NCBI GenBank assembly: GCA_027036015.1
Contig: JALVTH010000074.1
Span: 1 to 64,000, forward strand
From: Campylobacteraceae bacterium
GTDB lineage: Bacteria; Campylobacterota; Campylobacteria; Campylobacterales; Sulfurovaceae
DNA length: 64,000 nucleotides
Direction: 5' to 3'
Position 1 is the first letter of the stretch, and each line of letters begins with the position of its first letter. The notes beneath the pieces are model-generated. The model did no database searches. It was not told the origin of the DNA and saw nothing but the letters and a program-made list of their open reading frames with translations. Shown piece after piece: positions 1-64,000 of the stretch. The position numbers were made by a program, and so were the translations under genes.

Positions 1-1
1 T

Positions 2-274
2 AGCGAAGTTAAAAAAGTTGATTGGGAAACTACATTTCATTACGAAATGACAGCAAGAATTAGAATTGTTACTTTTTATATATATTTAAAAAACGGTAAA
101 AGGGTTAAAGGTAGATTTGATTTTGCAAAATGGCTTATTTATGCAAAGATTTTATATATTCATATGCGTGTTAATAATGAAAAAATAGGCACAGCAACAG
201 GGCATAAAAAAGTAGCAAAAGCATTTAATAAAATTTTACAAGAGTTAGATAAAAATGGGTGTGAATCATTCTAA
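2..274 (+). CDS. Hypothetical protein, 5' end truncated by window edge
   Basis: Supplied ORF starts at 47, but the frame is open upstream to base 2 (SEVKKVDWETTFHYEMTARIR...), so this is probably the C-terminal part of a longer gene. Confidence 0.5.
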   Translation, partial: SEVKKVDWETTFHYEMTARIRIVTFYIYLKNGKRVKGRFDFAKWLIYAKILYIHMRVNNEKIGTATGHKKVAKAFNKILQELDKNGCESF

Positions 275-362
275 GAAATGAAAAAGTAAAAAGGGTCAAG
301 CGTTGAAGTTATACTATTTTGCAATGCAAAGTAAATTTTCAACGCCCAACCCACCACAACTT

Positions 363-827
363 TTACGCTTTGTTTATCTTTTCTAAAAGCTCCTCTTTTG
401 GAAGCTTAACCAAATCTTTTTTTACAATTTTTACGATTTTATCTTGATTAATTCGCTCAAGCACAAAATTTGCAATCTCTTCATTAAGTGCTAAAAAGAG
501 TTTTCGTGGTGCTTTTTGTTCTAATTCATTTACATCTTTAGCAATATCTTCTAATACTCTTTTTTCAATCTCTTCTTCAAGATTATGCTCTTCACCTCTA
601 CTTGCACCTTTTGTAGCATCACCTTTAAAACGCCCTGCTTCATCAGTTAGCATTTCGTGCAATTTTTTGTGCGTTGCAATATAATCTTTATCGCTAAGAA
701 GTTCAAGTTTTACTTCGTCTTCTTTTAAACCAGCTTCTGCTTCAAGAGTTCTTGGTTTTGCTTCGTATGCTTTTAATTCCCCTTTATTTACTACAACGAC
801 CCAGTCTCCCACTTTTACTTTTTTCAT
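363..827 (-). CDS. Host attachment protein-like (baeRF/Host_attach-type) small protein
   Basis: N-terminal KVGDWVVVVNKGELKAYE and C-terminal RKLFLALNEEIANFVLERINQD pattern; start preceded by ggagg. Confidence 0.55.
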   Translation of the reverse strand: MKKVKVGDWVVVVNKGELKAYEAKPRTLEAEAGLKEDEVKLELLSDKDYIATHKKLHEMLTDEAGRFKGDATKGASRGEEHNLEEEIEKRVLEDIAKDVNELEQKAPRKLFLALNEEIANFVLERINQDKIVKIVKKDLVKLPKEELLEKINKA

Positions 828-841
828 TTTTTCCTCCTTTT

Positions 842-1513
842 TTAATTTTTATCAAAATCATCTACATAACAATTACTATCAAATAGTTTTGTTCCACCAA
901 CACTTAATCTCTCTAATAAATATAAATTACTCTCTTGGTCATATCGCACAATGTATAAATCCTCAATTACATTAGTTGGATCAAAATAACCTTCACTCTC
1001 TTCTACTTCATCGTCAATTACTTTTAGAGAATCGATATTGATACTATCACAAAGCACTTCGTTAATGTCTTCTTGCAAAACGTTAGCATAATTTGAGCAA
1101 TCAATATAACTCAAAGTTACTTCCCCAGCAGTTAGCTCTTCTTTTTCATTCTCAAATACAAATTCACCCTCTCCTACTTCACGGCGTAAATAGATAATTT
1201 CACCATCGTATATATCTTCTAAATTAGCAAAAAGCTCTTGCAAATCTTGTGCTTCAAGGCTTATTGTATCCAAATCAAAGTCTTCTCCTTCAATCTCAAC
1301 GACTACGTCGTCTTTAAATAAAATTCTCATTTGAAGCGAAGGAGAAATGGCATCAATTTCACCACTTTCAATTAATTCTAACACCCTTTCATAAAGCAGC
1401 TCTTGATCTTTTTTTGAGCTTAAATCATATTTACTCGTATCAATTGCCAAATCATCTCTTACCCTATAAATACTAAAAACTTCTCCTCTACCTCTTAAGG
1501 CTATTTGAGCCAT
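842..1513 (-). CDS. Hypothetical acidic protein
   Basis: ORF 842..1603; better start is MAQIALRGRG at 1513, preceded by aaaggagttgct (SD); the upstream 30 aa look like intergenic translation. Confidence 0.6.
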   Translation of the reverse strand: MAQIALRGRGEVFSIYRVRDDLAIDTSKYDLSSKKDQELLYERVLELIESGEIDAISPSLQMRILFKDDVVVEIEGEDFDLDTISLEAQDLQELFANLEDIYDGEIIYLRREVGEGEFVFENEKEELTAGEVTLSYIDCSNYANVLQEDINEVLCDSINIDSLKVIDDEVEESEGYFDPTNVIEDLYIVRYDQESNLYLLERLSVGGTKLFDSNCYVDDFDKN

Positions 1514-1587
1514 AGCAACTCCTTTTTTTATAATTGTAATTAAAAAAAAAGATTTTTTTTGCAAATTAAGTAGCAAAAAATAAAAAA

Positions 1588-3045
1588 TTAAAACTTTTTC
1601 CAAAATTCGCGACTAAATAAAATAATAAAAGTATAAAACTCTAATCTTCCTATAATCATAAAAATTGCTAAAACAATTTTGTCAAAATCGTTAAATATCG
1701 TAAAGTTATCAGCTGGTCCAACGTTTCCAAATCCAGGTCCAATATTTCCAATAACTGCAATTGCTGCACTCATTGAAGTTAAATAATCATACCCTCTTGC
1801 AAAAAGATAAAATGAAAGCAAGAGAGTAGAAAAAAGATAAACAAAAATAAAAGCACTCACATTACCAAGCGTTTTACCATCTACCTTTTTTTTATCAATA
1901 AAAACAGAAATCATTGCTTTTGGATGTAAAATTTGCTTAAATTGCACTCCAAGTGTTTTAAAAATAGCAATAAAACGAATAGTTTTAATTCCTCCAGCTG
2001 TACTTCCAGCATTTGCTCCCAAAAACATTGGAATAAAAATAATAGCAAGTGCTGCATGTGACCACTTGCCATAATCAGTTGAAGCAAAACCAGTTGTTGT
2101 AATAATTGAAGAGATGGTAAAAAATGAATGTGTGCTACTTTCAAGCAAACTTACATGAGCATTTTTCATATGCACGTAAGTTAGGACACTTGATAAAGCT
2201 ATAAAAAGGATAAAAAACCACACCACCTCTTCGCTTAAATAACCTTTAAAATCACCCTTAAGAGCTCTTAAATGGGCAATAAAGTTTACGCCACTTAAAA
2301 ACATAAAAATCGTTGTTACCCATAAAATAAAGTAGTTCCCACTCCAATAACCTAAGCTTGCATTTTTGGTCGAAAAACCTCCCGTAGAAATAGTTGAGAA
2401 GGCATGATTGATTGCATCAAACCAATTCATTCCTCCAACATATAAAAGTAAAGCATCGGCTACGGTTAAAAAAAGATAAGTTAGCCATAATCCTTTTGCC
2501 ATATCTTTAATTTTTGGTGTTAATTTCTCAAGTGTAACTCCCGTCGATTCTGCTTTAAAAAGTGTAAGAGATCCTGTTGGATTAATAAAGGTAAGTAAAC
2601 CAACACCTAAAACGATAATCCCCATTCCTCCAAGCCAATGAAAAAGACTTCGAAGAAGAAGCGTCATGTGCGAGAGAGATTCAATGTCGCTATAAATCGT
2701 AGCTCCTGTTGTTGTAAATCCGCTAATTGCTTCAAAAAAACCTTGCGCAAAGGTAATGTTAGAAGTTAAATAAAGCGCACTTCCTCCAGTTAGACCCAAA
2801 AGAATCCAAATAAGATTTACGGCTAAAATACCATCTTTAATACTCATTTTTACTTCATGTTTAATCAAAGCTAAAAAAATTACGAAATTGACAATAAAAA
2901 AAATGATATCAAATAAAATATACTCTTCTACAATTTTTTCGTTATAAATTACTCCAACAAATGCTACTAATGCTAAAAAAAGAGAAAAAACTATTCCAAC
3001 GGTTGCAATAAATTTTGCAATGTTTTTTAAAGATCTTCCATCCAT
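1588..3045 (-). CDS. trkH: TrkH-family potassium uptake protein
   Basis: SGFTTTGAT, STGGFSTKNAS, TTTGFASTDYGKW, AGSTAGGIKTIR, GNIGPGFGNVGP filter-type repeats. Confidence 0.93.
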   Translation of the reverse strand: MDGRSLKNIAKFIATVGIVFSLFLALVAFVGVIYNEKIVEEYILFDIIFFIVNFVIFLALIKHEVKMSIKDGILAVNLIWILLGLTGGSALYLTSNITFAQGFFEAISGFTTTGATIYSDIESLSHMTLLLRSLFHWLGGMGIIVLGVGLLTFINPTGSLTLFKAESTGVTLEKLTPKIKDMAKGLWLTYLFLTVADALLLYVGGMNWFDAINHAFSTISTGGFSTKNASLGYWSGNYFILWVTTIFMFLSGVNFIAHLRALKGDFKGYLSEEVVWFFILFIALSSVLTYVHMKNAHVSLLESSTHSFFTISSIITTTGFASTDYGKWSHAALAIIFIPMFLGANAGSTAGGIKTIRFIAIFKTLGVQFKQILHPKAMISVFIDKKKVDGKTLGNVSAFIFVYLFSTLLLSFYLFARGYDYLTSMSAAIAVIGNIGPGFGNVGPADNFTIFNDFDKIVLAIFMIIGRLEFYTFIILFSREFWKKF

Positions 3046-4355
3046 GCTTTTGCTTGCTCTTCTAAAAAGTTTGGAATAAATAAAACGATGGTATCGTTTG
3101 CTTGGAGAGAAATTTTATTTAAATGATCTAAATAAAAAATTTGCTCATTTCTCACGATTAAAGCAATGGCATTTTCTTCGTTTATTGCCTTTATCTCTTT
3201 ACCAATAAGCTTCGAGTTTTCTTTTATTTTACGAAGCAAAATTGTTCCTTTCCCTCCACAATAGTGACGCTCTTGGATAAAACCACTTGAGGAGATCGTC
3301 TCTAAAATTTTGTAAAAGGTCGTCATTTTAGGACCTCGAACCGCAATAATACCAAGTTTATGCATTAGTTCATAAAAATTGACGTCATTATTAATGGCAA
3401 CACTTTTTTTAACGCCATACTCCTTTGCCTCAAGACATCGTATAATGTTATCTTCATCATCACTACTTGTAGCAATAACCATGTCTGCACTACTTATATT
3501 TTCTTCTTCAAAAATGGTTCGCTCATGAAAACGGCTATTTATAATTGTTGCTTCATTTAAAAGCTCTTGTGAGGCTTTTTTACACTTTTTTTCATCTTTA
3601 TCGATTATTTTTACACTTGCTCCCTTTTGTAAAAAGAGCTTTGCTACTTCAATTCCAAGTGTTCCTGCTCCAAAAATAGCTATCTTTTCAATCTCTTCTG
3701 GAGCCGAGGAATTTAGTTTTTGACACCACTGCCGTAAATCTTTTTCTCTTCCAAAAAGATAGATAATATCATCTTTTTTTATCATTTCATTTTCTCGTGG
3801 AATAAAAAATGCTTTTTCTCGCTCAATACCTGCTACCACTACGCTATCGGTATTTATCTCTTTTAGAGCAATCTCTTCTTCAAGTTCTACTGCTATTGAA
3901 ATAAGCTTTGCATTCATTAAGGAACTAAATTCTTTAACGTTGTTTGCTTTTGGAAAATCTAAAAGCATGCCAATTGCTTTTGCACTAAAAGTAAATGGAA
4001 AGATTGCTTTATCAATTCCAAGACGAACTGCCATGGAACTTTTAGCAAAATAAGGGTTGCGAAGACGAATAATCTTTTTTTTCACTTCTATAATATCATC
4101 AACAATGAGTGTGGATAAAATATTTGCTTCGTCGCTATCGGTAACTGCTATAAAAATATCATACTCTTGCCCAATAAAAGGCTTATAAACGTCTGGATCT
4201 TCAATATGTCCTTCAATCGTCATAATATCAAGCATTTCAGAAATTGCTTGAAGTATTTGCCTATTTTTGTCAATCAAAATAACGTTATGCTTGGTTGAAA
4301 GCGTTTGGGCTAAGTTAAATCCTACCTGCCCAGCACCAGCAATTATTATATCCAT
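3027..4355 (-). CDS. trkA: Trk system potassium transporter TrkA
   Basis: MDIIIAGAGQVGFNLAQTL and second Rossmann IAIFGAGTLGIEVAKLF; two RCK_N/RCK_C halves; overlaps trkH. Confidence 0.93.
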   Translation of the reverse strand: MDIIIAGAGQVGFNLAQTLSTKHNVILIDKNRQILQAISEMLDIMTIEGHIEDPDVYKPFIGQEYDIFIAVTDSDEANILSTLIVDDIIEVKKKIIRLRNPYFAKSSMAVRLGIDKAIFPFTFSAKAIGMLLDFPKANNVKEFSSLMNAKLISIAVELEEEIALKEINTDSVVVAGIEREKAFFIPRENEMIKKDDIIYLFGREKDLRQWCQKLNSSAPEEIEKIAIFGAGTLGIEVAKLFLQKGASVKIIDKDEKKCKKASQELLNEATIINSRFHERTIFEEENISSADMVIATSSDDEDNIIRCLEAKEYGVKKSVAINNDVNFYELMHKLGIIAVRGPKMTTFYKILETISSSGFIQERHYCGGKGTILLRKIKENSKLIGKEIKAINEENAIALIVRNEQIFYLDHLNKISLQANDTIVLFIPNFLEEQAKAWMEDL

Positions 4356-4499
4356 TGAGTATCCGTTTTTTGGATTTCATAAGTGTAAGTATACTATAAA
4401 AATAGCACTTTTGAGAGAAAAAATTACAATTTTTTACAAAATATAAATTTACACTAAAAAGTTAAATTTATAGACTTTGCACAAAATAGCTCATATTTT

Positions 4500-5786
4500 C
4501 TAAGTAGTTTTTGCTTTTTTCTTTCGTTTTCTTCTTTCTGCTCTATCAATATATTTTCGTCTAATTTCAAAATTAATTGAGGTGATGTAACTAACCAAAA
4601 TAACGCTAATTCCAGTTGCAACAACAACATTATAATCAAATGTAGTCTCAAGTGAAAGAACAACGGCAGTAAGTGGAAGTTTCATTAAAACTCCCATAAA
4701 AACTGCTGCTCCAATTGCAGCAAAATAAAAAGGCTCACTTGTTAAGTGATAAAAAGATAAGATATCGCCAAAACTAAAGCCAACTAATGCTCCAATACTC
4801 ATTATTGGCAAAAAAAGCCCTCCAACAGCATTGGCATAAATTGAAACTGTCGTTCCAATAATACGTAATAAAACAATCGTAAAAATAAGTGCTAAAGGCA
4901 TTGGACCTTTGTGGTTAATAAGATAAATTAAAACCTCTTTTCCAGAAAATGCCGCATGAGGCTCTAAAACTAAAATCGTTCCAACTACTCCTCCACCAAT
5001 CAAAGCAAAAATATAATTTCTTAAATTGTGTACCTTCTTAAAAATCTCTAAATCAATTAAATGGAGCAATTTCTTTTTTAAAAAGAGATAAAAATAGATA
5101 AAAAAGGTTACATAAGGGATAAATAAAAAATTAATCAATATAAAACTTTTATCAAACTCTCGTCCAAGGGAGTGACGAAATATAATTGGCTCTAAAAAGT
5201 TATTGCTAATGGCAAATGCAGTTACTGAAGCAACGATTAAATAGCCCATATATTGCTTTAAAAATTTATGAGCAATATATTCAAAAGCAAACGAAATTCC
5301 AGTTAAAGGAGAAACGAAAATTGCTGCAATTGCACTACTTGCTCCAACGCTAATTAAAAGCTTCATAAACACTTTTGGCAATTTAAAAAATTTATGTACT
5401 TGATAAGCTAGCATTGCTCCAATTCCAGCACTTGGACCTTCTGTTCCAACCACAAAACCACTTGAAAGTGAAATAATAGAGCTAAAAATTTTTAAAAAGA
5501 GTGTTTTAAAATTTATTACCATTTTATTTTGAGCAATGGAGTCTGCAATATCGTTAATGGCATATTCTCTTGTATGCGGATATTTAGAAACAATAAAGTT
5601 AACAATTAATATAGCAACAGTTGGCAAAAGATACAAATACCAAATTGGAAGTTGAGGAATGTGCAAAAATGGATCTCCTCCAAAAAAGAAAGTTGTAAAA
5701 AAAATAAGAGTTAATTCATAACCCGTAATTAAAAACCCATTAACAATACCAACAAAAATTGATATTAAAATAAATTTTAATTGCAC
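4500..5786 (-). CDS. ClC-family chloride channel/transporter
   Basis: SGFVVGTEGPSAGIGAML, VGGLFLPIMSIGALVG, multiple TM segments. Confidence 0.85.
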   Translation of the reverse strand: MQLKFILISIFVGIVNGFLITGYELTLIFFTTFFFGGDPFLHIPQLPIWYLYLLPTVAILIVNFIVSKYPHTREYAINDIADSIAQNKMVINFKTLFLKIFSSIISLSSGFVVGTEGPSAGIGAMLAYQVHKFFKLPKVFMKLLISVGASSAIAAIFVSPLTGISFAFEYIAHKFLKQYMGYLIVASVTAFAISNNFLEPIIFRHSLGREFDKSFILINFLFIPYVTFFIYFYLFLKKKLLHLIDLEIFKKVHNLRNYIFALIGGGVVGTILVLEPHAAFSGKEVLIYLINHKGPMPLALIFTIVLLRIIGTTVSIYANAVGGLFLPIMSIGALVGFSFGDILSFYHLTSEPFYFAAIGAAVFMGVLMKLPLTAVVLSLETTFDYNVVVATGISVILVSYITSINFEIRRKYIDRAERRKRKKKAKTT

Positions 5787-5895
5787 ATTCTATCCATTTT
5801 AAAAGTTTTTTAAATTATAACGCTTAAGTAATAAGAAATGAGCAAAAGGAAAGTTAGAAAAATTTATAAATATAAAAAGATTACATTTTTTACAC

Positions 5896-5919
5896 ATTTA
5901 CGCTCAAAAGAGCGCAAAT
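5896..5919 (-). terminator. Candidate terminator hairpin at the end of the nuo operon
   Basis: ATTT(G)CGCTC-TTTT-GAGCG(T)AAAT just after the nuoN stop; U-tract is weak. Confidence 0.45.
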
Positions 5920-5921
5920 GC

Positions 5922-7412
5922 TTAAATGTGCGTAGCAACGATAAGTTTTGTAATATAACTCATTAAAGGCTGAATGTAAAAAATTGAAGTTATTGTGACA
6001 AATGCTGCAAATCCAATTACTGTTTGAAGCGCTAAAGTTCTGTTTGCATAGACAATTTGTCCATCTTTTACAATCGCTGGTTTTAAGAACATATAAACAA
6101 TAAGTTTTAAATAATAATATGCTGCAATAGCACTATTTAAAGCCATAATAAGAGCAACTGTATAATATCCTTTATCTACAATTGCACTAATTACATAAAG
6201 TTTACCCCAAAAGAGACTAAATGGAGGAACACCAGCTAAAGAGAGCATAAAAATTGCCATAATTACTGCTGCAATTGGTGCTTTATGAATCATACCAGCA
6301 AATTTTTCGTATGGATGATGATATCTTTCGTGAAATCTTGCTGTTTTTCTTCTACTAATCCAAAGCATTGCAAAAGCACCAAGATTTGTAAAAAGGAAAA
6401 GTCCATAATACATAAAAATCGACGCATACCCTTTTGTAGAATCAAGAGCAACTGCTACCATAATAAAACCAGCATGTGATATTGAGCTATAAGCAAGCAT
6501 TCTTTTTACATCTTCTTGGACAAGTGCCATCATGTTTGAAACGGTTGTAGTAACGATTGCTAAAGCTATAATAACATATTTAATAAGTGTAATATTTAAA
6601 TCAAAATATAAGCTAAAGACACGAATTGCAACAACCATCATTGCAATTTTTGGAACGATAGACATATATCCTGCCATTGGAGCTGGAGCACCCTCATATG
6701 CATCAGGCGTCCACATATGAAATGGAATAAGTGAAACTTTAAAGCCTATTGCAACAAGAAGCAATAATGCTGCTCCAGCTATAGGAATAATGCTTCCAGC
6801 CTCATGGATTCTTTCTTGAAAAACTTGAGCAATCGTATGTAGCTCTACTGAACCAGTTAGTCCATAAAGTGCAGCTGAACCCATAGCATAAAAGCCTGCT
6901 GCCATTGCACCCATTGTAAAGTATTTTACTGCTGCTTCAATTGAAGGCTTAGTATTATGCATTGCAATAAGTGGATAAAGAGCCAACGAAGCAGTCTCAA
7001 GCCCAACAAAAATTAAAATTAAATTATCACTACTTACCATAAATTGAAAACCAAAAATCATAAATAAAAACATTGCAAAAAATTCTGGATAGGAAAATTC
7101 ATGAAATCGCTTTTTCGTTAATGCAAGTGGAATAAAAAGTATCGATCCAATTAAAATAATTAAATTCCCTAACACGGAAATTCCATCAATTAAAATTAAA
7201 TCAAAAAGCCCTCTACTATTTAACTTTACACTCGTTGTTGCACCAAAAGCAATAAAAAGCGTTAAAATCGTTAAGGTAACATAAAGCGACTTATCCAAAT
7301 TTGGCTTAATTAAATCAATAATTAAAATAAGCAATGCTCCAGCTAATGTAACAAGCATTGGTGCAAGCGTTACTAAATTAAGTGCATCATAATTTATTGC
7401 AATAGGCATCAT
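5922..7412 (-). CDS. nuoN: NADH-quinone oxidoreductase subunit N
   Basis: Antiporter-like subunit; last gene of nuo order. Confidence 0.93.
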   Translation of the reverse strand: MMPIAINYDALNLVTLAPMLVTLAGALLILIIDLIKPNLDKSLYVTLTILTLFIAFGATTSVKLNSRGLFDLILIDGISVLGNLIILIGSILFIPLALTKKRFHEFSYPEFFAMFLFMIFGFQFMVSSDNLILIFVGLETASLALYPLIAMHNTKPSIEAAVKYFTMGAMAAGFYAMGSAALYGLTGSVELHTIAQVFQERIHEAGSIIPIAGAALLLLVAIGFKVSLIPFHMWTPDAYEGAPAPMAGYMSIVPKIAMMVVAIRVFSLYFDLNITLIKYVIIALAIVTTTVSNMMALVQEDVKRMLAYSSISHAGFIMVAVALDSTKGYASIFMYYGLFLFTNLGAFAMLWISRRKTARFHERYHHPYEKFAGMIHKAPIAAVIMAIFMLSLAGVPPFSLFWGKLYVISAIVDKGYYTVALIMALNSAIAAYYYLKLIVYMFLKPAIVKDGQIVYANRTLALQTVIGFAAFVTITSIFYIQPLMSYITKLIVATHI

Positions 7413-8938
7413 TTTTTAATCTCCTTTAGCGCTTTACTTACATGTATCGTAGCCTTAGCCTCTTTTGTTTGAGCTTTTTTATGCATGAATGCAACTAAAG
7501 CCTTAGTAGATGTATTAATTGGCTCTAAGATAGGTTTTGGGTAAATACCTAACCAAATAACAATTGCCACAAGAGGAATAAGGGCAAATTTTTCTTTTAA
7601 ATCTAAATCACTTAAGTGTTTGTTCTCTTCTTTTGTAATTGGGCCAAAGAAACTTTTTTTCAAAACGCTTAACATATAAACTGCACCTACAATAATTGAA
7701 GTTCCTCCAATTACAGTCAATATTGGAGATACTTTAAAAAATCCAGCTAAGGAGAGGTATTCGCCAATAAATCCAATTGTAAGTGGAAGTCCAACTGATG
7801 CCATCGTCATAATTCCAAAAATAGTTGCATATGTTGGCATAACACTTGCAAGCCCTCCAAATTCACTCATTAATTTTGTATGACGTCTATCATAAATGAC
7901 TCCAACAAGCATAAAGAGTGCTCCAGATACAATTCCGTGAGAGAGCATCAAGAAAATTGAACCGCCAATTCCTTCTACATTCATTGCAAAAGTTCCAAGA
8001 ATGATAACGCCCATATGTGAAATTGAACTATATGCAATAACTTGCTTCATATCCTTTTGTGCATAAGCAACCATTGCTGTATAAATAATCATAATAAGCG
8101 CAATAATAGCAATTGGTGTAATGTATGCCACTGCTGCATCTGGAAATAGTGGTAACGAAAATCTTACAAAACCATAAGTTCCCATTTTAAGTAAAACGGC
8201 AGCCAAGATTACCGAACCCACTGTTGGTGCCTGACCATGAGCGTAAGGAAGCCATGTATGGAATGGAAACATTGGAACTTTGATTGCAAAACCAAGGAAA
8301 AAAGCAATAAATAACCACTTTTGTAAATCAAGCGGTAATACCATCTTATACCAATCAGTTAACGCAAAGCTCCAATGACCTGTTGTTTTATAGTAAAGAT
8401 ATCCCATAAATAAAATACCAACAAGCATTACAAGTGAACCAGCAAAGGTATAAATAAAGAACTTAATTGCTGCATAAAGTCTCTTATCACCACCCCATGC
8501 ACCAATAATATAAAGCATAGGAACAAGAGAAAACTCCCAAAAAATGTAAAATAAAATTACATCTAATGCAACAAAGACTCCAACCATCGCCACTTCTAAA
8601 AAGAGCAACGTAATAATCATATTTTTAAGATCTTTTTTTACGCTTAAACCAACGATTCCAAGAAGCGTCATAAGTGTTGTCATAACAATAATAAATAAAC
8701 TAATACCATCAACACCCAAATAATAATTAATTCCAAAGCTTGGAATAAGTGGAATAAATTCTTGAAATTGCATTCCAGGATTACTTCCATCAAAACCAAA
8801 CCAAAGCCAAAGCGAAAGTAAAAACTCTATCGTTGCCACTGCAATACCATAAACTCTAATACTCTTTTGGTTTATTAAAAAACCCAAAAGTCCCGCTACT
8901 AGAGGAAAAAAGATTAATATACTTAAAATGTGCGACAT
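7409..8938 (-). CDS. nuoM: NADH-quinone oxidoreductase subunit M
   Basis: LGVDGISLFIIVMTTLMT, FWEFSLVPMLYIIGAWGG, HTWLPYAHGQAPTVGSVILAAVLLKMGTYGF. Confidence 0.96.
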   Translation of the reverse strand: MSHILSILIFFPLVAGLLGFLINQKSIRVYGIAVATIEFLLSLWLWFGFDGSNPGMQFQEFIPLIPSFGINYYLGVDGISLFIIVMTTLMTLLGIVGLSVKKDLKNMIITLLFLEVAMVGVFVALDVILFYIFWEFSLVPMLYIIGAWGGDKRLYAAIKFFIYTFAGSLVMLVGILFMGYLYYKTTGHWSFALTDWYKMVLPLDLQKWLFIAFFLGFAIKVPMFPFHTWLPYAHGQAPTVGSVILAAVLLKMGTYGFVRFSLPLFPDAAVAYITPIAIIALIMIIYTAMVAYAQKDMKQVIAYSSISHMGVIILGTFAMNVEGIGGSIFLMLSHGIVSGALFMLVGVIYDRRHTKLMSEFGGLASVMPTYATIFGIMTMASVGLPLTIGFIGEYLSLAGFFKVSPILTVIGGTSIIVGAVYMLSVLKKSFFGPITKEENKHLSDLDLKEKFALIPLVAIVIWLGIYPKPILEPINTSTKALVAFMHKKAQTKEAKATIHVSKALKEIKK

Positions 8939-8947
8939 TCCCTCTCC

Positions 8948-10843
8948 TTATTTCACTACAACTGAAATTAGCGCAATTAGGCTAATAAATATTAAACCAA
9001 ACGCCATCCACTTCAAATAAGTAGATAAGTTACCATTTTGTGCACGGCGACTCACGTCTCCTGTTACCTCAACAGCTTTTGCAATACCATCAACAGTTGC
9101 ATCCACAATTTCTTGATCTATCTCTTTCCATGCAATATCTGATAGTTCTTTATATGGTTTAGCAAAAGCTTTTTCGTAAAAAATTGGTATGTAATATTGG
9201 TTAAAAAGTAATTTATATAAAAAGCTATTTTCAACTTTTGGATCTCTTCTAAGTCCATTGGCATATTTTTTATATGCAATGAAAATACCAGTTAAGGCAA
9301 TACCCATAGTTACAATAATGAAAAACCAAACTAAATGTTCTGTATGCTCACTCATTTCATATGGAGGCAAGAATTTTGTAATGAATTCAACAAACTCTTC
9401 TTTAAAAAATCCAGCAATCACAGCAAGCACTGCTAAAGGAGCCATAGCCCAAAGAGCGTAAGGTTTTGCTTCGTGCGGATGAATGCCAAGTTCATGAAAT
9501 CTTTCATCACCATGGAATACCAAGAATACTTGTCTAAAACTATAAAACGCGGTTAAACCAGCAGTAAACCAAAGCACAAACCAAATTCCATAAGTTTCTT
9601 CGTTAAATGCTACTTCTAAAATGGTATCTTTTGAGAAAAATCCAGCAAATGGATAAATACCAGAAAGGGCAAGCGATGCAATTCCCATCATTAAATAAGT
9701 TTTAGCCATATATTTTTTCAAGCCACCCATTTTAAACATATCAAGTTCATCATGCATTGCATGCATTACGTTACCAGCACTCAAAAATAAAAGTGCTTTA
9801 AAAAATGCATGTGCGGCTAAGTGAAAGAGAGCTACCCAATATGCACCAAGCCCAGCTGCTGCAAACATATAACCAAGTTGCGAAAGGGTTGAGTATGCAA
9901 TAACACGTTTTAAATCTCTATTTACAAGCGCCATTGAAGCGGCAAAAATTGCTACAAAAGTTCCAAGAACTGCAATAAAATAACCAACTCCTGGAATTTG
10001 GCTATAGAGTGGATTTGCTCTAATAACTAAATATACCCCGGCAGTAACCATTGTAGCAGCATGAATAAGGGCTGATACTGGTGTTGGACCTTCCATTGCG
10101 TCAGCAAGCCAGGTATGGAGTGGAAATTGAGCCGATTTCCCCATTGCTCCAATAAAAAGTGCAATACCAATTGCTACTAATAAACCATGATTTAAATTTG
10201 GAATTGCTGCAAAAAAATCATTATATTTTAAGCTACCAACATTCCAAAAGATTAAGAAAATCCCAATTAAAAGCCCTAAATCCGCAATTCTATTCATAAT
10301 AAAGGCTTCATTTGCTGCCCAAGATGGTGAGATTGATGGATTAACATCTCTTGTTTCATCTTTTTTATAATACCAAAAGCCAATAAGTAGCCAAGAACAA
10401 ACCCCAACGCCTTCCCATCCAATAAATAGACCTAAAAAGCTATCACTCATAACAAGCACAAGCATTGAGAAGACGAATGCTGAAAGATAAGAGAAAAATC
10501 TATTAAAACTCTTATCGTGTTCCATATAATAGTTTGAATAGATATGAACAAGAGCTGAAACGAGTGTAACAACAACCATCATAACCGCCGTTACGTGATC
10601 GACTGTAAAGCCAAACTTAACGTTCATATCTCCAATAACAATCCAATCAAATAAAGTAGCATGCACTATCTTATTAGTTTGCATCAAATAAACAAGTAAT
10701 TCAACCGATGCAAAGAAAGAAAGTGCAATAAGAATTGACGTAATAATCCCAACTAATTGAATCTTTTTTTGCTGCGCAAAAATTGCAGCAAAAAGCGAAC
10801 TAACAAGCGGAGCAAATAGTGCTATATATAAGTAACTTTGCAT
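8948..10843 (-). CDS. nuoL: NADH-quinone oxidoreductase subunit L
   Basis: FIGWEGVGVCSWLLIGFWY, HTWLADAMEGPTPVSALIHAATMVTAGVYLV. Confidence 0.97.
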   Translation of the reverse strand: MQSYLYIALFAPLVSSLFAAIFAQQKKIQLVGIITSILIALSFFASVELLVYLMQTNKIVHATLFDWIVIGDMNVKFGFTVDHVTAVMMVVVTLVSALVHIYSNYYMEHDKSFNRFFSYLSAFVFSMLVLVMSDSFLGLFIGWEGVGVCSWLLIGFWYYKKDETRDVNPSISPSWAANEAFIMNRIADLGLLIGIFLIFWNVGSLKYNDFFAAIPNLNHGLLVAIGIALFIGAMGKSAQFPLHTWLADAMEGPTPVSALIHAATMVTAGVYLVIRANPLYSQIPGVGYFIAVLGTFVAIFAASMALVNRDLKRVIAYSTLSQLGYMFAAAGLGAYWVALFHLAAHAFFKALLFLSAGNVMHAMHDELDMFKMGGLKKYMAKTYLMMGIASLALSGIYPFAGFFSKDTILEVAFNEETYGIWFVLWFTAGLTAFYSFRQVFLVFHGDERFHELGIHPHEAKPYALWAMAPLAVLAVIAGFFKEEFVEFITKFLPPYEMSEHTEHLVWFFIIVTMGIALTGIFIAYKKYANGLRRDPKVENSFLYKLLFNQYYIPIFYEKAFAKPYKELSDIAWKEIDQEIVDATVDGIAKAVEVTGDVSRRAQNGNLSTYLKWMAFGLIFISLIALISVVVK

Positions 10844-10846
10844 GCC

Positions 10847-11152
10847 TTACCCTTTTAAGAGATTTAAATCGTCTAAATCTAAAGTGCCATACTTTTTGTA
10901 AACTAAAATCAAAAGCCCAAGTCCAACGGCAACTTCACTTGCTGCAATTGCAATGATAAATAGTGCAAACATTTGTCCCGTTAAATCGCCCATATAGCTC
11001 GAAAGTGCTGCTAAAGCCACATTTGCCGCATTTAGCATAATCTCTGTTGCAAAAAAGAGCATTAAAAGATTTTTTCTTCTAATAACCCCGGTTAATCCTA
11101 TAACAAACAAAATAACTGCTAAAATTAGATACTCACTCAACCCTACACTCAT
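10847..11152 (-). CDS. nuoK: NADH-quinone oxidoreductase subunit K
   Basis: Small 3-TM protein, FATEIMLNAANVALAALS, ASEVAVGLGLLILVYK. Confidence 0.96.
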   Translation of the reverse strand: MSVGLSEYLILAVILFVIGLTGVIRRKNLLMLFFATEIMLNAANVALAALSSYMGDLTGQMFALFIIAIAASEVAVGLGLLILVYKKYGTLDLDDLNLLKG

Positions 11153-11712
11153 TTTTGCTCCTTCATTTCATGCTCTTCTACCAAATAATCGTCACTCTCA
11201 GACAAACTAACTTCCATCTTTTTGCTTGCTAAAACAATTCCGGCAATCATTGCTACAAGAAGCATTACTGCAGCAACTTCAAATGGAATCAAATATTTTG
11301 TAAAAAGCACCGCCCCAATAGCGTGAGGATTATCCATTCCTTTTGGAGTGGCAAGTAACGCTCTTACGTTGTGTCCAATCTGCGGAGCTGCAAAAATAAC
11401 AACTAAAATAAGAGCACTTAAACCGCTCAGTAAAAATACTGCCAATGGTGCTTGATTTTTCTCTTTAATGTCTCTTGTAGCATCAAAAAACATCATACCA
11501 AATGCATAAAGCGCCATTATCGCTCCAGAATATACGACAAGTTGCACCGCACCTAAAAAATCGGCTCCTAAAACAAAATAAAGCCCCGAAATTAAAACCA
11601 TTCCAGCTGCTAGTGCACTCATAGCATAAAGAACGTTTTTACTAAATACCGTTACTAAAAAGAGTGCGGTAATTAAAATTCCAAAAACATAAAATGCAAT
11701 CGCTTCCATCAT
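11149..11712 (-). CDS. nuoJ: NADH-quinone oxidoreductase subunit J
   Basis: AVQLVVYSGAIMALYAFGMMFF; gene order. Confidence 0.94.
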   Translation of the reverse strand: MMEAIAFYVFGILITALFLVTVFSKNVLYAMSALAAGMVLISGLYFVLGADFLGAVQLVVYSGAIMALYAFGMMFFDATRDIKEKNQAPLAVFLLSGLSALILVVIFAAPQIGHNVRALLATPKGMDNPHAIGAVLFTKYLIPFEVAAVMLLVAMIAGIVLASKKMEVSLSESDDYLVEEHEMKEQK

Positions 11713-11719
11713 CTCTCCC

Positions 11720-12337
11720 TTAATAAGCTAACGGCGTTTTTTTGATATTTTCGTCTGCATTTGGTGAAATAGCGCCAAATCCAGGATACTCTTTTTGCTC
11801 TTTGAGTTTATCTATTGGCGTTAACATATCTTCAAAGAGACTAAAACTTGCTCTTTGTTCACTTGCAGTCTCATAGCGTCCACCATGAGTAATTGCAAGC
11901 TCAGGACAAACTTCGGCACAATATCCGCAAAAGATACATCGCCCAAAATTAATAGTATATTCAACTACCTCTTTTCTTTGATTCTCATCGTATCGAGTAT
12001 CCATTCGAATACAATCTGAAATACATATCTTTTCACAAAGCCCACATCCAATACAGCGATAATGGCCACTCTCAAGTAATCGCTTCATTTCATGAATTGC
12101 TCTATATCTTGGAGAGATAGGTAACTTTTCAAGTGGATATTTAACTGTATGCATCTCTCCCATAAAAAGAGCTTTAAACATCTCTCTAAAAGTAACTTTA
12201 AGTCCAACAAAGAGCTCTAATTTTACTGAGCGCTTTAATACTCTTTTAAATTTACCCCAAGCAGTGGTTGGGGTTGGCTCAAGCTCTATAAAACGATAAT
12301 TTTGAACTCCAACTCTTTTTTTCTCACTCATTGCCAC
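11720..12337 (-). CDS. nuoI: NADH-quinone oxidoreductase subunit I
   Basis: Two 4Fe-4S motifs CIGCGLCEKICISDC and CIFCGYCAEVCPELA. Confidence 0.96.
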   Translation of the reverse strand: MAMSEKKRVGVQNYRFIELEPTPTTAWGKFKRVLKRSVKLELFVGLKVTFREMFKALFMGEMHTVKYPLEKLPISPRYRAIHEMKRLLESGHYRCIGCGLCEKICISDCIRMDTRYDENQRKEVVEYTINFGRCIFCGYCAEVCPELAITHGGRYETASEQRASFSLFEDMLTPIDKLKEQKEYPGFGAISPNADENIKKTPLAY

Positions 12338-12340
12338 TCC

Positions 12341-13330
12341 TTATACCATCATCACAATACCAGTAATTAAAATATTAAGTACCGCAAGCGGCATTAATAC
12401 CTTCCAACAAAGCCACATCAATTGATCAGGTCTAATATGAGGCCACGCTGCACGAATCCAAAGCATTAAGAAAAAGAAAAATGAAACTTTCAAAATAATT
12501 GCAATTCCTCCAGGAATAAATCCAAGTGGGTTAAATCCTCCAAGGAAAATAAGTGAAGCTAAAAATCCAATGGTAATCATATTTGTATACTCACCAATGA
12601 AAAACATACCCCATCTCAAACCACTATACTCAGTGGCATACCCAGAAATAATTTCTGCTTCATGTTCAAGTAAATCAAAAGGTGTTCTGTTTGTCTCAGC
12701 ATAACCAGAGATTAAAAAGAGAATAAATGCTAAAGGCTGTTTCCATATAATCCAATGGCTAATGCCACCAGCTTGATAGTTGTTAAAATCAATTAACGAA
12801 AGTGATCCAACCATCATTATAGGAGCTAAAATCGATAAACCAGTTACAACTTCATAACTTAAAAATTGCACAGCGGTTCTTGCACTCCCTAAAAGCCCCC
12901 ATTTATTCTCTTGCGCCATACCAGCAAGAAGTGGTCCATAAAGTCCAACTCCCATCATAGCAATAACAAAAAGCAAACCAATGTTTAAATCAGAAACAAT
13001 TGGTCTAACTTTTATCCCAAAAATGGTAAATTCTGGTAAAAGTGGCACTGCAGCTAACGCAATAAATGCAGTTGCAGCCGTAATTGCTGGAGCAATCATA
13101 AAAATGATTCTATTTGCTCCTGCAGGAATAAAATCTTCTTTGGTAAATAGCTTAATACCATCGGCTAAAATTTGTAAAAGTCCATAAGGACCTACATGAT
13201 ATGGTCCAAGACGGCGTTGCATAAATGCAAGAACTTTTCTTTCAAGATATGTTCCAAATCCAGCTAACGCTGAGAGAATTAACAAAATCAAAACTGCTTT
13301 AATAATCGTTCCAATAATATATCCATCCAT
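12341..13330 (-). CDS. nuoH: NADH-quinone oxidoreductase subunit H
   Basis: ERKVLAFMQRRLGPYHVGPYGLLQILADGIKLFTKED; EYSGLRWGMFFIGEY. Confidence 0.97.
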   Translation of the reverse strand: MDGYIIGTIIKAVLILLILSALAGFGTYLERKVLAFMQRRLGPYHVGPYGLLQILADGIKLFTKEDFIPAGANRIIFMIAPAITAATAFIALAAVPLLPEFTIFGIKVRPIVSDLNIGLLFVIAMMGVGLYGPLLAGMAQENKWGLLGSARTAVQFLSYEVVTGLSILAPIMMVGSLSLIDFNNYQAGGISHWIIWKQPLAFILFLISGYAETNRTPFDLLEHEAEIISGYATEYSGLRWGMFFIGEYTNMITIGFLASLIFLGGFNPLGFIPGGIAIILKVSFFFFLMLWIRAAWPHIRPDQLMWLCWKVLMPLAVLNILITGIVMMV

Positions 13331-13333
13331 CGC

Positions 13334-15799
13334 TTACACCTTTGTTATTTTTACTTGAGCATATCTATTTTTGCCAAAGAGTGAGTATACATCCATCTCA
13401 GCCTTAAAATCAGGCACCTCAACAATATCGCCACTAAGTCTCTCATCCACTTCAACAGGCAATTCAAGCCCTTCACCATTTTCAAACTCAACTTTAACGA
13501 ATTCTCCAAGCTCCTTTGCTTTCTCTGGCGATACATAAAGCGCAAATGGCTCAAAAATTTGATGCGCTTTATCGGTAAAATCGTTAAATTGTCGTTGCGG
13601 ATTGCAGCGATATGCAATTTGGCCTTCAAGTTTGCTTTCACTAAACTCTTCTATTATAACTTCTTCTTTATCAACTGGCATATTTGCTAACACATAGCCT
13701 CGATGCTCACTCATATCATTTGCAAAATAGTTTGGTAAATCATCAAATTTTGCTACTTGATATCCTTTTTCAACTGGAAGAGCTTCAGTCCAATCAATCG
13801 TTAAATTTTTGCCAAGACCAAGTTCATTCATAATATCATTGAGTTCATATCCTTCATAATCTAATGCGGCATTTAATGGAACAACACGTTTATTCATATT
13901 AGTTGTTGTTCCTTCTTGCTGATTCATTGCTGGAATATCAAAATCTCCATCACCAAGTGCTGAGATTTTAAAATCACCCGGTTCATTATATCCTACAACA
14001 AAGCCCTCTTCATTCTCATCTAAATCGCAAATTAAAGCAACACCAAGTGCATTTGATTTTGGAGGAATAAAGGCAACTTTAAAATCTGTTGTTTCTTCAA
14101 ACAGTGCTACAAGTTTTGCTAAATTTGCTGCTTTTGGATGGAAGTAAAAATCTTCCCCAACAATAAGAGCAAAATCTTCTTTTTTCTTTAATGCTTTTTC
14201 AAACTCTTCATTAAAGTTTTCTACATCACCACCAAGCTTTTCAACTAAAAGATTTGCTTCATATTCCACCTCTTTTTCTTCAAAACTTGGCACTTTTTTC
14301 TTCACCTCTTTTTCTTCGCCGCTTTCTTTATCAACAACTTTTTCTACTACCTCTTTCATTACTTTTTCTTTTACTTTTTTCACTCGTTTTTCTTTAAAAG
14401 AGGCTAATTTTTCTTTAATTTCACTTGGTAGTTTTTCTTTATCGGCAAATAAATCAAGCAATAAAAGCATTACATACTCTTCATCACCCACTTTATGGTT
14501 AAATACCGATACACTTTTACCAAAAGTTGGAACCAATGTATCACCAACAGGATGAAAATAAAATCCAGCACCTTTATTAATTTTTTGAATATTGTTAAAA
14601 AGATATCTGGCAGCTGGATTATCATTTCTTAATTTTGCTCCAACACTGACAATAAAATCGCTACTGCTCATATCTTTAAAACTATTACTATAGAGCATTT
14701 GCCCTTTTGCCTTGCCATAGACTTTGAGAAAATTTTGGAAAGGCTTTACTTCTTTATTCACAAGTTTAATGCCAAACTTTTCTTTAAGCGTTTGAAGCAT
14801 GAGTGCTTCTTCGTTTGTAATCATTGAATTAAAGCGAATAGTTTTTGCTTTTTTAATTGCTTCAACAGCTCTTTTTAGAGCATTTGGGTCTTTTTTTACA
14901 TTTCTATTTTCATAATCGTATCCAAAGCGCCCTGCTCCACAAAGAGATTGATAGTGGAATTCATTTTTAATTCTAAAAATTTTCTCACTTGGATCATCAA
15001 TTGATGTAAATCGTGTTTCATAGTAGAGATGACAAGCGCTTGAACAGTGTGCACATGCACTTGGAACTTCTCTAAGCTCCCATGGATTTGCCTTGTAGAT
15101 AAAATCTCTCTCAGTTAGTGCTCCAACTGGACAAACGGCCGTGCACTCTCCACAATCACTACAATTTGTATATTCAGTACCATTGCTTGGAACAATAATT
15201 GATTTTTGCAACTTATTCCACATTGCATAAGCATCTTTTGGCATTGTTTCTTTGTAAGACTTATCAAGCTTATCACCGCCTCTTGGTCCAGTTTTGAGTG
15301 CACTATCACCAATCATATCTTTGCAAACAGTAACACAGCGCTCACAAACAATACAAAGCCCTGCATCATAGTGTAACACACTACTCCAATTTTTTGTTTC
15401 ACGCTTTGTATCAGCAATTGCGTAGTGTTGTTCATCAACTTCCATCTCAAGCGTGTAGTTTTGTAACTCACACTCACCATGCTGATCACAAACGCCACAT
15501 TGTAATGGGTGGTTTACATCATAAACCTCCATAATTGCACGGCGCTCTTCTAAAATCTCTTCAGTTTGAGTTACAATATTCATGCCATCTTTTGCTTTGG
15601 CATTACAAGCATAAACTCTTTTACCATCAGCCTCAACTAAACACAAACGACAAGCAAGAGTAGGTGAACAACGAGTTAAATAACAAATTGCCGGAATAAA
15701 AATTCCATTTGCTCTGGCAATATTTAAAATATATTCACCCTCTTTTGCTTTGCATTCAATTCCATCTATTGTAATTGTTATCTCTTTACTCATCGCCAC
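13334..15799 (-). CDS. nuoG: NADH-quinone oxidoreductase subunit G, paralog 1
   Basis: N-terminal 2Fe-2S and HPLQCGVCDQHGECELQN; CIVCERCVTVC, CSDCGECTAVCPVGAL, CAHCSSACHLYYE. Confidence 0.92.
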   Translation of the reverse strand: MAMSKEITITIDGIECKAKEGEYILNIARANGIFIPAICYLTRCSPTLACRLCLVEADGKRVYACNAKAKDGMNIVTQTEEILEERRAIMEVYDVNHPLQCGVCDQHGECELQNYTLEMEVDEQHYAIADTKRETKNWSSVLHYDAGLCIVCERCVTVCKDMIGDSALKTGPRGGDKLDKSYKETMPKDAYAMWNKLQKSIIVPSNGTEYTNCSDCGECTAVCPVGALTERDFIYKANPWELREVPSACAHCSSACHLYYETRFTSIDDPSEKIFRIKNEFHYQSLCGAGRFGYDYENRNVKKDPNALKRAVEAIKKAKTIRFNSMITNEEALMLQTLKEKFGIKLVNKEVKPFQNFLKVYGKAKGQMLYSNSFKDMSSSDFIVSVGAKLRNDNPAARYLFNNIQKINKGAGFYFHPVGDTLVPTFGKSVSVFNHKVGDEEYVMLLLLDLFADKEKLPSEIKEKLASFKEKRVKKVKEKVMKEVVEKVVDKESGEEKEVKKKVPSFEEKEVEYEANLLVEKLGGDVENFNEEFEKALKKKEDFALIVGEDFYFHPKAANLAKLVALFEETTDFKVAFIPPKSNALGVALICDLDENEEGFVVGYNEPGDFKISALGDGDFDIPAMNQQEGTTTNMNKRVVPLNAALDYEGYELNDIMNELGLGKNLTIDWTEALPVEKGYQVAKFDDLPNYFANDMSEHRGYVLANMPVDKEEVIIEEFSESKLEGQIAYRCNPQRQFNDFTDKAHQIFEPFALYVSPEKAKELGEFVKVEFENGEGLELPVEVDERLSGDIVEVPDFKAEMDVYSLFGKNRYAQVKITKV

Positions 15800-18071
15800 T
15801 ACCCACTTTATTGATATTTACTTTTTTAAATCTATAAGAGGATACCCAAAAAGCACTTAAGCCCATATCAAATATTGGGTTTAGCGCTATGGTTCCTTTT
15901 AAAGATGTATCAATCCTAAACACTCTTGTTACCTTTTTACCATCCATCTCAAACTCCACCCTATCTCCATCGTTAATTTTTGCTGCAGTTGCAAACTGCT
16001 TTGAGCCAATAAGAGTAGCTTTGCTTTGTAATAAGTGGCTCTTATTGGTAAATGGATTTGGGTTTTGTGAAGGATTTACACAGTATACAATAGTTCCATC
16101 AAAACTCTCAAGATCCGCAACCTCTTCAAGTTCAAAATTAACTTCAACTGTTACATTTCTTAACTTATACCCTCTTAAATCTTCTCCATGAACGCTAAAA
16201 GCATTAGGAGAGAGTTCATCAAACTCAATTGACTCAAAACCTTTTTCTTTTGGTAACTCTTTTGTTAAATCAATTGTTAAATCACTTCCAACGCCAAGCT
16301 CTTTGGCAATATCATTTAAAATATAGCCATCATAAGGCAATGCAACATTGAGTGGAACAACTTGTTTATTAATGGTTGTAATTGTCCCTTCAATTTGATT
16401 AAAAGCTGGTAAATCAAAATCTCCATCACCTAAAGAGCTTAGAGTAAAGTCTCCTGGAGCATTTACTCCAACAACAAAGCCTTCTTTTTCTTTTTCTAAA
16501 TCACAAATTAAGCTTACTCCCAAACTATTTGAAGCTGGAGGAATGACGATTAATTTAAAATTGGTGTATTTTTCAATTAAAGCAATGATTTTTGCAATAT
16601 TTTCAACTCTTTCGTGATTGAAAATATCACTACCAATAATCAGGCTAAAACGCTTTCTCTTCCAAAAATCAAGTTTCAAACTCTCAATTTCTTCTTCTGA
16701 AACACTACTTTCAGCACTCAAATAACCAATATCAAGTTCATCAATAAAGGCTTTGATTTTGCTATCAAGCTCTTTATCTCTTGTTAAAAATTCAAGCAAC
16801 ATTGCAAGCACGCCTTCTTCGCTGCCTGCTTCATACTTAATAAACCTTGTAACCAAATTCTGAATTGTATAATCTTCAATTGGATGCATATAGATAACTC
16901 TTGCTTTATTGCGTTTAGAAGCCATTGCAATGTGATTTTTCACCATTGGGGCATCTTGCGCAATTTTGCCACCAAAGCTAATAATTACATCTGATGTGGC
17001 AATATCTTCTAATGTTCCATCCCAAAGCATCTTGCCACTGACACTTGAATAAGCTTTTAAAAATCGGCTTAGGCCATAACTATCGCTACAAACTAATTTT
17101 GCGCCAACTTTTTTTGCAATTTTACTTAAAAGCAAAGCCTCTTCATTGCTAATGTAAGAAGAAAAAGCAATAGTATCAGCCTTTTTAAAAGCTTTAATTG
17201 CTTCTTCTAACTTTCTTGAATCTTTAAAAGCTGTTTTATTTTCAAAATCAAATCCAAAGCGTCCTGCACCGCATAGGTTGCTAAATTCAAACTCATTTGT
17301 AACACGATAGATTTTTGGTTCAGGATTATCAATGCTTGTGTGTTTTACTTCATAATAGAGCTGGCATCCAGCACTACACATTGCACAAGCACTTGGAATC
17401 TTCTCAAGCTCCCAAGCATTTGAGCTATATTTAAAATCACTACTAACAAGTGCTCCAACTGGACAAACTGCCATACACTCACCACAACTTACACAATCAT
17501 TGTCTGGTTTTGTATTAACAATTGTTGATTTATATCCACCAACACTAATTTGTAACTGTTCACTTCCTACAATTTCATTGCAAACTCTTACACACTTTTC
17601 ACAAAGGATACAAAGTGATGGATCATAACTAATAAAGCCCCAATTTTGCACTGGTCGATGCATCTCTTTAGCCGTGAAATCTTGCTCGTCCACTTCAAAT
17701 TCAAGCGTTTTATTTTGCAAATCACACTCACCACTCTTATCGCAAACCCCACACTCAAGTGGATGGTTTACATCATAAAGTTTCATAATGTTTTGGCGCT
17801 CGCGAAAGAGTGCTTGGCTATTTGTTGTAATTTTAGCCCCATCTACGGCTTTTTCTTGACAAGAGAGAACGAAGCCATCAACCCCTTCAACTTCTACAAC
17901 ACACATTCTGCAAGAAGCTATGGGTTCAACTTTGGTTAAATAACACATTGTTGGAATATAAATTCCATTCTCCCTTGCAATTTGTAAAATTGATTTGCCA
18001 TATTCGGCTTGAATTTCTTTCCCATCAATTGTGATAGTAATTGTTTTTTTCGTTTCTTTTACCGCACTCAT
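15786..18071 (-). CDS. nuoG: NADH-quinone oxidoreductase subunit G, paralog 2
   Basis: Same architecture as 13334..15799; internal start MSAVKETKK at 18071 follows the upstream stop by 1 nt, better than the ORF start at 18140. Confidence 0.92.
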   Translation of the reverse strand: MSAVKETKKTITITIDGKEIQAEYGKSILQIARENGIYIPTMCYLTKVEPIASCRMCVVEVEGVDGFVLSCQEKAVDGAKITTNSQALFRERQNIMKLYDVNHPLECGVCDKSGECDLQNKTLEFEVDEQDFTAKEMHRPVQNWGFISYDPSLCILCEKCVRVCNEIVGSEQLQISVGGYKSTIVNTKPDNDCVSCGECMAVCPVGALVSSDFKYSSNAWELEKIPSACAMCSAGCQLYYEVKHTSIDNPEPKIYRVTNEFEFSNLCGAGRFGFDFENKTAFKDSRKLEEAIKAFKKADTIAFSSYISNEEALLLSKIAKKVGAKLVCSDSYGLSRFLKAYSSVSGKMLWDGTLEDIATSDVIISFGGKIAQDAPMVKNHIAMASKRNKARVIYMHPIEDYTIQNLVTRFIKYEAGSEEGVLAMLLEFLTRDKELDSKIKAFIDELDIGYLSAESSVSEEEIESLKLDFWKRKRFSLIIGSDIFNHERVENIAKIIALIEKYTNFKLIVIPPASNSLGVSLICDLEKEKEGFVVGVNAPGDFTLSSLGDGDFDLPAFNQIEGTITTINKQVVPLNVALPYDGYILNDIAKELGVGSDLTIDLTKELPKEKGFESIEFDELSPNAFSVHGEDLRGYKLRNVTVEVNFELEEVADLESFDGTIVYCVNPSQNPNPFTNKSHLLQSKATLIGSKQFATAAKINDGDRVEFEMDGKKVTRVFRIDTSLKGTIALNPIFDMGLSAFWVSSYRFKKVNINKVGSGDE

Positions 18072-18072
18072 C

Positions 18073-20085
18073 TTACACCGCCACCATTGCAATATAGTAA
18101 CAGCGCATACAGCGCTCAGCTTCAGCAATTGCTTGCTCACCTGTTAGACCTAAATTTACCTCTTTATTATTGGTAATTCTCTCACTAACACTTAATTTTT
18201 CGCTAACTTCTCTTGGTATTCCTGGCATCCAACCTTTGATTTTTTCATTTTTATTATAAACGCCAAGTTTTTTAAGATGATCTTCCATAATCTCTTCATC
18301 AGTTAAACTTACTTTGCCATCATAAATATAGCGGCTAATAACGCTTGCTGCTCTTTTTGCCTGACCAACAGCATTTACAATTGTCATTGGACCATATTCA
18401 CAATCTCCAGCAGCAAATACGCCAGGTTTTGAGCTCATATAATCGCGTCCATTGGTTAAAATGGTATTCCAGCTGGTTAGCTCAATATTCCACTCTTCAG
18501 GCAAAATGCTTAAGTCCGCACTTTGTGAAACTGCTGGAATTAAGAAATCACACTCAATTTCAAAATCTGCCCCTTCAATTTTTACAAGTTGCGGACGCCC
18601 TCCATTTGGATCTGGCACTAACTCAAAGCGATTGACTTTAAGTTTTTTGAGTTGATCGTTTTCATCTGTGATAATTTCTTCAACAGCTGAGTAGAAAATA
18701 AATTCAACTCCTTCTTCTACAGCTTCATGATACTCTTCCCATGAAGTGTTTCGAATAATTGTCTTTTCATCACGGCGATAGAGCATTATTACTTTTTTTG
18801 CACCCTCTCTTACGGCACAGCGCACGACATCCATCGAAGTAAATCCACCACCAACACAAACAACAACTTTATCTTTTAACTCTTTACTTGCTGGTTCACC
18901 AATTTTATATTTGTGCCATAGGTTTACTCTATCAAGCATTGCTATAGCACCCCAATAACCTTTTATCTCTTCACGCTCATTTTTTGCACGAATTTTTTTA
19001 GAAAGTCTTGTTCCAAATGCAAGTAAAATAGCATCATACTCTTTTTCAAATTCTCTAAGCATATTGGCATCAACTCTTGTGTTGGTGTGCACATGCACTG
19101 TTGGAAGCGACGTTACAAGTTCAATATCTTTATTGTATTTTTCAATTGGCATACGATACTGCGGCACTCCAACAGCAACCTCACCTCCAAGCACTGGAAG
19201 CTCTTCAAAAATATGCACTTCAATACCTTCAAGCCCAAGATAGTATGCTGCAGTAAGTCCAGCTGGTCCACCACCTACAATTGCAACTTTTTTGCCATCA
19301 TTTCTTGGAGGCTTAGGCTCTTTTGGATGAAACCAAGCAAGATTATGATCTGTTTCATAATCTGCGCCAAGACGTTTAAGCTCCATAATAGCAATTGGCT
19401 CATCAAGATTTGCTCTTCTACATGCATCTTCACAAGGGTGAGGACAAACTCTACCACAAGTGTGAGCTAAAGGCATCGTTTGGCGCGTTGCTTGAAGCGA
19501 TGCACCAAATTCTAAGTCTCTAACGCCCTCAATGTAAGATGGAATATCAACGTGGGCTGGACACATATCCATACAAGGAGCAGTTACTTTAGCAATATAA
19601 CTTGTATTGCTCTCATATTCGTGTGATTTTTTTTGCTCTAAAATACAAGCATCAAATTGCTCTTTATAGTGTTCCATCAAATCTAAAATTGGTTTTGGAA
19701 CAGTTCTTCCAATCTCGCATTTGCTCGTTTCCATCATTGTGCGACTAACTTCTTGCAAATGCTCAATATCTTCAAAGTTTCCTTCGCCTCTTGCAATTTT
19801 ATCTAATAAATCAAACAAAATTCTTCCACCCCATCTACCAGGCGCACAGCGACCGCAAGCTTCGGAGTATTTTTGATAGGTTGCTGCATATTCAGTGGCA
19901 AGCTTTACTGCATCTATATTTTCATCAAAAATTGCAACGCCATCCCATCCAATAAACGCACGGCTTGGCTTATCTTTGTTATATTCAAGTGGGAAGCTAA
20001 AGCTACTTTCTACCCACTCTTCTTGAGGCTTATTGCGATTGTCAATAAGCTCTCCACGCCAAGTCGAAAATACTACTTTAGACAT
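18073..20085 (-). CDS. Chimeric complex I input subunit: NuoF C-terminal 4Fe-4S-like domain fused to a GltD-like FAD/NAD(P)H oxidoreductase
   Basis: EACGRCAPGRWGGRILFDLLDKIARGEGNFEDIEHLQEVSRTMMETSKCEIGRTVPKPILDLMEHY (NuoF C-domain pattern), then APCMDMCPAHVDIPSYI...CGRVCPHPCEDACRR, VAIVGGGPAGLTAAYYL and VVCVGGGFTSMDVVRCAVREGAKKVIMLYRRDE. Confidence 0.88.
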   Translation of the reverse strand: MSKVVFSTWRGELIDNRNKPQEEWVESSFSFPLEYNKDKPSRAFIGWDGVAIFDENIDAVKLATEYAATYQKYSEACGRCAPGRWGGRILFDLLDKIARGEGNFEDIEHLQEVSRTMMETSKCEIGRTVPKPILDLMEHYKEQFDACILEQKKSHEYESNTSYIAKVTAPCMDMCPAHVDIPSYIEGVRDLEFGASLQATRQTMPLAHTCGRVCPHPCEDACRRANLDEPIAIMELKRLGADYETDHNLAWFHPKEPKPPRNDGKKVAIVGGGPAGLTAAYYLGLEGIEVHIFEELPVLGGEVAVGVPQYRMPIEKYNKDIELVTSLPTVHVHTNTRVDANMLREFEKEYDAILLAFGTRLSKKIRAKNEREEIKGYWGAIAMLDRVNLWHKYKIGEPASKELKDKVVVCVGGGFTSMDVVRCAVREGAKKVIMLYRRDEKTIIRNTSWEEYHEAVEEGVEFIFYSAVEEIITDENDQLKKLKVNRFELVPDPNGGRPQLVKIEGADFEIECDFLIPAVSQSADLSILPEEWNIELTSWNTILTNGRDYMSSKPGVFAAGDCEYGPMTIVNAVGQAKRAASVISRYIYDGKVSLTDEEIMEDHLKKLGVYNKNEKIKGWMPGIPREVSEKLSVSERITNNKEVNLGLTGEQAIAEAERCMRCYYIAMVAV

Positions 20086-20318
20086 TAGTTACCCTTTTTG
20101 CGAACTACTATTGTCCAATCAACTTCGTTAAATTTTAAAGAATTTAACAGCTCATGGCCATGTTCTTTGATAATATCAGCACTTTTTTGAATGGGAGAGA
20201 AATCACCAATTTCAAATAAGAAAATCCCAACTTCGTTTGGTCGTAAATCGGTATCGATTAATTCAATCATTCTATCGTAAAAATTTTCATGTAAATGTCT
20301 TAGATCATACCTTTTCAT
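20085..20318 (-). CDS. Short NuoE-position protein (77 aa, no cysteines), like the Cj1575c-position gene of Campylobacter
   Basis: Position between nuoD and the NuoF-like gene; translation has no Cys. Confidence 0.75.
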   Translation of the reverse strand: MKRYDLRHLHENFYDRMIELIDTDLRPNEVGIFLFEIGDFSPIQKSADIIKEHGHELLNSLKFNEVDWTIVVRKKGN

Positions 20319-20329
20319 CTTCGCTCCTT

Positions 20330-21565
20330 TTAGCGGTCAACTTCACCAAATACAATATTTGTACTACCAATAATTGTTACAACATCAGCCAAATAAGTTC
20401 CCACTAATAAATCTTGCAATACTCCTGTATGAAAAAAGCTTGGGGCTCTCACTTTTAAACGATAAGCATATGGTTCACCCTCTGATTTAATGTAAAATCC
20501 AAGTTCACCTTTTGGAGATTCTGTTGGAACATAAACAGTTCCTTTTGGCGGACGCATACCTTGTGTTACAAGCACAAAATGCTGCATTAGGGCATAGTTT
20601 TGTGTCATAATCTCTTCTTTTGGAGCAGAAATGTATTTTGGAGCGTGTGCCATGAGTTTTGGTTCAGTTTTTGGATACATAGAAATAAGCTGTCGTAAAA
20701 TCTTAATTGATTCGTAAATCTCTTCCATATAAAGGCGATATCTTCCATAGCTATCACATCTATCAGTTACTGGAACATCAAAATCAACTTCATCATAAAG
20801 TTCGTATGGCTCTTCTTTTCTTACATCATATTTAATACCAGAGCCTCTAAGCATAATACCAGTACAACCCCACTCAAGTGCCATCTCAGGAGGCAATATT
20901 CCAACATTTTCTAAGCGCATTTTCCAAATTCTGTTTTCTTTTAATAAATCATCGTAAAGTTTAATTTGATCTGGTAATTTATTTAAGTAGTTGCTTAAAT
21001 TTTCAATCCATCCTGGTGGTAAATCAAGCGGCACACCTCCAATTCGAACGGCTGAGTGCGTCAATCTTGCCCCACAATAATCTTCCATTAAATCCATTGC
21101 AAATTCGCGCTCTCTAAAAGCATAAAGGAAAATCGACATCGCTCCAACATCGAGCGCGTGCGTTGCTAAGAAGAAAAGATGCGAAATAATTCTGTTAAGC
21201 TCAAGCAGCATCATACGAATTACTTTTGCACGTCTTGGCACTTTATCTTCAATTCCAAGAAGTCGCTCAACTGCTAAAGCAAAAGCATAGTTGTTTGAAG
21301 TTGCTGCAATATAATCAAGTCTATCTGTTGTTGGTAAAAACTCATTATAAATCATATTTTCAGCCATTTTTTCTACGCCACGGTGCAAATATCCAATATC
21401 TGGATATGCTTTTACAACCTGCTCTCCTTGTAATTCTAAAATTAAACGAAGCTGCCCGTGCGCTGAAGGATGTTGTGGCCCAAAGTTAATAACCATTGTA
21501 TTATCATCACGCTCAAAATTAATATTTTCAAAAAATGGTCGTAATTTATTTACTTGTTGCTGCAT
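20330..21565 (-). CDS. nuoD: NADH-quinone oxidoreductase subunit D
   Basis: [46 protein letters not shown]. Confidence 0.97.
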
Positions 21566-21573
21566 GGCTTCTC

Positions 21574-22374
21574 CTATTTTCTATTCTCAAGCTGCTTAGA
21601 CTCTTTGGTATAGTCTGTAAGGAAGGTTTTTGAATATCCATCTTCTATTGGTCTGATAGTAGAATCTACTAAGCTTGGATCTGCACCAAAAGGCACCTCG
21701 TGACCAACTCTTGCAAAGCGTTTTGTATCGTATCTATCTATTCTTGCTGGATCTCTATTTTCTGGTCCAATAATGTCGCGATACTCTTTTCCAAAAATTT
21801 TATCAACTTCATACCATTGTGCATGTTCATCACCATGCAATGGATAAGTTTTTCTAAGTGGATGTCCTACCCAATCATCAGGCATAAGAATACGTTTTAA
21901 GTTTGAATGGTTATTAACATAAATACCAAACATATCATACATTTCACGCTCTGCAAAGTTTGCCATTTTAAAAACTTTTTCAACGCTTTCAATTGCTTGG
22001 TTTTCTTTAATTCTGGTTTGAACTCTTACTCTTTTTGCTTCGTCTAAATTAAGCAAAAGATAAAAAATCTCAAATTCACCATCTTGAGCTAAATAATCTA
22101 CTGCACTAAGCTCCGTGCACATTTTAAAACAACTTTTCTCTTTTAAATTTTTTAAAGCCGCAACATTTTGCTCTGGTAAAATTTCTACAACAAGCATTCC
22201 AAGTTCGATATAGCTTTTTAAAACCTCAACGCCATCTTCTTGCAAAGTTTTTACTACCTTATCATAAAAAGAGCCTTCTCCAACTGGCTCTTTTTTTGTT
22301 TCAGGTGCAACCCAAAATCTATCTGTATATTTTGCTTTTGCTTGAACGTTGTCTTTTGGTGTATATCGTCTCAT
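21574..22374 (-). CDS. nuoC: NADH-quinone oxidoreductase subunit C
   Basis: [43 protein letters not shown]. Confidence 0.95.
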
Positions 22375-22886
22375 TATATCAACCTTTGCAATTTATTTTT
22401 TTTCATATTTGCAGATTGGCGTCTAATTTTCTTTTGAAGCATCATCACTGCATATTGCAATGTCTCTGGACGCGGTGCACACCCTGGAAGATAGATATCA
22501 ACTGGAACAATTCTATCTACCCCTTGCACAATTGAATAGGTATTAAACATACCACCAGTATTTGCACAAGAGCCCATACTAATAACCCATTTTGGTTCAG
22601 CCATTTGGTCATAAAGTCTTCTGGTAAATTCAGCATGTTTTTTCGTAAGAGTTCCAGCTAAAATCATTACATCTGCTTGTCTTGGCGAAGCTCTAAAAAT
22701 AACACCCATTCTATCAAAATCATATCTACTTGCCCCACTTGCCATCATCTCAATTGCACAACAAGCCAAACCATACGTTAGAGGCCACAATGAGTTTGAA
22801 CGCCCCCAATTGATAATATGATCTACTGTGGTTAATACAACCGGTAACCCGCCGCTTGAAGTATAATTTACTTGATGCTGTGCCAT
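22374..22886 (-). CDS. nuoB: NADH-quinone oxidoreductase subunit B
   Basis: [55 protein letters not shown]. Confidence 0.97.
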
Positions 22887-23257
22887 TCTAATGCTCCTTT
22901 AACCCATGCATAAATAAATCCAATTGCAAGTAATACAATAAATAAAATCATCTCTACAAAACCAAAAACACCAAGAGGCTTAAAATCAATTGCCCATGGA
23001 AACATAAACACAATCTCTACATCAAACAAAATAAAAAGTAATGCAAAAAGGTAAAACTGCACTGAAATACTGTTTGCTTGCTTGTTTGGTTCAGGACCAC
23101 ATTCATAAATTGCAAGCTTTAACTTTTCGGTATCGAGTCTTGCCAATTTTCTACTAATAAATCGCTGCAATACCAAAGTTGCAGGAAATGCAATTGCCGT
23201 TAAAGCAAATAAAACGAAAGCACCAAAATAAGGATGCTCGGTTACAATATGCGTCAT
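22868..23257 (-). CDS. nuoA: NADH-quinone oxidoreductase subunit A
   Basis: [39 protein letters not shown]. Confidence 0.96.
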
Positions 23258-23480
23258 ACAAACCCCTTTTTTTTAATGTGCACAAAGCCAGTAGTGCCTA
23301 ATACTACTAAGGTATCAAATATTAACAAAATATTGATTAATATGCTATAGGAAAAAGTCCCCTTTCAAGATAAAAAAATATAAGTGTAACTGCATGAAAC
23401 ATTTTAAATTTTTGTTAAAGAAAAAAAGAAATTCCTATTCAATTTTAATGAGCCAATTCTACTTTTTGTAACAATTTATC

Positions 23481-23500
23481 TTAATTAAAACTTTAATTAA
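23481..23500. promoter_or_regulatory. Palindromic operator-like site upstream of the 23558 lipoprotein gene
   Basis: TTAATTAAA-AC-TTTAATTAA, 9-bp perfect arms, 2-nt spacer; lies just upstream of TATAAAAT near 23521. Confidence 0.35.
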
Positions 23501-23557
23501 TGCTTCGTTAATAAAGTTACTATAAAATCTTTATGTAGCTTCAATAAAGGAGTCAAA

Positions 23558-24415
23558 ATGAAAAAATTTTTTTTAACGATCGCGTTATTTTTACTCATAG
23601 GATGCGGCGGTGGCAATAGCAATTCACTTCCACTTACTCCAAAAGATTCTCAAATGGCTTCGTTAGAAAATATTGATACTAAGAAGGGAGCAAAAAGTGC
23701 ATTTGATGCAATAAAAATTGAAGATAGCGCTACCTCTTTTCCATCTTTTAAAATCATTACTCCTTCTCAAAAGTTTTTAAAAAAAATTGGTTCTTTTTTT
23801 ACCAAAAATTTTCGTCTTATTGATAAAAGCTATCTTTGCGAAAGTGGTTCGGCTAAAGTTGATTATTATTCAAATAATGATGTAATAGTCTATTTTGATA
23901 ATTGTGAAGCTGATGGTATCTTATATGATGGCAAAGCTGAGATTATAAAACATAGTGATAACTCAAAAGAAGTAACGTTTCGAAACTTCTCAATACAAGA
24001 TATGAATGGCTATAATTTAAAAATTGACTATAGTGTGTGGCTACTTCTAAATAGCTCTAATATTGCCATTAATCAACTTTATGCAACAGCAATTTGGCAC
24101 AATCAAACCTTTAAATATCTCAATTTTTCCATGCATATTATCACTAACGAAACTATTACAAGCTTATTTAATGGCTATATTTATACAAATTGTTTAAATG
24201 GATTTGTAAAGGTTCAATCAAAAAATGGCTTAACTTATCAAGGACAAGATGTAAGTGGAGAAATGGAGCTTAGCTCAAAGGGTAAAAAAGTAACAATTGA
24301 TTTTGCTAAAGATCCAAATGATGAGAATTCACCAACCTATGTTTACATTACCAATATTAATGGTGTTCAAGAGAGCCTCACTTTAGCTGCATTTAAACAG
24401 ATAAAATGTAACTAA
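23558..24415 (+). CDS. Hypothetical lipoprotein, CGGG lipobox family
   Basis: MKKFFLTIALFLLIGCGGGNSN signal peptide; aaaggagtcaaaATG; similar to 40259..41140. Confidence 0.75.
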   Translation: MKKFFLTIALFLLIGCGGGNSNSLPLTPKDSQMASLENIDTKKGAKSAFDAIKIEDSATSFPSFKIITPSQKFLKKIGSFFTKNFRLIDKSYLCESGSAKVDYYSNNDVIVYFDNCEADGILYDGKAEIIKHSDNSKEVTFRNFSIQDMNGYNLKIDYSVWLLLNSSNIAINQLYATAIWHNQTFKYLNFSMHIITNETITSLFNGYIYTNCLNGFVKVQSKNGLTYQGQDVSGEMELSSKGKKVTIDFAKDPNDENSPTYVYITNINGVQESLTLAAFKQIKCN

Positions 24416-24438
24416 GCCCTTTGGGCTTAGCTATTTTT
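24412..24438. terminator. Bidirectional terminator between convergent genes
   Basis: CTAAGCCC-ttt-GGGCTTAG followed by ctatttttta. Confidence 0.75.
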
Positions 24439-26373
24439 TACGATTGTCTCAATAGCTTGAACAATTGAAGGATCTTCTAAAGTAGAAGTATCTTGCTTAA
24501 TCGCTTCTTTTTTTGCTATAGCTCTTAATAATCGTCGCATTACTTTTCCGCTTCTTGTTTTTGGTAAATCTGGAACAATAACTAAATTTTCTATATAAGC
24601 AATTGCTCCAATTTCTTCTTTGATAATTTCATTTACTTCTTTTAAAAGCTCTTCATTAGAGCTTTCTTGATTTTCTTTTAAAACAACAAAGGCAAATGGA
24701 CTCTCACCTTTAATTTCATGTGGCTTTCCAACAACAGCAATTGCAGCAATTGCATCATGCTTTTTGGCAGCTCCCTCAATTTCTGCAGTTCCTAAGCGAT
24801 GCCCACTTACATTTATTACATCATCAACGCGCCCAGTAATGGTAATATAGCCAAGTTCATCAACCATTGCTCCATCGCCACTAAAATAGACTGGTTTTCC
24901 TTCATAAACACACTCACCAAAATAGGAGTTTTTAAAGCGCTCATTATCATTCCAAATGGTTCGAATCATACTTGGCCATGGCTTAACAATACACAAATAC
25001 CCCTTCTCACCAATTGGAGTAGGAGTTCCATCTTTTTCAATCACTTTGGCAAAAATTCCTGGAAGTGGCTTTGTTGCACTTGCTGGTTTAACAGGAGTTG
25101 CAGCTGGAAGTGGCGTAATCATATGTCCTCCCGTTTCTGTTTGCCACCATGTATCTACAATTGAGCATCTACCATTTCCTACTACTTCATAATACCATTT
25201 CCAAGCAGCTGGATCTATTGGCTCTCCAACAGTTCCAAGAATTCTTAGTGAACTTAAATCATACTTTTTAGGTTCATCAGCTCCTAATTTATGCAACATT
25301 CTAATTGCAGTGGGAGCAGTATAGAATTGATTAATTTGCAACTCTTCTATCATTTTCCATGCACGTCCAACATCTGGATAGGTTGGAACACCTTCAAACA
25401 TTACTGTTGTTGCTCCAGCTGCAAGTGGTCCATAAACAATATATGTATGTCCTGTAATCCATCCAATATCGGCTGTACACCAAAATGTATCATTATCTTG
25501 AATATCAAAAGTCCACTCCATTGTCATTTGTGCCCATAAAATATATCCAGCTTGTGAGTGTTGCACTCCTTTTGGCTTGCCAGTACTACCACTGGTATAG
25601 AGTAAAAAGAGTGGATCCTCGCTATCCATAATTTCAGCTTCACATTCACTGCTTTGTTCTTTGATTAATTCATTATAGTTATAATCTCTTCCTTCAACCC
25701 AATTGATAGATTCATTATTTCGTTTTACAACCAATACAGCTTCAACACTTTCACATCCTTCTTCTAAAGCTTTGTCCACCGTTGGTTTAAGCAAATAAGG
25801 TTTTCCTTTTCTAAAAGCACCATCAGCTGTAATTATTAATTTTGCATTTGCATCAATAATTCTATCACGCAAGGCATCAGCCGAAAAGCCGCCAAAAACA
25901 ACACTATGAATTGCTCCAATTCTTGCACAAGCAAGCATTGCAAAGGCAGCTTCTGGAATCATTGGCATATAAAGAACAACTCTATCACCTTTTTTAATAT
26001 GAAACTTATTCTTTAACAAATTGGCAAAACGGTTGACACTTTTGTAAAGCTCTAAGTAAGTAATTACTTTACGCTCTCCATTATCTGCTTCCCAAATAAT
26101 TGCCGCTTTATTTTTTTTGCTGTCTAAATGTCTGTCAATACATTGATATGCAACATTAATTTTGCCTCCAACAAACCATTTGTAAAATGGAGCGTTAGAC
26201 TCATCCAACGTTTGCTCAAAATCTTTAAACCAATTGAGTTTTTCTCTTGCATATTTTGCCCAGGTTCCTTCATAGTCTTTTTCAAACTCTTGCACTAATG
26301 CTTCATATTCATCCATACTTTTTATTCTTGCATTTGGAAAAAGCTCCAAGTGGGGATAATATAGTTTTTCCAT
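24427..26373 (-). CDS. acs: Acetyl-CoA synthetase (acetate--CoA ligase)
   Basis: [100 protein letters not shown]. Confidence 0.97.
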
Positions 26374-26476
26374 TTTAACTCCTACTACTTTTTTTCTCTA
26401 TTATAGATAAAAGTTATGCTTTTGTATAAAAATATTGTTATTTTAAATAAAAAACAAAAATGCAGTTACCAATAGA

Positions 26477-26498
26477 AACAAGCAAAAAATTGCTTGTT
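26477..26498 (-). terminator. Hairpin at the end of the polysaccharide-export gene set
   Basis: AACAAGCAA-TTTT-TTGCTTGTT, 9-bp perfect stem directly after the stop codon. Confidence 0.5.
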
Positions 26499-27210
26499 AT
26501 CGTGTAAAAAGAAGATAAGGCGTTGCAACAGCATTCACAGCACCAAGTAATGCAGAAAAATTTTCAGATGTAACTTTAAATTTCTTCCATGTATTTGGTT
26601 GAACATAAACAATATCATCAGGTTTTAAAATAATATTGGTTCTTTGAAGTGAATCAAAGTTTGTTAAATCAATTTTTCTCATATGCATTCTATGAGTATA
26701 TGGATCTTTACTAATTACTATAATATTATCTCGCACAGCATTATCACTCAATCCTCCAGCATATGCAATTGCTTCTAAAATACTCATTTGATCTCTATCA
26801 AGTGGCACAACTCCAGGTTTATTTACTTCTCCTAATACATAAATACGCTTATTTAATACTTCTACGTTAAAAGAAGGATTGCGTAAATATTTACTATATT
26901 TGCGCTCAAGCAGTTGTGCCGCTTGATTTTGTGTAAGTCCTGCAACATGCACTCGTTTAATGAGTGGTAAATTGATATATCCAGAAGAATCAACCAAAAT
27001 TCCTTTATCATTCATTGTATTTGGTGTTACTTCTGGAAATTTATAAGAAGTAATTAATAATCTATCATGGGGCTGAATTTTATATTCGTAATAATAATTG
27101 CTCATTGGTTCAGCTTGCACGGTTGAATTTGTCTCTACCAATGTATATTTACTAGCACACCCTCCCACCAAAAAAGCTAAAGTTAACAGAAACAATAAAA
27201 GTCTCATCAA
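26497..27210 (-). CDS. Polysaccharide export outer-membrane lipoprotein (Wza/KpsD type)
   Basis: Lipobox FLVGGC; IQPHDRLLITSYKFPEV, VYVLGEVNKPGVVPLDRDQMSILEAIAYAGGLSDNAVRDNI. Confidence 0.88.
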   Translation of the reverse strand: MMRLLLFLLTLAFLVGGCASKYTLVETNSTVQAEPMSNYYYEYKIQPHDRLLITSYKFPEVTPNTMNDKGILVDSSGYINLPLIKRVHVAGLTQNQAAQLLERKYSKYLRNPSFNVEVLNKRIYVLGEVNKPGVVPLDRDQMSILEAIAYAGGLSDNAVRDNIIVISKDPYTHRMHMRKIDLTNFDSLQRTNIILKPDDIVYVQPNTWKKFKVTSENFSALLGAVNAVATPYLLFTR

Positions 27211-27947
27211 ATCTCCTTTAAAAGTGTTGCATTTTTAATATGATTTCTTTTAAAAAGTTTATCAAAAATTTTTTTGTTCCCCAAAAAATCTTCATATTTG
27301 TCAAGATGTGCCATTTTATGAGTATCGCTACCAATAAAATCAATAAATCCAGCTTCTAACAAAAGCTTTGCTTTTTTTTGTGCCTCTTTACCATAAGCTC
27401 CAATTAAAGAGTTGCCATTTATTTGAAATGCTACTTCAAGCTCTTTTAATCTTTCATACTCTTTCATATCCTTCATATAACGATAGCGCTCAGGATGTGC
27501 AAGCAAAGGTACAAATCCTTTTGATTTTATCTCAAAAATAGCATCTTCTAAAAAAATTGGCCGTGCAACATATGATGTTTCAAACAAAAGATATTTGTTT
27601 TGTATCAAACAAACCTCACTATTTTCTAAAAGCGAAAAAAAATTTTCATCCAAATAGTGTTCTGCACCAAATTCTATCTCTATTGTAAGTTTCTCTTGCA
27701 AAAGAGCGTTTTTTAATTGCTCATAAGCTTTTTTTATTGTCTCTTTTGTATTAGGATACACATCAGCCATTATATGAGGCGTAATAATAAGTTTTTTAAA
27801 TCCCAGTTCTTGAAATTTATTTATAATTTCAAGTGCTTCTTCAATACTTCTTACTCCATCATCAATATTGGGTAAAAGATGCGAATGAATATCGACAAGC
27901 AAATGCTTTGAAGCTAAAAATTTTTCTCTTTTAAAAAAGCCAAACAT
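27207..27947 (-). CDS. PHP-type tyrosine-protein phosphatase (CpsB/CapC/YwqE family)
   Basis: LLVDIHSHLLPNIDDGVRSIEEALEII, ITPHIMADVYPNT, LLAHPERYRYM, DFIGSDTHKMAH. Confidence 0.88.
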   Translation of the reverse strand: MFGFFKREKFLASKHLLVDIHSHLLPNIDDGVRSIEEALEIINKFQELGFKKLIITPHIMADVYPNTKETIKKAYEQLKNALLQEKLTIEIEFGAEHYLDENFFSLLENSEVCLIQNKYLLFETSYVARPIFLEDAIFEIKSKGFVPLLAHPERYRYMKDMKEYERLKELEVAFQINGNSLIGAYGKEAQKKAKLLLEAGFIDFIGSDTHKMAHLDKYEDFLGNKKIFDKLFKRNHIKNATLLKEI

Positions 27948-30277
27948 TATTTTTCCTCATAATACCCATATCCGCCATAACCATATCCATACCCATAACC
28001 ATAACCATATCCATATGCTTTATTATCACTTTTTATATCATTTAAAACAATACCAAAATGCTTCGTTAATTTTTCATTATATAAAGCATCAACACTATAG
28101 AGAAACTCTTTTTTTGAATAGTTTGCTCTTACAATATAAAGTACAACATCACTATATCTGAATAGTATTTTACTATCTGCAACCAGTCCTATTGGAGGAG
28201 TATCTAAAATTATTATATCATAGTGCGTTTTTAAATATTCAAGAAGCTCTTGAGTTTTTTGTGACGCAATAAGCTCGCTTGGATTTGGTGGAACAGGTCC
28301 AGCTGGTATAATATCTAAGTTTGGAAAATCTGTATGTAAAATAATTTCATTTACTTGAACTTGATTAGCAAGAAAATTACTTAATCCTTTTTTATTTGAA
28401 CGATTAAATACATGATGCAAAGTTGGTTTTCTCAAATCAAAATTTACAATTACCACTCTTTGATTTAGCATACTTTTCATCAAAGCCAAATTTGCTGATA
28501 CTGTAGTTTTACCTTCACTGGCAATTGTAGATGTAACAGCTATTACTTTACTATCCCTATCTAACATAAAACCTAAATTGGTTCTTAATGCTCTAAAACT
28601 CTCTGCTACTGCAGATTTTGGTTTATCAACAACAAAAAGTATTCTTTTTTCTTTTGCTCTGTGTGAATGTGGAATAGTTCCAACAATTGGTGCATTAGTT
28701 TGTTTTTCTATATCTTGTACACTTTTTATTGTATTATCAAAAAAATCTCTAATAAAAGCTTGTATTACACCCAAAATCAACCCTAAAATCAATCCAACAA
28801 GTAAAATTAGTTTCTTTTTAGGTTTAATTGGTGCTAATGGTAAAAGAGCATTTTCCAAAATTCTATTTTGGCTTACAGTTGCAGCTTTTTTAATTTCAGT
28901 TTCTGTTCGTTTTTCTAACAAATAGGTATAAAATTTATCATTAAAACTAAAACGGCGTTCTAAATTGATATAATTTTGCTGTGCTTTTGGAAGTTTTTGA
29001 ATCTTTTTTTGATATTTTGCCATATTTTTTGCAACAAGTTTTTCTTTTGCTTTTAAAATCGCAAGTACCGAATTAATCGATTTATAAATCATTGCTTTAA
29101 GTTGAATGATTTGAGAAGAGAGCTTTTGCACTTCTGGATGTGACGGGGTATAATCTTTTAATAGTTCTTTCTTTTTAATAATTGCTTCTTGAAGTTTACC
29201 AATAAGCTGCATTATATTTTCATCTTCTAATCCAATGCCTGCAAGAGTTAAACTTTCTAAATTTTTACCTTGCTTAATTTGATTTGAAAGTTTTTGTAAT
29301 ATTTTTATTTTCATCGATAAAATGCTATGCTCATTTTCATACTCTGAAACAATTTTTGAAAGTTCTAAAGCATCTTGTGAAATATCAATACTTCTTTGTT
29401 TTTCTTTAAACTTTTGCAGTGCAGTTTCTGCATTTTTTAAATTTTGCTCAATTATTTTTAATTGCGAATTGATAAAAGCTAAAACTTGGCTTGCTTCTTG
29501 GGTTTTTCGTTTGATATTTTGCTCTATATAAACCTTTATTAAAGCATTAATAAAATCTTTTGCTCTTTGAGCTATCGTATCATCATAAGTTATTTCTATA
29601 ACATTGGCTTTTTTAGAAATTGGTTTTGCATTAATTTTTGCTTTTAATTTATCGGCAAAATAGAGTTTATCATGGATAATAAATTGATACTTTTGAAATG
29701 GAAGTTCCTTTTCTTTTTTTGTTAATTTTAAAATGAAATATGGGGTTTTTATCTTTTCTCCAAAACGATGCATTTTATCATATTCAATTTTTTTATTATC
29801 TTTTCTGAAAGTGGTTTTTAGTCGAAAATTTTTATTATTTACTATTTCTACTGTAAATAAAATATCTTTCCCTTTTTCTAATTCAATAGAAAATGGAAGC
29901 TCTTTATAATATTCAATTTTTTTATATAATTTATTAATACCCCAAATTTGGGTAAGCATATCTACTTTCTCAAGAGCTCCCAAGATGGTATATCGTGATT
30001 TAATAACAGCAATTTGAGTATCGATATCTGCACTTCCTCCTCCCATAAGCGCTTCTTGTAAAATATCTTCACTATTAATTGAATTTTTTTTATTATTGCC
30101 AATTTCAATTGAAGCATTAGCCTGGTAGATACTTGGTTTATAATAAACATAAATAAAAGCTACTATTACACTTAATAAAGTAACAAATAAAATACTCCAT
30201 CGATATCGCTTGAGTGTAAAAAAAACTTCCCTTAAATCAATCTCTTCTTCACTTAAAAGTTCTTGATTATTTTCCAT
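27947..30277 (-). CDS. Polysaccharide biosynthesis tyrosine autokinase (Wzc type)
   Basis: Wzz N-domain, coiled coils, AVTSTIASEGKTTVSANLALMKS Walker A, LRKPTLHHVF, DIIILDTPPIGLVAD, Gly-Tyr-rich C-tail. Confidence 0.93.
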   Translation of the reverse strand: MENNQELLSEEEIDLREVFFTLKRYRWSILFVTLLSVIVAFIYVYYKPSIYQANASIEIGNNKKNSINSEDILQEALMGGGSADIDTQIAVIKSRYTILGALEKVDMLTQIWGINKLYKKIEYYKELPFSIELEKGKDILFTVEIVNNKNFRLKTTFRKDNKKIEYDKMHRFGEKIKTPYFILKLTKKEKELPFQKYQFIIHDKLYFADKLKAKINAKPISKKANVIEITYDDTIAQRAKDFINALIKVYIEQNIKRKTQEASQVLAFINSQLKIIEQNLKNAETALQKFKEKQRSIDISQDALELSKIVSEYENEHSILSMKIKILQKLSNQIKQGKNLESLTLAGIGLEDENIMQLIGKLQEAIIKKKELLKDYTPSHPEVQKLSSQIIQLKAMIYKSINSVLAILKAKEKLVAKNMAKYQKKIQKLPKAQQNYINLERRFSFNDKFYTYLLEKRTETEIKKAATVSQNRILENALLPLAPIKPKKKLILLVGLILGLILGVIQAFIRDFFDNTIKSVQDIEKQTNAPIVGTIPHSHRAKEKRILFVVDKPKSAVAESFRALRTNLGFMLDRDSKVIAVTSTIASEGKTTVSANLALMKSMLNQRVVIVNFDLRKPTLHHVFNRSNKKGLSNFLANQVQVNEIILHTDFPNLDIIPAGPVPPNPSELIASQKTQELLEYLKTHYDIIILDTPPIGLVADSKILFRYSDVVLYIVRANYSKKEFLYSVDALYNEKLTKHFGIVLNDIKSDNKAYGYGYGYGYGYGYGGYGYYEEK

Positions 30278-30387
30278 TCTCTCCCCTCAATTTTTAAAAT
30301 AGTCACACTTTAAAATAAAACTTATTATAACAAAGAGTTGATATAAACTTACAATTTTGCAGTCAATTTAGCATATTTTTTCTTGAC

Positions 30388-30415
30388 TTGACATAAAAAA
30401 AATTTTACGTATAAT
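30388..30415 (+). promoter_or_regulatory. Putative sigma70 promoter for the thioredoxin-like gene
   Basis: TTGACA - 16 nt - TATAAT, consensus hexamers, 21 bp upstream of the start codon. Confidence 0.75.
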
Positions 30416-30436
30416 AGTACAACAAAGGAGCATAAA

Positions 30437-30805
30437 ATGGAAAAACTGTTATCTTACATTTTGTTATTTTCATTATTTCCTTTTGTAATATATGCCCATT
30501 CTATCGGACCTTCAAATTTTTACAAAACTATACATTCTCATAAAATGGTATTAGTAAAATTTTGGGCGCCATGGTGTATAGGTTGTGCCATATTAAAGCC
30601 AGAATATGAAAAAGCTAAGAAAAAAGCTTTCAAAAAAGTTTTCTTTGCAGAGTATAACACAGATTCAGGAGGAAAAATTTTAGATAAGTTACGAATTGAA
30701 ACACTTCCTACTTTGGTTCTTTTTAAAAATGGAAAAGAAATAGATAGAAAAAGCACAATACTAAATAGCCAAGAAATTTTACATTGGCTAAAAAAATATT
30801 ATTAA
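30437..30805 (+). CDS. Exported thioredoxin-fold protein
   Basis: Signal peptide; KFWAPWCIGCAILKPEYEKA; RIETLPTLVLFKNGKEI. Confidence 0.85.
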   Translation: MEKLLSYILLFSLFPFVIYAHSIGPSNFYKTIHSHKMVLVKFWAPWCIGCAILKPEYEKAKKKAFKKVFFAEYNTDSGGKILDKLRIETLPTLVLFKNGKEIDRKSTILNSQEILHWLKKYY

Positions 30806-32106
30806 TTTTTAGGAAGCACAATTACAAAGCCAGCTCCTCGTGAGGTATTATAAGCTTTAATCGTACCTTTCATGTGCCCTTCAATAATCAACTTACTCAT
30901 ATAAAGTCCAAGACCCATTGAGGCTTCTTTGGTACTTTCATGCGCTTCAAAAATCTTTTCTAACTTATCTTCTGGAATGCCAGTTCCGTTATCTTCAACA
31001 CGAACTTCTATTGCTTTTTCTATATCTTCTAAAGAGATATAAATTTCTCCATATTTATCAACAGCATCTGCTGCATTTTTAATTAAATTAAGTAAAACTT
31101 GTAAAAATTCGTTTGCATGAATAGTGGCTTTAACGCTTTTTAAGTTAGTTACGATTTTAATTTTTTTCTTCTCTAACAACTCATCAAGAAAATAGATTGC
31201 TTTTCGAATAATAACTGAAAGATCAACTTCTTCTTTCTCCTCTTTTGGGCGATAAAAACTTCTAAAATCATCAATCGTATTACTCATAAGCTCTACTGAA
31301 TTTTCTATAGTTTGACATTGAGAATCCAATGTTTCAATCGATGGGGTTGGTTTTGCAAGTTCAAAACGCATTCTCATTAAAACTGAGGCTATTTTATTAA
31401 TGGGTTGGCGCCATTGATGCGCAATCATTGGCAAAAGGTCTCCTAAAATTGCCTTTCTTGATTGAAAAATAATTTGCTCATTACTTCTTTTAATGGTTGC
31501 TTCATAACTTTTTAATTTATTATAAACAACCATTGATATATATAAAGAGATTGCCGTTAAAATAAACCAAGCAACAATAATCCACAAAACACCTTCTTTT
31601 AAAACTGCATAGTTATTTTTGGTAATAATATGTGTTACGCGATTGATATAGTTATCAATAACCTCTTTTTCTATAAAAGTTATGACTTTAAAACCATTTT
31701 TACAACTATGAAAATACGCTATAATATTTTGTTTTTCATACCAGCCATCTTTATTTTTAAAATTTAACAAAAGCGGAAGATATTTTTTGTTACTCACGTA
31801 AATTAACTTATTGTTTTTAAAAATAGCAATATTTTCATTTTTTCTTTGGGAAAGCTCTATAACATCTATCGTTTTTTCAGGAGTTTTTTTTATAAGATAA
31901 TTAACTAAAAGTGCTTTTTCTTCTAAATGATTTTTAAAAAGTGTTGTTACATAAGTTTTTTCAGACTCAATAATGTCTTGAGCATTTTTCTTTTGCAAAT
32001 AGAGCAAACTAAAATAAGAAAGTGCCACAAAAATAAGCAGCGCTATTGGTGGAAACAAAAAAACATATACTACTACTTTTTTTGTTGGTATATTAGTTTG
32101 ACTCAT
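30802..32106 (-). CDS. Sensor histidine kinase
   Basis: MIAHQWRQPINKIASV H-box, LLNLIKNAADAVDKYGE N-box, EVRVEDNGTGIPEDKLEKIFEAHESTKEASMGLGLYMSK. Confidence 0.93.
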   Translation of the reverse strand: MSQTNIPTKKVVVYVFLFPPIALLIFVALSYFSLLYLQKKNAQDIIESEKTYVTTLFKNHLEEKALLVNYLIKKTPEKTIDVIELSQRKNENIAIFKNNKLIYVSNKKYLPLLLNFKNKDGWYEKQNIIAYFHSCKNGFKVITFIEKEVIDNYINRVTHIITKNNYAVLKEGVLWIIVAWFILTAISLYISMVVYNKLKSYEATIKRSNEQIIFQSRKAILGDLLPMIAHQWRQPINKIASVLMRMRFELAKPTPSIETLDSQCQTIENSVELMSNTIDDFRSFYRPKEEKEEVDLSVIIRKAIYFLDELLEKKKIKIVTNLKSVKATIHANEFLQVLLNLIKNAADAVDKYGEIYISLEDIEKAIEVRVEDNGTGIPEDKLEKIFEAHESTKEASMGLGLYMSKLIIEGHMKGTIKAYNTSRGAGFVIVLPKN

Positions 32107-32768
32107 TAATTACCTTCTAAAACATAACCAATTTTTGAGCGAACTTTTAAAATTCCTTCTGGTAGTTTTTTTCTAAGCTGCTTAACAAAAGATCGAATAG
32201 CATTATCTGTTGGGCGCTCACTCCAAAAGTTATAAAGCTCTTCATAAGTAATAGCACCTTTTTCAGCCAATACTTTTAACATTTGAAGCTCTTTATAAGT
32301 TAAAGGATGGCTTTGATTATTAAAAGTTACTGTGCTTTTTAGCGTATCAATCACAGCACCTTTTGGTAAATTAATGAGATTATTTTCACTAAATTCACTC
32401 TCAAGTTTCATTAAAAGCTCATAAAGTTTTCGAGAAGTAAGTGGTTTAACAATATATTTATCAAGTTTTAATTCAACTGATTCTAACAAATAATCAGTTT
32501 TGGTGTAAGCTGAAACTACAACAATTGGTAAATCTTTATTTTCGCTTCTTATTTTTCTAATAAGTTCCAATCCATTAAAGCCAGGCAACTCAATATCTAC
32601 AATTGCTAAATGAATTTTTTCTTTTTTATATTTGAGCCATCCATCTTCACCACTTTCTGCTGTAACTACCTTTTTAAAAAACTCCCCTAAAATCTCTTTA
32701 ATGTTGTTGCGAACTGTTGCATCATCTTCTACATAAAGTACTGTTTTTGTTTGCAAAATGTCATACAT
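32106..32768 (-). CDS. OmpR-type response regulator
   Basis: VLYVEDDATVRNNIKEIL, LAIVDIELPGFNGLELI, KYIVKPLTSRKL receiver plus winged-helix C-terminus. Confidence 0.93.
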   Translation of the reverse strand: MYDILQTKTVLYVEDDATVRNNIKEILGEFFKKVVTAESGEDGWLKYKKEKIHLAIVDIELPGFNGLELIRKIRSENKDLPIVVVSAYTKTDYLLESVELKLDKYIVKPLTSRKLYELLMKLESEFSENNLINLPKGAVIDTLKSTVTFNNQSHPLTYKELQMLKVLAEKGAITYEELYNFWSERPTDNAIRSFVKQLRKKLPEGILKVRSKIGYVLEGN

Positions 32769-32838
32769 AATCTTTACCTTTTAATGTTAGCTTTGGATTT
32801 GGATTTTGTTTGATAGATGTATTATACCATAAATTTTG

Positions 32839-32926
32839 TGGCAGAGGGGATGGGATTCGAACCCACGATAGGTTACCCTATACACGCGTTCCAGGCGTGC
32901 TCCTTCAGCCACTCGGACACCCCTCT
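32839..32926 (-). tRNA. tRNA-Ser (anticodon GGA), CCA encoded
   Basis: AGAGGGGTGTCCGAGTGGCTGAAGGAGCACGCCTGGAACGCGTGTATAGGGTAACCTATCGTGGGTTCGAATCCCATCCCCTCTGCCA; long variable arm; AGAGGGG/CCCCTCT acceptor stem. Confidence 0.97.
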
Positions 32927-32984
32927 AACTTAAAAATATAAAATGTTGATTTTATGGGAGTTTTTTAAAGAAGAAGTATTTAAA

Positions 32985-33089
32985 AACCCCTTTCGGGTGA
33001 CTATGGCACACAAGCATTTAAGGTGGGCTGCTACGTTCCCGTCCTGACCCGTTGCCTTAAATGCTCGTTGCATAGTTCCAAAAGGGGCA
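32985..33089 (-). ncRNA. ffs: Bacterial small SRP RNA (4.5S)
   Basis: Minus strand contains GGCAACGGGTCAGGACGGGAACGTAGCAGCCCACC and long flanking complementary arms (GAGCATTTAAGG / CCTTAAATGCTTG; CCCCTTTTGG / ACCCGAAAGGGG); ends approximate. Confidence 0.93.
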
Positions 33090-33137
33090 AATGCAATTAT
33101 AGCACTTTTTTTTAACAATTAGCTTGCAAAATATTTT

Positions 33138-33923
33138 TTATCCTAAAATTTTTTTTGCACTTTTATAACCTACTTCCACAATTTCTTGGTATTTATGAAA
33201 CGAACTTGTTTTATAATTGCTTAGTGGTGGTTCAATAAGAATATACTCTTTATCAAAAGCTTTTAGAGCCAATTTTGTTTGATTATAGATGGTAATTCGA
33301 ATGGAACGCTCCAAATGAGCAAAAATACTAAAATCCAAAAGCGCTTTTTGATGAAGTTTTTTAAAAGCTTCCTTACCCGTTACATTCACAATTAAATTCA
33401 TATAATTATTATTAACACTATCAAGTAAAATATTAGAACTTAAATAGCCATCAACATAAGTTACCCCATCTATCACTCTTGGTTCAAAAACACCAGGAAT
33501 TGCAATAGAAGCCAATATTGCATCTACTATTTTGCAATCATTTTGGGCACTAAAAATAGTCAATGCTCCATTTTCATAATTGGTAGCACCAATAAAAAGT
33601 GCTTTTTTTAAATCACTCATTTTCATATCGCCAAAATAATGCAATAAAAGTTTTTCTATTTTTTTTGTACTAAGTAGTGCTCCATTTAGTTTTGGTTTAA
33701 TCCATGAAAGTGAGTCAAAAACCTCATCATATAGCTTTTGTTTATTAGCAATTTCGCTTGCTTCTATTGCGCTTATAATTGCACCCATACTAACACCATG
33801 ATAAGAAGCAGGCACTAATTTAAGCTCTTTAAGACGTTTTAATACTCCAATATGAGCATAACCAAGCGCTGCTCCACCACTTAAAATAAGATTAAACTCA
33901 TTTGATTTGATTATATGTGTCAA
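33138..33923 (-). CDS. Patatin-like phospholipase family protein
   Basis: NLILSGGAALGYAHIGVLKRL, YHGVSMGAIISA (GxSxG), VTYVDGYLS (DG). Confidence 0.9.
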   Translation of the reverse strand: MTHIIKSNEFNLILSGGAALGYAHIGVLKRLKELKLVPASYHGVSMGAIISAIEASEIANKQKLYDEVFDSLSWIKPKLNGALLSTKKIEKLLLHYFGDMKMSDLKKALFIGATNYENGALTIFSAQNDCKIVDAILASIAIPGVFEPRVIDGVTYVDGYLSSNILLDSVNNNYMNLIVNVTGKEAFKKLHQKALLDFSIFAHLERSIRITIYNQTKLALKAFDKEYILIEPPLSNYKTSSFHKYQEIVEVGYKSAKKILG

Positions 33924-34179
33924 AGCTTTCCTTATATGGTTTTGGAATTTTATAGTTGCAATTGTGCATTTTTCCTTGCTTATCTACGCATACCCTTGCT
34001 ACTTCTACTGGCTTTGGCTTAGAAATTGTTACTTTTTTCTCAATTACTTGAAGCTTTTTTTCTTTTTTTCTATATGAATAAGTATCTTTTATTGTATCAT
34101 AAGTAAAATCTTTGTTTGCAATCATATTGTTATTTGTGCACCCCACTAAAAAGAAAGCAAGAAAAAACAACTGTTTCAT
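33898..34179 (-). CDS. Small hypothetical lipoprotein
   Basis: MKQLFFLAFFLVGCTNNNM lipobox; overlaps the patatin gene. Confidence 0.65.
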   Translation of the reverse strand: MKQLFFLAFFLVGCTNNNMIANKDFTYDTIKDTYSYRKKEKKLQVIEKKVTISKPKPVEVARVCVDKQGKMHNCNYKIPKPYKESFDTYNQIK

Positions 34180-34191
34180 TGCTTGCTCCTT

Positions 34192-34953
34192 TTATCCTTG
34201 CAAAAGTTTTATAAACTCTTCATGCACTAAACTATTACTTGCAACAATTGCGCGGCTTTGAAACATATCATGCATTTTACCAAATTCATCACTCACTCTT
34301 CCACCAGCCTCATTTACAATCAAACTCCCAGCTGCTACATCCCAAGGCTTTAAGTTAATCTCATAAAATCCATCATATACCCCCTTAGCAACATAACACA
34401 AATCAAGCGATGCACTTCCATAGCGTCTAATATCTTGGCATGCTGGCAAAATTTTTTCAAGCCGCCTAATAACCCATGCTAAATCCTCTTTATTTTCAGC
34501 ACCCGAATAAGGAAATCCTGTGGCAATTAGTGCTTTGGAAAAATTGCTATTATTGCTAACTTGCAACTTCAAACCATTACAAAAAGCCCCCTGCCCTTTT
34601 ACTGCCCAAAAGAGCTCATTTAAAATTGGATTATAAACAATTCCAAATTTTGGCTTTTTATTCTCAAATACACCTACACTAATTGCACAAAAAGGTAAAC
34701 CCTTAACAAAATTTGTCGTCCCATCAATTGGATCGATAATGATAGAATTATCAAATTGATCTTGCTTGGTCTCTTCTGCAATAATATTAAAGCCATATGG
34801 TTTAAACTTTTCAATTAAAAACTTTTCAATTGCAACATCATACTTTGTTAAAAGATCTTTTTTCCCTTTGAAAGAGACCTCTTTTTTATTAAAATATCCC
34901 TCTTTTAAAATCTCTCCTGCTTCTTTGACAATTGTTAAAAACTCTTTTAGCAC
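34192..34953 (-). CDS. Inositol monophosphatase family protein
   Basis: IIAEET, SIIIDPIDGTTNFVKGLPFCAISVG, KPWDVAAGSLIVNEAGG. Confidence 0.92.
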   Translation of the reverse strand: MLKEFLTIVKEAGEILKEGYFNKKEVSFKGKKDLLTKYDVAIEKFLIEKFKPYGFNIIAEETKQDQFDNSIIIDPIDGTTNFVKGLPFCAISVGVFENKKPKFGIVYNPILNELFWAVKGQGAFCNGLKLQVSNNSNFSKALIATGFPYSGAENKEDLAWVIRRLEKILPACQDIRRYGSASLDLCYVAKGVYDGFYEINLKPWDVAAGSLIVNEAGGRVSDEFGKMHDMFQSRAIVASNSLVHEEFIKLLQG

Positions 34954-35018
34954 AATATTTCCTTTTTTGATGAAATTATAGCTACTTTTTGCTATACTAA
35001 AACAAAAAAGGCTTTAAA

Positions 35019-37349
35019 ATGGGCAAATTAAGTGATATTTATGAAAAAGCGGGGCTTTTTTATCTTGGCAAAGATGTCGATAAAAACACACAAGAGCCAA
35101 CTGATATTTTAACACTGCTTAAAAATAAAAACTTCACCACTCATGCTGCAATTATTGGTATGACAGGCTCTGGCAAAACTGGACTTGGAATTGATTTATT
35201 AGAAGAAGCAGCAATTGATAATATACCAGCAATCATTATTGACCCAAAAGGAGATATGGGTAATTTGCTTTTAACTGATGCCAATTTTAATCCTCAAACT
35301 TTTTTACCCTGGGTCAAAGAAGAAGCAAAAGCAAAAGGAATTGATCCGCTTGAATATGCCAAAGAGGTGGCAAATACTTGGAAAAAAGGAATTGAGAAGT
35401 TTGGCCAAGATAGCCAAAGAGTAGCTAAATTTAGCAAAGTGCAAAAAACAATCTATACCCCAGGCTCAAGCGCTGGAGTTGCAATTAACATAGCAAGTTC
35501 GCTTGAACTTCCAAGCAAAGCAATTTTAGAAGATAGCGATGATTTTGCTACATATCTTAGCGCTACAACTGCTTCACTTTTAGCCTTAATTGGGGAAGAA
35601 GGCTTGCTTGAGAGTAAAGAGTATATCTATTTAGCCCAAATTATCAAACATTTTTGGCAAAAACAGCAAAGCTTAAATATAGAAAAGCTTGTTGGAGCCA
35701 TTTTAGAGCCCCCTTTTAAAAAGATAGGAGTTTTAAGTCTTGATAGCTTCATTACCCAAAAAGAGCGATTTAGCTTAGCAAATAAATTTAATGCTTTAAT
35801 TGCAAGTCCAAACTTTTTTAGCTGGCTTCAAGGAGAGTCTCTTGAAATTGATAAACTGCTTTATGATAAAGAGGGCAAAGCCAAACTTTCAATTTTTACT
35901 ATCTCGCATCTCAACGATAAAGAGCGAATGTTTTTTGTTACACTCCTTTTAAATAAACTGATTGCTTGGATGCGGATGCAAAGTGGAAGCAGCCATTTAA
36001 GAGCTCTTTTATATATGGATGAAATTTTTGGATTTTTCCCTCCAACAAAAAATCCCCCTTCAAAAGAGCCAATGCTTTTGCTTTTAAAACAAGCAAGAGC
36101 CTATGGAATTGGAATAGTGCTAAGCACACAAAACCCAGTGGATTTAGATTATAAAGGTTTAAGCAATATTGGAACATGGTTTATTGGACGACTTCAAACC
36201 AAACAAGATATTGCAAAAGTTATTGATGGCTTAAGTGGCAAACTTGGAAGTAGTTTTAGTAAAGATGAAATTAGTTTGCTTCTATCCAATTTGAAAAAGC
36301 GTGTCTTTTTCTTAAAAAGTGCTCATATAGATGAAATCAAACTATTTACTACCCGCTGGGCAATGAGTTATTTAAAAGGACCTCTTAATAAAGATGAAAT
36401 TAGTGCTTTAATGCAAAAGCAAAAAAAATCAACTCAGCAAAATGTGTCAACTACTTTACAAATGAATGATGAATTTGTTGACAATATTATAACAAATGGC
36501 AATATTATTGAGCGTTTTGAAGTAAATTTAAATCCCGAAAAAAAATATTTTCCTACAATTGCAGCAAGTGTTGCTTTACACTTTATAGATAATAGACGTC
36601 AAATTGATTATAAGTTGACAAAAGAACTTTACATTAATTTACTTGAAGTCTCAAATTGTAATTGGGATGAGAGTGAAGCACTTGAAAGTAAGCTTGAGAG
36701 CTTTTCTACCAAAAAACCTCATAATGCAAAATTTAAAGCTCTTCCATCCTTTATTAGCGAAGATAAAGATTTGAAAAATTGTCAAAAAGAGCTTAAAGAG
36801 TATCTCTATTTACACGAAAAACTCTCTCTTTATCGCTGCAAAAAACTTAAAATGGAATCAAAAGTTAATGAGAGCAAAGAGGAGTTTTTAATTAGAGTGC
36901 AAGATAGATTAAAAGAGCTTCAAGAAGAAGCTATCCAAGAGCTTAAAGCTAAATATCAAAAAAGAATTGAAAGAATCTCATCTCAGCTTCAAAAGGCACA
37001 AGATCGATTAGAAAAAGAAAAAGCCGATCAAACCTCTTCTTTAATTAGTGCTGGTTTATCTTTGCTTGGAGCTTTTTTTGGAAGAAGTACATTTAACAAA
37101 GTTGCAACTGCCGCAAGCCGCGGCTCACGCGTGCTTAAAGAGCATCAAGATTTAAAACAGGCAAAAGAACGTATAGCAGTTTTAGAAGAGAAACTTCAAG
37201 CTCTTGAAGATGAGTTGACACTTAAAATTGAAGCACTTTATGAAAAATATGATATAAATAACTTTGTAATTGAAGAGATGTTTATAAAACCTAAAAAAAG
37301 TGCAATTGATATTAAAGAAATTGCAATTTTATGGAGAGCTTATTTATGA
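35019..37349 (+). CDS. HerA/FtsK-like (DUF853/DUF87-type) ATPase with C-terminal coiled coil
   Basis: IIGMTGSGKTGLGIDLL Walker A, IIIDPKGDMG, LRALLYMDEIFGFFPP Walker B, LLLLLKQARAYGIGIVLSTQNPVDLDYKGLSNIGTWFIGRL. Confidence 0.85.
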   Translation: MGKLSDIYEKAGLFYLGKDVDKNTQEPTDILTLLKNKNFTTHAAIIGMTGSGKTGLGIDLLEEAAIDNIPAIIIDPKGDMGNLLLTDANFNPQTFLPWVKEEAKAKGIDPLEYAKEVANTWKKGIEKFGQDSQRVAKFSKVQKTIYTPGSSAGVAINIASSLELPSKAILEDSDDFATYLSATTASLLALIGEEGLLESKEYIYLAQIIKHFWQKQQSLNIEKLVGAILEPPFKKIGVLSLDSFITQKERFSLANKFNALIASPNFFSWLQGESLEIDKLLYDKEGKAKLSIFTISHLNDKERMFFVTLLLNKLIAWMRMQSGSSHLRALLYMDEIFGFFPPTKNPPSKEPMLLLLKQARAYGIGIVLSTQNPVDLDYKGLSNIGTWFIGRLQTKQDIAKVIDGLSGKLGSSFSKDEISLLLSNLKKRVFFLKSAHIDEIKLFTTRWAMSYLKGPLNKDEISALMQKQKKSTQQNVSTTLQMNDEFVDNIITNGNIIERFEVNLNPEKKYFPTIAASVALHFIDNRRQIDYKLTKELYINLLEVSNCNWDESEALESKLESFSTKKPHNAKFKALPSFISEDKDLKNCQKELKEYLYLHEKLSLYRCKKLKMESKVNESKEEFLIRVQDRLKELQEEAIQELKAKYQKRIERISSQLQKAQDRLEKEKADQTSSLISAGLSLLGAFFGRSTFNKVATAASRGSRVLKEHQDLKQAKERIAVLEEKLQALEDELTLKIEALYEKYDINNFVIEEMFIKPKKSAIDIKEIAILWRAYL

Positions 37350-38641
37350 AAAATAGTATCATATGCCCACACTGCCATAATAAAATTGATTTAGATGAAG
37401 TTTATTACAAAGAGATAGAAGCAAAGCATCAAAACGAGCTTAAACGCCAAAAAGAAGCTTTTCAAAAAGAGTTAGAACAAAAAAGAAACGAATATAAAAA
37501 ATATATAGCCGCTCTTAAACAAAAAGAAGCCACATTGGCAAAAAAAGAAGAAGAGTTTTCAAAGCGCCTTGAAAATGAGTTACAAAAACGCCTTATCACT
37601 CAAAAAGAAAAACTTCATAAACAGATAAAAGAACAACTTCAAAAAGAGCAAGAAGCTTCTATTAAACTTTTACAAGAAGAGCTTGAACAAAAAAGCAAGA
37701 AAATTCAAGAGTTAAATGCAGCTAAAATCGAAATTGAAAAGCTAAAACGTCAAAACCAAGAAATTGCCATGCAAGCAAAACTTAAAGCGCAAAAAGAGCT
37801 TAACAGCAAATTAGAAGAAGAAAAAAAGCGCCTCAAAGAGCTCCTGTTGCAAGAGCAACAATTGCAAATGAAAAAAATTCAAGATGAACAAGAGTTAAAA
37901 CTAAAAGAAAAAGAAGAGCAACTTAAACAGCTTCAACGCGCTCTTGATGAAGCAAAGCGAAAAGCTGCGCAACAGAGTATGCAACTTCAAGGAGAAGCGC
38001 TTGAAATTACTATAGAAGAGTATCTCAAAAGCAAATTCCCACTTGATGAGATAAAAGAGATTAAAAAGGGTGCTTTTGGAGCCGATTGTATTCAAATTGT
38101 TAATACGCGCGAAAAACTAAATTGCGGTATTATTTGTTATGAATCAAAAAATACTAAAGAATGGAGCAATAACTGGATTCCTAAACTTAAACAAGATATG
38201 CAAAAAGTAGGTGCAAATATTGGTGTTTTAGTAACAACTGCTTTTCCGAAAGGAATGAATCAAATGGGTTTTGTTGATGGCATTTGGGTTTGCTCTTTGA
38301 ATGAATTTAAAGCAATTGTTTTTTTACTTCGAGAGAGCCTTATTAAAATTGATCAAGCAGTAACCAAAGAAGAGAATAAAGCCGATAAAATGCAACTTCT
38401 TTATGATTATTTAACAGGAGATGAATTTGCTATGCAACTTCGCTCTATCGTTGATGGCTTTTTAGCAATGAAAAATGAGCTTGAAAAAGAAAAACGATCC
38501 CTTATGGCTTCTTGGAAACGCCGCGAAAAGATAATTGAAAGTGTCCTTGAAAACACAACTGCAATGTATGGAAGCTTACAAGGGATAGCTGGTAGTGGAG
38601 CTATTACCCCTATTAAAGAGCTTGAATTAAAAGAAGAGTAA
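37346..38641 (+). CDS. DUF2130-type coiled-coil protein
   Basis: CPHC N-terminus, long coiled coil, GAFGADCIQIVNTREKLNCGIICYESKNTKEWSNNWIPKLKQDMQKVGANIGVLVTTAFPKGM; ATG at 37346 overlaps the upstream TGA (ATGA). Confidence 0.85.
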   Translation: MKNSIICPHCHNKIDLDEVYYKEIEAKHQNELKRQKEAFQKELEQKRNEYKKYIAALKQKEATLAKKEEEFSKRLENELQKRLITQKEKLHKQIKEQLQKEQEASIKLLQEELEQKSKKIQELNAAKIEIEKLKRQNQEIAMQAKLKAQKELNSKLEEEKKRLKELLLQEQQLQMKKIQDEQELKLKEKEEQLKQLQRALDEAKRKAAQQSMQLQGEALEITIEEYLKSKFPLDEIKEIKKGAFGADCIQIVNTREKLNCGIICYESKNTKEWSNNWIPKLKQDMQKVGANIGVLVTTAFPKGMNQMGFVDGIWVCSLNEFKAIVFLLRESLIKIDQAVTKEENKADKMQLLYDYLTGDEFAMQLRSIVDGFLAMKNELEKEKRSLMASWKRREKIIESVLENTTAMYGSLQGIAGSGAITPIKELELKEE

Positions 38642-38643
38642 GC

Positions 38644-40125
38644 TTATTTTGCAATAAACTCCACATCTGCCCCTTTTGGGCAATAGATGGTTATTTTAAT
38701 TTCCCCTTTTAAATTATTCCCAATAAAAGTATATAAATTTCCAAACTTTTGCAAGAGTGCTTCTTTTTTAAAAGCTATTGGCTCAAGATAGTTATAAAAA
38801 TTAATAGATCCAAGCCCAAATGAAACACCTTTATATTCTAATGTTTTAAAATCTCCAAAGTTAAATATTTTTTTAGGATAAGGTGAAATAGTATCAGATA
38901 AAATAACAGCTGCGCCAAAATTTTGCATTAATGTATAAAAATCACTCTGTGTTGCTTCTTCTAATGCCTCTATATCTTTTTTATAAGAGTGTGCAAGTTT
39001 TTCTAAAAGATATGGTCCATTAAAATTTCGCAATAAATAGGCCGCAAATGCTGCCTCTTTTGCATATCCAAAACGACTATCCCATAGTGTAATTGAGCCA
39101 TTGCATGATTTATTAAAATTACACAATAATCCTTTATTCCCTCTTTCTCCAGGACTTCCATCAATATATTCTACATTACGTATCCCTTTTGTATGCAATG
39201 TTTGAGCCAAAAGATCTTCACTTGCCATTGCCATCAGTTCTTTAAACCATTTTGCATCATTGATTCCTCGCAAAATTGTTCTTTGATAATATAAAATCAA
39301 ATGAGTAAACTCATGTGCAAGCGTAGATTTAACAAGTTGTATATTTGGAAAATATCCTTCTAAATAGGTACTATTTAAATAGATTAAGAGTTTTTGGTTT
39401 GATGAAGCAACTTGATTTTGCAAAAAAAGATCTTTTGGAGCAAAATATCCAACTCTTTTTTCTTTATCAAATTTATATAGCAATAGATGAAGTTCACCTT
39501 TTGGATTAATCATATTAATAAAATGACTCTTTTCTCCAGCCCATTCACTTCCATAAATTAATGTTAAAAAGTCATATATATCATTATTATCCCCATCTTT
39601 TAAAAAACTTGATGCAACTTCTTTTACAGCATCACTATTTATATCCTCTCCTATTTCTTTCCATATAAAAAGTTTTTTTACTCCATTTTTTGTTTGAACT
39701 TCTTTTTGCAAAAATAAATCTGCACCTATTTTTTTTGTGCATAATCCATTTTTTTCATTAACACAAAAAAACATTTGTGCATTTGAAGGCTCTTTAAAAT
39801 CTTTTTTGTAAATAACTTCTCTTTTACTCTGATAATTTGTATCAAAACTTTGAGTATTTTGAAAATTATCATAAAAAATTTTTACCTTTTGATTATCATA
39901 ACGGCTGGTTAGGACAATATATAAACTTTTTTCTTTTTGTAAAAAAAGATTAAATTGAGCATTAGTAATGTTTCTAAACTGCTTGATAGTACTTTTTGAA
40001 ATTTCTATTTTATAATTTTGAAGAGCTAAAGGTTTTTTTGTTGTATCATTTTTATTAGTACTGCCGCCACCGCCACCACACCCAATAAGTAAAAAAATAA
40101 TAATTTAGGCTATTAAAGATTTCAT
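38644..40125 (-). pseudogene. M30 (hyicolysin)-like metallopeptidase lipoprotein with in-frame TAA at codon 7
   Basis: ORF 38644..39774 has LAHEFTHLILYYQ. The same frame is open upstream to a good SD/ATG at 40125 (MKSLIA*IIIFLLIGCGGGGSTNKND...) except for TAA at 40107..40105. Confidence 0.75.
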
Positions 40126-40227
40126 TTTTTACTCCTTTAATAGCCTCATTATATGAAAATGAAATTCAAATACTAAAAAATATTACAAAATGAAATAAAT
40201 TGTTTATATAGAAGAAATAAAAAAAGA

Positions 40228-40250
40228 AGCTTATGCTAAATGCATAAGCT
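40228..40250 (-). terminator. Rho-independent terminator after the 40259 lipoprotein gene
   Basis: AGCTTATGC-attta-GCATAAGCT followed by ttctttttttat on the minus strand. Confidence 0.8.
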
Positions 40251-40258
40251 AATGAAGA

Positions 40259-41140
40259 TTAATTTAAACTGCAGCTGTTTTTTGTTTCGTTTTTAAATTC
40301 TTCAAAAGTAAGAGTTTCACTATTGCCACTTGGTTTGGTAATTGTTACATTTTCTCCTTTAAACTCTACAATTACTGTTTTATTTTTTGAAGCAACTTTT
40401 AATTTTCCTGAAGCATTTGTTATTTCTTCATTCTCAAATTCAATTTCTACTTGCGGAAGAGTCTTTACATAAACAAAATTATTTAAGCATAAAGGCTTAA
40501 TATATCCATCAACTTTATAAACTAAACCATTAAAAGTATTTCTAACATCAATATTAAAGTTTAAATATTTCTCAATTCCTGCTTTTCTTTTTAAAGTTGC
40601 ATAAAATTTTTTATATTGTGTTCTTTCTTCAATAGTGTCTATAGTAATTTGTGCATAATCTATTTTAACACTCTCTTTTGCATCATATGCACTTAAATTT
40701 ATTATTTCACCTTTAATAATAGAATCATCTCCATTTGGTAAACTAACTTTTATTGTTCCATTATAAACTACATCATTTAATTTACAATTATGATAAATGA
40801 TAGAGCCAGAATTTTCATTTTTTTCTACTATTTGAATACTTCCAGTAACACATTCTTTAGTTATACTTCTATTTAATTTTTGAGGTATAATTTTTTTCAA
40901 CTTAACTAATTTATTTTTTAATCTCATATTAGAGCCCGGAATAGGATTTTGGGAAACATCATTTGAACCTACTATAGTTATTATTGTTGCTTCAGAACTC
41001 TTTTTAGCATTAGAGTCATCTAATCTCAACATTTGAGATTCATTAGGTTTTGAAGGTAAAGAAACTCCACCGCCTCCACCTCCACAACCTATAACAAAAA
41101 CTGCCGCACTTATACTTACTAAAAAAGTTTTTACTCTCAT
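40259..41140 (-). CDS. Hypothetical lipoprotein, CGGG lipobox family (paralog of 23558..24415)
   Basis: VFVIGCGGGGGGVSLPSKPNESQM; C-terminal CLNNFVYVKT...SKNKTVIVEF matches CLNGFVKVQS...SKGKKVTIDF. Confidence 0.75.
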   Translation of the reverse strand: MRVKTFLVSISAAVFVIGCGGGGGGVSLPSKPNESQMLRLDDSNAKKSSEATIITIVGSNDVSQNPIPGSNMRLKNKLVKLKKIIPQKLNRSITKECVTGSIQIVEKNENSGSIIYHNCKLNDVVYNGTIKVSLPNGDDSIIKGEIINLSAYDAKESVKIDYAQITIDTIEERTQYKKFYATLKRKAGIEKYLNFNIDVRNTFNGLVYKVDGYIKPLCLNNFVYVKTLPQVEIEFENEEITNASGKLKVASKNKTVIVEFKGENVTITKPSGNSETLTFEEFKNETKNSCSLN

Positions 41141-41294
41141 ATAACCTCCTATTATTACTTTTTGTCATTTTATCTAAATAAAAATAAAAAATACTAAACT
41201 ACATTGTTTATAAAATAAGCAAAATGTTATATTTAGCTAAAAATAATACCAATTTTTCATATCTTTACTAAATTTTACTTTAATAAAATAAATT

Positions 41295-44200
41295 TTATGG
41301 AACTACTAAATCTACACTAAAATAATAACGTTTCTTTATTCTATCTTCTTTATGCCACATTTTAGCATCTATTGTAAATGGTGCAATGCTTTTATACTCT
41401 TTAGAGCTTACTAAATTTGGATTATCTTCGCTAAAGTATTTAATGCTAAGAGTATTATCCCAATTGGCAACAAGAGCTGTATTCATTTTGTAATTGCTGT
41501 TATTATATGCTCTCAAATGCATAATAAATTTATTACCCTTTTCATCAGTAACTGGCACGTTTAATATTGAATATCCTCTTTTCCACCAAACACCGCTTGT
41601 TGGTCCTATGCTGCTTTTTAGAGCTACAAAATAGACAGAAGTTTCGCTATCTTTTATTGTATCTGCGCTATACTCTGTTTTATCTATGGTTTTGCTAATC
41701 CCCTTCATTAAATCTTTTACATTTAATACAACTTTACCCATATTTTCTTCGTTATTTGTAACTCTTTTTTTAACATGCAAAATAACTCTTTGGCGTGATG
41801 TATAGCTTCGTTCCTCTGCCAAATTATTATCTTCGTTACTAATCCACGCAACAATTTTAGTGCTACTTCCATCTACCTCGCTTGGGTCGTTTATCTTTAA
41901 AAGCTTTCCATTGCTGAGCACTTTTGCAATTCTAACAATTATATCTTTATCATTGCCCAAATCATCAACCGATGCCACAGTAAGCGTAGAATAACCATCT
42001 TTTCCTCTATCTGCCGGACTTAATTCTTTATCTTCTCCAATTTGTTTATCTACAGTTATATAAATTGCTTTGGCATTTAGAGTAAACTTTTGCACGCTTT
42101 GGCATCTGCTTAAATTGTTATCTAAGCAGATATCGTTTACATTCACCTGTGCAAGCGGTTTTGTCAAGTCGCGTTCCAAAATTTTGCTATATATATCAGA
42201 GCGTTTTTTATCGCTAATTTGTGCCGAATCTGTCATCTCTTGCAGAGTATCAAAAAGCTCCGTTTTATTAATATCTCTAAAGTTTACACCTTTAAAATAG
42301 TCGTTATAATTTCCGCTTGACTTATTGTTTAAAAATCTCTCAAAAAGCTCTGTAACACTCTCTTTAAAGGCACTTTCATCCTGCTCTTTTACCAAATGGT
42401 AATTTGCCAAAAATCTGTTTTGGTCTCTGTAACTTCTCGTTGATCTGTAATTTTTTTCATACTTATCCAGATAGTTCCAAAGCTGCTCTTTTGCCCATGC
42501 TGCTCTCTCGCCTTTGCCGCCGTTTACACTAGGCGCTAAATTTATGGCAAAAGCGATATTTTTACCTGTTACAACCTCTAAATTATCTGCTCCTTTGCGA
42601 TTATTAGGCTCCATAAAAAAGCTCTCTCTTTTTTGCATATACTCATTTGCAAGAGCAATAATTTTTTCAGGCTTATCAAGTTTTGCATAATATAGAGCCA
42701 ACTGATACCACGCATCAACATTTTGCGGCACTAGCTCAACACTCTTTTTAAGCAGAGCTTCAGCACTTGCAGAGCCTTCTTTTTCCATAAGTTTGGCAAT
42801 ATGCTGCAGTATCATAGATTGGTTGTATTTATGCTCTCCTGCACTTGCTGGACTAACGCCTGTAACTACACCGGTAAATCGCTCTAAAGAGCTCTCTCTA
42901 ATAGCGCTTGTATATTGATTATAAATTGTATTACTATGAGGCGTAGCCGATTCCCTAGAACCAACTTTATAACCGATTGTTGTATAGAATTGATTAGGAT
43001 TATCTTTGCTTATAAATACTCCTACCCATGCTCTGTGTCCAGGTTGCCCTGTACCGATACTTGGACGGTTTAAACACTCATTAGTATGCTGCCCCATTGT
43101 AGATTGCCGTCCGCACACACCTCCATCTTGCAAAACTCTGTAATAACTTCTTCTTGGCACCCAATCGCTCTTTCTAAACCAAACTTCTGGCTTATCGTAA
43201 TCCCAAGTGTAAGTGGTATATTGAATAAATCTCTTTTCTGCTTTCTTCCCGCCGTCAACTGCATTTGGCGGATAGCTATCTCGCAATTTAGCTTTATCGG
43301 TTTCAAAAAAACGGCTTTTTATATACTCACACTCTTTCTTTTGTGCACTCTGTTCAAGTGCCAAAATCTGCCAAGGCAAATTCTCTAAAGAGAAGTTAAA
43401 TATCGGCCAATTTGGTTCATTGTCATTAAAATCTTTTGCCGAAATGTTATCGTTGGCAATTTTTAAATTTGCCAAATCGTAAAATGACATAAGTCTATAC
43501 TCACTTTGCTCTTTTGGCCAGACACCAATCAAACCTGCTAACTCCCAATTCATATTGTCTTTTGGAGCAATTAAACCAATTTTGTTTTTATACTCTTTAA
43601 AGTGAGCTAAAATATAACTTTTTGTAACTGTTTCATTGTTTTCACTCTCGATAAATGCATCAATTTTGGCACAAGGGTTGCCATCTTCATAACAATTTGC
43701 TCTTTTTAACCCGCTTAAAACTCTATAAACATTTAATTCATCAAACGAAATATTGTAAGTTTTTCTAATATCCGGGGTAATGGCCTCAATTGTATATCCA
43801 TCGTTAAATGCCCTTTTTAGCTTTTCTCCTGCTGTGCGGATAGAGTCTTTTTCGCTTCTTGAGAGTTTATAATGAACATAAAGCATATTGATAAATTTCG
43901 ATTTACTCACACCGTAACCCAAATTTTTAAAATCAAAATGCTCTAACCAGCGTCTCTTTTTGGCTTCCATTTTAGGAATATCCAAATAATCCACAACTTT
44001 ATGGTCACCCGTGTCCCCAAAAATCGCCTCTTCAAAAATACCCCGCTCTTTTGCATTTATTGCAAGTCCTAAAGCTACATTTTTATACTTTTGAATAAAG
44101 GCATCACTCTTGCCCTCTTCTTTCCATTTACTTAAAAAATCGCCCAAATTTTTAATGCTATATGGATTTACCGGGAATCTCGAAGCATAAAGCCCCTCTT

Positions 44201-46643
44201 TAATAGTTGGATTACTCTCGATAAACTGCCATACTTTTTCATCTAAAGGTTCATTAATATATAAATCGTAATCATTTTGCGCTTTTTTATGGGCATAAGT
44301 CAAAAAGCTCTCTACCAATTCATCCACACTCTTATTGTCTTCAAACGCTCTTGCTTTCTCATAAAACGCCTCTTTTGCCTCGTTTAAATCTTTGGTATTT
44401 ACAGGGGAGTGAATCACAATATGGCGGATAGTCTCATTTGTGCCGTCGCTCACCTTAACATCAAATTCGTAATCTTTTACCTCTAAAGAGCCGTTAATTA
44501 TTAAATTGCCATTCTCATCTATTCTAAATGGAACATCGCCAATAATAGTATATGTTAATTCATCTTGCGAATCGTAAGCTTCTAAATTCAATGCTATATC
44601 ACCAATGCTGTCTTCGCTTTTTAAAATAGTAAACTTATCTATATCGCTTATAAAGTGAGGTTTAATATTTGTGCTGTTTAACTCCTCTTTATAAAGATTT
44701 TGTGAAGGTAAAACAGTAAAACTTTCACTTCCCGGTATTTTCCACCCAACACTGATATGCTCTGCTCCGCCGCTCTCTTTGATAAAAGCTGTTATTGGGT
44801 AAATTTCGCCTTTTCTTAAATAAACCACTCTGCTTTTACCTGCACTTTCCCAATCTTGGTAACTTCCCCAGCTTCTCTTGTATGCAAAATTCTCAATACC
44901 GTTAAAGTCGAGCCTTGTGCCGTCATCTCCGATAATTGCAAAGGTATAAAATCCGCTTTTTGGCACTTTTAAGATAGCACTCATTTTTTGCCCAAAGTTA
45001 TCTTCTTTATTTTCGTTAAAATCGAACTTTTCAAGGAAAAAACTACTATCTGGCAAATCGTTTTTGTAGTGATTAGAGGTTAAAAGCTTGCTTACTGCAG
45101 TTGCGCTTATTCCGCTCCATCTCCACGCTTTAACGCCGTGCGTTGAGAGCAATTTAACATTTACATTTGTTTCGCTTGTAAAACTGCCATTGCTTACTCG
45201 AACTTTAAAGCTGTAACTTGGCACTTTGTTATGGTTAAGTGTTCCATTTAATGTAATTACGCCTTTATTGCTGATTCTAAATGGCACATTATCTAAAATT
45301 TCATATTTTAAATCTTTATTACCCTTTACTTTTGCTTCGATTTTACCAACATAGGTTCCAATAGATGCATTAAAATTCAAACCAAAAGTTTCATTTTTAT
45401 TTACAATATAGGGCTTCTCTCCAAAACTTCCACACACTTTTACCTCTGCAACATGCAAATAGTTGCTCCCTTTTGCTTTAATAAGAACAAAGTTACCTTT
45501 TTTTGCCGGATTAAAACTAAACTTTTGCTCCAAGTTAACCGTTAAAGTTCCAATAAGATTATTTTCATTCAAAGTGCCGCTGTAACTTTGGCTGTTTAAG
45601 TAAACTTTAGCCCCATCAAGCCGCGACATAGAGGAGTTTCTGTTAATAATAACAATCTCTCTGACCTCCAAGCCCTCCGGCAGCTCCACCTGCAGCCAGT
45701 TTGTATCTGCTTCATGCAGAGTATGGTTAAAGGTATCGTTATTCTCATCTAAAACATTGCTTGCAGGGAAATTATCGTTATATTTGCTTCCTTGCGTTGC
45801 CTTTCCGTAAAGATGTGCCAAATTCAAAGGGGCTTTGACGGTAATATTTAATTTTGCAACAATAAAGCTATTGCCTCTGCCGTCTTTTGCAGTAATTTCG
45901 ATATTTTTATATTCGCCCGTATCCTTTGCCTCACCGCTTAAAATCCCGTTTTTTTCATTAAAATTAAGCCATGTCGGTCTGTTTTTGATGCTATAGTGCA
46001 AATTGGCATCACTAATTTTCGGATTGTATATAAATGTTTCAAATTTGTGTATCTCTTTATTAAGAGTATCGGTAAAATCTATATGAAGCGTATGGTGCAA
46101 ATGCTCTTTTGCCTCAATTTCAAGAGGAGCTTCATCATCGCCGAATTTAAACTCTTGCACACTCTGTTTATCTTTTAGCCTGCTGTAATTATTAGGAATT
46201 TCAATACCGTTGCTTGTATTGCCGTCTTTATCTATTGCCATTAAAAATTGAACTATTTTAAGAACTTTCAAATCATCGGCACTAGATTTTCCCGCCAATT
46301 CTAGCGGAGTTACATACTTTTTGGTTTTTAAATGCAAATTTTTTGGCGCATTTATTGGCATTGCCCTGCCCAAAAACACCTTATCCGCCCAAAAACCGAC
46401 ACTGCAGCCTTCTTGATACTCAAATACCCCGCTGCTGTCTGTATAACCGCTATGCCCGCAACTATCGTCATATTTTGCGTGTATTACTTGGCTGTCTATT
46501 AAAGTAGCTTTTTGAACTTTTGCTCTATTTTGTGTATCTGTGCCTGTGTTGCTGTGCGTATAGTTATTTCCGCCGCTTCCGCCGCCGCATCCGGCAAGTG
46601 CCAAAAGGGTTGCACCGACCGTTAAAATCTTTTTTATTTTCAT
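41295..46643 (-). CDS. 1782-aa multidomain lipoprotein (Ig/He_PIG-like, discoidin-like, cadherin-like, PA14, Cys/His catalytic-like core, TPR)
   Basis: LLALAGCGGGSGGNN; WRWSGISATAV...FYTFAIIGDDGTRLDFNGI (PA14); NWLQVELPEGLEVREIVIINRN (discoidin-like); DGGVCGRQSTMG...GTGQPGHRAWV; VDAWYQLALYYAKL (TPR). Confidence 0.8.
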   Translation of the reverse strand: MKIKKILTVGATLLALAGCGGGSGGNNYTHSNTGTDTQNRAKVQKATLIDSQVIHAKYDDSCGHSGYTDSSGVFEYQEGCSVGFWADKVFLGRAMPINAPKNLHLKTKKYVTPLELAGKSSADDLKVLKIVQFLMAIDKDGNTSNGIEIPNNYSRLKDKQSVQEFKFGDDEAPLEIEAKEHLHHTLHIDFTDTLNKEIHKFETFIYNPKISDANLHYSIKNRPTWLNFNEKNGILSGEAKDTGEYKNIEITAKDGRGNSFIVAKLNITVKAPLNLAHLYGKATQGSKYNDNFPASNVLDENNDTFNHTLHEADTNWLQVELPEGLEVREIVIINRNSSMSRLDGAKVYLNSQSYSGTLNENNLIGTLTVNLEQKFSFNPAKKGNFVLIKAKGSNYLHVAEVKVCGSFGEKPYIVNKNETFGLNFNASIGTYVGKIEAKVKGNKDLKYEILDNVPFRISNKGVITLNGTLNHNKVPSYSFKVRVSNGSFTSETNVNVKLLSTHGVKAWRWSGISATAVSKLLTSNHYKNDLPDSSFFLEKFDFNENKEDNFGQKMSAILKVPKSGFYTFAIIGDDGTRLDFNGIENFAYKRSWGSYQDWESAGKSRVVYLRKGEIYPITAFIKESGGAEHISVGWKIPGSESFTVLPSQNLYKEELNSTNIKPHFISDIDKFTILKSEDSIGDIALNLEAYDSQDELTYTIIGDVPFRIDENGNLIINGSLEVKDYEFDVKVSDGTNETIRHIVIHSPVNTKDLNEAKEAFYEKARAFEDNKSVDELVESFLTYAHKKAQNDYDLYINEPLDEKVWQFIESNPTIKEGLYASRFPVNPYSIKNLGDFLSKWKEEGKSDAFIQKYKNVALGLAINAKERGIFEEAIFGDTGDHKVVDYLDIPKMEAKKRRWLEHFDFKNLGYGVSKSKFINMLYVHYKLSRSEKDSIRTAGEKLKRAFNDGYTIEAITPDIRKTYNISFDELNVYRVLSGLKRANCYEDGNPCAKIDAFIESENNETVTKSYILAHFKEYKNKIGLIAPKDNMNWELAGLIGVWPKEQSEYRLMSFYDLANLKIANDNISAKDFNDNEPNWPIFNFSLENLPWQILALEQSAQKKECEYIKSRFFETDKAKLRDSYPPNAVDGGKKAEKRFIQYTTYTWDYDKPEVWFRKSDWVPRRSYYRVLQDGGVCGRQSTMGQHTNECLNRPSIGTGQPGHRAWVGVFISKDNPNQFYTTIGYKVGSRESATPHSNTIYNQYTSAIRESSLERFTGVVTGVSPASAGEHKYNQSMILQHIAKLMEKEGSASAEALLKKSVELVPQNVDAWYQLALYYAKLDKPEKIIALANEYMQKRESFFMEPNNRKGADNLEVVTGKNIAFAINLAPSVNGGKGERAAWAKEQLWNYLDKYEKNYRSTRSYRDQNRFLANYHLVKEQDESAFKESVTELFERFLNNKSSGNYNDYFKGVNFRDINKTELFDTLQEMTDSAQISDKKRSDIYSKILERDLTKPLAQVNVNDICLDNNLSRCQSVQKFTLNAKAIYITVDKQIGEDKELSPADRGKDGYSTLTVASVDDLGNDKDIIVRIAKVLSNGKLLKINDPSEVDGSSTKIVAWISNEDNNLAEERSYTSRQRVILHVKKRVTNNEENMGKVVLNVKDLMKGISKTIDKTEYSADTIKDSETSVYFVALKSSIGPTSGVWWKRGYSILNVPVTDEKGNKFIMHLRAYNNSNYKMNTALVANWDNTLSIKYFSEDNPNLVSSKEYKSIAPFTIDAKMWHKEDRIKKRYYFSVDLVVP

Positions 46644-46667
46644 ATTTTCCTTCTCCTTTTGGCACTT

Positions 46668-48437
46668 TTAATTGCTACTTGGGCACTCGCCAAATTTATG
46701 TTTTATATATAATTTAAACTCGGTAATTCCTAAATCTTTAACAAGTGTATGGCTGCTGTTTATATCGGTAATTAGGATGTATGGGTCTTTGTCGTCACTG
46801 TAGTGGCTGCAATCTATTTTGCCCGGTGCATGCTCAACAATATATCTTGACTGCTGGGCTTGGTCTATCTCTAAATGTTTTCTTTGCACATTTATGTTAA
46901 AAAGCTTCAGTTTTTCTTTTATTTTTGCAATGGCACCGCTGCTTGCACCAATATTTTGCAGCAAATTAGAAACTATTGAAAAGTCAAAATTTTCAGGGTC
47001 TTTAAATACTCTCTCAACACTATTTATTCCTGCAATTTCACTGCCATCACTTGTAATAACACCTTTGGCGTAATTGTTGCTTAAACTTATATCGCTGCTG
47101 TTTCTGTCACGCGAATAGATAACAGTATTTGGAATATTCGATTCTACCGCATTATATTTTATATTAACGCGCCTGCTATGGCTGATTCTAAAGCCTGATT
47201 GCTTAGTAGCTCCGCCATTGTTATAGTAACTGTTATTAATTAAATCTACATCTTTTGCTAAATTAATTACCCCCGATTTGCCGTTATAAAGTATTAGGTT
47301 ATCTTTAATTAAATATTTGCCGTTATAACTGCTGCTGTTTGTGCCTTCAACCTGTTTGCCCTCTTGAATTAAAAACGCTTCGCCCTCATCGATTGTAAGA
47401 GTAGCAAAGCCCTTTTTCCAAACATGCGAAAAGAGTCTTTGCTCGATATTAAAAATTAAGTTACCAACTATTTTGTTTTTATACTCACCGTTAGCGTCGC
47501 TCCCTTTTGCAGAAGTAATTCCTATGCCTTTGCTGCCTGCAATTGTCCACCAATCGCAATTATATACAATATTACCCTCTATTGTTGCATATTTACCCGC
47601 AGTTGCGCTTATTCCGCTTCCGCTCATTGCGTGAACTACATTATCTTTTATAACAATATTATCTCCGCTTGCAGATATACCGGTGCTTTGCATAGTGTCG
47701 TTGCTATCCCACCACCAATACTTTAGCGCAGTATCAAGCGTAACATCTTCCGCCTCGCCTTCAATCTCGAAATTTTGCACGGTTATATATTTTGCACCCG
47801 GCTTAATTTTAATGCCGTAAAGTGCATCTGTTTTTAATTTTACATACTCATTGCCCCACGGGCGGATAACTATCGGATTAGCCTCGCTTCCCTGACACTC
47901 GGCCGTAACTGCCGGAAATCTGCCGCTTTTGCTATAATCTTTGTGATAGCCCGGATTTTTATAAACCCCGCCTCGAATATAAATATTATATTTGCCCTCT
48001 AAATTTACACACGCCTCTTTAAAGGTGCCGTAAGGGTTTTGCGCGCTTCCGTCACCTCCAATGCGTCCGCTTAAATCTACAAAAACACCGTTATAACTTT
48101 TGTGTGAGTTAATTACTTCTAAATCTAACTCTTTACTCTCAACCACGGCGCCGTTTTGCTCAAGATTTACCGTAACGGCATAATTTCCTTCTTGGTCGTT
48201 TGTAGGCGTCCATACAAGCGTGCCGTCAGGATAAATTGCCATACCCTTTGGCGCATTTTCTAAAACATATTTGCCGTTTGAGTTAAAATTTATTCTTTTA
48301 CTATATTGTTTTTGGCTATAAATTTTTTCAAAACTCTCTTTTTGTAGATTGTTCAAATTATTATAATTTTCACCACCTCCACCACATCCAACTAAAATTG
48401 CAAATAGAATAATTAAAAATATATTTTTCATTAACAC
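46668..48437 (-). CDS. Parallel beta-helix repeat lipoprotein
   Basis: ILVGCGGGGENYN; FVDLSGRIGGDGSAQNPYGTFKEACVN, ITVQNFEIEG, IVIKDNVVHAMSGSGISATAGKYATIEGNIVYNC. Confidence 0.8.
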   Translation of the reverse strand: MLMKNIFLIILFAILVGCGGGGENYNNLNNLQKESFEKIYSQKQYSKRINFNSNGKYVLENAPKGMAIYPDGTLVWTPTNDQEGNYAVTVNLEQNGAVVESKELDLEVINSHKSYNGVFVDLSGRIGGDGSAQNPYGTFKEACVNLEGKYNIYIRGGVYKNPGYHKDYSKSGRFPAVTAECQGSEANPIVIRPWGNEYVKLKTDALYGIKIKPGAKYITVQNFEIEGEAEDVTLDTALKYWWWDSNDTMQSTGISASGDNIVIKDNVVHAMSGSGISATAGKYATIEGNIVYNCDWWTIAGSKGIGITSAKGSDANGEYKNKIVGNLIFNIEQRLFSHVWKKGFATLTIDEGEAFLIQEGKQVEGTNSSSYNGKYLIKDNLILYNGKSGVINLAKDVDLINNSYYNNGGATKQSGFRISHSRRVNIKYNAVESNIPNTVIYSRDRNSSDISLSNNYAKGVITSDGSEIAGINSVERVFKDPENFDFSIVSNLLQNIGASSGAIAKIKEKLKLFNINVQRKHLEIDQAQQSRYIVEHAPGKIDCSHYSDDKDPYILITDINSSHTLVKDLGITEFKLYIKHKFGECPSSN

Positions 48438-48579
48438 TACTCCTTATAGAAATTGTATCCAAAAAATTGTAATATTTTATTATTTTCCATAATTAAATTA
48501 TTTAAAACAATTTTCAATGGTTAATTTAAAGTTCTAAACTTAACAAAAGAAAAAAATTATTATTTAATTTAGTTTAGTA

Positions 48580-48608
48580 TTGACAAAAAAATATTTTTAT
48601 GTTACACT
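48580..48608 (+). promoter_or_regulatory. Putative sigma70 promoter for ahpC
   Basis: TTGACA - 17 nt - TACACT, 29 bp upstream of the first ATG. Confidence 0.6.
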
Positions 48609-48637
48609 TCGCTTGTAAATTTTAATGGAGGTGCCTC

Positions 48638-49384
48638 ATGGCATGTGATAAAGAAGTTAGTGCTTCAGAAAATAAAAAAACTCAAAAAAAGGAGAATCCA
48701 GTGATGGAAGAAGTAAAAACTCAAGAAGGCGTATTGGTACTTAAAAAAATGCCAGAATTCAAAGCAGAAGCTTACGATGCTGCAACAGGACATTATTGTG
48801 AAGTAAGCAGTGAAGATTATAAAGGAAAATGGACTGTAATTTGTTTTTATCCTGCAGATTTTACTTTTGTATGTCCAACTGAAATTGCAGCAATGAATGC
48901 AGCTTATCCTCTCTTGCAAGAGCTTGGTGTAGAAGTTTTAGCAGTCTCAACTGATACGAAATTTTCTCATAAAAGATTTGTAGAGACTGAACCACTTTTA
49001 AAAGACCTTAAATTAAAAATTGCAGCTGACCCTACAACTGAACTTAGTAGAAAATTTGGTGTATTAATTGAAGATGCTGGTATTGCACTAAGAGGTAGAT
49101 TTTTAATTAATCCAGATGGTGTAATAGTTGCCCAAGAAGTTCAAGCTCCACCAGTTGGAAGAAGTGTAAAAGAGTTTTTACGCCAAATTATTGCACATCA
49201 ACATGCACATAAAACCGGAGAAGTATGCCCAGCTAACTGGAAACCTGGCAAAAAAACATTACCAGTAAATACTGATGTAGAGCCAATGACTGGAAATGTT
49301 GGTAAATATGTAAGCTTAGAAGATTTAATTGATGAAAATGATGTAAAAGAGATGGAAGAGATGGTTAAAGCTTTTAAAGGATAA
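48638..49384 (+). CDS. ahpC: Peroxiredoxin (AhpC/Prx family)
   Basis: FYPADFTFVCPTEIAAMNAAY, VLAVSTDTKFSHKRF, GEVCPANWKPGKKT; an alternative start at 48704 also has an SD. Confidence 0.95.
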   Translation: MACDKEVSASENKKTQKKENPVMEEVKTQEGVLVLKKMPEFKAEAYDAATGHYCEVSSEDYKGKWTVICFYPADFTFVCPTEIAAMNAAYPLLQELGVEVLAVSTDTKFSHKRFVETEPLLKDLKLKIAADPTTELSRKFGVLIEDAGIALRGRFLINPDGVIVAQEVQAPPVGRSVKEFLRQIIAHQHAHKTGEVCPANWKPGKKTLPVNTDVEPMTGNVGKYVSLEDLIDENDVKEMEEMVKAFKG

Positions 49385-49390
49385 TTCCTT

Positions 49391-49412
49391 CCAAGCCTTG
49401 TGGCTTGGTTTG
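49391..49412 (+). terminator. Terminator after ahpC
   Basis: CCAAGCC-ttgt-GGCTTGG followed by tttg. Confidence 0.6.
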
Positions 49413-49503
49413 CTTTGGCCTCTTTTTCCTTCTCTTTTCAAATCTAAAGCTTTTTTGTTATACTTCACTTTTTTGGTTATAATAGAATAAAAAAGGATTC
49501 AAA

Positions 49504-49899
49504 ATGCACACAATAAAAGAACTTTTAGCCAACTCAACGCTTAAAACAACGCCTCAGCGCTTAGTTATCTTAAAAGAGATAGAAAAAAGGGGCCATGCAT
49601 CAATTGAAGAGATTTATGAAAATGTAAAAATACTTTTCCCAACAATTTCACTTGCAACAATTTATAAAAATATTAATGCTTTGCAAGAAGAAAATATTAT
49701 TACTCCAGTATGCAGCCCCAAAAAGAGTCGATATGAAATCACAAAAGAGCCTCATGCACACTTTATTTGTAAAGAGTGTGACAAAATAGAAGATATTATT
49801 TTTGATGAAAATATCGATAAAATTATAGAAACAAAATACCCTAATTCACAAAAAGAACTCTATATTTATGGGGTATGCAAAGAGTGCCAAAAAGGCTAA
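49504..49899 (+). CDS. perR: Fur-family regulator, probably PerR
   Basis: LKTTPQRLVILKEI, TISLATIYKNINAL, HAHFICKECDKIEDI, CKECQKG; next to ahpC. Confidence 0.85.
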   Translation: MHTIKELLANSTLKTTPQRLVILKEIEKRGHASIEEIYENVKILFPTISLATIYKNINALQEENIITPVCSPKKSRYEITKEPHAHFICKECDKIEDIIFDENIDKIIETKYPNSQKELYIYGVCKECQKG

Positions 49900-49905
49900 G
49901 AAAAA

Positions 49906-50451
49906 TTACTTTTTCTTTTTCTCTTTTTTTGGCACTACATACATACTAATATAACGGCCTTCTTGGGTGGGTGGTTTTTCCATTGTAGCAATATCTTCTA
50001 AACTTGGCCAAATATTGTTTAAAACTTCAACCCCAAGCTCAGGTGTAGCCATTTCGCGCCCTTTTAAAAATACGCGAAGCTTCACATGTTTACCTTTTTC
50101 TAAAAATTCTTTTGCATGTTTTACTTTGTAATCAATATCATTTTGGGCAATTTTGCAAGAGAATTTCACCTCTTTTACTTCAATTTTCTTTTGCTTTTTG
50201 CGTGCTTCTTTTTTCTTTTTCTCTTGCTGATATTTATATTTGCCATAATCCATAATTTTGGCAACTGGAGGCTTAGCATCTGGTGAGATTAAAACCAAAT
50301 CAAGCCCCTCTTCTTCAGCAATTTTTAGCGCCTCATCTCTTGGCATAATGCCAAGTTGACCTTTCTCTTCACTAACAACCCGTAACTCACTTGCCCTAAT
50401 AGCCTCGTTCATTATAACATCGCTATTTTTGGCTTTACTTTTCTTGCTCAA
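49906..50451 (-). CDS. infC: Translation initiation factor IF-3
   Basis: [63 protein letters not shown]. Confidence 0.96.
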
Positions 50452-52256
50452 ATTTCTCCTTCTTTCATTTCGTTTTTTAATTGTAACATAAATTCTTCAA
50501 TTTTTAGATTATATTGCTCTTTTTTTCGTCTATCTCTTATTGCTAGTGTGCCATTTTTTATCTCTTCATCTCCAATTATAACAACATATGGAACTTTTTG
50601 TTTTTCTGCTAAGCGAATTCTTTTATTGAGTGAATCATTGCTATCATAAACTTCAGCATCAATCTCTTCATACATTAACTTTTTCGTTAATTCTTTGGCA
50701 AAGTCGCTATGCGTTTTTGCAATTGGAACAAAAATAACTTGTGTTGGCGCAATAAAAGTTGGAAATTCACCTGCATAGTGTTCGGTCAAAATTCCAATAA
50801 AGCGCTCAAAGCTTCCCAAAATGGCTCTATGAATCATAACAGGGCGTTTTTTGGAATTATTTTCATCAACATATTCCATTTCAAAACGCTCAGGCAAATT
50901 AAAATCAACCTGAATTGTTCCACATTGCCACTTTCTCCCAATTGCATCGGTTATTTTAATATCAATTTTAGGACCATAAAATGCTCCGCCACCCTCATCT
51001 ATTCCATAACTTAACCCGCGTTCTTGTAAAGCTTTTTTCAAAGCATTTGTAGCTTCATCCCATATTGCATCATCGCCAATTGCTTTATCAGGTTTTGTTG
51101 AAATTTCCATCTCATAAGGAAAGTCAAACTTTTTCATAACGCTATCAATAAATTCAAGCACTTCCAAAACTACATCTTTAATTTGGCTTGGAGTACAAAT
51201 AATATGAGCATCATCTTGGGTAAATTCACGAACTCGTAAAAGCCCATGCAATACTCCGCTTTTTTCATGACGATGAACAACACCATATTCAAAAAATTTT
51301 ATTGGCAAATCGCGATAACTTTTGGTACTATTTTTATACATCAAAATATGCCCAATACAATTCATTGGTTTGAGCCCATACTCTTGCTCATCTATCTTAG
51401 TTAAATACATATTCTCGCCATAACAAGCATAGTGTCCGCTTCGAACCCACATTTGTGCCTTAAGAAGTTCTGGACCACGCACTGGCTGATAACCTCTAAC
51501 TCTATGCGCTTTCCATAAAATCTTTTCAAGTTTCGAGCGAAGGCGTGCTCCTTTTGGTAGCCAAAATGGTAGTCCAGCCCCTGCTTCTTCATTAAACATA
51601 AAAAGTTCCAACTCACTTCCAAGTTTTCTGTGATCTCTTTTTTTAGCCTCTTCAAGCATTTTTAAATGCTCTTTAAGCTTTTCTTTAGAAGTAAATGCTA
51701 CCCCATAAATTCTTGTTAGCATTTCAGCATTCTCATCGCCTTCAAAGTAGGCTCCAGCAACTTTTGTTAACTTTACATTTTGCAAAAATCCAGTATGTGG
51801 CACATGAGGTCCGCGGCACAAATCTTCAAAATCGCCTTGAGCATAAATGCTTACTTTATCTCCTGGAATTTTATTAATTAAATATTGTTTTAAATCATCA
51901 TTTTTAAATTTCTTTAATGCTTCTTCTTTGCTTAAGAAATATTTTTTTATTGGGATTTTCTTTTTGGCTAACTCTTTCATTCTTTTTTCAATTTTTTTCA
52001 AATCCTCTTGCGAAATTTTGTGTGGCGTTCTAATATCATAATAAAAGCCCTCTTCAACAACAGGTCCAACAAAAAATTGTGTATTTGGATAGAGCTCACT
52101 AATTGCTTGTGCCATTAAATGAGCTGCTGAGTGGCGGATAATTTCAAGAGCTTCTTTTGAATCATCAAAAACTATTTCTCTATCACCCTCATTTGCACTT
52201 TGAGTATCAATAATCTCACCATTTTTTATATAGCCAATTACTTCGCTCACTACCAT
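50448..52256 (-). CDS. thrS: Threonyl-tRNA synthetase
   Basis: [94 protein letters not shown]. Confidence 0.98.
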
Positions 52257-52465
52257 TCCTTCTTTAATTAAATTGCGCTATTATAGCAACTTTTGCTTTT
52301 TACAAGGTTTAAATTAAACTCTTTCGAAAAAATCGCTTCTTTTACAAAAGTGTTGCCAAAAGTTACGCCTTCAAAAAAATTGTATAAAAAATATTCAAAA
52401 TATAAAATAATTTTTTCTAATGTTATATTATAATTAAATCACAGCTTTAAAAATAAGGAGAAGAT

Positions 52466-53641
52466 ATGAAAAATAAAAAACTGTTATCAATTATAGCTGT
52501 TTCAGTTTTAGCAACAAGTGCATATGCTACTAATGGAGATGAATTAATTGGTGTAGGAGCAAAAACACGCTCAATGGGTGGAGCAGGAATTGCTTTTAGT
52601 CATGGGGCTGAATCAACTTTGGTAAACCCAGCATCAATTACAAAAAATAAAGAGACTCAAATTGCATTTGGTGGAACAATTTTTATGCCAAATGTAAAAA
52701 GTAAAATTGATCCAAATACTGCCGGAAAACTTTATAAAAGTAAAGCTGATCTATCTGTGATCCCACTTGTAGCAATTTCAAGTGAAGTTTACCCAAATGT
52801 TTATGCTGGTGTTGGAATGTATGGAACTGCTGGAATGGGGGTTGATTATCGTAAACAAAACTCTTTATTTAATATGGAAACAACCCTGCAGCTTATGCAG
52901 TTTGCAACACCAATTGCTTATAAATATGGCAATTTAAGTGTGGGGCTTTCACCAATTTTGCAATATGGCTCACTTGATATTCGCTATACAAATCCAAGAA
53001 CAGGACAAACTGTAAGCTATGGACAAAAACAAGATTTTGGCTTTGGTGTAAGCATTGGTGCTACCTATGATTTTAGCAATGGTTTTAGTGTTGGAGCAGT
53101 TTATAAAAGTAAAATCACTATGAAATATCCAAAAGTTTTAACAACAGCTGCAACTCCTTTTGGTGTTAGAGTTGGCAATACATTAGCTCAACCTGCAAGC
53201 TATGGAATTGGTGTTGCTTATACTTATGGAGCTCATTCAATTGCACTTGATTATAAAAAAATTAAATGGAGTAATGCAAAAGGATATAAGGATTTTAACT
53301 GGAAAGATCAAAACGTAATTGCAATAGGTTACCAATATAAACCAGCTGGTGCAAAATACTCTTTACGATTTGGATTTAACCATGCAACTTCACCTATTAA
53401 AAATAGTACAAATCCATCAATTAATGTTTTTAACCTCTTAGGATTCCCTGCAACTAGTAAAAATCACTATACAGCTGGAGCTAGCTATGTATTTAATAAA
53501 AATTTTTCAATGGACTTAACTGTTGTTTATTCTCCAAAAGCAAAAGCAACTGCTTCTAATTTAGCCCCTCTTGGAATGAGAAAAATTTATACAGAGCATA
53601 GCGAACTTTCAACTACAATCCAATTTAATTATAAATTCTAA
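52466..53641 (+). CDS. OmpP1/FadL/TodX-family outer-membrane transporter
   Basis: Signal peptide; NGDELIGVGAKTRSMGGAGIAFSHGAESTLVNPASIT; C-terminal TIQFNYKF. Confidence 0.88.
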   Translation: MKNKKLLSIIAVSVLATSAYATNGDELIGVGAKTRSMGGAGIAFSHGAESTLVNPASITKNKETQIAFGGTIFMPNVKSKIDPNTAGKLYKSKADLSVIPLVAISSEVYPNVYAGVGMYGTAGMGVDYRKQNSLFNMETTLQLMQFATPIAYKYGNLSVGLSPILQYGSLDIRYTNPRTGQTVSYGQKQDFGFGVSIGATYDFSNGFSVGAVYKSKITMKYPKVLTTAATPFGVRVGNTLAQPASYGIGVAYTYGAHSIALDYKKIKWSNAKGYKDFNWKDQNVIAIGYQYKPAGAKYSLRFGFNHATSPIKNSTNPSINVFNLLGFPATSKNHYTAGASYVFNKNFSMDLTVVYSPKAKATASNLAPLGMRKIYTEHSELSTTIQFNYKF

Positions 53642-53647
53642 TTCTTC

Positions 53648-53682
53648 GCGGCATTTTGCCGCAACTACTTCTTTTTTTAAGC
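53648..53682 (+). terminator. Terminator after the FadL-like gene
   Basis: GCGGCA-ttt-TGCCGC followed by a T-rich run (cttcttttttt). Confidence 0.6.
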
Positions 53683-53728
53683 TTTTATTTGTAAGTATGT
53701 TATAATTCCAAGAAAAAAAAGGTTAAGT

Positions 53729-54316
53729 ATGAGTTATTATATTCCATATGTTATTGAACAAACAGGACGTGGTGAGCGAAGCTATGATATCTATTCAAGA
53801 TTACTTAAAGATAGAATTGTAATGCTTAGTGGCGAAATTAATGATGCGGTAGCATCAAGCATTGTTGCGCAACTTCTTTTTTTAGAAGCGCAAGATCCTG
53901 AAAAAGATATCTATTTATATATCAATTCACCAGGTGGAGTAATTACAAGTGGATTTAGCATTTATGATACAATGAATTATATCAAACCAGATATTCATAC
54001 AATTTGTATTGGTCAAGCGGCATCAATGGGAGCATTTTTGCTTAGTAGCGGAACAAAAGGTAAACGCTATGCTCTTCCAAATGCAAGAATTATGATTCAT
54101 CAACCTCTTGGCGGTGCGCAAGGGCAAGCAACCGATATTGCCATACAAGCTAAAGAGATTTTAAGAATGAAAGAGCAACTCAATAAAATTTTAGCTAAAA
54201 ATTGCGGTAAAACCGTTAAAAAAATTGAAAAAGATACTGAAAGAGACTACTTTATGAGTGCCAAAGAAGCACTTGAATATGGCATTATCGATGAAGTTTT
54301 AGAAAAGAGTTTGTAA
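53729..54316 (+). CDS. clpP: ATP-dependent Clp protease proteolytic subunit
   Basis: [49 protein letters not shown]. Confidence 0.98.
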
Positions 54317-54317
54317 G

Positions 54318-54851
54318 ATGGTTAGAGAAGTTTTAGTCTATCCAGATAAACGCCTCAAAGAAAAATCAGCAGTTGTTGAGCATTTTAATCAAGAGCTACA
54401 CACCCTTCTTGATGATATGTATGATACTATGATTGCCAAAAAGGGTGTTGGACTTGCAGCGATTCAAATTGGAGTGCCAAAACGTATTTTAATTATTAAT
54501 ATTCCAATCGAAGAAGAAGATGGTGCTCAACCCAAAGAAAACACCCTTGAAGTTATTAACCCAAAATTTTTAGAAATGCGCGGCAAAACCAAATATCAAG
54601 AAGGGTGTCTCTCAGTTCCTGGATATTATGATGATGTAGTTCGCTATAAATATGTAAAATTAGAATATTTTGATCGCTATGGCAATAAACATATTTTAGA
54701 AGATGATGGCTTTTTAGCAATTGCCTTGCAACACGAATATGACCATCTTGAAGGACATTTGTTTATTGAAAAACTCTCTTTACTGAAGCGCAAAAAGTTT
54801 GAAAAAGAGTGGAAGAAAAAGCTTGCCAAACTAAAAAAAGGTAATAAATGA
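54318..54851 (+). CDS. def: Peptide deformylase
   Basis: GVGLAAIQIGVPKRI, YQEGCLSVPGYY, ALQHEYDHLEGHLFIEKL. Confidence 0.98.
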   Translation: MVREVLVYPDKRLKEKSAVVEHFNQELHTLLDDMYDTMIAKKGVGLAAIQIGVPKRILIINIPIEEEDGAQPKENTLEVINPKFLEMRGKTKYQEGCLSVPGYYDDVVRYKYVKLEYFDRYGNKHILEDDGFLAIALQHEYDHLEGHLFIEKLSLLKRKKFEKEWKKKLAKLKKGNK

Positions 54852-56266
54852 GAAGAACAAAAATTGTTGTAACTATTGGCCCATCAACCCAAGATGTAGA
54901 AACAATTGAAGCTTTAATTAATAAAGGTGTCAATGTTTTTAGACTTAACTTTTCACATGGTACTCATGCAGAGCATGAAGAAAATATTAAAAAAATCCGC
55001 CAAGCTTCCAAAAATACAGGAAGAGTAGTTGCCATTTTGCAAGATATCTCAGGACCAAAAGTTAGAATTGGCAAAATTGATGGCATCTTAAAGCTTAAAA
55101 AAGGCGATTTACTTAAACTTTGCAAAAAGGCTCAAGAAAAAAATGAGCTTGAAATTTCCTATCCAGCCATTGTTGATATGGTTGCGCTGGGTGATGAGGT
55201 ATTTTTTAGCGATGGAACAATCAAATCGCTTGTAATTGATAAAGATAAAAATTGCTTAACCCTTAAGCTTTTAAATAGTGGAGAGCTTACTTCTTTTAAA
55301 GGGGTAAACTTTCCAAAAACAAAGCTTAATATTAGTGCAATTACTAAAAAAGATGAAGCAGATTTAGCCTTTGGTGCAAAGCATGATATCGATTTTGTTG
55401 CCCTTTCTTTTGTGCAATGCAAAGCTGATATTTTAAAAGCTAAAAAGATTTTAAAAAAGCTTAACTTCAATCCATTTATTATTGCAAAAATAGAAACTGC
55501 AACAGCTATGCAAAATTTAGATGAAATTTTGCAAGTAAGCGATGGTGTAATGGTAGCAAGAGGTGATTTGGGGGCTGAATTTGGTGTGACAAAACTACCA
55601 AGAATTCAAAAACATATCATTAAAAAAGCCAATGAGCTCAATAAACCATCAATTACAGCTACTCAAATGCTAAGTTCTATGAAAGAAAATCCATTTCCAA
55701 CACGTGCAGAAGTGAGCGATATTGCAAATGCTGTTTATGATGGAACTGATGCAGTAATGCTTAGTGATGAAACAGCTGTTGGAAAGTATCCGCTTGAAGC
55801 AGTGCAAGTGCTTCATGATACAATAAAAGATGTAGAAAAAGAGTATCCTTATTTTAAAGATTTTCAAGTCCAAAATAGCTCTGATGTAGTAGCAAAAGCG
55901 GCTGTGCAAATGAGCGAGAATCTAAAAGATCCAATCGTAACGTTTACAACCTCAGGCTATAGTGCCAAAGCAATTTCACGCTTTCGACCCGGTGTGAATG
56001 TTTATGCAGTCTCACACTCATTAAAAACGCATAGACAACTTAGCCTTATTTGGGGTGTGAGACCACTTTTTGTAATGGAAAAAAGTGATAACCCAAGTAA
56101 ACTTTTGTATCTTTTTGTCAAAAAATTGCTTGATGAAAATAGAATTAGCAAAGATAAGCAATTTATCGTAACAATGGGAAGTGTAAGCGGCAAGGCTGGA
56201 AGCACCAATTTAATTCGACTCCTTGATAAAGAGGGGATGGAAGCGGTTTTTAAATATAAATTTTAA
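54848..56266 (+). CDS. pyk: Pyruvate kinase
   Basis: RRTKIVVTIGPSTQD, VFRLNFSHGTHAEH, IIAKIETATAM, DGVMVARGDLGAEFG, PSITATQMLSSMKENPFPTRAEVSDIANAVYDGTDAVMLSDETAVGKYP. Confidence 0.98.
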   Translation: MRRTKIVVTIGPSTQDVETIEALINKGVNVFRLNFSHGTHAEHEENIKKIRQASKNTGRVVAILQDISGPKVRIGKIDGILKLKKGDLLKLCKKAQEKNELEISYPAIVDMVALGDEVFFSDGTIKSLVIDKDKNCLTLKLLNSGELTSFKGVNFPKTKLNISAITKKDEADLAFGAKHDIDFVALSFVQCKADILKAKKILKKLNFNPFIIAKIETATAMQNLDEILQVSDGVMVARGDLGAEFGVTKLPRIQKHIIKKANELNKPSITATQMLSSMKENPFPTRAEVSDIANAVYDGTDAVMLSDETAVGKYPLEAVQVLHDTIKDVEKEYPYFKDFQVQNSSDVVAKAAVQMSENLKDPIVTFTTSGYSAKAISRFRPGVNVYAVSHSLKTHRQLSLIWGVRPLFVMEKSDNPSKLLYLFVKKLLDENRISKDKQFIVTMGSVSGKAGSTNLIRLLDKEGMEAVFKYKF

Positions 56267-56991
56267 AGCCCGCTTGCTAAAATCTGCACTACATGCTTTA
56301 TTGGCAAATTGGGCTCAATTGAAGCTAAATGCATTAAACAAGAGCTATCATATCCTACCAAAAAATCCGCTCCACTTTTTTTAAAATTTGCTATTTTATC
56401 TTTTCCCATAGCAATTGAAACTTCACTCTCATTCACACTAAATGTTCCACCAAAACCACAACACTCTTGTGCAAAAGGAAGATTTTTGATTTTAATATCT
56501 TTTACTAAGTTTAAAAGATTAAGCACTTTATTATTATAAGGGAGATTGAGTTCATTAGGTGTTGCCAACTCAAGCTCTCTTAAGCCATGGCAACTTAAAT
56601 GCAAAGCAATGGAATGTGGAAAGCGTGAGGGAAGCTCTTTTACTTTGACAATGTCATGGAGAAACTCAATAATTTCAAAACTCTTTTTGCTTAATAGCTC
56701 AAACTCTTCTTTTGGTAAGAGCTTTTTATAATGAATTTTTACCAGCGAAATACAGCTTGCACTTGGAGCTACAATAAAATCGTATTTATTAAACTCATTA
56801 AAAAATTTTTTGGCAAGCTCTTTTGCTTCTTTCATAAAACCTGAGTTATAAAAAGGTTGTCCACAACAAGTTTGCTCTTTGGGATATTCAACTTCATATC
56901 CAAAATACTCAAGGAGCTTAAGGGTTGCAACTCCAACATCTGGATAGAATGAATTTACAAAACATGGAATAAAAAGCCCAACTTTGGCCAT
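56263..56991 (-). CDS. lutA: (Fe-S)-binding protein, LutA/YkgE family (CCG domains)
   Basis: EQTCCGQPFYNSG and AQECCGFGGTFSV; SSCLMHL. Confidence 0.88.
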   Translation of the reverse strand: MAKVGLFIPCFVNSFYPDVGVATLKLLEYFGYEVEYPKEQTCCGQPFYNSGFMKEAKELAKKFFNEFNKYDFIVAPSASCISLVKIHYKKLLPKEEFELLSKKSFEIIEFLHDIVKVKELPSRFPHSIALHLSCHGLRELELATPNELNLPYNNKVLNLLNLVKDIKIKNLPFAQECCGFGGTFSVNESEVSIAMGKDKIANFKKSGADFLVGYDSSCLMHLASIEPNLPIKHVVQILASGL

Positions 56992-57002
56992 TGTAAAAAC
57001 CT

Positions 57003-57971
57003 TTAATTAACTACTTTTACTGTCATTCCAACCTTTAGTTTACTAAATAAAAGCTTTGCAACATCTTTTGAAAGCTCTATGCATCCATTTGAATGTGGAT
57101 AACGTCTAATGTGCTTTCCTACGTGAATTCCAATGCCACTATTTGTTAGTCTCATCCAATGAAAAAGCGGTGCTCCTACAAATTTAGCTCCTTTCCATGA
57201 GCCACGATATTTTCTTCTATCGCCAACAAAAACAAGTTTACCATTTTTATAAATTCTTCCAAAAATATTTGAGCGCTTATTAGCAATTTTTTCTAAAATT
57301 TTAAAAGTGCCAAAAGGGGTGTGTTTATCACGATAAGTTTTTGTATTTGGTTCAAACTTAGAATATGATCCAGTAGTGCAAGGGGCATCAAGTGCAATAG
57401 CACCATTTACAAGCAATTTTACTCTTTGTTCGCTCACATCTACTTTTAAAAGTGTTTTTGCTTTGCCAGCAAGAGCTAAGAGTTTTGGATTTTTATAGAT
57501 AGCATAACTTTTTGGACTAAATCGCTTTCGAAACTCTTTATACGTTTTAAAATGAACGTTACTAAAGGCATAGGGAATCAACTCTTTTTGCTTTGCAAAA
57601 TGAATTTGTGTGCTTTGATTATTAAGTAAAAAATCAATCTTTTTATTACTTTTTTTTCGTTTTGCCAAAGCTAAAAGCTTTTTATTAAGCTCTTTTTGCA
57701 TTGCTTGTTTTGTTAAATATCCTACATATCCAGTTGGCAAAAGAGCATGCTTTTTTTGAAACTCTTTGACTGCTTTTTTTGTAGCATTATCAAAAAGTGT
57801 TGTTACTTTTACACGATTTGTAATACCTCTATCAATATTTAAAAATTTTTGTAAAAGCTCTATCTCTTTTGGATTGTTATTGCACCCAACTTCGCACAAA
57901 TCGTGTATTGAAACAAAGTTTGTTCCAAATAAAAGCGTATGAGTTATAAAAATCATCAAAATTTTTCGCAT
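57003..57971 (-). CDS. L,D-transpeptidase with N-terminal peptidoglycan-binding domain
   Basis: YkuD motif GIHVGKHIRRYPHSNGCIELSKDVA; PG_binding KKAVKEFQKKHALLPTGYVGYLT; start MRKILMIFITH with aaaggaaaaaagATG fits better than 58031. Confidence 0.85.
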   Translation of the reverse strand: MRKILMIFITHTLLFGTNFVSIHDLCEVGCNNNPKEIELLQKFLNIDRGITNRVKVTTLFDNATKKAVKEFQKKHALLPTGYVGYLTKQAMQKELNKKLLALAKRKKSNKKIDFLLNNQSTQIHFAKQKELIPYAFSNVHFKTYKEFRKRFSPKSYAIYKNPKLLALAGKAKTLLKVDVSEQRVKLLVNGAIALDAPCTTGSYSKFEPNTKTYRDKHTPFGTFKILEKIANKRSNIFGRIYKNGKLVFVGDRRKYRGSWKGAKFVGAPLFHWMRLTNSGIGIHVGKHIRRYPHSNGCIELSKDVAKLLFSKLKVGMTVKVVN

Positions 57972-58027
57972 CTTTTTTCCTTTCTTAAATGCGAAAATAT
58001 ATCCAAAAAATCTTAAATCCTTTATTT

Positions 58028-59035
58028 TCAATCTTCGTTTGGAACCTTGTTTTGGAAATACAAAATCCTTTTTTTAGTTAATGGATGGGTGCTTAAAAAA
58101 GCTTTGAGCTTATCATTTTCTTTTTCATGATAAAACTTTTGTAAATTCTCAAAAAGATTTGCCAAAGGAATGGTTGATTCATGTAAGGCATTCATTTTTG
58201 CTTTGGCAAAATAATCAGCCTCTTTTTCAAACTCTCTTGAGTATGAATTTGTAATAAGCAATGTTGGAGGAATTGACGCAACAAAAGAAAAATCTCCACT
58301 CAAATATCCAATTAAAGCCGTTACAATTGTGCCTTTAATAATGTTTCTTAAGCCATGTTTATAAACAACATGCCCCATTTCATGAGCTAATACACCTTCT
58401 ATTCCTCGAAGCTTTTTATCTTTATCTAAAAATACAAGCTCATCTAAAAGCACAATATCTCCATTTGGCAAGGCAAAAGCATTGGCTCCAATTTCGGGAG
58501 ATGAACGAAAATAAAGGTGATATTTTGGATTATTTTGCGTTAATTTTTGAAAAAGTTTTTCAATTTGCTGTTTTTTTAAAGGAGTGAGATTGCTTTTGTG
58601 CAAAAGCTTTTTATCTAAAAAGCTAAGGGTTTCTTTACTGATTTTTTGCGTAATGGAAGATGGCATATGATTTGCTATTTTTTTCGCTAAAAAATCGGCT
58701 CCAAAAGTAAGACTAAAGAGAGTAAAAAGTGCAATGAAAATAAGACTAAAAAGTGCTACTTTCCACGATTTTTCCAATATATGAATAAATGAAGTTTTAT
58801 AACCAATTTTTTGTAAAATTTCATCTAAAGCATCATTATTTTCAACTTTACAGCGGCTATAATCGCTAAAGATAATCTCTCTTGGCGTATTGCCAAGGCG
58901 AGATTTAATTTTAACTTTAGACAAAGGAAAAAATTTTTCTAACTCTTTAATAGTAATCCCTTCTTTACTAAAAAGAAGGGTTACTTCATGAGCTTTTGAA
59001 CTTTTCCCATCAAAATAGATTGCTTTAACTTCCAT
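58028..59035 (-). CDS. M48-family metallopeptidase
   Basis: GVLAHEMGHVVYKHGLRN (HExxH), EKEADYFAKAKM, STHPLTKKRI. Confidence 0.9.
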   Translation of the reverse strand: MEVKAIYFDGKSSKAHEVTLLFSKEGITIKELEKFFPLSKVKIKSRLGNTPREIIFSDYSRCKVENNDALDEILQKIGYKTSFIHILEKSWKVALFSLIFIALFTLFSLTFGADFLAKKIANHMPSSITQKISKETLSFLDKKLLHKSNLTPLKKQQIEKLFQKLTQNNPKYHLYFRSSPEIGANAFALPNGDIVLLDELVFLDKDKKLRGIEGVLAHEMGHVVYKHGLRNIIKGTIVTALIGYLSGDFSFVASIPPTLLITNSYSREFEKEADYFAKAKMNALHESTIPLANLFENLQKFYHEKENDKLKAFLSTHPLTKKRILYFQNKVPNED

Positions 59036-60262
59036 CTATAATCCTATATCTATATCAAAAAAATCAAGCGTCTCTTCACCAAGTGTATTTGGCACCTCTT
59101 GATAATGGCTGCTAAATTCATCAAAATCACTATCTTCAATAAAAGTGTGTGATAATTTATAATTAAGATAGCGCATTTTAGCCCAAGGATAAAGCAATCC
59201 TAAAGAAAAAAAGATAGCTACTGCATTTGTTGCAGAAATAAACCCTAATTTAAAAGGCTCCATTTTACCTTTTAATTGCAAGTTTTCTAATTTTGTATGA
59301 TTTCTTGCAAAGTTTGAAAAATAAGCATCACTCAAACCTTTAAAAAAGCCAATTTGAATTAAGTAAACAAAGGCAACAATAACATAAATAGTGCCCATCA
59401 TCACATATTTATTTGTCGTAATAGATGAGACAAAATGAAGAAGAAGCATAACAAAAAATTTTGCCATAAAAATTAAAAATCCTAATACTATACTCCACAA
59501 TATAAGCTTTAAAAAGATTTGTAAAACTTTTCTCTTTTGCGCTTCAAAATAAAACTTTGCATTTGCATAAGCACTATTGTTAATAATTAAACTTAAATAA
59601 TCTTTATACGCAGCTGGGGCCAAAACGAACATGTAAAAAAGATATAAGAAGAAAAAGACAAAAATATATTGAGGATAATGCTTTACCAAAAAAATTGTTG
59701 GTATTAAAGTCAATGCAACAATTGCAATATATTTAATAAAAAGAAAATAAAAAGCCCTTGCTTGTGCTAAGTAGTGAAATTGCAAATTGCGATAAGTCGT
59801 AACTTTTAATTTAAAAGCAACGGCTTGGCGCATAAGCCAAGGCAAAAGAAGTAAAAAAAGAGCCCCAATTGCTAAAGCAAGCTCTTGCATTCCCAAAACG
59901 TGCCCAGCTAAATAAAAAAGCCCATAAAAAAGCACCACAATAGCTCGCCCCAATAATATTCGTTTAGGATCTGCATTATATTCAAAATTACTTCCCTTTA
60001 AATAGGTATTTGCATAGATATAGCGATTATTTCTAACTTTTGCCCATGCTGAATAGATACCAAGCGTAAGAAGTGTTAATGCAATATTGACAATCCATAT
60101 TTTAAAAAACTCTTTTACATTACCTCTAAATTCTAAAGGAATAAATTTATTTGGTTTGTTTTCATTGTTTGTGTTATTTGAACTTACAGGTTCATTTTTA
60201 ATAATATCTTGAGCAATTTCTTCTTGAAAAAGTTCAGGGTTTGTAAAATCAATTCCTCGCAT
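59036..60262 (-). CDS. DUF898/YjgN-family membrane protein
   Basis: Two DUF898-like units: FRGNVKEFFKIWIVNIALTLLTLGIYSAWAKVRNNRYIY and GFISATNAVAIFFSLGLLYPWAKMRYLNY. Confidence 0.85.
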   Translation of the reverse strand: MRGIDFTNPELFQEEIAQDIIKNEPVSSNNTNNENKPNKFIPLEFRGNVKEFFKIWIVNIALTLLTLGIYSAWAKVRNNRYIYANTYLKGSNFEYNADPKRILLGRAIVVLFYGLFYLAGHVLGMQELALAIGALFLLLLPWLMRQAVAFKLKVTTYRNLQFHYLAQARAFYFLFIKYIAIVALTLIPTIFLVKHYPQYIFVFFFLYLFYMFVLAPAAYKDYLSLIINNSAYANAKFYFEAQKRKVLQIFLKLILWSIVLGFLIFMAKFFVMLLLHFVSSITTNKYVMMGTIYVIVAFVYLIQIGFFKGLSDAYFSNFARNHTKLENLQLKGKMEPFKLGFISATNAVAIFFSLGLLYPWAKMRYLNYKLSHTFIEDSDFDEFSSHYQEVPNTLGEETLDFFDIDIGL

Positions 60263-60402
60263 TCTTAAGCCTTTATGTTCGTTTATTGGTATTATATTAT
60301 AAGTTTATCTTTTTTCTTTGAAAATATGGCAATTTGATATTTTTCATTATACTTACGCTTTTTTAAGAGCAAAATTGTTATTATCAAGAAAAAAGGTTTT
60401 GT

Positions 60403-61722
60403 ATGAAACTTTTTCATGATAGCAATTGGCTCAATAGTGCACTTTGGTATGTTCGACAAAAAAGAGACAATGCAAGTAAGTTAGTACCAGAGTGGGAAGA
60501 GTTAAGAGAAGCAGCTTCTAATATCAAAGCACACACAATTACCCATTTAGATTATTATTTAGAAGAGTTTGAAAAAAATGCACTCAAAAATGGCATAAAA
60601 GTGCACTGGGCAATTGATGCAAAAGAACACAATAAAATCGTTGAGAAAATTTTAAAAAAACATAAAGCAAAAAAGATTGTCAAAAGCAAATCGATGCTCA
60701 CTGAAGAGTGTGGCTTAAATAGCTATCTTGAAAAAAAAGGATATGAAGTCATTGACACCGATTTAGGAGAGCGCATTGTTCAACTTGCTAAACAAAGACC
60801 TTCTCATATTGTTTTGCCAGCTATTCATCTTAAAAAAGAAGAAGTTGCTAAAATTTTTCACGAAAACTCAAGCGATCCTACCTATTTAACCCAAGTAGCA
60901 AGAAAGAGTTTAAGAAAAGAGTTTGAAACGGCTGATGCAGCAATTACAGGGGTTAATTTTGCTATTGCCAATGAAGGTGCAATTGTCGTTTGCACCAATG
61001 AAGGTAATGCCGATTTAGGAGTGGCTTTAGCAAAGGTGCATATTGCAGTAATGGGGATAGAAAAAATAGTGCCCTCTTTTGAAGATTTAGCAATTTTTTT
61101 GCGCCTTTTGGCTCGAAGTGCTACAGGACAAGCAATTACTACCTACACTTCTATTTTTAAAAAACCAGCTCCAAAGAAAGAGATACATCTAATCATTGTT
61201 GATAATGGACGAAGCGATATTTTACAAAAAGATGAGTTTATGAATGCTTTAAAATGCATTCGGTGCGGCGCTTGTATGAATACTTGCCCAGTTTTTCGAA
61301 GAGTTGGAGGGTATGAGTATAACTATGTCATTCCAGGACCAATTGGAAGCAATCTTGGAACAAGCCGTAATATAAAAGAGTTTGGAAAACTTGGTTTTGC
61401 TTCAACACTTTGTGGTAGTTGTGATAATGTATGTCCTGTAAAAATCAATTTACATGAACAGCTTCTTGCAACAAGGTTCCAATACAAAGAACTTGTAAAA
61501 GAGCCAAAAGATATTTTTTACAAAGTTGCGTTTTGGCTTTTAAAAAATCCCTCAATTTTTAAAGCAAGCCTTACTTTAGCAAAGTATATGCCTTATTTTC
61601 TTTACAAAAAAGCATGGGGTAAAAAACGAGTTTCCCCAAAGCTTGCCAAAAAAAGTTTTACTCAAATCTATGAGGAGTTAAAGGGAAAAAATGAGCAAAA
61701 AAAAGATTTTAGAAAAAATTAA
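60403..61722 (+). CDS. lutB: LutB-type iron-sulfur protein with LUD domain
   Basis: CIRCGACMNTCPVF, CGSCDNVCPVKINLH, TGVNFAIANEGAIVVCTNEGNADL. Confidence 0.9.
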   Translation: MKLFHDSNWLNSALWYVRQKRDNASKLVPEWEELREAASNIKAHTITHLDYYLEEFEKNALKNGIKVHWAIDAKEHNKIVEKILKKHKAKKIVKSKSMLTEECGLNSYLEKKGYEVIDTDLGERIVQLAKQRPSHIVLPAIHLKKEEVAKIFHENSSDPTYLTQVARKSLRKEFETADAAITGVNFAIANEGAIVVCTNEGNADLGVALAKVHIAVMGIEKIVPSFEDLAIFLRLLARSATGQAITTYTSIFKKPAPKKEIHLIIVDNGRSDILQKDEFMNALKCIRCGACMNTCPVFRRVGGYEYNYVIPGPIGSNLGTSRNIKEFGKLGFASTLCGSCDNVCPVKINLHEQLLATRFQYKELVKEPKDIFYKVAFWLLKNPSIFKASLTLAKYMPYFLYKKAWGKKRVSPKLAKKSFTQIYEELKGKNEQKKDFRKN

Positions 61723-62125
61723 AAAAAATATTACTTTTAGAGTTGACAAAAGTGTCAATTATACCTCAACAAAGTTTGACAATAAACTTGACACATTTAT
61801 TGACAACTTCAAAAAAGCCGGAGGTGAAATTGTTTCAACTACACAAGACTTTGATATAGTATTAAATGCTGCCTTCGGCGTAGCTGAAAATGGGGCATGC
61901 TTTCTTAATAGTGCTAAAGAAAGAAAAGATTACACCTTTTATGAATCAATTGTCATTGTACTTGACAAAGAAAATATTGTTCATACAATGGAAGAGGCAA
62001 TGAATTTCATTGAAATTGATGATTTTGCCCTTTTTATGTGCGGCCCTTCTAAAACTGCTGATATTGAGCAATGTCTGGTCATTGGCGTTCATGGAGCAAA
62101 AAGAGTGGGCATCTTGTTTCAATAA
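61691..62125 (+). CDS. lutC: LutC-type LUD-domain protein
   Basis: AAFGVAENGACFL; CGPSKTADIEQCLVIGVHG. Confidence 0.85.
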   Translation: MSKKKILEKIKKNITFRVDKSVNYTSTKFDNKLDTFIDNFKKAGGEIVSTTQDFDIVLNAAFGVAENGACFLNSAKERKDYTFYESIVIVLDKENIVHTMEEAMNFIEIDDFALFMCGPSKTADIEQCLVIGVHGAKRVGILFQ

Positions 62126-62163
62126 AAAAAATTATCTTTAAAAGCATAATGTTTTTGCACATA

Positions 62164-63525
62164 TTACACTGCTCCAAGCGCTATCATTGCATCTGCGACG
62201 CGCTTAAAGCTTGCAATATTTGCTCCAAGTTGTAAATCACCCTCTTTGCCAAACTCTTTGGCTGTCTCAAAAGCTGTTTCAAAAATATTTTTCATAATAG
62301 CTTGCAATTTGGTATCAACCTCAGCAAAACTCCATTTTTGCATCGAAGCATTTTGCTCCATCTCAAGCTGGCTTACACTCACACCTCCAGCATTAACTGC
62401 TTTTGAAGGAGCAAATAAAATATTATGTGCTTTTAAATACTCAATTGCATCAGGTGTGCTTGGCATATTTGAACACTCATTAACCATAATGCAACCATTT
62501 TTTACTAAATTTTTTGCATCTATAAGTGTTAATTCATTTTGTGTAGCGGCTGGGAAAGCAATATCACAAGGAATGCTCCATACTGCGTGTCCGCCTTTTG
62601 GATATTTATGTTTTGGAATATAAGTTGCACTTTTATGAATTTTGGCATATTCACTTAAATCAAGGCGATGGAGCTCTTTAATGGCTTTGAGTGTTTTTAC
62701 ATCAATTCCACTTGGATCATAAATGGTTCCTTTGCTGTCAGAACAAGTAATTGGCTTTGCTCCAAGTTCTTTGAGCTTTTCGATTGTATAGGTTGCTACA
62801 TTTCCAGCCCCAGATACTGCACAAATTTTACCCTTTAACTCATATCCCATTTTTTGCAAAAAGTGTTCAGCAAAATAAACTGCTCCATATCCGGTTGCCT
62901 CTTTTCTGGCAAATGAACCACCCCAGCCAACACCTTTTCCGGTTAATACCCCCTCGCTTGTTGCTGTTAGCTTTTTATATTGCCCATATAAATAGCCAAT
63001 TTCTCTCTCGCCAACTCCAATATCACCTGCTGGAACATCTTTAGTTGTTCCAATATGCCGATATAATTCATTCATAAAGCTTTGACAAAAGCGCATTATC
63101 TCATTATCGCTCTTGCCTTTTGGATTAAAATTACTCCCTCCTTTTGCTCCCCCAATTCCAAGATTTGTTAAAGCATTTTTAAAAGTTTGCTCAAAGCCCA
63201 AAAATTTAAATGTTCCCAAACTTACATCTGGATGAAAACGAAGCCCTCCTTTATAAGGACCTAAAGTGGAATTAAATTGCACCCTATAGCCTAAATTGGT
63301 ATTAATTTTGCCAGAATCATCTACCCAAACAACTCGAAAAATAATGGTTCGCTCAGGCACAACAAGACGCTCTAAAATCGCATTTTGTTTATATTTTTTC
63401 TCTTCTTCTAAAAGTGGAATGATAGAATAAAATACTTCACTCACAGCTTCATAAAATTCATCTTGCCCAGGTGAACATCGTTTAATATAATCTAAAATAG
63501 AATCTACATACTCTTTTGCTCCCAT
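62164..63525 (-). CDS. gdhA: NADP-specific glutamate dehydrogenase
   Basis: GPYKGGLRFHPDVSLGTFKFLGFEQTFKNALT, GGAKGGSNFNPKGKSDNEIMRFCQSFMNEL, VPAGDIGVGEREIGYLYG. Confidence 0.97.
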   Translation of the reverse strand: MGAKEYVDSILDYIKRCSPGQDEFYEAVSEVFYSIIPLLEEEKKYKQNAILERLVVPERTIIFRVVWVDDSGKINTNLGYRVQFNSTLGPYKGGLRFHPDVSLGTFKFLGFEQTFKNALTNLGIGGAKGGSNFNPKGKSDNEIMRFCQSFMNELYRHIGTTKDVPAGDIGVGEREIGYLYGQYKKLTATSEGVLTGKGVGWGGSFARKEATGYGAVYFAEHFLQKMGYELKGKICAVSGAGNVATYTIEKLKELGAKPITCSDSKGTIYDPSGIDVKTLKAIKELHRLDLSEYAKIHKSATYIPKHKYPKGGHAVWSIPCDIAFPAATQNELTLIDAKNLVKNGCIMVNECSNMPSTPDAIEYLKAHNILFAPSKAVNAGGVSVSQLEMEQNASMQKWSFAEVDTKLQAIMKNIFETAFETAKEFGKEGDLQLGANIASFKRVADAMIALGAV

Positions 63526-63559
63526 TATCTCTTCCTTTTTTTTATTAGTTTATCAAAAT

Positions 63560-64000
63560 TTATTTACTTTTTTGTGTAAAATTGCTTGAGCACAAATTTA
63601 AATTATTTTTAATTCCTCCATCACTTGAACTAATAGCACTACATCCAAGAATGGAATAAAATAAATCATCATGCGAAATCTTTTTATTACTTTTTTGAGC
63701 CTTTTTAAGATTTTCAAAAAGAACTTTTCCTTCTTTGCTTGCAAGATACTTTTTTGAAAACCAAAAAATAAGCGGTACATTTTGCTGCTCTTTTGGTGCA
63801 ATTTTTAAAGGCGTTCCATGAAAATAAAAACCACCTTCACCCAATGATTCTCCATGATCAGAAGTATAAATTAAAAGTGCCTTTTTATCTTGTAACATTT
63901 TAATAATTTCGCTTAAAAAGAAATCTATAGCAACAATTGTATTATCATAGCTATTAATTAAAGCCTCTTTTGAACATCTTTTAGGATCAGAACTTTTACA
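63560..64000 (-). CDS. Phosphoethanolamine transferase (EptA-like sulfatase-fold), C-terminal part; continues past window edge
   Basis: Frame open to 64000: CKSSDPKRCSKEALINSYDNTIVAIDFFLSEIIKMLQDKKALLIYTSDHGESLGEGGFYFHGTP. Confidence 0.85.
   Translation of the reverse strand, partial: CKSSDPKRCSKEALINSYDNTIVAIDFFLSEIIKMLQDKKALLIYTSDHGESLGEGGFYFHGTPLKIAPKEQQNVPLIFWFSKKYLASKEGKVLFENLKKAQKSNKKISHDDLFYSILGCSAISSSDGGIKNNLNLCSSNFTQKSK

Follow-up and report, generated by a model that had tools for sequence, protein, structure and literature searches.

The window, by which we mean the whole 64,000-nucleotide stretch of DNA analyzed here, comes from a 1.69-Mb genome in 79 contigs that is 100% complete. 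On its minus strand, between positions 5922 and 23257, lies a nuo operon for complex I with the gene order A, B, C, D, E', F', G1, G2, H, I, J, K, L, M, N, in which Pfam finds the core subunits NuoB, C, D, H, and I together. The operon starts with nuoA (22868..23257, assigned by position and sequence), nuoB (22374..22886) and nuoC (21574..22374), both recognized by Pfam, and nuoD (20330..21565). At its other end, nuoH (12341..13330) and nuoI (11720..12337), again found by Pfam, are followed by five ORFs assigned to nuoJ, K, L, M, and N by position and sequence (5922..11712). Between nuoD and nuoH stand the four genes that we call E', F', G1, and G2, with F' in the nuoF slot; the closest named F' loci come from Nitratifractor and Sulfurovum assemblies. 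Elsewhere, the window carries a glutamate dehydrogenase gene (62164-63525), a possible NADPH consumer, and a predicted 1782-aa lipoprotein (41295-46643) with cadherin/Ig-like and PA14-like repeats, as judged by eye.

F' (18073..20085, minus strand) starts with ATG and encodes a 670-aa flavoprotein that the ORF list, Pfam, and NCBIfam describe as a fusion of a NADH_4Fe-4S domain to a GltD-like module. Residues 64-146 (19648..19896) form a NuoF-type N3-cluster domain that matches PF10589 (NADH_4Fe-4S) with 70 bits against a cut-off of 23.5 and aligns with NuoF/HydB chains. Residues 168-247 (19345..19584) match the [4Fe-4S] domain Fer4_20 (PF14691, 81 bits), and residues 265-576 (18358..19293) hold the FAD and NAD(P)H Rossmann domains (PF07992, Pyr_redox_2, 92 bits). 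Both profile matches anticipated by the preliminary description, of the N-terminal part to PF10589 and of the remainder to Fer4_20, are thus significant. The NCBIfam NuoF model (TIGR01959) matches F' from residue ~32 on and over model positions 296-409 only, so the FMN/NADH half of NuoF is truly absent from F'. Whole-genome searches found PF01512 (the FMN/NADH domain) neither in F' nor anywhere else in the genome, of which F' is the sole PF10589 protein and the sole Fer4_20 protein. The genome has no credible NuoE; its lone PF01257 match scores 25.7 bits and covers a fragment within a ferredoxin-like protein of 126 aa, encoded on a different contig. Earlier claims that only the C-terminal cluster domain of NuoF is kept in this slot and that its FMN/NADH part is missing therefore hold, with the correction that three of the four N3 cysteines are present, and the genome searches found no canonical nuoEF elsewhere. 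The existence of 80 loci at 70-89% identity rules out F' as a one-genome oddity or an assembly join.

Across 70 F' sequences, the cysteines at 77, 80, 123, 171, 175, 210, 214, 218, 222, 659, and 662 are invariant. Cys77, Cys80, and Cys123 are N3 ligands in an alignment to HydB/NfnB chains; at the expected fourth-ligand position, the third Cys of CGxCxPC is replaced by Gly83 in 70/70 sequences, and Lys122 and Glu124 are invariant as well. With three of four Cys at the N3-type site, its cluster is possibly altered or absent, and the electron wire could break there; by sequence, the site may use a non-Cys ligand, hold a 3Fe form, or lack the cluster. The Fe-S domain of the GltD module is circularly permuted: PfNfnL residues 12-45 align with F' residues 629-662, Fer4_20 profile positions 2-29 match at the C terminus in relatives, and the C-terminal CMRC (Cys659 and Cys662; 18100..18111) is the permuted CxxC of this domain. 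The predicted ligand set for two GltD [4Fe-4S] clusters is complete, with eight invariant cysteines (the permuted pair and Cys171, 175, 210, 214, 218, and 222) and Lys237. The complete GltD module of the preliminary description is hence correct in its domains and its FAD and NAD(P)H sites and incorrect in the order of its N-terminal Fe-S domain, one CxxC of which has moved to the C terminus.

The NAD(P)H site contains GGGFTS (412-417), which is not a clean NADP motif, and YRRD (436-439), in which Tyr436-Arg437-Arg438 are invariant in 70/70 sequences; the arginines presumably hold the 2'-phosphate of NADPH, as in the family at large. By residue counting on alignments, Lys237 (70/70) aligns with StnC K170 and NfnL E126, and Arg311 (70/70) aligns with NfnL R201 and StnC R239. 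The Glu at the proximal cluster of NfnL keeps the two branches coupled (PMC9503767), whereas in StnC, which has Lys, NADPH electrons pass linearly through the clusters to a NuoG-type chain and bifurcation has been lost (PMC10482914). A single-chain AlphaFold2 model, made with 44 close relatives in the alignment, has a mean pLDDT of 72.9; the NuoF-type helical domain and both Rossmann domains are well modeled, and the Fe-S region is of low confidence (pLDDT < 50), so we give no cluster distances. For F', Foldseek ranks the A subunits of NfnABC and StnC first (E 4e-34 to 1e-31), followed by NfnL and GltD; among solved structures, F' is closest in both sequence and fold to the GltD portions of Nfn-Bfu and Stn (9bov, 9n5u, 8oh5). 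These likenesses point to a GltD part of the StnC/Nfn-Bfu type, with linear, non-bifurcating NADP(H) chemistry. The NADPH-type motifs also favor the initial proposal of a chimeric input subunit that would likely accept a donor other than NADH.

The 77-aa E' (20085..20318) matches PF16514 with 140 bits and is an orthologue of Helicobacter pylori HP1264, of the FMN-binding type and with no conserved Cys; FMN binding has been reported for HP1264 (PDB 2LXR), a member of this family without conserved Cys (PMC6269979). E' lies >200 bp, and up to ~800 bp, upstream of F' in 14 of 76 loci. Downstream of F' are two NuoG proteins: G1 (15786..18071), a second NuoG with full cluster ligands, and G2 (13334..15793), the NuoG that adjoins nuoH and is retained in F'-less relatives. 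We followed their linkage in 40 loci across Campylobacterota and in 80 further named loci. Among the 40, G1 adjoins F' wherever F' is present, and each F'-less locus has a single NuoG and an ORF of 231-339 aa between E' and NuoG. Among the 80, F' is followed by G1 in all 64 testable cases and then by G2 in 51 of 52. The exception (L079, 1112-6683) reads E'-F'-G1-nuoH without G2, either a real loss or an assembly effect, and indicates that electrons need not pass through both NuoGs in series.

The short protein in the F'-less loci is related to G1. Its profile scores 171-248 bits to all G1 and 15-87 bits to G2, and HHalign pairs it with G1 columns 342-764 (probability 100, E 9e-66) with an internal gap of ~120 columns. 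G1 carries N1b, N5, N4-type, and N7 ligands (26 sequences, 3 of which lack one four-Cys set), whereas no conserved Cys is kept in >4 of 21 short proteins. In one F'-less locus (L113), E' is 98.7% identical to HP1264, so its short ORF corresponds to HP1265; the organism-type labels of the other loci are inferred from E' and the literature. On this sequence evidence, subunits of the HP1265/Cj1574c type are NuoG1 proteins that lack the Fe-S half. The preliminary description held that Campylobacter and Helicobacter use replacement genes at the nuoEF position; this is right for E', which is shared (HP1264, PF16514), and wrong for the second gene, which is a remnant of G1 and not a counterpart of F'. 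We also observed that G1 of three loci from the window's own family (L137, L138, and L152) has lost four of the eight Cys of the ferredoxin-like domain and that G2 of the Campylobacter, Sulfurospirillum, and Arcobacter types has lost the N7 ligands (CCCC replaced by NS..), whether F' is present or not.

Phylogenetic trees indicate that F' was lost repeatedly. The G2 tree requires at least four changes between F' and F'-less states, also when only well-supported branches are counted. One of these switches falls inside the window's own genus, where the window genome and an F'-less genome (G207) are sisters with 100/100 support. G207 has E', a short protein, G2, and nuoH in place, and its nuoD is 87% identical to that of the window; a whole-genome search found neither PF10589 nor PF14691 in it. 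On a tree of the region common to G1, G2, and the short proteins, the short proteins are scattered among G1: the Arcobacter type stands beside Arcobacteraceae-type G1 (support, 79), the Campylobacter/Sulfurospirillum types form one clade, and the Helicobacter type is placed elsewhere. A single origin of the short protein was rejected by the AU test (P = 0.021; P = 0.007 for all but L153, the G207 copy), and a joint clade of the Arcobacter and Campylobacter types was compatible (P = 0.35). Loss of F' with truncation of G1 explains the short-protein state far more simply than the repeated return of an entire Fe-S half. The short protein of G207 groups with the window's G1 at a support of only 70%, and its highest-scoring individual BLAST segments match other families; it may have been imported rather than truncated in place. 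G207 also contains part of another nuo locus (L154), whose short protein is Sulfurospirillum-like; this locus is either a second operon or contamination.

Among 397 Campylobacterota genomes, 332 have E' (PF16514) and 193 have PF10589. The single PF10589 match is of the F' kind in 97 genomes, where F' is thus the sole protein with this domain, and of the canonical NuoF kind in 64; 32 genomes have two or more matches. The two kinds were split by match score and checked by open-frame length where listed (641-703 aa for F' versus 407-583 aa). F' occurs in many families and is missing from most of family f6 and, in this sample, from all of family f10, where canonical NuoF is found instead, in agreement with the two complexes I of Sulfurospirillum multivorans (PMC4585668). 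The window's genome has ATP-citrate lyase and no PntB by genome search, so its NADPH must come from another source. ATP-citrate lyase is present in 79 of the 97 F'-only genomes versus 6 of the 64 canonical-NuoF-only genomes, counts that are inflated by shared ancestry; within f6, the numbers are 6/6 and 0/31. A strict tie of F' to autotrophy is ruled out by family f2, with F' in 16 genomes and ATP-citrate lyase in none, and by the reverse case of G207, which has ATP-citrate lyase without F'.

Parts of this arrangement are found in known systems. Nfn-Bfu and Stn (NfnABC, 9bov and 9n5u; StnC, 8oh5) share with F' the FAD GltD module, the permuted C-terminal CxxC, and the proximal-cluster Lys, where bifurcating NfnL has Glu126, and F' has equivalents of Lys170, Arg239, and the C-terminal CxxC of the StnC/Nfn-Bfu A subunit. 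They likewise run a linear wire into NuoG-type clusters, which for F' is a prediction. However, their GltD is fused to NuoG rather than to a NuoF cluster domain, they have a bifurcating FMN NuoF/NuoE pair that is absent from the F' genome, and they stand outside complex I, whereas F' is in a complex I operon. Canonical NuoEF (TIGR01959, PF01512, PF01257) has the operon position and the PF10589 domain in common with F', whose locus differs in lacking the FMN/NADH domain, the 2Fe-2S NuoE, and one of the four N3 Cys. The complex I of Campylobacter and Helicobacter (Cj1575c-Cj1574c, HP1264-HP1265) has the same operon, E', and G2 but has lost F' together with the Fe-S half of G1, and the short protein, a G1 scaffold remnant, accompanies a single NuoG in place of F', G1, and G2. 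A Collinsella aerofaciens protein (WP_195568673.1) has the same domain order, PF10589-PF14691-PF07992-CxxC, and an adjoining NuoG-like partner, so the architecture is not unique to Campylobacterota. This fusion adjoins an [FeFe]-hydrogenase of group A whose N terminus is NuoG-like; unlike F', the fusion belongs to a hydrogenase operon and keeps four N3 Cys (SCGKCTPCR).

F' might work in the same place as NuoF but on NADH, as a non-homologous replacement of the NuoF NADH site. It does replace the NADH subunit, as the only such input in 97/397 genomes; its GGGFTS motif is not diagnostic, and NADH-dependent GltD enzymes are known (PMC8097209). The invariant YRR, however, is the motif of NADPH-type GltD/Nfn/Stn proteins, and the closest solved relatives of F' use NADPH, which makes NADH use unlikely. 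Even less credible is a bifurcating or confurcating unit that couples NAD(P)H, ferredoxin or flavodoxin, and quinone. The NfnL-type fold, in which Arg311 corresponds to a conserved Nfn arginine responsible for tuning the bifurcating flavin, and the need of reverse TCA (rTCA) autotrophs for reduced ferredoxin would suit it, but an equivalent Arg is also present in non-bifurcating StnC, which shares with F' a Lys instead of Glu at the proximal cluster. The genome, moreover, lacks both FMN-NuoF and 2Fe-2S NuoE, E' has no conserved Cys, and the ORFs of the nuo operon include no NfnS partner. We thus abandon the earlier suggestion that F' bifurcates electrons and regard it, with good confidence, as non-bifurcating.

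The genome carries gltB (1460 aa; L170:2938-7320, contig G000:C73) without an adjoining gltD, and F' is its only Fer4_20 protein, so F' could be the GltD of glutamate synthase, located among the nuo genes by chance or serving two functions. This we consider exceedingly improbable. We reject it because several genomes have a normal GltD of 464-469 aa alongside F'; moreover, the N-terminal domain of F' is NuoF derived, F' is almost always linked to G1, both F' and GltD are missing from G207, and the window encodes a glutamate dehydrogenase. The glutamate synthase of the window genome, with gltB and no separate gltD, may be ferredoxin dependent. A more serious competitor, though still doubtful, is that a tip made of F' and G1 alternates with a G2-only one, giving two kinds of complex I on one membrane arm. 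It differs from our preferred reading in assembly alone, and our confidence in the two overlaps. G1 has all NuoG cluster ligands and in L079 adjoins nuoH on its own, as this arrangement would have it, but every F'-less genome examined keeps the G1 remnant together with G2, which suggests that both belong to one complex.

We favor, with a probability of about 0.6, the view that F' and G1 make up a detachable module for NADP(H) input to a complex I that can otherwise be fed by flavodoxin or ferredoxin. The operon has no NuoF NADH site and has a GltD-type NAD(P)H site on a NuoG-docking piece of NuoF, of which NADP(H) input is the simplest reading. That F' is an input subunit of complex I is very probable; that it prefers NADP(H) over NAD(H) is likely. 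In this model, the GltD part would bind FAD and most likely NADP(H), and electrons would leave FAD one by one and follow a linear path to G1, over the two [4Fe-4S] clusters of the GltD part and then the cluster domain derived from NuoF. From there they would reach NuoI, NuoB, and menaquinone, probably via G2; for the whole series F' to G1 to G2 we see not quite even odds. Flow would be possible both ways, and in this ATP-citrate lyase (rTCA) genome, the likely net direction would be proton-driven and reverse, from menaquinol to NADPH. The removable cassette would comprise F' and the Fe-S half of G1; upon its loss, the G1 scaffold half would stay as the HP1265/Cj1574c-type protein and, with E', make a flavodoxin- or ferredoxin-fed complex. 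Flavodoxin is the electron donor of the Campylobacter complex I (reviews, PMC6682613 and PMC4178425), and since E' and the G1 scaffold outlast F', we infer that these are the flavodoxin/ferredoxin entry and that F' and the G1 clusters are an added pyridine-nucleotide entry. A dual-input complex I with two NuoGs, which takes NADP(H) via F' and G1 and flavodoxin or ferredoxin via E' and the G1 scaffold on G2, is a tentative extension that we hold to be possible rather than probable.

Searches of the open-license literature found nothing on F', on a pair of nuoG genes, or on an origin of HP1265 from NuoG, although prior notice is possible. As far as this literature can be searched, a PF10589-GltD fusion as a complex I input with an obligatory NuoG1 partner, its altered N3 site, and the origin of HP1265/Cj1574c may be new. 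The sources of NADPH and reduced ferredoxin in rTCA Campylobacterota, dominant at hydrothermal vents, are an unsettled question; an NADP(H) module built into complex I would answer it directly and lends itself to tests on membranes. Should the dual input be true, one proton-pumping machine would make both NADPH and reduced ferredoxin or flavodoxin from menaquinol for the rTCA cycle, and separate reductions of this machine would have given rise to the Campylobacter, Helicobacter, Arcobacter, and Sulfurospirillum types. The HP1265/Cj1574c subunit of Helicobacter and Campylobacter is explained as a cluster-less relic of a second NuoG, not a new NuoF, reached independently several times upon the loss of F'. 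The input modules of complex I thus look exchangeable, and close relatives with and without the module are natural pairs.
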